A DNA stretch of 33,150 nt from contig NZ_LMIK01000001.1 in assembly GCF_001428685.1 (NCBI RefSeq), positions 770,256-803,405 on the forward strand, written 5' to 3'. The position numbers and the translations under genes were made by a program. Below are positions 1 through 33,150 of the stretch, piece after piece (within the stretch, counting starts at the first letter, position 1; each line of letters begins with the position of its first letter). The notes under the pieces were generated by a model. That model made no database searches and had not been told where the DNA came from. It saw only the letters and a program-made list of their open reading frames with translations. Source of the stretch: Lysobacter sp. Root76. GTDB taxonomy: Bacteria > Pseudomonadota > Gammaproteobacteria > Xanthomonadales > Xanthomonadaceae.

Positions 1-93
1 ATCACCTTGCCGCCGTTGCCGCCCTTGCCGATCCCGCCTGCGCTGCCCGCGTTGCCCGCATTGCCCACCCTTCCACCCTGCCCGCTGGACTGA
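1..93 (+). CDS. C-terminal fragment of an upstream protein, proline-rich tail
   Basis: Frame 1 is open from the left edge to a TGA at 91-93 and encodes about 30 residues dominated by a Leu-Pro-x pattern (LPPLPPLP, then ALPALPALP), ending CPLD. The 4-bp gap to the next start and the shared direction suggest it is the end of the preceding gene of the tail-like operon. In such operons the gene before gp25 is often a spike or PAAR protein, but nothing in this fragment proves that. Low-complexity G/C-rich DNA can also give proline-rich frames by chance, so this is a modest call. Confidence 0.5.
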   Translation: MTLPPLPPLPIPPALPALPALPTLPPCPLD

Positions 94-97
94 CGCC

Positions 98-343
98 ATG
101 TCCCTGGACCGCAACACGATGGAATCGAGCCTGGCGACCACGCTGCGCACCAACTTCAAGAAGGGCGTGGACGAAGAGTGGGACGAGGAGCGCGCCGCCG
201 ACGAAATGGCCAAGGCCATCGCCGACGTGGTCCACGCCTACGTCAGCGGCGCGCGCGTGACCGGTGTGCAGTCGCAAGTACGTGATAACGGCAACGTGCC
301 GATAGGAACCGCCACCCAAACCGGCGAAGTCGGACTGAGCTGA
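98..343 (+). CDS. Small phage-tail-like operon protein, function unknown
   Basis: This encodes 81 residues, acidic in the middle (DEEWDEERAADEM) and followed by an amphipathic helix (AKAIADVVHAYVSGA). The C-terminus is glycine/threonine-rich. Small proteins with a helix of the AxAIAxAVxAYV type are common beside spike and baseplate genes of phage tails and injection systems, so a structural or assembly role is inferred. There is no clear Shine-Dalgarno; the start lies 4 bp after the preceding stop, which suggests translational coupling. The next gene begins 14 bp downstream. No catalytic motif is visible. Confidence 0.7.
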   Translation: MSLDRNTMESSLATTLRTNFKKGVDEEWDEERAADEMAKAIADVVHAYVSGARVTGVQSQVRDNGNVPIGTATQTGEVGLS

Positions 344-357
344 GGAGCACTAGCGAC

Positions 358-717
358 ATGGACAACGTCATGGGTTTCGCCTTTCCCTTCTCCCTCTCCG
401 ACGGCGGCGTCCAGCGCGCCAGCGGCCAGGACAAGATCCGCCAGAACATCCGCGCGCTGCTGGCCACGCGTTTCGGCGAGCGCGTGATGCTGCGCGAGTA
501 CGGCACCCGCATCCACTCGCTGGTGCACGACCCCAACGACGAGGCGATGGCCACCCTGGTCAAGCGCCAGCTGCAGGAATGCATGCTGGCCTGGGAGCCG
601 CGCGTGCTGGTCACCAACGTCACCTTCGAACGCCGCGAGGCCGAGCTGTACGTGCGCCTCGACTACACCCACACCAGCGAACCCAGCACGGATTCGCTGC
701 TGGTCCCGTTGGCCTGA
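358..717 (+). CDS. GPW/gp25 family baseplate wedge protein
   Basis: The 119-residue product has the length and pattern of the gp25/GpW lysozyme-like baseplate family: an N-terminal FPFSLSDGG segment, QDKIRQNIRALLATRFGERVMLREYG in two blocks, then an EPRVLVTNVTF strand region. In T4 and in extracellular contractile injection systems, gp25 proteins join the wedge to the inner baseplate and help start sheath polymerisation. The segment FGERVMLREYGTRI is the family's most conserved part. A GAGGAG ribosome site lies upstream of the ATG. It sits between a small tail protein and a baseplate-J-like protein, the usual order in these operons. Confidence 0.9.
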   Translation: MDNVMGFAFPFSLSDGGVQRASGQDKIRQNIRALLATRFGERVMLREYGTRIHSLVHDPNDEAMATLVKRQLQECMLAWEPRVLVTNVTFERREAELYVRLDYTHTSEPSTDSLLVPLA

Positions 718-732
718 GCAAGGAGCGCCGTC

Positions 733-2337
733 ATGGCCGTCACCGATCCGTTGCCGCCGGCGATCGATTACACCAACAAGGACTACGCGTCCTTGCGTCG
801 CGCCATGCTCGATCTGGCGCGCCTGCGCCTGCCGGAATGGACCGACCACACTCCGTCCGACCTGGGCGTGGTGCTGACCGACATGGTCGCCTACACCGGC
901 GACGTGATCCTGTACTACCAGGATCGCATCGCCAGCGAGTTGTTTCCGGGCACCGCGCGCGAACGCCGCAGCGTGCTGCAGCTGCTACGCCTGATCGGCT
1001 ACGAACCCACGCCGCCGCTGCCGGCGCGCGCGGACCTGCTGCTGACCTTCTCGGTTCCGGTCGGCCCGGCGGTGATCGTGATCCCCAGCGGCGCGCAGTT
1101 CATCGCCAGCCAGCCCAGCGACGACCCGCCGACCTTCGAATACCTCGGCCCGGCGCTGTCGATCGATCTGCATTCGGATCAGGTCCTGCCTGGCGCGGTC
1201 GCCGGCCAGGCCCAGTTCGTGCTGCCGGTGTCGCACAGCCGCAGCCTGCCGCCGACCCTGCTCGGTTCTTCCAGCGGCGAACCCAACCAGAGCTTCCGCC
1301 TGCCGCACAAGCCGCCGATCCTGGAAAGCCTGGTGGTGGAGGTCGACGAAGGCGCCGGCTGGGTGCGCTGGGACCGGCGCGACAACTTCCTCTACAGCAC
1401 CGGCCCCGACGGCCGCACCCTGCTGTCCACCCGCGACTCGCGCGACTACATCTGCCAGTTCGACGAGAACGACGCGTGCAGCATCCTGTTCGGCGACAAC
1501 GTGTTCGGGCGCATTCCGCCGCGCGGAACCAACAACGTGCGCGCGACCTGCCGGGTCGGCGGCGGCACCCGCGCCAACGTCTCGGCCAACACCATCACCC
1601 GCGCGGTGACCGTGCTGCCGAACCTGCTGGCGGTGACCAACCCGGCCCCGGCCGCGGGCGGCAGCGCTTCGGAGAGCAGCGAGATCGCGGTCCGCAACGG
1701 ACCCATGGTCTACCGCAGCGGCCGTCGCGCGGTCACGCCCGACGACTGCGTCGCCCTGGCCTATCACGCCGGCGGCGTGGCCAAGGCGCGCGCGCGCAGC
1801 CGCAACTGGAACCAGATCGACCTGATCGTCGCCCCGCAAGGAGACAGCTGGCGTCCGGTGCCCGAAGCCCTGCGCACCGCGCTGCTGGCCTATTTCGAGG
1901 ACAAGCGCATGGCCGGCACGCAGTTGCGCGTGCTCGACGCCAGCCCCGCACCGGTCGCGATCGCGATGACGGTGCGCTACGACGCGCGCTACCAGGCCGA
2001 TCCGCTGCGTCAACAGATCGCCGATGCGGTCGCGCGCTACCTCGCCTACGACGCGGTCGATTTCGGTCAGGCGCTGTACCCAAGCGACCTGTTCGCGCTG
2101 ATCGAAGCCATCCCGGGCGTGCTGTCGCTGGACATCTACCGTTTCAACCGCGCCGACCAGCCCGCCTCGACACTGGACGACGACCTGCGCCGCTACGACC
2201 TGCCGTCGATGGCCGATCTGCCGGACTTCATCCGCAACGCCCTGTTGTCGCGCACCGCCGTCGCCAGCCGCGTCGATGTCGGTCCCTACGAGCTGCCGGT
2301 GCTGTCGCAGCTCGAACTCAGCCTGCAGATCGGTTGA
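733..2337 (+). CDS. Putative baseplate assembly protein, gpJ/gp6-like
   Basis: The 534-residue product begins with the IDYTNKDYASLRRAMLDLA block, then WTDHTPSDLGVVLTDMVAYTGDVILYYQDR, which is the conserved N-terminus of the baseplate-J-like assembly proteins. The central part contains the expected FGDNVFGRIPPRG beta segment. The C-terminal part (YPSDLFALIEAIPGVLSLDIYRF) resembles the gpJ tail domain that packs around the spike. It is predicted to build the wedge ring with the gp25 protein upstream. An AAGGAG site lies 7-8 bp before the ATG. The length is normal for the family, and the next gene starts 10 bp after the stop. Confidence 0.9.
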   Translation: MAVTDPLPPAIDYTNKDYASLRRAMLDLARLRLPEWTDHTPSDLGVVLTDMVAYTGDVILYYQDRIASELFPGTARERRSVLQLLRLIGYEPTPPLPARADLLLTFSVPVGPAVIVIPSGAQFIASQPSDDPPTFEYLGPALSIDLHSDQVLPGAVAGQAQFVLPVSHSRSLPPTLLGSSSGEPNQSFRLPHKPPILESLVVEVDEGAGWVRWDRRDNFLYSTGPDGRTLLSTRDSRDYICQFDENDACSILFGDNVFGRIPPRGTNNVRATCRVGGGTRANVSANTITRAVTVLPNLLAVTNPAPAAGGSASESSEIAVRNGPMVYRSGRRAVTPDDCVALAYHAGGVAKARARSRNWNQIDLIVAPQGDSWRPVPEALRTALLAYFEDKRMAGTQLRVLDASPAPVAIAMTVRYDARYQADPLRQQIADAVARYLAYDAVDFGQALYPSDLFALIEAIPGVLSLDIYRFNRADQPASTLDDDLRRYDLPSMADLPDFIRNALLSRTAVASRVDVGPYELPVLSQLELSLQIG

Positions 2338-2347
2338 GGGGGCCCGA

Positions 2348-5300
2348 GTGATCATCGACCGCTTCATCGCAGACGCCGACCTGGTCGCCCGCCGCGTGCG
2401 GGTGGCCTGGACGCTGACGCCGGGTCCGGGCGAGACCCTGGCCGACGCGCCGCGCCAGACGCTGCGGCGCAAGACCCGCGACTTCGAATTCCCGCAGCCG
2501 CCGCTCGCGCCCGACCCTTACCTGGTCTACGACAGCGCCGCGTTCCCGCCGATTCCCGGCGGCGGCATCAGCGTGATCGACCTGCCGCCGTGGGAAGAGC
2601 GCGACGGCGCCGAGCGCATCGTCCATGAAGCGATCTGCGTGGCCCAGGATGTCGGCGGCCAGCCGCTGGAACGCATGCGCCGCATCGTCGCCACGACCTA
2701 CGGCGCCGACGGCCAGCCGCTGCGGCGGCGGATCGAGATCGTCGACGGCGGCGACGCGCCCTTGTCGCTGACGCCGGGCGACGCCTGCTACTACCAATTG
2801 TTCAGCGCGGCCTTCGATCCGGTCGAAGCGCAACGCTATCGCGCGATCGCCACGCCGGCGGCGCCGCACGGCCTCAACCGCAGCATGTACGACTTGCTGC
2901 CGGCGGTGCATCGCCAGTTCGACGTCAACCTGCGCCCGGTCACGCAGGGCTCGGAGGCGATTCCGGAAATGGCCGCGCGTTCGGGCCAGCTGCGGCGCCT
3001 GCTCGACGTCTACGGCGCGGCCATGGACGGCGCGCGCAGTTCCGCCGAGAACCTGTGGACCCTGCACGACGTCGACCGCGTCGACGGCCGCCGCCTGCCG
3101 CTGCTGGCCGGCTGGCTGGGCTGGCGCCTGGGCGACGCCGATGCCCTGCCGCTGGCGCGCAACGAACTCAAGGCCACCCCGCGCCTGTACGAATCGGTGG
3201 GCACGGTGACCGCAGTCGGCGCGCTGGTCACGCGCTACACCGGCTGGACCACGCGCACCGCCGAATTCGTCCAGCACCTGGCGCGCAGCAACCATGCGCC
3301 GCGCTATCAACTGCACGCCAGCGTGCCGGCCGGCGCGGGCTGGCGCTCGCCGCTGGACGCTGCCGCGCTGCTCGGCTTCGGCAGCGGCAACGACGAAGCC
3401 TTCGGCGTCGGTCCGGCGCCGGCGACCCTGGTCGGCAACATCGCCGGGCCGTACGCGATCTTCGCCGGCGCCGAGCTCAGCATCGCCGTCGACGGCGGCG
3501 CCGCATTCCGCGTGCGCCTGGGCTCGTCGTCGTTCGCCAATCCGGCGGCGGCCACCGCGGCCGAAGTCGCGGCCGCGATCGCGGCGGTCGCCAACGACAT
3601 CGTCGCCGACGCGGTCGGTGGCCAGGTGCGGCTGCGCACGCGCAGCGTCGGTCCGGAATCGCAGATCAGCGTGGCCGCGCGCGAAAGCGAACCGCTGACC
3701 CTGGACGCGGCCGGCAGCGATCGCCTCACCGCCGCGGCCGATGCGCTCGGCCGCGTGCGCGTATTCGCCAGCGATGCCTTCTCCACACCCGATCCCGACC
3801 AGCGCGAAGGCGAACGCGCGCCCTACGGCGGCCTGGTCTGCAAGACCTGGGATTCCGGCCAATGGCGTGGGGCGACCCGCCTGCTGGCGACCCGGCCGGC
3901 CGACGATGCCGCAGTCGCGCATCCGGCCGCGGCCACGCTCGCCGACGGTCGCGTGTTCCTGGCCCGCATCGAAGCCGCCGAGAGCCCGAACGCGCGCGTG
4001 CGCTGGAGCCTGGGCAGTTCGCGTCCGCGTCTGCCGGCCGTGCTGCAGGGCCGGCAGTTGCCGCGCTTCCGTCTGCTCGTCGGCACCCGGCTCACACTGC
4101 GCACCGCCGGCGGCAACGACGTGTTCCAGGTCAACGCCGTCGACTACGTCAACCCGGCGCAGGCCACGACCGCCGAAGTCGTGACTGCGATGAACGCGCA
4201 ATTCACTCAGGCCGTCGCCAGCCCCGCCGGCGACGGATCGATCCGCCTGACCAGCACTGCGCTCGGCCCGACCGCGCGCCTGTCGGTGGATCTGGCGCTG
4301 TCGAGCACCGCGCGCGCGCTCGGCTTCGTCCATGCCACCGCACCGAGCTTCGGCAGTTGGGACGACACCCTGGACCTCACCGCGGCGCAAACCATTCCCG
4401 CGCTCACGCCAGGCCGCCCGACCGAACTGAGCGCGCTCGCCTCCGGCAACGGCGCGCTGCTCGCGTGGAGCGAGCACGAGAACGGCCGCTGGCGCCTGCG
4501 CGCCAGCGCCTGGCTGGGCGCGGTGGACGCGATCGCGACCGCCGCCGGTCTGGCGCTGCGCGGCGAGAACGGTGCGATCAGCGTGCTCGATTCCGGCGAC
4601 GGCCTGCCCAGCGACGACGTCCGCCATGCGCACGTCGACGCGCTGGGCGCGCTCTGGGTCGCCACCGATGCCGGCGTCGCACGCCGCCGCGGCGATCTGA
4701 CCTGGCAGAGTTTCGACATCGGCGACGGCCTGTCCAGCGACGACTGCCGCCAGCTGCTGCAATACACCGACGCCGGCGTCTGGGTCGCCACCGCGGCCGG
4801 CCTGTCGCGGATCGCGGCCAATGGCAGCATCACCGTGCTCGACAGCGGCGACGGTCTCGCAGACGACGACGTGCGCGCGCTGGCCCTGGCCGCCGACGGC
4901 TCGCTGTGGATCGCGACCGCGGGCGGGCTCAGCCGTCTCGACCGCGATGGCAGCTTCGCTAATACGCTCGCGCCGACCCTGCCCAGCGACGACGTGCGCG
5001 ATGTCGCGCTGGCCGCCGATGGCCGCATCTGGGCCGCCACCGCCGCCGGCATCGCCGAACGCAGCGCGGGCGGCACCTGGTCGACCGTGACCTCGCCGTT
5101 GCCGATCGGCAACGATGTGCGCGGCCTCGCCTACGCCGACAACGCACTGTGGATCGCCGCCGCCAGCGGCGTCTGGCGTCGCGCCGGCGACGGCAGCTGG
5201 CGCGGTTGGACCCTGGCCGACGGCCTGCCCAGCGTCGACGCGCGCCGTATCGGCGTCGATGGCGCCGGCAATGCCTGGGTCGCCACCGCCGCCGGCGCCG

Positions 5301-6433
5301 CACGCATCGACCGCAACGACGCGGTCATCGCGGTTCGCGCTGCGCAAGGCCTGCCCAGCGACGATGTCAGCGCCTGGTCGTCGCCGTGGTCGGGCGCGAT
5401 CGCGATCAGCGACGGCGGCGTCGCCAGCGGCGATCGCGGCGACCGCGATCCCTGCCTGCTGCGCGAAGCCGGCGGCAGCATCCTGCTGCTGTGGTCGCGC
5501 TGGCTGGCCGGCGCGGCCGGCGAAGACCGGCGTGCCCTGCGCGCGCGGCGCTACGATCCGGTCGCATTGAGCTGGGGCGCGACGGTGAACGTCACCACCG
5601 CGCCCGCACAGGGTGCGGCCGATGTGCAGCCGTCCGCACTGGCCTTGGGCGGCGGCGGCGCCCGCGTGTTCTTCAGCAGCGACCGCAACGGCGGCCGCGG
5701 TTTATGGGAAGTGTCCTTGAACGCGGCCCTGGTCGCGGCGGCGCCGATCGGACTGCCCTGGAACGAAACCGCGCGCATCGCTCCGCTGCCGCTGATCCTG
5801 CCCGTCGCCGGGCTCACCCTGCTGCATCGTTGCGATGCCTCGCTCGCGCTCGACCAGCTCGCGCCGATCCTCGCCGGCGCAGCCGCGACCGCCGCGCCCA
5901 CGCGCGTACCCGAGGCCGCGACCCTGCGCCGGCACTGCAACACGATCACGCCGCGCATGGCCGAAACCGCGCGCAACAGCCGCCATCACCAATGGGGCGA
6001 TCTGCTCGCCTACACCCCGCACCGGCCGCTGGGCGGCGACGACGAACCGCCGCTGTCGCCGAACGAGTTCTTCACCCGCGGCACGCTCGGCCTCTACGTC
6101 ACCCGCGGCCGTTTCGGCCAGGCCCTGACCGCGACCAACGCCGCGCGCCTGAAGCAACTGCTGGCCGAGTTCCTGCCGATCAACATGCGCGCGGTGATCG
6201 TGCTGTCGCCGTCGCTGACCACCGAAGTGCTGTACGCCCCGGGCGCGGATCTCGGCGATTCCTATCTGGACGACTACCCCTTCGTCGAAAACTTCCTCGA
6301 CCTGGCCGATTCCAGCGCTGCCGCCTTGCCGGACTGGGTGGTGCTGATCAGCAACCAGGTCGCCGGCGTCAGCGCCGATCCGACCAACTTGAACACGCTG
6401 CGCCGACGCACGTACTTCCCGCCGCCGATCTGA
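2348..6433 (+). CDS. Tail-protein-I-like baseplate protein fused to regulator-type beta-propeller repeats
   Basis: A GTG start at 2348, 10 bp after the previous stop, gives 1361 residues; an open frame continues upstream but only as antecedent-gene shadow. Residues about 175-330 (MYDLLPAVHRQFD ... LLAGWLGWRLGD ... ATPRLYESVGTVTAV) match the tail protein I/Afp12-type baseplate domain. Two related blocks of about 100 residues follow (each with an AATAAEV- or ATTAEVV-type core). From about residue 735 to 1010 there are six to seven repeats of the form GDGLPSDDVR-x(10-15)-LWVATxxGxxR, the signature of two-component-regulator propeller (Reg_prop) blades. The C-terminal region has another conserved block (MAETARNSRHHQWGD ... 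LKQLLAEFLPINMRAVIVL). The protein likely completes the wedge, with the propeller exposed for binding. The fusion is unusual. Confidence 0.85.
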   Translation: MIIDRFIADADLVARRVRVAWTLTPGPGETLADAPRQTLRRKTRDFEFPQPPLAPDPYLVYDSAAFPPIPGGGISVIDLPPWEERDGAERIVHEAICVAQDVGGQPLERMRRIVATTYGADGQPLRRRIEIVDGGDAPLSLTPGDACYYQLFSAAFDPVEAQRYRAIATPAAPHGLNRSMYDLLPAVHRQFDVNLRPVTQGSEAIPEMAARSGQLRRLLDVYGAAMDGARSSAENLWTLHDVDRVDGRRLPLLAGWLGWRLGDADALPLARNELKATPRLYESVGTVTAVGALVTRYTGWTTRTAEFVQHLARSNHAPRYQLHASVPAGAGWRSPLDAAALLGFGSGNDEAFGVGPAPATLVGNIAGPYAIFAGAELSIAVDGGAAFRVRLGSSSFANPAAATAAEVAAAIAAVANDIVADAVGGQVRLRTRSVGPESQISVAARESEPLTLDAAGSDRLTAAADALGRVRVFASDAFSTPDPDQREGERAPYGGLVCKTWDSGQWRGATRLLATRPADDAAVAHPAAATLADGRVFLARIEAAESPNARVRWSLGSSRPRLPAVLQGRQLPRFRLLVGTRLTLRTAGGNDVFQVNAVDYVNPAQATTAEVVTAMNAQFTQAVASPAGDGSIRLTSTALGPTARLSVDLALSSTARALGFVHATAPSFGSWDDTLDLTAAQTIPALTPGRPTELSALASGNGALLAWSEHENGRWRLRASAWLGAVDAIATAAGLALRGENGAISVLDSGDGLPSDDVRHAHVDALGALWVATDAGVARRRGDLTWQSFDIGDGLSSDDCRQLLQYTDAGVWVATAAGLSRIAANGSITVLDSGDGLADDDVRALALAADGSLWIATAGGLSRLDRDGSFANTLAPTLPSDDVRDVALAADGRIWAATAAGIAERSAGGTWSTVTSPLPIGNDVRGLAYADNALWIAAASGVWRRAGDGSWRGWTLADGLPSVDARRIGVDGAGNAWVATAAGAARIDRNDAVIAVRAAQGLPSDDVSAWSSPWSGAIAISDGGVASGDRGDRDPCLLREAGGSILLLWSRWLAGAAGEDRRALRARRYDPVALSWGATVNVTTAPAQGAADVQPSALALGGGGARVFFSSDRNGGRGLWEVSLNAALVAAAPIGLPWNETARIAPLPLILPVAGLTLLHRCDASLALDQLAPILAGAAATAAPTRVPEAATLRRHCNTITPRMAETARNSRHHQWGDLLAYTPHRPLGGDDEPPLSPNEFFTRGTLGLYVTRGRFGQALTATNAARLKQLLAEFLPINMRAVIVLSPSLTTEVLYAPGADLGDSYLDDYPFVENFLDLADSSAAALPDWVVLISNQVAGVSADPTNLNTLRRRTYFPPPI

Positions 6434-6488
6434 TCGGCGCCCGCCCGCACGTCTTTCACCGAACCACGCTCATCGAAGGAATCGAACT

Positions 6489-7028
6489 ATGGACACGGAC
6501 ACCCGGATGCCCCTGCCGCAAGGCATGTACCGCGACGTGCTGCGCGACGCCGACGGGCGCGTGATCTGGGACCGCGGCTGGGCCAAGAACGCGATCCTCA
6601 CCGACTGCCGACGATTGCTCGCCGCCTTCATGGGCGGCACGCCGGGCGGAACGCTCGGCATCCAGGGGCTGGCGGTCGGCGCCGGCCTCGCGGCTTGGGA
6701 TCAGGTGCCGCCGCCACCTCCGACCGGCAACGAAACCGGACTCACCGATCCGTCGCCGTTCGTGGTACCTGCCGCGGCGCTGGCCTTTAGCTTCATGAAC
6801 GGTCCGGTGCCCTCGGTCACGCCGACCAATCGCCTGCAAATCGTCGCCACGCTCGGGCCCAACGTACCGCCCTGGCCCAACGGCAGCCACGCCACCGGCA
6901 ACCTGCGCGAGTTCGGCCTGATCGGCCAACTCGGCGGCGCGCCGATGCAGATCAATCTCGTGCGCCATCCGGTGGTCGCCAAAGACCCGGCCAGCACGCT
7001 CGAACGCACCATCTGGCTCGTGTTCTGA
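6489..7028 (+). CDS. Tail-fibre/baseplate-associated protein
   Basis: The product has 179 residues. The N-terminus contains VIWDRGWAKNAILTDCRRLLAAFM, and the C-terminus has the pattern LREFGLIG, then QINLVRHPVVAKDPASTLERTIWLVF in blocks. This arrangement, 'no-longer-defined target then FREFGLF ... NRVVHPVIxK ... LxRTIxxxF', is typical of small phage tail proteins that sit near the fibre. The part between is proline-rich. There is no signal peptide. An AAGGA site lies 8 bp before the ATG and the gap after the previous gene is 55 bp, the largest in the operon. A structural role in the particle is inferred from similarity and neighbours; the exact position in the baseplate is not known. Confidence 0.7.
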   Translation: MDTDTRMPLPQGMYRDVLRDADGRVIWDRGWAKNAILTDCRRLLAAFMGGTPGGTLGIQGLAVGAGLAAWDQVPPPPPTGNETGLTDPSPFVVPAAALAFSFMNGPVPSVTPTNRLQIVATLGPNVPPWPNGSHATGNLREFGLIGQLGGAPMQINLVRHPVVAKDPASTLERTIWLVF

Positions 7029-7053
7029 CACGACCACACGACGGGGACACGCC

Positions 7054-8781
7054 ATGGCCATCATCTCACCCAACACTTTCGATCCGATCCGCCGTTACGT
7101 CAGCGTGCGTCTGGCCCAGGGCGTGCCCCTGGCCGATGCCGACTGGAACGAAGGCGACGACATGCGCCGCTACGAGCTGCGCGCCTTCCTGCGCTGGTTC
7201 GTCGGCGACGGCGTGCCGGTCGGCAACGACGGTTTCCGCATCGCCGCGATCAATTCCGCGACCAGCTTCACCATCGTCGCCGGCGGCGGTCCGCAGCCCC
7301 TGCAGGCCGGCCGCATGCTGGTCGACGGACTGGAAGCCTTCATCACCGCCGACATCGGCTTCAGCGCACAGGCCTTGCACGCCGGCCAGGCCGGCGCCGC
7401 CGCGCTGGCCGCGAGCTGGGGCGTGCCGGTGATCGCCGCCTTGCCGGCGCCGCCGGTCGCGCCGGCCACGCGCACGCTCACCGTCTACCTCGACGTCTGG
7501 GAGCGCCTGGTCACGCTGGCCGAAGATCCGGCGCTGGTACTGCCGGGCCTGGGCACCGAAACCTGCTCGCGCCTGCGCCGCGAATGGGCGGTGCGCGTGC
7601 GCACCGGCGCTGCGCCGCCGGTCAACGGCGATCCCGATTTCATCGCCGGCCACAGCTACGCCGCGCTGGCGACGATCACCCAGACCTCGGCCGGCATCAT
7701 CGATGCGCCGGCCGTGGTCGACCGTCGCCGCCGCGGCATCTCGCTGCCCTCGCAGATGGATTTCAACCAGGTACTGGCGGACACCTTCGGCGGCGGCTAC
7801 GCGGTCAACGGCAGCGGCGTGCCGCAGCTGCCCTATCCGATGCGCGATGTCATCAACGCGATGCTGCGCGAACGCCCGGCCGCAGTCGGCCCGACCACGG
7901 TGCTCAACGCCGGGCCCTACAACACGCCCGCCGCGGTGATCGACTCCAGCGGTGTGCCCTGGGTGTTCTGGGTACGCGTGTCCGGACCGAATCGCTTCCT
8001 GTCCTTCAGCCGCCGCATCGCCGGCGTGTGGACCGCGCCCGCCGACGCCTTCCAGTTCACCGGCGTGCTCAGCGTCAGCAGCATCGCCGCCGCGGCCCAG
8101 CCCAATGGTTCGATCCGGGTGTTCTACTCGGCGTTGTCGGGCACCAACCGCATCTTCAGCCGCCTGTTCACCGGTGCCTGGGGCGTGGAGGAAGCCGTCG
8201 ACGCGGTCGATCAGAACACCCGCGTCAGCGCGGTCACCGACCCCGCCGGCACCATCATTGCCACTTGGATGCGCGACACCGCAGGCGTGTTCACTGCACA
8301 GACGGTGCGGTATCCGCTGGTCGGCGCGCCCGGTGCGGTCACCGCCGCCGGCGTCATGGTGCGCCCCGGCGACCATGCGATCACGATCGATCCCACCGGC
8401 GCGCCGCAACTGGTCTATGCGCAGGATCCGAACCCGGGGCCGAACTGGAGCGTGTTCACCAAGCGTTTCATCGCCAATGCCTGGGAAGCCAACTTCACCG
8501 ACACGACCCTGACCATTCCGGTCACCACGTTCATCGACCTGGCGGCGGGCTACACCGCCGACGGTTCGCTGTGGGTGTTCTATTCCACGGTCAGCGCACC
8601 GGGCTTCAGCACCCTGCGCGCGCGCCGGCTGGTGCTCGGGGTGACCGAAACCCGCGAACTGCTGCCGCCGCAACAGACCGCGCGCTTCCCCACTCTCGCG
8701 GTCGACGCCGCCGGCAACGCCGGCCTCTACATCCAGAACGGCGCCCTGTTGCAGCAGGTCAGCCTGGTCCAGCACATCTGA
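7054..8781 (+). CDS. DUF6519-type protein with beta-propeller-like C-terminal half
   Basis: The product has 575 residues. The N-terminus (NTFDPIRRYVSVRLAQG, then LADADWNEGDDMRRYELRA) and the segment TLTVYLDVWERLVTLAEDP are the hallmarks of DUF6519, a family seen in phage-tail-like and injection-system operons. From about residue 285 on there are repeated units with a strand such as GVPWVFWVRV, GSIRVFYSAL, GTIIATWMRD, APQLVYAQD and GSLWVFYSTV, spaced about 50 residues apart. This is the pattern of a sialidase-like or other beta-propeller. A role in target recognition or particle decoration is inferred. No signal peptide is seen. The upstream ribosome site is GGGGA. Confidence 0.75.
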   Translation: MAIISPNTFDPIRRYVSVRLAQGVPLADADWNEGDDMRRYELRAFLRWFVGDGVPVGNDGFRIAAINSATSFTIVAGGGPQPLQAGRMLVDGLEAFITADIGFSAQALHAGQAGAAALAASWGVPVIAALPAPPVAPATRTLTVYLDVWERLVTLAEDPALVLPGLGTETCSRLRREWAVRVRTGAAPPVNGDPDFIAGHSYAALATITQTSAGIIDAPAVVDRRRRGISLPSQMDFNQVLADTFGGGYAVNGSGVPQLPYPMRDVINAMLRERPAAVGPTTVLNAGPYNTPAAVIDSSGVPWVFWVRVSGPNRFLSFSRRIAGVWTAPADAFQFTGVLSVSSIAAAAQPNGSIRVFYSALSGTNRIFSRLFTGAWGVEEAVDAVDQNTRVSAVTDPAGTIIATWMRDTAGVFTAQTVRYPLVGAPGAVTAAGVMVRPGDHAITIDPTGAPQLVYAQDPNPGPNWSVFTKRFIANAWEANFTDTTLTIPVTTFIDLAAGYTADGSLWVFYSTVSAPGFSTLRARRLVLGVTETRELLPPQQTARFPTLAVDAAGNAGLYIQNGALLQQVSLVQHI

Positions 8782-8797
8782 GCGAAAGGAGCTCCTC

Positions 8798-11311
8798 ATG
8801 AAACGCGAACACTCGCTACTGCGGGCCTGGGCGATGACACTCGCCCTGCTCGTCGGCGCCGACGCCGTCGCGGCGACGGCGACGCCGAACGTCACCGCCG
8901 CCAGCACTTCCGAACCCAAACTCAACGGCGCCGGCGACGCCTGGGCGCCCTTCAGCAACGCACTGGGTTTCCCCAACTCGAGCAAGTCGATCAAGGTCTT
9001 CTATCTGTCCGACGATCTGGCCGTATATCCGCTCAACGGCGCGGGCGCGACCGTGCAACTGCGGCCCAAGACCAGCGGCACGCCCATCAACTGCACCTTC
9101 AACGCCGGCGTGCCGGTGCTCAGCGGCACCAACGGCGGCAGCTGCACCTTCCGCATGACCAACACCGCCGGCCAGATCGACACCCTGGAGGTGTTCCATC
9201 TCGGCCTGCTCTCAGGCGACATCACCCTTACCGCCACCGGCATCACCGCCAGCGGCGGCAATACCGTCGATGACTACAACAGCGACAACGTGATCCCGGG
9301 TTCGAAGCCGACGCCGGCCGCGGGCCCGCCGCTGTCGCGCCTGCCGGCACGCCTGGTGCTGGTGTTCGACAAGTCCGGCAGCATGGCCTGGTCGTCCAAG
9401 CTCAATGGCGATCCGGTCTGCGGTGCGCTGTACTCGCCCAATCCCGACTGCCAGCGCTGGAAGGTGCTGCGGCGCGCGACCGGGCAGATGATCTCGGTCG
9501 CCAAGGCCTATCAGTTGCCCAGCGATCAATTGGGCGTGGTGTTCTTCGATAACGACGCCACCAATACCGGCGGCCTCGCCGCGATGACCACTCCCACGCT
9601 GGACGCGGTGCTGACCGAGATCGACAAGCCGGCTCATCAGCCCGGTGGCGGCACGTCGATCGGCGACGGCATCGAGAACCTGCAAGGCGCGGTCACCGGC
9701 GGCGACAACGCCAACTTCAACAACACCATGCTGCTGTTCACCGACGGCGCCCAGAACACCAGTAAGTTCCTGGTCTGGGACGGCGCCGACCTGCGCCTCA
9801 ATGCCGCCAACAGCCCGATCGGCGGCACCCTGGTGCGTCCGGCCGGCAAGCAACTGAGTCTGTGCCCGTTCCGCTTGCGCCTGGACGATCCCAGCGATCC
9901 GGACTCCAGCTCGCTGCTGCAGAACATCGCCAACTACAGCGGCTGCGGCGCGCTCAACATCGAGACCACGCTGGACAATCCGCCCGCCGGCGCGATCCAG
10001 TATTTCCTGCAGGTGCTGGCCGACACCCTGATCGGCGACAAGCTGGAGCTGATCCAGGCCGCCAAGGGCGAGCAAGCCGCGGGGGCCGGCACCGGTGCGC
10101 CGCCCGCGCCGCTGGACATGAGCTTCAAGACCAGCAAGAAGGACCTCGCCTTCACCATCCTGCTGGGCTGGGACCAGGCCTTCCAGGCCGACGGCCGCCC
10201 CAACATCAAGCTGAGCAAGGACGGCGTCGACTTCGATCCGCTGCACAACCCGCGCTTCACCGTCAGCGGCGGCCAGGACCACCTCGCCCTGACCCTGCGC
10301 GCGCCGTTCTGCGGCGTCAACGGCAAGTGCGTGTCCAGCGACGGCGACTGGAAGATGCAGGTCGCCCGCACCCTGCCGCGCGGCCTGGGCCACTGGAACC
10401 TGTTCGTGATAGGCGACAACGCCAGCATCGTCTCGCGCTACAGCGTGAGCCAGACCAAGTCCGGCATCGGCGAACCGCTGCAACTCAAGGCCACGCTGAC
10501 CGAAGGCGGCAAGCCGCTGGCGGGATTGCCCGCCGGCACGGTGCGCGCCTTCATCTCCGGCCCCGAGCTGAGCCTGGGCAATATCCTCTCGGACGGTAAG
10601 GGCAAGGCGGGCGATGCGCCGCAGGGCGACCCGCTCAGCGCCGCAGGCTTGAAGGTGCAGGCGATGCTGGCCGACCCGGCGCAACGCGACCAGATCCTCA
10701 AGGCCCTGGAACTCGGTGCCGAGAAGGGCATCGAACTCAAGGAAACCAGCCCGGGCGTCTACACCGGCGAATACCCGGCGACGCTGGCCGAAGGCGTGTA
10801 CCAGGTCAGCTACCGGATCGACAGCACCAGTTCGGACAACGGCGCCTTCACCCGCGTCTACACCACCGACCACTACGTGCAAGTGGCGCCGGATGCCGAG
10901 GCCACCGCCAAGACCATCAAGCACGAGCCCGCGCGCCCCTGCCCCTCGACCTTCGCAGGCGGCTGCGTGCAGCTGAGCCTGACCCCGGTCGACGCCAAGG
11001 GCAATCGCGTAGGACCCGGCAAGTCGGCGAGCTTCCAGTTGGTGCAGCCCTTCGAGGGCGGCATCGTCGGCGACGTCACCGACAACCTCGACGGCAGCTA
11101 TACCCTGGTGATCGGTTACAACAAGAAGGGCATGGCCCCGCCGGTGCTGCGCATCGATGGCCAGACCCTGACCCTGCCCGACGCGGTCGGCACCGGCGGC
11201 AAGAGCGACGGCAAGCTCACCGGCGACAAGCCGATCTGGCAACAGTGGTGGGTCTGGCTGATCGCGCTGCTGGTGCTGCTGATCCTGATCCTGCTGATGC
11301 GGCGCAAGTAA
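8798..11311 (+). CDS. Secreted von Willebrand factor A domain protein with C-terminal membrane anchor
   Basis: The product has 837 residues. Residues 1-26 form a signal peptide (basic MKREHSLLR, hydrophobic core, VAA cleavage area). A vWA domain starts near residue 185 with LVLVFDKSGSM; its metal site is visible as D191-x-S193-x-S195, T286 (GGGTSIGDG) and D316 (LLFTDGAQN). Ig-like beta domains follow. At the end a Trp-rich stretch and a hydrophobic segment (WWVWLIALLVLLILILLM) finish with RRK, a stop-transfer anchor. The start is preceded by AAAGGAG. It is the last gene of the tail-like operon, 16 bp after the DUF6519 gene, and is followed by a terminator. It may bind a ligand at the envelope, or tether or release the particle; this is inference. 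Confidence 0.85.
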   Translation: MKREHSLLRAWAMTLALLVGADAVAATATPNVTAASTSEPKLNGAGDAWAPFSNALGFPNSSKSIKVFYLSDDLAVYPLNGAGATVQLRPKTSGTPINCTFNAGVPVLSGTNGGSCTFRMTNTAGQIDTLEVFHLGLLSGDITLTATGITASGGNTVDDYNSDNVIPGSKPTPAAGPPLSRLPARLVLVFDKSGSMAWSSKLNGDPVCGALYSPNPDCQRWKVLRRATGQMISVAKAYQLPSDQLGVVFFDNDATNTGGLAAMTTPTLDAVLTEIDKPAHQPGGGTSIGDGIENLQGAVTGGDNANFNNTMLLFTDGAQNTSKFLVWDGADLRLNAANSPIGGTLVRPAGKQLSLCPFRLRLDDPSDPDSSSLLQNIANYSGCGALNIETTLDNPPAGAIQYFLQVLADTLIGDKLELIQAAKGEQAAGAGTGAPPAPLDMSFKTSKKDLAFTILLGWDQAFQADGRPNIKLSKDGVDFDPLHNPRFTVSGGQDHLALTLRAPFCGVNGKCVSSDGDWKMQVARTLPRGLGHWNLFVIGDNASIVSRYSVSQTKSGIGEPLQLKATLTEGGKPLAGLPAGTVRAFISGPELSLGNILSDGKGKAGDAPQGDPLSAAGLKVQAMLADPAQRDQILKALELGAEKGIELKETSPGVYTGEYPATLAEGVYQVSYRIDSTSSDNGAFTRVYTTDHYVQVAPDAEATAKTIKHEPARPCPSTFAGGCVQLSLTPVDAKGNRVGPGKSASFQLVQPFEGGIVGDVTDNLDGSYTLVIGYNKKGMAPPVLRIDGQTLTLPDAVGTGGKSDGKLTGDKPIWQQWWVWLIALLVLLILILLMRRK

Positions 11312-11354
11312 GCCGTCTGGGGCGCGCATCTCCGCCCCGGACCTGGATACGAGG

Positions 11355-11385
11355 ACGCCGCGAGCTATCGCGGCGTTTTCGTTTT
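11355..11385 (+). terminator. Rho-independent terminator of the tail-like operon
   Basis: A perfect 9-bp stem, ACGCCGCGA (11355-11363) and TCGCGGCGT (11368-11376), encloses a GCTA loop and runs into TTTTCGTTTT. It lies 43 bp after the vWA gene stop. Confidence 0.85.
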
Positions 11386-11433
11386 CGCGTGGAAGATCGG
11401 TAACGAAGTCTAGATTGTGGACGTGGTGGCGCA

Positions 11434-11482
11434 ATCGCGGCTCACGCCGCTCCCACAGGAAGCGGGCTCCAAGCCCGCGTGC
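11434..11482 (-). repeat. Dispersed palindromic (REP-like) element
   Basis: Read on the minus strand, 11457-11434 is TGTGGGAGCGGCGTGAGCCG followed by CGAT, a small imperfect palindrome that recurs at 20533-20557 and, in variant form, elsewhere in the window. Next to it a second hairpin (GCGGGCT, CCAA, AGCCCGC type) lies at about 11461-11480. The pair sits between two convergent transcription units. Confidence 0.75.
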
Positions 11483-11518
11483 GACAACGCATCGCATGCC
11501 GGAACGACGCGCGGCGCA

Positions 11519-11971
11519 TCAGCGCACCGGCGGCGGCAACATGGTTTCGCCGCACACGCAGCGTCCGTTCCACAACAGCATTTCGAAGCCCGGCGCGCAT
11601 TGCAGGAACTGCTTGCAGGTGTCCACGCCGCCCAGACTGTCTATGGGCCCCGAGTCGCGATCGGGACGCGGCGGCGTGCGTCCGGGCGCCGGTTCGGGCG
11701 TGCTCAGGTCGCGACAGCCGCATTCGGGCCACTCGCCGACCCCGATCTGGTTGCCGTCGGCGCAACCGAAGTTGCTCTCGCAGGTCAACGGCACCCGCGG
11801 CGTCACCTTCTCGCAAGCGCAATTCGGCGGCTCGCCGGTCACGATCGCGCCCTCTGCGCAATCGACCAGCTCCGCGCAACTGCGCTGGGCCGTGGCCGGC
11901 GGCATCGCCAGCAGCATCGTCAGTCCGATCCAGATCGCCAGCGTCGCTCGCGACTTCGTCTGCGCCTTCAT
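11519..11971 (-). CDS. Small secreted cysteine-rich protein with three repeats
   Basis: The start at 11971 is chosen because AAGGAGG precedes it and a signal peptide follows (MKAQTKSRATLAIWIG, hydrophobic core, ATAQ); the frame continues further upstream without such signals. The 150-residue precursor has three units of the form C-x5-C-x12/13-C-x-C: CAELVDC...CAC, CESNFGC...CGC and CKQFLQC...CVC. The second and third are joined by a Pro/Arg/Asp-rich linker. This suggests a periplasmic or secreted disulfide-stabilised protein. No family is recognised and no enzyme motif is seen. It stands alone, reading toward the terminator of the tail-like operon. Confidence 0.75.
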   Translation of the reverse strand: MKAQTKSRATLAIWIGLTMLLAMPPATAQRSCAELVDCAEGAIVTGEPPNCACEKVTPRVPLTCESNFGCADGNQIGVGEWPECGCRDLSTPEPAPGRTPPRPDRDSGPIDSLGGVDTCKQFLQCAPGFEMLLWNGRCVCGETMLPPPVR

Positions 11972-12168
11972 CCCTGACCTCCTTGTGGGCGGATACGCAC
12001 GAGTGCGCGCCTCAGGACGCGGGCGGCATCGGCCGTCCAAGGCAAGCATAGAACGCAGCCAGCGACGATACCGCTCGTCGGCAGCGTGGCCGACGACTGC
12101 TTATCCACGGCTAGCGCCTGTGAACGGGCCGCAAAGGTCGGACCCCGAGGGTCGAATCCTGCGCTGCG

Positions 12169-12528
12169 TCAGACGCCCCGACGGACTTCCCGCCAAACCA
12201 GAATCAGCGGCGTCGCGAACACCAGCAGCGCGAAGGCCGCATAGATCGCCGCCATCGCGAACGCGCCCTGCACGGCCCAGAGGATCGCCGGAAGCACTAC
12301 CAGCGCCAGGCCGATCGGCCGCCGCCGCGTGAGCAGATAGGCGCCGACGCCGACCAGCATCCAGAACACCGCCAAGCCCATCGCCGCCGTCGAGGACAAT
12401 TGCTCGCTGCGTGCGCCGTCCGGCCCGGGCCCGACGAACAGGACCGCCACCGCGGCCAGCACGGCGACCGTCAACAGCATCCACGCGCACAGGTCGGACA
12501 AGCCGAAAAGTATTTTGGTAAGACGCAC
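12169..12528 (-). CDS. Small integral membrane protein, function unknown
   Basis: A GTG start at 12528 preceded by GGAGAG gives 119 residues. Three to four hydrophobic segments are visible (LCAWMLLTVAVLAAVAVLFV, then AAMGLAVFWMLVGVGAYLL, then IGLALVVLPAILWAVQG and AAFALLVFATPLILV), with a basic C-terminus EVRRGV and an intervening RRRP loop. This indicates an inner-membrane protein. It has no recognised family motif. It is monocistronic as far as can be seen, with 197 bp to the next gene on its left and about 300 bp of apparently empty sequence on its right. Confidence 0.7.
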   Translation of the reverse strand: MRLTKILFGLSDLCAWMLLTVAVLAAVAVLFVGPGPDGARSEQLSSTAAMGLAVFWMLVGVGAYLLTRRRPIGLALVVLPAILWAVQGAFAMAAIYAAFALLVFATPLILVWREVRRGV

Positions 12529-12830
12529 TGCGTTGCTCTCCGCTGATTCGACCCGCTGGTCCGATGGCTGCCGGGTCCGGCCCGGCTACGGCGGGAGGAT
12601 CGAATGGCGGGCACAGTTTACCGCGCCCGCTGCTGTCGCCCTGCCGTATCGCTCGGGCGCCTGGATCAAGGCCGCTTCGTGATCGACGGCCGCGGCCTAG
12701 AGGGCGACGAATCCGCCGGCCAGATGCGGCGGCATTCCGAACGGCCGAGTTCGATCTGCAGATTGAGCAAGAACAGATCGTTCAGGGCGTCCAAGGATCG
12801 ATGTCGTTGTTTGGTCGGCGCGTATGCCCG
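12529..12830. other. Intergenic region without a convincing gene
   Basis: Open frames here are arginine-rich and lack ribosome sites or recognisable motifs. I see no clear promoter or terminator. It should hold the promoter of the membrane-protein gene on its left. Confidence 0.5.
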
Positions 12831-13214
12831 CTAACTGGCACGCGTGGGGTCGCCCACGCTTGCGTTGAGCGACACCGCCTGTTTGACCAGCTTGCGCGCG
12901 GTCGCGGCGGAGATCGTCATGCCTTCGCGCAGATCCAGCGTCGCCAACTCGTACTTGCCGCCAGGCTTGAGCCGGGGCTCGATCTCGAGCAGGCGCTTGC
13001 CGCGCCAGAAGCCGAACAGCACCCGCTGCGCTTCGGCGCGGATCAGCAGCACGGGGCCGTTGCTGAAGTAAACCAGATGGCCCCACTTCACCACTTCCTC
13101 CAGCTTCGCTGCGCCGAGTACGCTCGCACGCAGATGTTCGACCAGGTCGCGTCGCCAGCCGTCCAGCGCGGCGACGTAGGCGTCGGGATTGGCGGCGGGC
13201 GGGGTCTTCAGCAC
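12831..13214 (-). CDS. DUF1801 domain protein
   Basis: The GTG at 13214 is taken as start because GGAGG lies 7 bp upstream; this gives 127 residues. The pattern DAYVAALDGWRRDLVEHLRA, then LEEVVKWGHLVYFSNGPVL and FGFWRGKRLLEIEPRLKPGGKYELATL in blocks, fits the DUF1801 (YdhG/iron-chaperone-like) fold. KWG followed by a small hydrophobic strand is the conserved core. These are small cytosolic proteins, mostly of undefined function; no biochemical role can be assigned. It lies about 80 bp from the haemoglobin gene, on the same strand. Confidence 0.8.
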   Translation of the reverse strand: MLKTPPAANPDAYVAALDGWRRDLVEHLRASVLGAAKLEEVVKWGHLVYFSNGPVLLIRAEAQRVLFGFWRGKRLLEIEPRLKPGGKYELATLDLREGMTISAATARKLVKQAVSLNASVGDPTRAS

Positions 13215-13292
13215 GGCGACCTCCAGAGACGGGATTAGGTCCAATGTGAGCCTAGCAAACACGCCCGCCCCGGCTTGTCCCGCGAGCGCGAT

Positions 13293-13763
13293 TCAACCCG
13301 CGTACGGCCCCTTGACCTCGCCCCAGCCCCACTTCGGCATCGGCGCGTCCTGGTCGACGGTGGCACCCGGCTGCGAATTGATCACCGCCAGACGCGAACC
13401 CCACTCCAGATAACCGACCAGTGCGGAGCGGAATTCCGGGTCGTCCGGCATGCCGAGCTCATCCGCCGTTTCCAGCAACAGGCTCACCCAGCGCCGCCGC
13501 TGCTCCTGCGACAGGTGGCGGTTGAGGTGGTGCTGGATCATCTGCGGATGACCGCCATGCCGGCGGGAGTAGTCGTCCGGCCCGCCGAGCACTTCCGCCA
13601 GGAAGGCTGCGACATGCGCGGGATGGTCGTCGCCCATGTGCGCGAACACCGGCCCCAGCAACGCGTCGCCGCGAACGTGCTGGTAGAAGCGTGCGGTCAG
13701 GCGGTTGAGCGCATCGATGCCGCCCAGCCATTCGTAGAGGGTCGGAACGTTCGGATTCTGCAT
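13293..13763 (-). CDS. Group II truncated haemoglobin
   Basis: Starting at the ATG at 13763 gives 156 residues; 16 further residues upstream in frame look non-native. The globin pattern is TLYEWLGGIDALNRLTARFY, DALLGPVFAHM, HGGHPQMIQHHL and RRRWVSLLLETADELGM. Y27 matches the B10 tyrosine, H79 the proximal F8 histidine, and W92 (13 residues after it) the G8 tryptophan that marks group II. Such proteins bind O2/NO and act in redox or nitrosative stress. The C-terminal extension after residue 125 (PMPKWGWGEV) is also typical of proteobacterial members. The ribosome site is weak. Confidence 0.9.
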   Translation of the reverse strand: MQNPNVPTLYEWLGGIDALNRLTARFYQHVRGDALLGPVFAHMGDDHPAHVAAFLAEVLGGPDDYSRRHGGHPQMIQHHLNRHLSQEQRRRWVSLLLETADELGMPDDPEFRSALVGYLEWGSRLAVINSQPGATVDQDAPMPKWGWGEVKGPYAG

Positions 13764-13960
13764 GGTGGGTCCGTCTCGGGTGGGAAGCGTCGATGCCGAT
13801 GGGCGGCACATCGTGCAGCGGTTCGCCGGCGTTCGCTAGAGGAGCCCGCGAAGGCCTTGCCGATCCGCGCCCCGCACGTCGAACCGGAACCGCCGTATCC
13901 GTCACGTCTTCGTAGCCCACCTTGCGTTAAAACCCGAGACGGATTCGCTGGAGGCGCTCC

Positions 13961-15265
13961 ATGAACAGGTCACTGACGACGTTGTCCGCGCTCACGCTGC
14001 TGGTCGCCTGCACCCCGGGCGCCGGCCAGCTCACCGGCGCTCAGTCGAACGACTCGGAGAGTCGGGACGCGCCGGCTACGTTCATCGTCGTCTCGAAAAC
14101 GACGCCGGAAGCGCCTACCGCCGCGCAACCGACGCCGCCGCAGGCCACCGCCTCGGTGCAGCCGCTGGCCGATCCTCCGATGCAAACCGGCGGCCCCAAT
14201 CCCGCCGCCGCCGAACCCGATCCGCCTTTCGTCGCCACCGAGTTCGGACGTTTCAACGAGCCATGGGCGATGACCTTCCTGCCCGACGGCCGTTTGCTGG
14301 TGACCGAGAAAAACCGCCGTCTGCGGCTGTTCAACACCGCCACCAAGCAAACCAGCGAAATCAGTGGCGTGCCGGCGGTCGCCTACGGCGGACAAGGCGG
14401 CTTGGGCGACGTGGTCCTGCACCCGCAATTTTCCAGCAACCGCTACGTTTACCTCAGCTACGCCGAGGCCGGCGCCAACAGCACGCGCGGCGCCGCCGTC
14501 GCGCGCGCGCAACTGACGCTCAATGCCGACGGCAACGGCGGCAGTCTGTCGGGCCTGCAGGTGGTGTGGCGGCAGACGCCCAAGGTCACCGGCGAAGGCC
14601 ACTACAGCCACCGCATCGCCTTCGGCGGCGACGGCAAGTTGTGGATCACCTCCGGCGACCGGCAAAAATTCGACCCGGCCCAGGACATGCAGCAGAACCT
14701 GGGCAAGCTGATCCGCCTCAACGACGACGGCACGATACCTGCCGACAATCCCTTCGTCGGTGTCGGCGGTGTCGCCGCGCAGGTCTGGACACTGGGCCAT
14801 CGCAATCTGCTGGGCATCGCCTTCGATCCGGCCGGGCGCCTGTGGACCCATGAGATGGGCCCGGCCGGCGGCGACGAACTCAACCTGATCGAACGCGGCA
14901 CCAACTACGGCTGGCCGATCGTCTCCAACGGCGACCACTACGACGGCACGCCCATCCCCGATCATCCGACGCGCCCGGAATTCAACGCACCGGAAGCCTG
15001 GTGGAATCCGGTGATCGCGCCGGCCGGTTTCATCATCTACACCGGCGACCTATTCCCCTACTTCCGCGGCCAGGGCTTCATCGGCGGATTGGCCTCGCAG
15101 GCATTGGTGCGGATCCAGTTCGACGGCACCAGCGCGCGCGAGTACAAGCGCTATCCGATGGGCGCGCGCATCCGCGAGGTCGAGCAAGGGCCCGACGGCG
15201 CGATCTGGGTGCTGGAAGACAGCGGCAACGCGCGTCTTTTGAAACTGACGCCGACGCCTTACTGA
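13961..15265 (+). CDS. PQQ-dependent sugar dehydrogenase, lipoprotein
   Basis: The product has 434 residues. The N-terminus is a lipoprotein signal with lipobox LVAC (Cys17), followed by a Pro/Ala/Thr-rich linker to about residue 90. The catalytic part is the six-bladed soluble aldose-dehydrogenase/GSDH propeller: [50 protein letters not shown] with His214/His217 near the expected catalytic histidine, then [18 protein letters not shown] and [15 protein letters not shown]. It should oxidise aldoses or related sugars in the periplasm using PQQ and Ca2+; the substrate cannot be read from sequence. The start has a TGGAGG site 7 bp upstream. It is a single gene flanked by minus-strand genes. Confidence 0.9.
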
Positions 15266-15287
15266 CGCCGCGCCGGTTAATCGGAAC

Positions 15288-15311
15288 AAAAAAAGCCGCG
15301 GCGCGCGCGGC
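15288..15311 (-). terminator. Rho-independent terminator for the DUF4440 gene
   Basis: Read on the minus strand, the stem GCCGCG (15311-15306), loop CGCGC and CGCGGC (15300-15295) run into seven T (complement of 15294-15288). It also ends the region after the sugar dehydrogenase stop, where it lacks a T-tract on the plus strand. Confidence 0.75.
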
Positions 15312-15368
15312 GTTTCCCATGCGGCCCGTGCAGTCGCAGCCACGCACAGATCGGCCGGGCAGCAATAC

Positions 15369-15875
15369 TCAGGGGCTGGGCCGATGGCCGTAGCTGAGCA
15401 CCCGCGTGATCTGCCAGCTGCCGTTCTGCAGGCGCCACACGATCGCGAAATCGGCCAGCCCCTCGCACTTGCCGCTGGCAAACTGGCAGAAGCGGTGCGA
15501 GCCCTGGGCGATGGCGCCGAAGTCCTTGATTGGATACACCCGCAGGCTGCCGGGGATCAGCTCGCGACGGAAGTTTCCGCATACGTACTTTTTGGTGTTC
15601 GCGATCATATCGTCGCGCGACCAGGTCACGCCGCCGGTGTCGTGATAGAACTCGACGTCGGGCGAGAAGTAGCCGGCGTGCTTGTCCAGCTGACCCGGCG
15701 CGTCGCAATGGTTGAAAGCGTCGAACACCGCCGCATCCAGCGCCGAAATGGTGTCGAACAAAGCATCGGCGGCAGGCGTGTCGCCAGTCGCCGGGGTGCC
15801 GGTGGGCGGCGCAGCGGAGGCCGCCAACGCAGCGAACGCGAGCATGGCGCCCGTCAGCAGGGTGAGTTTCTTCAT
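15369..15875 (-). CDS. Secreted SnoaL/DUF4440-like protein
   Basis: The ATG at 15875 is chosen because GGAG precedes it and the product starts with a signal peptide (MKKLTLLTGAMLAFAALAASA); 72 extra upstream codons look non-native. The 168-residue product has the NTF2-like layout of DUF4440: ALFDTISALDAAVFDAFNHC, HAGYFSPDVEFYHDTGGVTW, then LRVYPIKDFGAIAQGSHRFC and FAIVWRLQNGSWQITRVLSY. It is predicted periplasmic. The family includes isomerase/cyclase-like and ligand-binding members, so no reaction is assigned. Cysteines at both ends of the fold could pair. A terminator follows the stop. Confidence 0.85.
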   Translation of the reverse strand: MKKLTLLTGAMLAFAALAASAAPPTGTPATGDTPAADALFDTISALDAAVFDAFNHCDAPGQLDKHAGYFSPDVEFYHDTGGVTWSRDDMIANTKKYVCGNFRRELIPGSLRVYPIKDFGAIAQGSHRFCQFASGKCEGLADFAIVWRLQNGSWQITRVLSYGHRPSP

Positions 15876-16039
15876 GCAGATCTCCAGGAAACGCGATGGA
15901 AGATGGGGCTTGAATCGATCCGGCCCCTGGCCGCAGCGTGGCGGAGACCAGGATGCCGATGGAACGTTTTGCCGGACAATGACCGCGTTCGTGCGCACAA
16001 CATACGCTGCGCGTCGCGGCCCCAGGGCAAAGAGGAAGC

Positions 16040-17242
16040 TTATTTCTTGCAGATCGCCGCCGGATCGGCCTTGGCCGCGTCTGCGCCCCACAGGCAGACG
16101 ATCCGATCCAGCGCCAGACCCGTGCGGGAGTTGCTGAAGAACACGATGCCGTCCCCGGATTGCGGACGCATCAGGAACTTGGCGCGGAACCCGGCCTGAT
16201 TGCGGCCGTCATGGCCCACGGCGGTGCTGCCGTCGGCCAGGCGCTCGATGAAATGGCCCATACCGTAGACAGCGTCCTCGGGTGCGCGCGGCGTGCTCAG
16301 CTCCGTCGGCGTGTACATCAGAGTCAGTTGCGCCTGCGTCAGCGGATGCGCGCCGGGGCTGCTCGCCATGCCGGCTATCATCCAGCGAGCGAAGTCGTTG
16401 ACGGTGGTGGTCAGGGTCGAAGGCGCCTGCTCGACGTAGTAGCGCATCGGCACCGGCCCGCCGTCGTCGCCATGGCCCTGCGCAGCGCCGGCCAGCACCT
16501 TCGGCGTCATGGCGACGCTGGTGTGTTTCATGCCCAAGGGTTTGAACACCAACTCACGCGCCAAGTCAGAGTACTTGCGCTTCGTGGTCCGCTCGATCGC
16601 CAACTGCATCAGCGTGTAGCCGCCGCCGGAATACTGGAACTTGGCCCCGACCGGCGCGAACAGCTCGACCGCGCCGCGCCCGTTGGTCTTGCCGGCCAGC
16701 GATTCCTCCAGGGTCGGCAGCTCCTTGAAATCGAGCCAGCCCTGGTATCCGCCCAAGGTCGTGCCCGCGGTGTGCGAGAGCAAACGTCGGATCGTGATCT
16801 GGCGATAATCGAACTGGTTCTGCGCCAGCGGCCACGGCGACACCATGTCGGCCACCGGCTGGTCCAGTTGGATACGCCCCTGCTCGGCCAGGCGCATCGT
16901 CACCCAGCTCGCGATCGGCTTGGACAGCGAGGCCGCGACGAACACCGTGTCGGGCGTCACCGGCACCTTGCCGGCGTGGTCGGCATAGCCGAAGCCACGG
17001 GCGTAGACCAATTTGCCGTCGACGATCAGTCCCACGGCCGCGCCCTGAACCTTGGCCTCTTTCATGATGGCCGGTACTTCGCGCTCGATGACCTTAGCGA
17101 ACGGAGGCGCAGGCGCGGGAGTGGCCGCCGAAGCCTGTGCACCGACCGTAATCGCGCCCATCAGCGCCAGCACTGCGAGCGGCTTGATCGATGCGGCGCT
17201 GGCCGCGCCGTTGAGAATGTATCCGGAGTGTCCGTTGCGCAT
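16040..17242 (-). CDS. Serine hydrolase of the beta-lactamase (class C/PBP) family
   Basis: From the ATG at 17242 the product has 400 residues; an upstream extension of 45 codons lacks signal. A hydrophobic segment and Ala-rich cleavage area lie at residues 19-42, so it is exported. The active-site motifs are S105-L-S-K108 (SxxK), Y204-S-G206 (the YxN position, here with Gly) and H344-D-G346 replacing KTG. This pattern marks esterase/DD-peptidase relatives of EstB and class C enzymes rather than a typical lactamase. The LSHTAG block at about residues 155-160 agrees. Substrate is unknown. It is transcribed away from arsR, with 387 bp between them. Confidence 0.9.
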   Translation of the reverse strand: MRNGHSGYILNGAASAASIKPLAVLALMGAITVGAQASAATPAPAPPFAKVIEREVPAIMKEAKVQGAAVGLIVDGKLVYARGFGYADHAGKVPVTPDTVFVAASLSKPIASWVTMRLAEQGRIQLDQPVADMVSPWPLAQNQFDYRQITIRRLLSHTAGTTLGGYQGWLDFKELPTLEESLAGKTNGRGAVELFAPVGAKFQYSGGGYTLMQLAIERTTKRKYSDLARELVFKPLGMKHTSVAMTPKVLAGAAQGHGDDGGPVPMRYYVEQAPSTLTTTVNDFARWMIAGMASSPGAHPLTQAQLTLMYTPTELSTPRAPEDAVYGMGHFIERLADGSTAVGHDGRNQAGFRAKFLMRPQSGDGIVFFSNSRTGLALDRIVCLWGADAAKADPAAICKK

Positions 17243-17629
17243 GGCGTCCTGGCTTGGCTGAAAAGTTTTGGATACGGCGCAACGCTCCGCGAGAGCGATG
17301 CCTGCGCGGACACGAAACGACGCGATTGAGTAAGGCGGTCCCGCGGCCAACCCCCTGGCGCCGCGCCTGCACCGCATGTGCGATGCAAAGATCAGACCCA
17401 GCTAGGATGCGCGGCCGGTGGGTTTGGTTTAGGCGGTCGCAGCGTCGGTATTCCGCCGGACCCTGGGTCCGATTGCGCTGCGATCCCGATGCCCGAGAAC
17501 CGGGCGGTCTCAATCGCGGGCGACGGCTAGGCGGCGTGCCGAGCCAAATGGCGCGTGAAGCAAACAACTCCGGAGCAGCGGTCCGTCGCAACGCTTGACA
17601 AGGTCCAATAATTCCAAAATACTGGAATT
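17243..17629. other. Divergent intergenic region between the serine hydrolase and arsR
   Basis: I see no gene in these 387 bases. The right end carries the arsR promoter and operator-like palindrome. The rest should contain the hydrolase promoter, but no convincing -35/-10 pair could be picked by eye. Confidence 0.6.
17595..17623 (+). promoter_or_regulatory. arsR promoter
   Basis: A perfect TTGACA (-35) at 17595-17600 is separated by 17 bp from AATACT (-10 like, 4 of 6 consensus bases) at 17618-17623. Transcription would start near 17630, which is the A of the arsR ATG, so the message may be leaderless; no Shine-Dalgarno is visible ahead of the ATG. Confidence 0.65.
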
Positions 17630-17631
17630 AT
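17608..17631. promoter_or_regulatory. Putative ArsR operator palindrome
   Basis: Perfect 9-bp inverted arms ATAATTCCA (17608-17616) and TGGAATTAT (17623-17631) are separated by AAATAC. The -10 element lies in the spacer and the start codon in the right arm. ArsR/SmtB repressors bind AT-rich 12-2-12-like or similar palindromes at their own promoters, so autoregulation released by As(III) is inferred. Confidence 0.65.
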
Positions 17632-17971
17632 GGAAACATCAACCGCCCTGGGCGCGCTCAGCGCCCTCAGCCACGAATCCCGCCTGGCCGCGTTCCGCCA
17701 GCTCGTGCAGGCCGGCCCGCAGGGCATGTCGGTCGGCGAACTGCGCGAACGGCTGGACCTGCCGCCGGCCACGCTCAGCGCCCACCTCAACGTGCTGCGC
17801 AGCGCCGCACTGGTGAGCGACCAGCGCGAGGGCCGGGTGATCCGGGTGCGCGCCAACTACCTGCAGATGAACGCCCTGCTCGCCTATCTCACTGAGAACT
17901 GCTGCGCCGGCGCCGAAGCCTGCGCACCGACCGCCGCTTGCACTCCACGCCCGAAAGGAGCCCGCCGATGA
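17630..17971 (+). CDS. arsR: ArsR/SmtB-family arsenic-responsive repressor
   Basis: The product has 113 residues. The winged-helix pattern is ALGALSALSHESRLAAFRQL, MSVGELRERLDLPPATLSAH with LNVLRSAALVSDQREGR, then the wing VIRVRANYL. It lacks the CVCxL metal site in the recognition helix. Instead it has Cys91, Cys92 and Cys98 at the C-terminus, spaced i, i+1, i+7, the same spacing as the As(III) site of the Acidithiobacillus ferrooxidans ArsR (Cys95/96/102). A further Cys104 is present. This makes As(III) the probable inducer. Its stop overlaps the next start (ATGA), so the two are translationally coupled. Start at 17630 follows the promoter; no upstream start fits. Confidence 0.9.
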   Translation: METSTALGALSALSHESRLAAFRQLVQAGPQGMSVGELRERLDLPPATLSAHLNVLRSAALVSDQREGRVIRVRANYLQMNALLAYLTENCCAGAEACAPTAACTPRPKGARR

Positions 17972-18456
17972 ACCGTTTCCACGTACATCTGAACGTCGCC
18001 GACCTGGCGTCCAGCATCCGCTTCTACAACGAGTTGTTCGCCATGCCGCCCACCGTGCAGAAGGCCGACTACGCCAAGTGGATGCTGGACGACCCGCGCA
18101 TCAACTTCGCCATCTCCAACACCGGCCGCGCACCGGGCGTCGATCATTTGGGATTGCAGGTCGACAGCCGCGAAGAGCTCACCGCGCTGGGCCGACGCCT
18201 CGACGCCGCCGGCGGCACCGTGGCGCCGGAGGAAGCGGCCGTGTGCTGCTACGCGCAGTCCGACAAGCTGTGGACCGCTGACCCGCAGGGCACGCGCTGG
18301 GAGTCGTTCCACACCTTCGGCGATGCCACCACCTACTACGACGCCGAGATCGGCTGCGCCGGCGAAGGCGCCGCCGCCTGCGCGCCCAGCCCGCAGATCG
18401 TCGCGAAGCCAACGGCCGCATCGTCCTGCTGCGCCACGTCTTCGACCTGCTGCTGA
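17968..18456 (+). CDS. arsI: ArsI/CadI-family VOC protein, C-As lyase-like
   Basis: The product has 162 residues with an AAAGGAG site 7 bp before the ATG. It shows the vicinal-oxygen-chelate fold: FHVHLNVADLASSIRFYNEL, then HLGLQVDSREEL and a second half with WESFHTFGD. ArsI features are visible: the vicinal cysteines Cys93-Cys94 in VCCYAQ, which hold trivalent organoarsenicals, and the metal ligands His5 (or His7), His60 and Glu112. ArsI cleaves the C-As bond of methylarsonite and trivalent aromatic arsenicals; CadI proteins with the same motif are induced by cadmium, so the name is not certain. The C-terminus adds SSCCATSSTCC, unusual extra cysteines. It is the second gene of the operon. 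Confidence 0.85.
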   Translation: MNRFHVHLNVADLASSIRFYNELFAMPPTVQKADYAKWMLDDPRINFAISNTGRAPGVDHLGLQVDSREELTALGRRLDAAGGTVAPEEAAVCCYAQSDKLWTADPQGTRWESFHTFGDATTYYDAEIGCAGEGAAACAPSPQIVAKPTAASSCCATSSTCC

Positions 18457-18466
18457 GGCACGCACC

Positions 18467-19387
18467 ATGCCGATCCGCCTGGCCCTGCCGTCCGAACACG
18501 CCGCCATCCGCGCACTGCTGACGGATAACGACCTGCCCGTGCAGGACCTGGACAGCGCCGTCGTCGCCTTCCTGGTGGCCGACGACGGCGGCCCCATCGC
18601 CGGCGTGGTCGGCCTGCAGGTATTCGGCGACATCGGCCTGCTGCGCTCGCTGGCGGTGCGCGCCGAGTATCGCCGCAGCGGCACCGGCAGCCGCCTGGTC
18701 GCCGCGATCGAACGCGAAGCGCAGGCACTCAGCCTGCGACAACTCGTACTACTGACACAAACGGCGGCGGATTATTTCGCCAGCCGAGGCTATCGCACGA
18801 TCGACCGCACCCAGGCACCGGTCGCCGTGCAAAACAGTGCCGAGTTCTTGTCGCTGTGCCCGGCGTCCGCTGCCTGTCTGACCAAATCTCTGGACCCGTC
18901 CATGAACGCACGCAGCTACAACGTTCTGTTCCTATGCACCGGCAACTCGGCGCGCAGTCAGATGGCCGAAGCCCTGCTCAACGACATGGGCAAGGGACGC
19001 ATCCGCGCCTACAGCGCCGGTAGCCACCCCGCGCCGAACGTGCAACCGCTCGCCGCGCAACTCATCGCGGACCTTGGCTATCCGACCGATACCCTACGCC
19101 CCAAATCCTGGGACGAGTTTGCCGTCCCGGATGCTCCGGCCATGGATATCGTCATCACCGTTTGCGACAACGCCGCGGGCGAAACCTGCCCGCTATGGCC
19201 GGGACATCCTGCGCTGGCCCACTGGGGCGTGGCGGACCCGGCGCGCACCCCGGACGATCCGAATGCCTTCAAGCAGGCCTGGCTGGCCTTGCGTCGCCGC
19301 ATCGAACTGCTGCTGGCCTTGCCCTTGGACAAGCTGGACCGCCTTGCCCGCGAACAACACCTCCATCAGATCGGCCAGACCCCATGA
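18467..19387 (+). CDS. arsC: ArsN2-like acetyltransferase fused to ArsC arsenate reductase
   Basis: An ATG at 18467 with GAGG 8 bp upstream gives 306 residues; longer in-frame starts lie inside arsI. Residues 1-140 are a GNAT domain with the acetyl-CoA loop R69-x-x-G72-x-G74 after LLRSLAVRAEY, ending in the CPASAAC block typical of the ars-linked ArsN2 family. With no stop codon the frame enters, from Met146, a thioredoxin-type low-molecular-weight-phosphatase ArsC: nucleophile Cys157 in CTGNSAR (Cx5R, Arg163) and resolving Cys233 and Cys241 in VCDNAAGETC. The second domain reduces As(V) to As(III). The acetyltransferase substrate is unknown. Its stop overlaps the next start (ATGA). Confidence 0.85.
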   Translation: MPIRLALPSEHAAIRALLTDNDLPVQDLDSAVVAFLVADDGGPIAGVVGLQVFGDIGLLRSLAVRAEYRRSGTGSRLVAAIEREAQALSLRQLVLLTQTAADYFASRGYRTIDRTQAPVAVQNSAEFLSLCPASAACLTKSLDPSMNARSYNVLFLCTGNSARSQMAEALLNDMGKGRIRAYSAGSHPAPNVQPLAAQLIADLGYPTDTLRPKSWDEFAVPDAPAMDIVITVCDNAAGETCPLWPGHPALAHWGVADPARTPDDPNAFKQAWLALRRRIELLLALPLDKLDRLAREQHLHQIGQTP

Positions 19388-19788
19388 CATCCACACCCCC
19401 CAAGAAGCGCGTCCTATTCGTCTGCGTCGAAAACTCCAACCGCAGCCAGATGGCCGAAGCCTTCGCGCGCATCCACGGCGGCGACCGCGTCGAGGCCCAC
19501 AGCGCCGGCTCGGCGCCGTCGGGCCGCATCAACCCCAAGGCCATCCAGTACATGGCCGAACTGGGTTACGACCTGAGCACGCACGCATCCAAGTCGCTGG
19601 ACGAGATCGACGGCGCATTCGATGCCGTCATCACCATGGGCTGCGGCGACAATTGCCCCTGGGTGCCTGCGCAACTGCGCGAGGACTGGGCACTGCCCGA
19701 TCCCAAGCACCTGGACGACGACGCCTACCGCGCCGTGCGCGACGAAATCTCGACGCGGGTGCGCGCACTGCTGGCCTCGCTGCAATGA
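19384..19788 (+). CDS. arsC: Second thioredoxin-type arsenate reductase ArsC
   Basis: This has 134 residues, starting at the ATG that overlaps the previous stop; a longer open frame upstream lies in the preceding gene. It has the LMW-phosphatase ArsC layout: VLFVCVENSNRSQMAEAFAR with Cys14-x5-Arg20, EAHSAGSAPSG, then MGCGDNCPW with Cys87 and Cys91, and WALPDPKHLD. It is clearly a different subtype from the ArsC domain upstream (actinobacterial/myxobacterial-like MGCGDxCP). It would reduce arsenate with thioredoxin or mycothiol-like partners; glutathione-type residues are not evident. Stop overlaps the aquaporin start (ATGA). Confidence 0.9.
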   Translation: MTSTPPKKRVLFVCVENSNRSQMAEAFARIHGGDRVEAHSAGSAPSGRINPKAIQYMAELGYDLSTHASKSLDEIDGAFDAVITMGCGDNCPWVPAQLREDWALPDPKHLDDDAYRAVRDEISTRVRALLASLQ

Positions 19789-20468
19789 CCCTGGGCCGCA
19801 AACTACTGGCCGAGTTCGTCGGTACCGCCCTGCTGTTGGCCACCGTGGTCGGCTCCGGCGTCATGGGCGTGGCCCTGTCGGGAGGCAACGACGGCATCGC
19901 TTTGCTCGCCAATGCCGCCGCGACCGCGGGCATCCTGTACGTATTGATCGCTGTACTCGGCCCGGTGTCCGGCGCGCACTTCAACCCGGCCGTGACCCTG
20001 GCGATGCGGCTGCGCGGCGAGCTGGACACCCGCGAGGCGATCGCCTACATCGCCGTGCAGATCGTCGCCGCCGTCGCCGGCGTGCTGCTCGCGCACGCCA
20101 TGTTCGACCTGCCGCTGTGGCAGCCCGGCACCCGCGTGCGCAGCGGCGCGGCGCAATGGCTGAGCGAAGCGGTGGCGACCTTCGGCCTGCTGCTCACCAT
20201 CCTGCTCGGCGCGCGCCACCGCCCCGTCGCGGTGCCGGCCCTGGTGGCCGGCTACATTTTCGCCGCCTACTGGTTCACCGCCAGCACTTCGTTCGCCAAT
20301 CCGGCGGTGACGCTGGCGCGCTCGCTGACCCAGACCTTCGCCGGCATTCGCCCGACGGACGTAGGCGGTTTCGTGCTGGCGCAGCTGGCCGGCGCGGGTG
20401 TCGCATTGTGGATAGCGCCGAAGTTGCTGGCGCCATCTGCAGCAGCGGCGGACGGCGCCGACAACTGA
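19785..20468 (+). CDS. Aquaglyceroporin of the MIP family, AqpS-like
   Basis: The product has 227 residues and six hydrophobic helices. Both pore motifs are intact, NPA at 67-69 (AHFNPAVT) and at 172-174 (FANPAVT). The start overlaps the arsC stop. In ars operons, channels of this type (AqpS of Sinorhizobium meliloti is the known case) let As(III), made by ArsC, flow out down its gradient. No arsB, acr3 or arsA is present nearby, which supports that role. Glycerol or water transport remains possible from sequence alone. It is the last gene; a palindromic repeat array begins 12 bp after the stop. Confidence 0.9.
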   Translation: MTLGRKLLAEFVGTALLLATVVGSGVMGVALSGGNDGIALLANAAATAGILYVLIAVLGPVSGAHFNPAVTLAMRLRGELDTREAIAYIAVQIVAAVAGVLLAHAMFDLPLWQPGTRVRSGAAQWLSEAVATFGLLLTILLGARHRPVAVPALVAGYIFAAYWFTASTSFANPAVTLARSLTQTFAGIRPTDVGGFVLAQLAGAGVALWIAPKLLAPSAAAADGADN

Positions 20469-20804
20469 CAGCCGCCCGCTTTGGGGTAGGAGCGACGTAA
20501 GTCGCGACCCGCGCAGCACAGCGAGGATCCGCGATCGCGGCTCACGCCGCTCCCACAGAGAGCGGAGGGCTGCTGCAGCGAGCTAGCGTCGGCTGTCGTG
20601 GCAGCGATGTAAGCCGCGATTGCGCAACCCGCCGGAGGAACGCTGTCGCGGCTCACGCCGCTCCTACCCCAAGGCTGGCTTCGCGCAGCAGCAGATCGTG
20701 CCGACTCCATAGCCGCTCGCGTGGAAGCAACACCGCCGACCTGTCTGGCGCACCCGTCCATGCGTAGAAGAATGCGGGCAGCTGCGCCGCTATATTCACC
20801 GGCG
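20469..20804. other. Intergenic region with repeat array, no gene
   Basis: These 336 bases separate the ars operon from the convergent DUF2185 gene. The part 20481-20672 is a nested array of palindromic elements. The remaining 130 bases show nothing recognisable. Confidence 0.7.
20481..20672. repeat. Nested array of four REP-like palindromes
   Basis: Elements of the core GGAGCGGCGTGAGCCGCGA or a variant occur at 20483-20509 (plus), 20533-20557 (minus), 20598-20620 (plus) and 20644-20670 (minus). The outer ends are exact inverted repeats: TTGGGGTAGGAGCG (20481-20494) and CGCTCCTACCCCAA (20659-20672). The arrangement is plus-minus-plus-minus, like a bacterial interspersed mosaic element. Confidence 0.85.
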
Positions 20805-21161
20805 CTACTCGGGCTCATCCGGCAAAGACCAACCCACTATTTCGAGGAATCGCTCGGACTCGGGGGTCTTCTCGAAGGCGCTGCCCTCCTTCGCGTCGAG
20901 GAAAGCGATGATCCCGGGGTCGTAGTTGGCGATGGTGTTGACATCGTAGATGCCCAGATTGTCCGGGTCGCCCATGTACTCGTCGTCTTCATAGCCGGAC
21001 ATGAAGCGCCAGCCGCTATCGATCTCGTTGTCCGGTGCCTCGCGATACATGAAGCGGACGGGATACCCCTCCACGACGATGCGATCCGTGGCGATGCAGC
21101 TGCCGTAACCCCCGACCAATGGCTTGATCTCGGTTGCGGACAATCGAAAATTCTTAGCCAT
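20805..21161 (-). CDS. DUF2185/Imm33-like protein
   Basis: From the ATG at 21161, with GGAGGG about 9 bp upstream, the product has 118 residues; 86 codons upstream in frame look non-native. Segments SCIATDRIVVEGYPVRFMYRE, then DSGWRFMSGYEDDEYMGD, LGIYDVNTIANYDPGIIAFLD and FLEIVGW in blocks fit the DUF2185 family, which includes the Imm33 immunity domain. The protein is acidic and cytosolic, with many Asp/Glu and Trp. Members often neutralise polymorphic toxins, but no toxin gene is seen nearby. Another role is possible; the family call is the firmer part. Confidence 0.75.
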   Translation of the reverse strand: MAKNFRLSATEIKPLVGGYGSCIATDRIVVEGYPVRFMYREAPDNEIDSGWRFMSGYEDDEYMGDPDNLGIYDVNTIANYDPGIIAFLDAKEGSAFEKTPESERFLEIVGWSLPDEPE

Positions 21162-21277
21162 CCAAAACACCCTCCGACCGAAGCGATCCGCATGCCGGTC
21201 GCGATTCGTCCACCCTACCGCGAACGCGATGAGCAAGGCGCATAGGCAGGTCCTGGCACGGCAGGGCCGGCCGCACG

Positions 21278-21736
21278 TCAGTTCCCCAGATGCTGCTTGG
21301 CCAAGGCAACCCAATCCCGCTCGGACGAGAATCCGACCTCTTCCATGAGTGCGGCAAGACCGGGATACAGGGACCAAGGAGGGATTGCGCTCGTTGCGTC
21401 CCACTTCACCTGCGAGCACTTGAAGCAGATCGCCATGGCGCTGATCCGCTCGCCCGAGGCGTAAAACTCGATCCGGTGGTGCGGCTCGAAAATGCAGGCG
21501 GCGAAGGCGTCCTGCGTCGTCGGGTCCAGCGCCTCTACGGTCGACAGGAAGAAATCCTTCTGCGACGGGCTGAGCGGATGGCTGCCGTATACGACTTCGT
21601 TCTGGATCAGCGATTTACCGGCGTCGGCGTCGTAGGCGTCGTACAGGTAGGAATGCTCGGTGACCACGATCCGATCGGACCGTCGGATCAAGCCGGCGAG
21701 CTCGTCGCGGTACGCCAGACCGGTAAGGACCGCCAT
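21278..21736 (-). CDS. Protein of unknown function with a CxxC motif
   Basis: The start at 21736 lies 2 bp after the stop (TGA 21741-21739) of the membrane-protein gene, so coupled translation is likely; a longer frame exists but runs through the membrane gene. The 152 residues include HSYLYDAYDADAGKSLIQNE, LSPSQKDFFLSTVEALD, FEPHHRIEFYASGE and ICFKCSQVKWD with a CxxC pair. No signal peptide or known domain is recognised. Proteins with a HRIxFY ... CFxCSQVxW arrangement occur as small uncharacterised proteins; an immunity-like or metal-binding role is only a guess. A DUF2185 gene lies on the same strand just downstream. Confidence 0.6.
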   Translation of the reverse strand: MAVLTGLAYRDELAGLIRRSDRIVVTEHSYLYDAYDADAGKSLIQNEVVYGSHPLSPSQKDFFLSTVEALDPTTQDAFAACIFEPHHRIEFYASGERISAMAICFKCSQVKWDATSAIPPWSLYPGLAALMEEVGFSSERDWVALAKQHLGN

Positions 21737-21738
21737 CG

Positions 21739-22125
21739 TCAGGAAAGCGTCCGACTGGAAGGCGAACTGGATGTGCTGGCGCCCGCGGCCGCGATTAGGC
21801 TGGCGGCGACGGCCAGCCAGAATCCGCCCTTGACCTCGCCCCATAGCTGATGGCTCGCGACGTACAAGCACGCGCAGAAGACGACGGACAGCAGAAAGCC
21901 CAACCATGGGCGGCGGTACAGAGCGACTACGGCGGCCCCGCCCACTGCGCACAGGCCCAGCCACAGCCCCTTTACCCCAGCCGCAACGGCCCGCAGGGCA
22001 TCGAGCTCCGCGGAGTTCTGGAACAGGCCGAAGATCAGATCGAGCGCAAGGACCAGATGCATGACCGTAAGCGCCAGCAGCAACATGGCTGCGAATCGGC
22101 TCAGGAAGGTCTTCGGGGTTGTCAT
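21739..22125 (-). CDS. Small membrane protein
   Basis: A start at 22125 (GGAG 5 bp upstream) gives 128 residues; a start at 22137 in the same frame is also possible. Four hydrophobic segments are seen (FAAMLLLALTVMHLVLALDLIFGLF, AVAAGVKGLWLGLCAVGGAAVVAL, GFLLSVVFCACLYVAS and GFWLAVAASLIAAAGA, given in parts). The end is Ser/Thr-rich. No family recognised. It lies between a DUF2277 gene and the CxxC protein gene, all on the minus strand. Confidence 0.6.
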   Translation of the reverse strand: MTTPKTFLSRFAAMLLLALTVMHLVLALDLIFGLFQNSAELDALRAVAAGVKGLWLGLCAVGGAAVVALYRRPWLGFLLSVVFCACLYVASHQLWGEVKGGFWLAVAASLIAAAGASTSSSPSSRTLS

Positions 22126-22149
22126 CAGCTCCGTCATTGCCGCAAGCCT

Positions 22150-22470
22150 CTATCGGACCGGGGCGCGTGACGCCTTCGCTTTCGGCTTGGGTGCAGGGCC
22201 CGGCTTGCCGAAACGCTTGGCGGAAAGCTCGGCGGCCTTGACGCGCTCGAGTTCGCGATTCTTCGGCGGCGTGAACGTGGTCAGCGAATTGATGAGCATG
22301 GTCGCCGCATCGCTGACCTGCTTCACGGCCAGATTGAAGGCCGCCTCATTGGCCTTGGACGGCGCGTTGAAGCCGCTGAGCTTGCGGACGAACTGCAAGG
22401 CCGACGCGCGGATCTCGTCGCCCGTCGCCGGGGGCTCGAAGTTGTACAAGGTACGAATGTTTCGGCACAT
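22150..22470 (-). CDS. DUF2277 domain protein
   Basis: The ATG at 22470, 5 bp after GGAGG, gives 106 residues that begin MCRNIRTLYNFEPPATGDEI, the diagnostic start of DUF2277. The next part, RASALQFVRKLSGFNAPSKA, then FNLAVKQVSDAA, is the helical core of the family, known in eubacteria without a defined function. The C-terminus carries a basic Lys/Pro/Arg-rich extension (KRFGKPGPAPKPKAKASRA), longer than usual and possibly nucleic-acid or surface binding. The longer frame upstream is not supported. It is the first gene of a short minus-strand run. Confidence 0.9.
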   Translation of the reverse strand: MCRNIRTLYNFEPPATGDEIRASALQFVRKLSGFNAPSKANEAAFNLAVKQVSDAATMLINSLTTFTPPKNRELERVKAAELSAKRFGKPGPAPKPKAKASRAPVR

Positions 22471-22865
22471 ACCGCCTCCAAGCCCGGATGTCCGAGCGCT
22501 TGCGAACCGCCCGCGCATGCCGGGCGTCGCGATGGAGTGTCGGGCGGCCGCTTCGGCGCTGTCAACGGCCTGCCTTTGTGCATGGCCCAGCTCTGCCCGC
22601 CCTGCGCAGCACAGACGCCCGGGCCGACCAGCGAAATCGCCTCGAACGCAAGGCGTTGCGTCCTCGCAGGGCGAAAACCTCCAGCCGCCTAGCGAAAGGC
22701 CGCATGGCCGCCGCAGGGTCGCGGTCGCGGCTTGCGCCGTTCTTACCCCAAAGCCGAACCTGCGTGGGGGGCCAGCCACCCTAGTGACGAACGGTAAGAA
22801 CGGCTCAACGCTCTCGTGGTGAACTAAACACGCGCCAATCAGGCGCTCGGCAAAGGACTACCGCG
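22471..22865. other. Intergenic region with a degenerate repeat element, no gene
   Basis: These 395 bases lie between two divergent genes. At 22728-22750 there is a degraded copy of the REP-like core (CGCGGCTTGCGCCGTTCTTACC). An exact 11-bp inverted pair, CCGTTCTTACC at 22737-22747 and GGTAAGAACGG at 22793-22803, is present. No coding frame here looks real. Confidence 0.6.
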
Positions 22866-23036
22866 ATGTACTTCAAGCTCTACGAAGACAAACAGGGCGA
22901 CTGGCGCTGGACGCTGCACGCCGCCAACCACAAAAAGATTGCCGACTCGGCCGAGGGCTACAACAACAAGTCGGACTGCGAGGACGGCATCGATCTCGTC
23001 AAGTCGGTTACGGCATCGACGCCCATCAAAGAGTGA
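22866..23036 (+). CDS. YegP/DUF1508 family small protein
   Basis: A 56-residue product too short for many gene callers. AAAGGA lies about 9 bp upstream of the ATG. The sequence MYFKLYEDKQGDWRWTLHAA, then HKKIADSAEGYNNKSDCEDG and IDLVKSV fits the DUF1508 (YegP) single-repeat family: FxxYxDxxGxWRWxLxAxNxxxIAxSxEGYxxKxxC. Most family members have two such repeats; this one has one. The function is unknown; a small cytosolic protein is expected. The codon use is typical of the window. A possible hairpin without a strong T-tract follows at 23043-23072. Confidence 0.9.
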   Translation: MYFKLYEDKQGDWRWTLHAANHKKIADSAEGYNNKSDCEDGIDLVKSVTASTPIKE

Positions 23037-23402
23037 TCGAACGGCGGGGCACAGAAACCTCTGCGCCCCGCCTTCCACCTTCAATCGCGGCTCGGGCATC
23101 CGCTGCGCGGGATACATCGCGGGCATGATCGCTGTCGTGACGGCGCGGTTCGTTGCGCTCACCGCAGCCTACATGGCTGGTCGCCAACTACACTGCCGAG
23201 CCAGCGGTTTTTTCTTTTTCCATCGGACGGAAGCGCGGGCCTGTGCATGCCTGTGCTGTCCTGTCCTCGTACTCGCTCGCCCGATCCATCCCTTCCGGAT
23301 CATTGCCTATGGCTTGGGCGCACATGTGGAAGCAACCACCTCCCACAACCGCTCAGCCCAGACGCGATGCTTCCTGGGTTGATGGGCATCCATCGGCCCG
23401 CC
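23037..23402. other. Intergenic region, weak hairpins, no gene
   Basis: A stem GGCGGGGC (23043-23050) with GCCCCGCC (23065-23072) may end the YegP transcript. A T-rich stretch TTTTTTCTTTTT lies at about 23208-23219, with only a weak hairpin ahead of it. Open frames across this interval look like non-coding shadow. Confidence 0.5.
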
Positions 23403-23834
23403 CTAGTCCACCGGTTTCGGGCGCTTTTGAGCGAACTCCGACTCCAGCAGTTCCAGCCATGCGTCCACCCGATAGTGTTCCTCGGGCGCGACTTTGGTCA
23501 GGCCTTTCAGCACCTGCTTGGCTTCGGACAATTCCCCCAACTGGTAGTGCGCCTTGGCCAAGGCCCAATGCGCCTCCGCGCGCCTGGGCTGGGTCTGCAC
23601 CCATTCCATTGCAGTGAACTTGGCCGCGGTGCTCTGGCCCGAGGCGAGAAGATCCTCCAGTTCGGCCTGTTTGGACTGGCTGCTGTTGCTTCGCCGGGTC
23701 TCTTTCACCATGGCGATCATGTTCACCGCAAGGACGGCGAAGGTCATCACGAGCAGAAAGACGCCGGCCGCAATGAAAACCAGCAACCACTTGATGGCGC
23801 TGAGTTGTTGCAACAGTGGCTCAACAGATTCCAA
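23403..23834 (-). CDS. Membrane-anchored TPR protein
   Basis: An N-terminal hydrophobic segment (WLLVFIAAGVFLLVMTFAVL) is followed by a Lys/Gln/Ser region and TPR-like repeats: EAHWALAKAHYQLGELSEAK, then QVLKGLTKVAPEEHYR. The start is uncertain. A TTG at 23834 preceded by AGAGG at 6 bp gives 143 residues and is preferred; an ATG at 23933 gives 176 residues but begins with a non-native-looking arginine-rich stretch and is taken as less likely. The tail is KRPKPVD. A role as a protein-protein scaffold in the inner membrane is inferred. It lies on the minus strand left of the outer-membrane gene's terminator. Confidence 0.7.
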   Translation of the reverse strand: MESVEPLLQQLSAIKWLLVFIAAGVFLLVMTFAVLAVNMIAMVKETRRSNSSQSKQAELEDLLASGQSTAAKFTAMEWVQTQPRRAEAHWALAKAHYQLGELSEAKQVLKGLTKVAPEEHYRVDAWLELLESEFAQKRPKPVD

Positions 23835-23946
23835 GGTCGACCTCTGCCCCGAGATCGCCCACAGGTTCGGGGCGTTGCGGCGGATGTTCGGGCGCGCAAG
23901 GGGCCTTGTCAATGAACGACAGCCAGCCTGCATGCCGCCCCGCCCA

Positions 23947-23979
23947 AAACAAAAAACGCCGCGGAATCCGCGGCGTTTT
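23947..23979 (-). terminator. Strong terminator of the surface-protein operon
   Basis: A perfect 12-bp stem AAAACGCCGCGG (23953-23964) and CCGCGGCGTTTT (23968-23979) with loop AAT. On the minus strand it ends in a T-rich tract (complement of AAAACAAAAAA), so it terminates the outer-membrane gene; on the plus strand it has only TTTT and is weaker. Confidence 0.85.
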
Positions 23980-24002
23980 CGTGAGTTCCAAGGTCCGGCG
24001 GC

Positions 24003-27000
24003 TTAGTAATAACCCGCCAGATTCAAGAACCAGCCCTTGTTGTCGTACTTCAGATCGGTCAGGTCGTCGCTGAAGTCGGTGAAGTTGTAGCCCACGCCGA
24101 CCTTGAAGTTGTCGCCGATCTGGCGGTCCAGGCCGATCAGCCAGCCGCGCTTGTCGCCGCCGTCCTTGACCTGCAGCCAGCGGTACTCGGCCAGGCCTTC
24201 CCATTTGGCGATCAGGTGATAGCGCAACTGGCCGGCGACGAAGTCGGCGCGGCTGTCCAGCCACTGACCTTCGCCGCGGCCGATGCGGTAGTCGCCCCAG
24301 CGGCTGGCGAGCTTGCCGGCCACTTCCCACTTGTCGTCGAGGCGGTAGACGCCTTCGAACGACAGCACCTGCGAGCGCTGGTCGTAGGTGGCGCCGCCGT
24401 CCTGGCCGAGGGTGGCCAGGTCGTACAGGTAGGTGTACTTGCCGAACAGGCCCCAGCGGGTGTTGTCGTGCGGGCGGTAAGCGAAGCCGAGGTTGGCTTC
24501 GGCCAGCTTGGCGCTTTCGGCCGGGTTGAGCTCGTCCTGGGTATCGGCGTAGTTGGCGCGCAGGGCCAGGCGCAGGTCTTCGTTGACCTTGTAGAACAGG
24601 CGGTTGGTGGTGACCCACTGCTCGCGCTGTTCGGCGCCGGTGTCCTTGCGGTACTCCAGCTTGCTGTTCCACTGGGCGACTTCGTCGGTGCGGCCGCCGC
24701 TGACGCTGTAGGCGCGGCGGTCGACCCGGCCGGTGCTGGCGTCGAGTTCGCCGTCCATCAGCGTGAAGCCGATGTTCCAGCCTTCGGCCGGATAGAAGTC
24801 CATGCCGTAGGTGTGGACGATGCCCTGACTGTTGTCGCTCGGGTCCTTGAGGAACTGGCTTTCGTTGAACAGGTTGACCTGGTTGGTCAGGCGCCAGCGC
24901 TGGCCGAGGGTCCAGCCGTTCTGCAGATCGCGGTTGAACAGCGGGTCGGTGGCGGTGGTGTCGGTGCTGTAGCTGTAGGCGCCGTAGATCGTGTGATCGG
25001 GCTTGAGGCGGTATTCGGCCTCGACCTTGCCGCCGTGGCCGCGGCTGCCGCTGCTGACTTCCGCGCCGACGCTGGAACGGTCGCCGAACAGGTACTTGGC
25101 GCCGAGGGTGACCAGGTTGTTGCGGTCGTAGGCGCCGCCGTCGTCGTCGGCGGTGAACTGGCCGACGCCGTACAGCTCCAGCGAAGTGCCGAAGCGGCGG
25201 CGGTAGCTCACAGCCGCCAACAAGGCATCGGCGCTGCCGCTGAGGCGCTCTTCGCGCACGCGGCGCAGTTCAGCGCCGAGCTGGGCGTCGTTGGTGATGC
25301 GCCAGTCGGCGGTCAGCTGGCTCTGCTCCAAGGCCTCGGCGCCACGCTCGGCGCGCGAGTACTTGCCGTACAGGCTGAAGTTTTCGGTGAAGTAGCCGAG
25401 GAACTCGGCGCCGTACTCTTCGATGTCCAGGCCGGTGTCGGCGCGCGCGACCGAGAAGCCGGCATCGACATCGCGCCACCAGGCGCCGACGCTCCAGTCG
25501 CGCTCGGTCCAGCCCAGTTCCTTGAAGTTGGCGCGGGCTTCGACCGCGCGCGCATCGCCGCTGCGCGCGGCGGTGGCCGGGTTGCGCTGGACGAAGCTGA
25601 GGCCGCCGTTGTCCGAATAGAAGATCGGGGCGACGGTGGACTCGCTGCGGGTCTGTTCGAGCTTGAGGTAGGTGCCGCGACCGGCCTGCAGGGTCAGGTC
25701 GACGCCCTTGAGGCTGTAGTCGTCGCCGCGGCGGTTCTCGTCGATATAGGTACCGCCGACCGCGACGTGCTCACCGAACCACTGCTTGCCGCGGAAGCCG
25801 GCGCTGACGTCGTCGGCGTCGAAGCCGACCGGCACGTATTCGTAGTCGACCAGCAGCAGCTGGGTGTAGCCGTCGAGCGGCTGGTCGCGGGTCAAGGTGC
25901 GCACGTTCTCGCGCGTGACCTGGGCCAGCGGACGGGTCAGGATCAGGCGGCCCTGGAGTTCGTCGATCTCGTAGTCGGCACCGCGCTGCAGGTCCACGCG
26001 GCTCTCGGTGCGGCCGGTGGTGCGGTCGCGGATTTCCAGGGTGACCTTGTCCGAGCCCGGCAGCACATCGGTGTGCTTGAGGTAGTACAGGCTGCCGCCG
26101 GTGCCGAGGAACTCGGTGTGGCCGTAGGCGCTCTGCGCTTCGGAGCCGAACGCGCGCACCTCGCTCTTCGGATCGCCGAGCTGGGTGGTGGCGCGCGAAC
26201 GCCAGGACAGCGCCGCGCCGTACAGCGAGCGGTCGTACTGGCCGTACTCGGTGCCGGTGATGCCGGTGTTGAAGTTGCCCCACAGCGCCTGGTTCTGGTC
26301 CCAGTCCACGCGCACGTACAAGCGGCCCTGGGTATCGACGTCGCGGTAGGTGCTGGAGTCGTCGCCGTAGACCGGGTAGTACAGATCCGGGTCGAGGCGG
26401 CGGAACACGTCCTGGGCGTCCGCGTCGAAGAAGCCGTTGAACAGCTGCTTGATCTCGCGCTCGCGGGTGTCGGCCTGGGCGGTGATCAGGTACTTGCCCT
26501 TGACCTTGCCCTTCAAATAGAACGCCAGCCGGCCCTCGCTGATGAAGTCCTTGTCGTAGCGCTCGTCGCCGGCCAGCGGTTCGATGTTGCCGCTGACGTT
26601 GTTCTGCGACACGGTGACGTCGGCCAGGGCGACCAGGAAGGCGTACTTGCCGGTGACGTCGACGTCGAGGCGGTGCTGCAGCGGCGCGCCGCCGCGGGGC
26701 TCGATCGCCACGTCGTAGCCGTGGCGGCCGATCGGCTCCAGGAACTCGGCCACGAACTTGCGTTCGAGGTCGATCGGGAAGGTTTCGCCGTTGATGGTCA
26801 GCTGGGTGTCGCGCGGGATGTCGCGGCCGTAGATGCGCACCCGCGAGCCGTAGATCGGGATGTTCTGGATGCGCAGCGAGCTGCGGCCGTAGATCGCGTT
26901 CTCGATGCCCTGCGATTCGGCTTCGTCGCCGTCCAGCACTTTGCCGAGCGTGCGCTGGTTCTCGTCGCGCAGCACCTGGATGCCGCGTTCGTAGTCTTCC

Positions 27001-27686
27001 GGACGCACCAGCTGCACGCGCTTGCCGACGGTTTCGTCGAAGGCGCCGTCCTTGCCGTAGGCGCGGGTGACGTAGATCAATTCGTCGCCCGGCTGCAGGT
27101 TGAGGTCGGCCGGCAGAGCGCCGTCCCACGCCTGGTCGGTGACGTTGGCCACCGGCAGCTCGATCCTGGCCAGCGGCGTGACCAGGTCGGCATCGCTGCC
27201 GCGGTACACGGTGACTTCGATCTTGTCGATGAACGAGGCGTAGTTGGTGTAGCCGTGGAAGCGCAGCGGCTTGGCGATGCGGCCGTTCTCGAAGGGCACG
27301 GTCGAACCGCCCTGCACGTCCAGCACGGGACGGCCGAGGGTGGGATCTTCGGTCGCCCAGATCACGCCGCCGTTGGGCAGGTCGATGCTGAAGCGGCCGG
27401 CGATCTTGGCGCTGCCGGGCAGCACGTCCTCGCGCACCACATCGACGCGGCGGTTGCGCTGCAGGGCGTCGCTGTCTTCGCCTTGCGCGATCGGGCGTTC
27501 CTCGCCGCGGGTGCGGATGCGGAACAGCAGGCCTTCGTCGCTGCGGCATTCGCCGCCGTCGCAACGCGCCGCATTGCCCTCGCCTTCGCCGGATTTCGGC
27601 GTCGCGTCCTGGGCCAGCGCGGAGCCGGCGCCGGCCGAGAGCAGGCCGATCAGGGTCATGTCCAGAAGCTTCATCTTCATCTTCAT
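24003..27686 (-). CDS. Large outer-membrane beta-barrel protein
   Basis: A start at 27686 is preferred because GAGGA lies 7 bp upstream; ATGs at 27692 and at codons just downstream are alternatives (the N-terminus repeats Met-Lys). The product has about 1227 residues: a signal peptide ending GSALAQ, a periplasmic beta-rich part to about residue 370, then a long run of alternating strands with aromatic girdle residues, e.g. DTQGRLYVRVDWDQNQALWG and LSWRSR. It ends FLNLAGYY, the aromatic C-terminus needed for BAM insertion. A TonB-dependent-receptor-like or translocation/anchoring function is possible; no plug or TonB box is clear. It starts 4 bp after the stop of the giant adhesin-like gene, so both are co-transcribed. 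Confidence 0.8.
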   Translation of the reverse strand: MKMKMKLLDMTLIGLLSAGAGSALAQDATPKSGEGEGNAARCDGGECRSDEGLLFRIRTRGEERPIAQGEDSDALQRNRRVDVVREDVLPGSAKIAGRFSIDLPNGGVIWATEDPTLGRPVLDVQGGSTVPFENGRIAKPLRFHGYTNYASFIDKIEVTVYRGSDADLVTPLARIELPVANVTDQAWDGALPADLNLQPGDELIYVTRAYGKDGAFDETVGKRVQLVRPEDYERGIQVLRDENQRTLGKVLDGDEAESQGIENAIYGRSSLRIQNIPIYGSRVRIYGRDIPRDTQLTINGETFPIDLERKFVAEFLEPIGRHGYDVAIEPRGGAPLQHRLDVDVTGKYAFLVALADVTVSQNNVSGNIEPLAGDERYDKDFISEGRLAFYLKGKVKGKYLITAQADTREREIKQLFNGFFDADAQDVFRRLDPDLYYPVYGDDSSTYRDVDTQGRLYVRVDWDQNQALWGNFNTGITGTEYGQYDRSLYGAALSWRSRATTQLGDPKSEVRAFGSEAQSAYGHTEFLGTGGSLYYLKHTDVLPGSDKVTLEIRDRTTGRTESRVDLQRGADYEIDELQGRLILTRPLAQVTRENVRTLTRDQPLDGYTQLLLVDYEYVPVGFDADDVSAGFRGKQWFGEHVAVGGTYIDENRRGDDYSLKGVDLTLQAGRGTYLKLEQTRSESTVAPIFYSDNGGLSFVQRNPATAARSGDARAVEARANFKELGWTERDWSVGAWWRDVDAGFSVARADTGLDIEEYGAEFLGYFTENFSLYGKYSRAERGAEALEQSQLTADWRITNDAQLGAELRRVREERLSGSADALLAAVSYRRRFGTSLELYGVGQFTADDDGGAYDRNNLVTLGAKYLFGDRSSVGAEVSSGSRGHGGKVEAEYRLKPDHTIYGAYSYSTDTTATDPLFNRDLQNGWTLGQRWRLTNQVNLFNESQFLKDPSDNSQGIVHTYGMDFYPAEGWNIGFTLMDGELDASTGRVDRRAYSVSGGRTDEVAQWNSKLEYRKDTGAEQREQWVTTNRLFYKVNEDLRLALRANYADTQDELNPAESAKLAEANLGFAYRPHDNTRWGLFGKYTYLYDLATLGQDGGATYDQRSQVLSFEGVYRLDDKWEVAGKLASRWGDYRIGRGEGQWLDSRADFVAGQLRYHLIAKWEGLAEYRWLQVKDGGDKRGWLIGLDRQIGDNFKVGVGYNFTDFSDDLTDLKYDNKGWFLNLAGYY

Positions 27687-27696
27687 GGCCATGTCC

Positions 27697-30600
27697 TCAG
27701 CGCCCGCCCACGCCGACGGGGGCGTTGGTATCGTCAGTTATGTCCACACGCACCTTCTGTTTCACCTTCGGCTCGAGTTCGGCCGATATCGCCTCGAATA
27801 CGGCCTTGGCGCGGCGCAGGCCGAGCTGGACGTTGTAGGCGTTGGCGCCGCGCGGATCGGCGCGGCCGACGATACCGATCACACCGCGGCCTTCGCGGTT
27901 GAGGGTCTTGGCGATTTCCGAGATCAGGCCGCGGTACTGCGGGCGGATCGTGTCCTGGTCGGTGTCGAACAGCAGTTCGCCGAGCTTGATCGCCTGGTCG
28001 AGGCTGACCAGCGCCGAAGCGTCGGTGCCGGCGACCACGTCGATGCGAACCTTGGCGGCCAGCGCCGGCTCCAGTTCCTTGCTCAGCGCCGCGCGCACCG
28101 CATGGGCGCGGGCGAAGGCCAGGGCCTCGGCTTCGGCCTGGGCGGCGATGGTGACGCTGCCGCCGTCGGCGTCGCGCAGGCGCTGGGCGATCTTGCCGAA
28201 CATCGGCGCGTAATCGCTCTTCACCTGGTCGCTGCCGGCTTCGAACATCACCTCGCCCAGTTCGACGTCGGTCTCGCTGCTGCCGCCGCGGATCTCGCCG
28301 GCCGGCAGCTTGACGCCGAAGTCGAAGCGGGTCGGCACGCCCTGGGTCACGCGGCGGACGCGCGGGTTTTCGGTGGTGAACACCGAGCCCGGCGGCAGCG
28401 TGGCCTGGTCGACCTTGAGGATGAAGTTGCGGCCGCGTGCGGCGTCGCCGCCCGAGATGCCCTCGAGGTGGTAACGGCCGTAGGCGTCGGTCTGCATGAT
28501 CAGACCTTCCACCGAGGCGATACGCACGCCGGGGATGCCGCGCTCGTCGATGCCTTCGTTACGGATGGTGTAGGACACCTCGTAGCCGTCGGCGACCTGG
28601 CTGACCTGGCGCGTGACCTGCAGGTCCTGCGCGGTCAGGCCCTTGGCGGCGTCGCCGCGGACGCGGTCGACCGTGGTCTGGCCGGCGGCGTTCATGCGGA
28701 CGGAGCTGCCCTCGTCGGTGGTCAGGACGAAGTCGTCGCTGAAGTCGAGCGAGCGCAGGGTCTGGCGCACCACGACCTGATGACGCTGGGCGTCGTCGGC
28801 GCTGGAGCTGCGGCCGACGATGTCGCCGATCGCGATGCCGTGCAGCAGCGGTGCGCTGGTGTCGGGCTCCGGTTGCGGGCCGGTGCCGCGGTCGACCGTG
28901 GTCGAACCGGCGACGTAAGCACCCGGGGCGAAGCCGCCCTGCACGCGCACGCCGCCGGCCTTGGCCGGGTCCTGCCAGCCGTCGCCGTCGCGGTCGTCGT
29001 AGACCGAGCCCATGATCAGGCTGTCCTCGAGCAGCGGATCGCCGGCCATGTCGACATCGGCGGTGGCGACGTTGCCGATCGAACTGCCGTTGCTGTCGAG
29101 CGCGGTGACGCTGTTGCTGTGCACGCCCTTGCCCACGCCGGCGCCGACGCGCAGGAAGTAGACGATGGTGGCGCGCTGGCCGATGGCGACGTCGATGCCG
29201 TTGATGCGCAGCGGGTTGGTGCCGCCGATGCTGGCCGCGTCGTCCTCGTCGTCCACGCTGAGCGAGCCGTCGACGTAGGTGAAGCCCGCGGGCGGCGTGT
29301 CGACCAGGGTCGCGTTGCGCGCCGGCGAGTCGCCGACGTTCTCGGCGATCACGGTGTAGCGGACCAGGTCGCCGATCTTGACCGAGCGCTGGGCCGACTG
29401 CTTGCTCAGGCGCAGCACCGGGGCGTTGGCGGCCACGGTGATGGTGACCACGGCGATGTCGCAGACCGGGGTCGGCACCGAGGTGTCGCAGACGCGGTAG
29501 GTGAAGCTGTCGGTACCGGCGAAGAACTGGTTCGGCGTGTAGGTGCACACGCCCGCGGCGCAGTTCACGGTGCCGTTGGCCGGAGCGACGGTCACGAAGA
29601 CCGAGGCGGGGTCCAGCGGCGCGCTGGTCACGGTGTCGTTGCCGAGCACGCTGATCGTCACCGGCACCTGCTGGTTGGTGGTGGTGACGTCGTCGGTGGC
29701 CACGACCAGGTTGGGCTGGACCAGCACCGAAACGGTGGCGGTGGCGCAGTTGGCCGGGTTGAGCTTCTCGCAGATCGTGTAGGTGTAGCTGTCGTTGCCG
29801 CTGAAGTTCGGGTTGGGCGTATAGACGATGGTGCCGTTGCTGTTGACCGTGACCGTGCCGTTCGCCGGGTTGCTGGCGATGGTGATGTTGATCAGGGTCG
29901 GGTCGATCGGCGCACCGTTGAGGGTGTCGTTGCCCAGCACGCTGGTGACCAGCGGGGTGTTCTGCGGGGTGACGCCGTTACCGCCGCCGACCGGGTCGTC
30001 GACCGCGGTGATCGCAGGAGCGACCACGGTGACCGTCGCCACTGCGGTGTCGCAGTTGCTCGGGTTCAGCATCTCGCAGATCTGGTAGGTGACGGTGTAG
30101 GTGCCAGCCGGAGTGTTCGGCGCGACATCGACCGTACCGTTGGCATTCACCGTCAGCGGGCCGCTAGTGACCGGCGTCAGGGTGACGTCGGCCGGGTTCA
30201 CGGTGCTGCCGTTGAGCGTGTCGTTGCCGAGCACGTTGACCACGGCGGTCGCGCCGGTGCTGCCGTTGACTGGCGTGGCGACCACGTCGTCGACGGCGTC
30301 GATCGGTGCGGCGTTGACCGTGACCGTGACTAGGGCGGTGTCGCAGTTGCTCGGGTTGAGCACTTCGCAGATCCGGTAGCTGACGGTGTAGACGCCGGCC
30401 GGGGTGTTGGGCGCGACATCGACCGTGCCGTTGGCGTTGACCGTGAGCGGGCCGTTGCTGACCGGCGTCAGGACGACGTTGGTGGTGGTAGCCGCAGCAC
30501 CGTTGAGGGTGTCGTTGCCGAACACGTTGATCACGCCCGTGCCGCCGGTGCTGCCGTTGACCGGCGTGGCGACCGGGTCGTCGACCGCATCGATCGGCGC

Positions 30601-33150
30601 GGCATTGACCACCACGGTGATCGTAGCCGGATCGCAGTTGCTGGGATGCAAGGTCTCGCACAGCTGGTACGGAATCACGTAGCTGCCGGCCGGAGTGCCC
30701 GCGGCGACCGAAACCGTACCGTCGGACGCGACCGCAACGCCATCGCCTGGGTTCGGATCGTTGACGGTGAGGGTCACGAACGCCAGATCGATCGCGCCAC
30801 CGTTGAGGCTGTCATTGGTCAGGGCGTTGCCGACATTGGCCGAGCCGTTGGTGCCGTTGACCGGCGAGCCGCTGTAGTCGTCGTCGTTGGCGACGATCAC
30901 CGCCTGCGCCACGGTGATGGTGACGGTGGCGTTCGCGCACACCGGCGTCGGCGTGGAGACGTCGCAGACGCGGTAGACGAAGCTGGTGTTGCCGCTGAAA
31001 CCAGCGGTCGGCGTGTAGGTGCACAAGCCGGCGCTGTCGCAGCTCACGCTGCCGCTGGTCGGCGGAGTGACGACGCTGACCGAGGCCGGATTGAGCGGAG
31101 CGCCGGTGGTGGTGTCGTTGCCGATCACGCTGATGCCCACCGGTGTGTTCTGCGGCGTGCTGGCGCTGTCGTCGACCGCGGTGACGGTATTTCCGCCGAC
31201 GGTGATGGTCACGGTCGCGGTGTCGCAGACGGTGCCGTTCGGCGCCGGCAGGCAGACGCTGTAGTTGAAGCTGTCCGGACCGCTGTAGTTGGCGTTCGGC
31301 GTGTAGACGTAGCTGCCGTCGCTGTTGAAGGTCAGCGTGCCGTTGGCGGTACCACCGACCAGGGTGTAGGCCGCACCCGCCGGTGCGCTGTCGTTGCCGG
31401 TCACGGTGGCGTTGAGCGCGGTGTTCTGCGGCGTGGTCTCGCTGTCGTCGCCGGCGTTCGGGCCGACCACGACGTTCACGGTCGCGGTATCGCAGACGGT
31501 GCCGTTCGGCGCCGCCAGGCAGACGGTGTAGTCGTAGCTGTCGACGCCCGCGAAACCGGGGTTCGGCGAGTAGGTGCAGCTGCCGGCCGCGCAGGTCACG
31601 TTGCCGTTGGCGCCGCTGGTCGCAACCACCGAGGCCGGATCGATGACGCCGCCGCTGGTGGTGTCGTTGCCGACGGCGTTGGTCGCGACCGGGGTGTTGA
31701 AGTTCGTGGCCGCGGTGTCGTCCACGGCAACGATGGTCGCGGCCGTGATGGTGATGTTCACCGTCGCGGTGTCGCAGACCGTGCCGTTCGGCGCCGGCAG
31801 GCAGACGCGGTAGTTGAAGCTGTCGCTGCCGTTGAAGTTGGTGTTCGGCGTGTAGACGTAGCTGCCGTCGGCATTGAAGGTCAACGTGCCGCTGGCCGGG
31901 CCGGACACCAGGGAGTAGACCGAGCCGGCGGACGCGGTGTCGTTGGTCGACGCGTTGCCGTTCAAGGCCACGTTCTGCGGCGTGGTCTCGTTGTCGTCGT
32001 CGGCGTTCGGGCCGACCACGACCGGCACGTTGGCGTCGTCGCAGGTCGCCGGCGTGGTGGCCGGCAGCGTGCAGATGCGATAGCCGACGGTGTACGCGCC
32101 CGGAGCCGTGCCGGCCGGCACGGTGAAGCTGCCGTCCGGGTTGGCGATCAGGCCGGTCAGGCCGCCGTTGCTGACGATGCTGGGCGCGGTGGCATTGACG
32201 CCGATGACCACGGCGACGCCGTTGGTGGTGTCGTTGACGGTGACGTTGGGCACGGTGCCGCCGGCGAACGGCAGCACGGTGGCCGCATCGTCGACGGCAT
32301 CGATCGAGATCGACACCGGGGTGGTCTCGGTATCGCTGTCGTTGCCGCTGTTCGGGTCGGCGGTGGCGCTGCCGACGCTGGCGGTGTTGCTGATCGAGGA
32401 CGCGCCTGCGTAATTGGCCGGCACGGCCAGGGTCAGGGCGATCGCCGCGTTGCTGCCGGCGGCCAAGGTCGGACGCGAGCACTCGACGGTACCGGCGTTG
32501 TTGACGCAGGCCCAGCCGGCGCCGGCGGCGCTGACGAAGTTGAGGCCGGCCGGGATCGGATCGCTGACCACGACGTTCGACGCCGCGGACGGGCCGGCGT
32601 TGGCGACGATGATCGTGTAGACCAGGTTGTTGCCCGGCACGACCGAGGCGCCGGCGTCGTCCTTGTCGATCGACAGGTCGGCCGAAGCGGTCGGCGTGGT
32701 GGTCGCAGTGCCGGTGTTGTTGGCCGGGGTCGGATCGTTAGTCGTGGAACTGACCGTGGCGGTGTTGAGGTAGGTGCCCGTGGCGTTGACGGTTGCGGTG
32801 ATCTGCAGCGAGGTCGAGGCCGCGTTGGCGAGGCTGCCAATGGTCCACACGCCGGTGCCGGGCACGTAGGCGCCTGCACTGTTATCCGAAACGTAGGTGT
32901 AGCCGTTCGGCAGCAGGTCGGCGACCGAGACGCCGGCCGAGGCCGACGGACCGTTGTTGGTCACGGTCAGCGTGAACACGACGTTCGTGCCGACGACCGG
33001 ATTCGCATTGTCGACCGACTTCGCCATGACCAGGTCGGCCGAAGCCACCGGGGTCGTAGTCGCGGTGCTGGTGTTGTTGGCCGGAGTCGGATCGTTGGTG
33101 GTCGAGCTGACCGTCGCGGTGTTGAGGTAGGTGCCCGTAGCGTTGACGGT
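27697..33150 (-). CDS. Giant adhesin-like protein, DUF11 and cadherin-like repeats with OmpA-like C-terminus (5' end missing)
   Basis: The frame is open to the right edge, so the start lies outside; 1817 residues are seen. From the N-terminal side: parts of DUF11 repeats (period about 119 residues, e.g. LVMAKSVDNANPVVGTN and SIDKDDAGASVVPGNN), then about ten cadherin/VCBS-like repeats of about 95-100 residues with VDD-x-NDT and a cysteine pair near each C-terminal strand (C-x7/8-C). Then comes a DUF11 domain (LRLSKQSAQRSVKIGDL), an SdrD-like block with DDRDGDGW, and two OmpA-like segments, the second LLFDTDQDTIRPQYRG ... GRADPRGANAYN. It is likely surface-exposed and anchored to peptidoglycan. 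The stop is 4 bp before the next gene. Confidence 0.85.
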   Translation of the reverse strand, partial: TVNATGTYLNTATVSSTTNDPTPANNTSTATTTPVASADLVMAKSVDNANPVVGTNVVFTLTVTNNGPSASAGVSVADLLPNGYTYVSDNSAGAYVPGTGVWTIGSLANAASTSLQITATVNATGTYLNTATVSSTTNDPTPANNTGTATTTPTASADLSIDKDDAGASVVPGNNLVYTIIVANAGPSAASNVVVSDPIPAGLNFVSAAGAGWACVNNAGTVECSRPTLAAGSNAAIALTLAVPANYAGASSISNTASVGSATADPNSGNDSDTETTPVSISIDAVDDAATVLPFAGGTVPNVTVNDTTNGVAVVIGVNATAPSIVSNGGLTGLIANPDGSFTVPAGTAPGAYTVGYRICTLPATTPATCDDANVPVVVGPNADDDNETTPQNVALNGNASTNDTASAGSVYSLVSGPASGTLTFNADGSYVYTPNTNFNGSDSFNYRVCLPAPNGTVCDTATVNITITAATIVAVDDTAATNFNTPVATNAVGNDTTSGGVIDPASVVATSGANGNVTCAAGSCTYSPNPGFAGVDSYDYTVCLAAPNGTVCDTATVNVVVGPNAGDDSETTPQNTALNATVTGNDSAPAGAAYTLVGGTANGTLTFNSDGSYVYTPNANYSGPDSFNYSVCLPAPNGTVCDTATVTITVGGNTVTAVDDSASTPQNTPVGISVIGNDTTTGAPLNPASVSVVTPPTSGSVSCDSAGLCTYTPTAGFSGNTSFVYRVCDVSTPTPVCANATVTITVAQAVIVANDDDYSGSPVNGTNGSANVGNALTNDSLNGGAIDLAFVTLTVNDPNPGDGVAVASDGTVSVAAGTPAGSYVIPYQLCETLHPSNCDPATITVVVNAAPIDAVDDPVATPVNGSTGGTGVINVFGNDTLNGAAATTTNVVLTPVSNGPLTVNANGTVDVAPNTPAGVYTVSYRICEVLNPSNCDTALVTVTVNAAPIDAVDDVVATPVNGSTGATAVVNVLGNDTLNGSTVNPADVTLTPVTSGPLTVNANGTVDVAPNTPAGTYTVTYQICEMLNPSNCDTAVATVTVVAPAITAVDDPVGGGNGVTPQNTPLVTSVLGNDTLNGAPIDPTLINITIASNPANGTVTVNSNGTIVYTPNPNFSGNDSYTYTICEKLNPANCATATVSVLVQPNLVVATDDVTTTNQQVPVTISVLGNDTVTSAPLDPASVFVTVAPANGTVNCAAGVCTYTPNQFFAGTDSFTYRVCDTSVPTPVCDIAVVTITVAANAPVLRLSKQSAQRSVKIGDLVRYTVIAENVGDSPARNATLVDTPPAGFTYVDGSLSVDDEDDAASIGGTNPLRINGIDVAIGQRATIVYFLRVGAGVGKGVHSNSVTALDSNGSSIGNVATADVDMAGDPLLEDSLIMGSVYDDRDGDGWQDPAKAGGVRVQGGFAPGAYVAGSTTVDRGTGPQPEPDTSAPLLHGIAIGDIVGRSSSADDAQRHQVVVRQTLRSLDFSDDFVLTTDEGSSVRMNAAGQTTVDRVRGDAAKGLTAQDLQVTRQVSQVADGYEVSYTIRNEGIDERGIPGVRIASVEGLIMQTDAYGRYHLEGISGGDAARGRNFILKVDQATLPPGSVFTTENPRVRRVTQGVPTRFDFGVKLPAGEIRGGSSETDVELGEVMFEAGSDQVKSDYAPMFGKIAQRLRDADGGSVTIAAQAEAEALAFARAHAVRAALSKELEPALAAKVRIDVVAGTDASALVSLDQAIKLGELLFDTDQDTIRPQYRGLISEIAKTLNREGRGVIGIVGRADPRGANAYNVQLGLRRAKAVFEAISAELEPKVKQKVRVDITDDTNAPVGVGGR

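What the first reader, a model, noticed from the sequence alone, without database searches (positions are those of the whole stretch)
2348..6433. Baseplate tail-I protein fused to a regulator-type beta-propeller
Seen: a tail-protein-I-like N-terminal domain and six to seven GDGLPSDDVR...LWVATxxG repeats in one 1361-residue frame, within a gp25/baseplate-J operon. Known: such Reg_prop blades are characteristic of hybrid two-component sensors, where they sense periplasmic ligands. Inference: here they may form a surface recognition or trigger module on the baseplate.
Basis: partly seen in the sequence, partly recalled or inferred. Interest (0 to 1): 0.7.

Follow-up and report, generated by a model that had tools for sequence, protein, structure and literature searches.

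The report
Nested propellers on injection-particle baseplate protein
A soil bacterium's phage-tail-like injection particle has a baseplate part into which a seven-bladed propeller of the kind used by bacterial sensors has been inserted, probably to grip a target surface; it is an unusual variant of a known arrangement rather than a new kind of system.

Summary
The 1361-residue frame (2348-6433) carries a divergent tail-I/Cis12 helical core (residues ~166-335) and a Reg_prop propeller (729-1011), which AlphaFold2 builds as six blades plus one closed by both ends (mean pLDDT ~71). It follows baseplate J in a contractile-injection operon. The Reg_prop is an internal insertion: L181, the nearest relative whose tail-I gene could be read, lacks it and carries a sialidase-fold propeller instead. 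In the window protein the Reg_prop apparently interrupts remains of that propeller; only two of its six proposed blades are well supported singly. Family members often carry carbohydrate-binding modules (CBM5/12 in 29, CBM4/9 in 6 of 64), mostly after the core where positions were seen. Reg_prop was found only in the window's lineage (2 of 64; whole protein in 5 of 395 family genomes). It is the fastest-changing region (dN/dS 0.287 against 0.105-0.187). Best reading: a wedge-borne recognition module; function is inferred. A working sensor is less likely: no Y_Y_Y, kinase or cyclase domain is attached. Propellers on tail-I proteins recur (N-terminal NHL in 3 of 7 others scanned): a new variant of a known kind.

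The parts
2348..2842 (+). N-terminal FN3-like region (residues 1-165)
   Evidence: Inferred from alignment with relatives; beta strands 5-79 in the L181 model; weak fn3 hit only in one relative (L162, E 0.008)
2843..3352 (+). tail-I / Cis12 helical core (residues 166-335)
   Evidence: TIGR02242 E 3e-7, below cut-off; hhalign to CIS12-type cores E 1.4e-12; 41% to L181, E 4e-31
3380..3712 (+). insert A (residues 345-455), holds the first copy of a ~90-residue domain of unknown type
   Evidence: Similar to insert B: score 110, best of 1000 shuffles 73; found only in orthologues among fetched loci; no Pfam match for window 3371-3730
3713..4027 (+). outer propeller, proposed blades 1-2 (residues 456-560)
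   Evidence: By order only; not above shuffles against L181 (475/500 and 209/500)
4028..4327 (+). insert B (residues 561-660), holds the second copy of the duplicated domain
   Evidence: no Pfam match for window 4043-4330
4400..4531 (+). outer sialidase-type propeller, proposed blade 3 (residues 685-728)
   Evidence: 2 of 500 shuffles reach the score against the L181 propeller
4532..5380 (+). Reg_prop seven-bladed propeller, six blades plus one split closing blade (residues 729-1011)
   Evidence: Pfam E 3e-12; blade HMM; AlphaFold2 mean pLDDT about 71 here; Foldseek to 4a2m, 4a2l, 3ott, 2z2p
5435..5887 (+). outer propeller, proposed blades 4-6 (residues 1030-1180)
   Evidence: Residues 1092-1346 align with L181 550-794, E 7e-14; blade 5 0/500, blade 4 22/500, blade 6 220/500 shuffles
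5888..6433 (+). C-terminal element (residues 1181-1361 and stop)
   Evidence: Shared with L181 and aligned with L082/L102/L103; strand-helix-strand 687-727 in the L181 model, block pLDDT 53-73; no sequence match to the CIS12 C-terminal element
733..2337 (+). baseplate J / Cis11-like protein
   Evidence: TIGR02243 E 5e-66, above its cut-off; Pfam Baseplate_J E 6e-9
358..717 (+). gp25-like protein
   Evidence: Position and resemblance to annotated gp25 genes of relatives; no profile was run on it
6489..7028 (+). 179-aa protein, separate here but fused to the tail-I C-terminus in L181
   Evidence: 33% to L181 tail-I 824-997, E 4e-22
7054..8781 (+). DUF6519 protein, next operon gene
   Evidence: PF20129 E 2e-10; 32% to the L181 neighbour, E 8e-40
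8798..11311 (+). VWA protein with signal-peptide-like start (by eye) and C-terminal membrane segment
   Evidence: Pfam VWA_2 E 8e-7; hydrophobic segment at ~816-834

Best explanation
The protein is the tail-I (Cis12/gpI) wedge subunit of a contractile injection particle. Between its helical core and its C-terminal element its nearest readable relatives carry a sialidase-type propeller, six-bladed by my count. In this Lysobacter lineage a complete seven-bladed Reg_prop propeller and two copies of a ~90-residue domain were added in and around that outer propeller. Because the two ends of a closed propeller lie side by side, it can be dropped into a loop without disturbing the host domain. I propose that the extra domains stand out at the rim of the baseplate, once per wedge, and bind a glycan or protein on the target surface, as an extra or alternative receptor-binding module that helps the particle to dock and perhaps to fire. 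Shown: domain order, predicted propeller fold, insertion relative to L181, operon context, rate of change. Inferred: exposure, copy number, ligand, docking. Speculative: triggering.
For: Propeller fold. Relative without the insert: P0001 156-335 and 1092-1346 match L181 152-325 and 550-794, leaving 756 residues against 224 between them. L181 model: helical core, propeller whose best fold matches are glycoside hydrolases, sialidases and the CV39L lectin, then strand-helix-strand. Family members carry carbohydrate-binding modules: CBM_5_12 in 29, CBM_4_9 in 6 of 64; of the 8 members whose positions I saw at E 0.001 or better, the best stretch lies after the tail-I core in 7 and before it in 1, L155. 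Profile A7 finds S. coelicolor Cis12 (9gtp_E, E 8.5e-6) and, weakly, R2-pyocin Tri2 (E 0.014). Reg_prop has the highest dN/dS of nine regions, 0.287 against 0.105-0.187, and more variable sites, 81/283 against 167/1078, Fisher p 1e-6. Precedents: a CBM-bearing baseplate wedge protein of phage Vp4 binds bacterial cells (PMC11406892, passages); [quoted passage not shown]
Against: No ligand, particle or binding data exist. The AlphaFold2 model of P0001 is poor outside the Reg_prop (mean pLDDT 36 overall), so the outer propeller in P0001 rests on sequence: blades 3 and 5 are supported singly, blade 4 marginally, blades 1, 2 and 6 not. Contigs with a closer baseplate J (50-56%: L080/L098, L099, L081/L100) end at or inside tail-I, so the insertion could be older than it looks. 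dN/dS stays well below 1: no proof of diversifying selection, and relaxed constraint would look the same; the most variable 283-residue stretch (806-1088) runs on into the outer propeller. The five orthologues are close and their pairs not independent. No AAA+ assembly ATPase was seen near the operon, so even the particle type is not certain.
Confidence: 0.5

Rival explanations
1. Anchor to the producer's own membrane or envelope. The tail-I extension tethers the particle inside the cell, as the Cis12 extension does in thylakoid-anchored CIS, and the co-encoded VWA membrane protein may be its partner.
For: In Anabaena an extra domain of Cis12 forms the wide connector to the thylakoid membrane (PMC8894136, passages). 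S. [quoted passage not shown] Here the last operon gene is a VWA protein with a C-terminal membrane segment, and genes of like start and length follow in L007 and L008.
Against: The VWA domain would face the periplasm (inferred from its ends), out of reach of a cytoplasmic baseplate. P0001 has no clear membrane segment.
Confidence: 0.15
2. Structural padding or lateral contact. The inserts fill space or link neighbouring wedges or particles into arrays and bind no target.
For: PMC8894135 (passages) holds that gp7-like wedge parts mediate superstructures. The duplicated inserts match no Pfam family.
Against: Family members carry carbohydrate-binding modules; the Reg_prop changes faster than any other region measured, unlike a packing surface.
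Confidence: 0.2
3. A true sensor. The Reg_prop keeps its sensing job: ligand binding changes its shape and releases contraction.
For: Top Foldseek matches are the sensor domains BT4663, BT4673 and BT3049.
Against: No Y_Y_Y domain or other signal-passing part is attached. In the sensors two propellers and Y_Y_Y act together (recalled); here one Reg_prop propeller stands alone.
Confidence: 0.1
4. Enzyme. The outer sialidase-type propeller or the Reg_prop cleaves surface polymers.
For: Fold matches include sialidases and GH93 enzymes for the L181 propeller and virginiamycin B lyase for the Reg_prop.
Against: P0001 has no Asp-box by my pattern, nor has L181; L082, L102 and L103 have one each. The outer blades are degenerate. 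Catalytic residues were not mapped.
Confidence: 0.05

Closest known systems
CIS12-type tail proteins with an N-terminal NHL propeller (weak to fair matches to NF053768, all under its cut-off: L041, L072 Nostoc plasmid, L073 Roseomonas plasmid)
   Same: Tail-I core and a beta-propeller in one chain; directly after baseplate-J-type genes in L072 and L073 (surroundings of L041 not looked at)
   Different: Propeller is N-terminal and of NHL type; the window's is inserted after the core and of Reg_prop type
Tail-I proteins of Streptomyces phages (LuckySocke, BRock group) and of related viral contigs
   Same: FN3-like region (by eye), tail-I core, C-terminal extension, carbohydrate-binding modules in many; LuckySocke baseplate J 31% identical
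   Different: CBM5/12 or CBM4/9 where modules were recognised; no Reg_prop
L181, L082, L102, L103 tail-I proteins (metagenomic contigs)
   Same: Tail-I core, sialidase/BNR-type propeller, like C-terminal element; DUF6519 gene next in L181
   Different: No Reg_prop; L082, L102 and L103 carry loops that look like CBM5/12 by eye (Pfam only E 0.025, in L082); the next gene of L082 matches TIG, not DUF6519
S. coelicolor Cis12 (9gtp_E, 190 aa) and R2-pyocin Tri2 (6u5b, 177 aa)
   Same: Tail-I core, E 8.5e-6 and 0.014
   Different: Minimal size, no room for a propeller
Reg_prop sensors BT4663, BT4673, BT3049
   Same: Propeller repeat and fold
   Different: Sensor context; no baseplate part
tCIS Cis12 of Anabaena
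   Same: Wedge subunit with a large extra domain (PMC8894136, passages)
   Different: The extension reaches the thylakoid membrane; the word propeller does not occur in that paper's main text

Membership tests
Tail-I / Cis12 (TIGR02242, Tail_P2_I) | Match to the family profile above its cut-off | tested here: not met
   TIGR02242 30.5 bits, cut-off 51.85; no Tail_P2_I match. Claimed as a divergent relative, not as a cut-off member
Tail-I / Cis12 (TIGR02242, Tail_P2_I) | Homologous helical core | tested here: met
   hhalign E 1.4e-12 to six CIS12-type cores; profile A7, which holds window fragments, to 9gtp_E E 8.5e-6
Tail-I / Cis12 (TIGR02242, Tail_P2_I) | Gene directly after baseplate J | tested here: met
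   Window 733-2337 then 2348-6433
Tail-I / Cis12 (TIGR02242, Tail_P2_I) | C-terminal strand-helix-strand element shared with CIS12 | tested here: inconclusive
   Seen in the L181 model; sequence comparison with CIS12 gave probability 0.2 per cent
Reg_prop propeller | Repeats above the Pfam cut-off and a seven-bladed fold | tested here: met
   45.6 bits, cut-off 20.4; predicted model
Reg_prop sensor (two-component or GGDEF) | Y_Y_Y domain and kinase or cyclase output | tested here: not met
   No such Pfam match in P0001 at E up to 1
Extracellular contractile injection system | Sheath, tube, spike, CIS_tube protein and baseplate J in one gene cluster | tested here: met
   the VgrG-type protein matches only below cut-off
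Extracellular contractile injection system | AAA+ ATPase in the cluster (recalled as a core gene) | tested here: not met
   Within C1:730257-803405 only the sigma-54 activator matches PF00004 at E 0.001; one is present in the L101 contig
Extracellular contractile injection system | Particle released and firing on targets | not testable with these tools
   No experiment
Sialidase-type (BNR) propeller | Six blades and Asp-boxes | tested here: inconclusive
   Fold supported for L181, blade number by my count; in P0001 only blades 3 and 5 singly; no Asp-box in P0001 or L181

The most novel reading that the evidence does not exclude
A sensor propeller has been moved into a contractile wedge so that the wedge itself, not a fibre, recognises the target and releases the sheath. 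The outer sialidase-type propeller would be a socket into whose loops lineages drop interchangeable recognition modules (CBM-like loops, Reg_prop).
Probability: 0.15. Interest if true: 0.75.

Novelty: new variant of a known kind. Interest (0 to 1): 0.5.

Why it matters
If right, it shows that the wedge adaptor of injection particles, and not only the tail fibre, is a place where binding domains are swapped, and that a complete propeller can be nested in another one there. Tail-I proteins would then have to be included when receptor-binding parts of these particles are catalogued. The catalogue of which I saw abstract, outline and passages (PMC12923769) describes beta-propeller lectins on fibres and treats Tail_P2_I as an adaptor. 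Removing the 283-residue propeller gives a clean test of what it recognises.

Tried and rejected
Reg_prop as a constant tail-I part: rejected, 2 of 64; the blade HMM found it strongly only in the window and L007 among 74 tail-I frames plus the window (two others at E 0.14 and 0.93). Chance repeats: rejected for the six blades. Phage origin of the whole protein: in 50,697 phage records only a weak hit to residues 751-927 (E 2e-3). The nearest relatives by baseplate J are contigs classed as viral; three (L101-L103) show sheath-, tube- and baseplate-type genes and no capsid gene that I recognised by eye in 18-19 kb. Foreign base composition: GC 0.74 for the Reg_prop, 0.73 for residues 1-335, 0.72 for the end, no sign of recent foreign origin. 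N-terminal query 1-340: own genome only, 1 of 321 class genomes. A3 profile: 5 of 388 phylum genomes matched, only the own one over most of the model; the other four over 75-97 positions. TIGR02242 in 398 phylum genomes: 45 match at E 0.01, 4 above cut-off; of the rest I looked at none. PorZ (NF052228) matched 760-872 at E 0.002, far below its cut-off, and was set aside as a shared propeller repeat.

Papers: no paper held both tail protein I and beta-propeller, Reg_prop and contractile, or two component regulator propeller and phage tail. Contractile injection with Lysobacter gave six papers, seen as a listing only.

Led nowhere: P0001 model outside the Reg_prop; VIA-align not available; the viral fold library gave mainly unnamed proteins and one NHL-repeat protein (Satyrvirus, E 5e-9), no tail-I protein by name; C-terminal element compared by sequence; viral-contig scan with the N-terminal 340 residues.
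Full report
WHAT IS THERE. The window lies at C1:770256-803405 of a 4.36-Mb, 11-contig genome. Named records with 90% identical copies are Lysobacter sp. cf310 and Root916, so the host is a Lysobacter or close kin. The frame 2348-6433 encodes 1361 residues. It follows baseplate J (TIGR02243, E 5e-66). Upstream, in L005, are sheath, gp19-like tube, CIS_tube and spike genes above their cut-offs and a VgrG-related protein below its cut-off. Downstream are a 179-aa gene, a DUF6519 gene and a VWA gene. This is a contractile-injection gene cluster. In C1:730257-803405 the only PF00004 match at E 0.001 is the sigma-54 activator, so no dedicated AAA+ ATPase was seen.

THE TAIL-I PART. Pfam Tail_P2_I is not reached and TIGR02242 matches 207-308 below its cut-off. 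Profile comparison of the core of P0001 and three relatives with six CIS12-type cores gives E 1.4e-12. A profile of A7 (20 rows, window fragments included) finds S. coelicolor Cis12, chain 9gtp_E, at E 8.5e-6 and R2-pyocin Tri2 at 0.014. I treat it as a divergent tail-I protein.

THE REG_PROP PART. The blade HMM and AlphaFold2 agree on one closed seven-bladed propeller, residues 729-1011, the seventh blade made from both ends. Confidence is moderate to good: block means of pLDDT 50-86, mean about 71, about 80 at 810-969. The half-blades do not beat shuffles by score; the model is the evidence for closure. Foldseek puts the BT4663, BT4673 and BT3049 sensor domains first by E-value, with poor overall superposition because most of the model is unfolded, and aligns virginiamycin B lyase 2z2p over 260 columns at 3.1 A, TM 0.70 by target length. 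By sequence, the best matches in the bacterial family outside the lineage are 30-41% identical over parts of 653-1091 (best rows listed); at 17 of the 25 loci read the frame contains a GGDEF motif. The own genome has Reg_prop repeats in three other frames.

THE NESTING. Baseplate J homologues in IMG/VR (in one search the best 80 of 161 were kept) led to 74 tail-I frames; 12 were dropped as identical or as truncated genome loci, leaving 62. With the window and L181 this makes 64. The closest by baseplate J (50-56%) end at or inside tail-I and cannot be judged. Among readable ones L181 matches P0001 at 156-335 (41%, E 4e-31) and at 1092-1346 (27%, E 7e-14) and has only 224 residues where P0001 has 756. 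The AlphaFold2 model of L181 (20 aligned sequences, mean pLDDT 64, pTM 0.46) shows a helical core, a propeller (block pLDDT 56-84) and a strand-helix-strand end (53-73). Foldseek places it among glycoside hydrolases, sialidases and the CV39L lectin; six blades is my count from the sequence. In P0001 the corresponding blades are interrupted: blades 3 and 5 match L181 above shuffles (2/500 and 0/500), blade 4 marginally (22/500), blades 1, 2 and 6 do not (475, 209 and 220 of 500); a blade HMM from L082, L102 and L103 gave five weak hits in the expected order, none above the best shuffle of 6.7 bits (one equals it). Reg_prop falls between proposed blades 3 and 4. Two further inserts, 345-455 and 561-660, hold copies of one domain, seen in no other fetched locus except orthologues.

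HOW USUAL IS IT. Of 64 family members, Reg_prop is in 2 (window and L007; the other orthologues were not put into this set), CBM_5_12 in 29, CBM_4_9 in 6, BNR_2 in 2 at E 0.001. Several members are cut by contig ends, so these are lower bounds. For 8 CBM members I saw positions: after the core in 7, before it in L155. The full protein is in 5 of 395 family genomes; the same five carry the baseplate J at 94% or more, and four others of the 247 searched have distant J matches, 33-44% over part of it. Outside this lineage, propellers occur on tail-I proteins in another place: of seven other tail-I proteins scanned (L041-L044, L072-L074, not a random sample), three have N-terminal NHL repeats and one, on a Kitasatospora plasmid, has crystallin-, I36- and ricin-type domains.

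RATE OF CHANGE. Over five orthologues (ten pairs, not independent), dN/dS is 0.287 for the Reg_prop, 0.187 for outer blades 4-6, 0.121 for the core and 0.105-0.167 for the rest; short linkers were left out. Variable sites: 81 of 283 in the Reg_prop against 167 of 1078 elsewhere (Fisher p 1e-6, sites taken as independent). The most variable 283-residue stretch is 806-1088, partly beyond the Reg_prop. Loops vary slightly more than strands, not significantly (p 0.09). This fits a recognition surface but also relaxed constraint.

MECHANISM. Tail_P2_I proteins are predicted to hold fibres in some eCIS (PMC12923769, passages). A Cis12 extension reaches the membrane in tCIS (PMC8894136, passages). 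A CBM-bearing wedge of phage Vp4 binds cells (PMC11406892, passages). T6SS TssG resembles TIGR02242 (PMC4604203, passages). Together with the carbohydrate-binding modules in relatives, I commit to a wedge-borne recognition module (0.5). Exposure, ligand and any trigger role are inferences.

NOVELTY. New variant of a known kind: extended tail-I proteins and tail-I with a propeller exist in other families; a Reg_prop on a wedge protein was not found in the papers searched, a search limited to open-licence PubMed Central papers.

Noticed in passing
window 8798-11311: Last gene of the cluster encodes an 837-aa VWA protein with a signal-peptide-like start and a C-terminal membrane segment; genes of like start and length follow in L007 and L008. 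Possible anchor or receptor.
   Followed up: partly
window 6489-7028 and L181:3539-6532: The 179-aa protein is a separate gene here but fused to the end of tail-I in L181 (33%, E 4e-22), which suggests that the two work together.
   Followed up: partly
L005 (C1:750257-770256): No AAA+ ATPase match near the cluster except a sigma-54 activator; a relative (L101 contig) has one upstream of its sheath-type gene.
   Followed up: partly
L074:9592-13929: Kitasatospora plasmid tail-I protein of 1445 aa carries crystallin-like, I36-type and ricin-B domains after the tail-I core.
   Followed up: no
L101, L102, L103: Contigs classed as viral in IMG/VR look like contractile injection loci: sheath-, tube- and baseplate-type genes and no capsid gene recognised by eye.
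   Followed up: partly
window 27697-33048 (minus): 1783-aa frame with DUF11, Big_9, cadherin-like and OmpA domains, a large surface protein.
   Followed up: no
window 24003-27692 (minus): 1229-aa frame without any Pfam match at E 0.001, next to the OmpA-type surface protein.
   Followed up: no
window 16040-17377 (minus): Protein of the serine beta-lactamase family (PF00144, E 1e-56); the family also holds esterases and penicillin-binding relatives (recalled).
   Followed up: no
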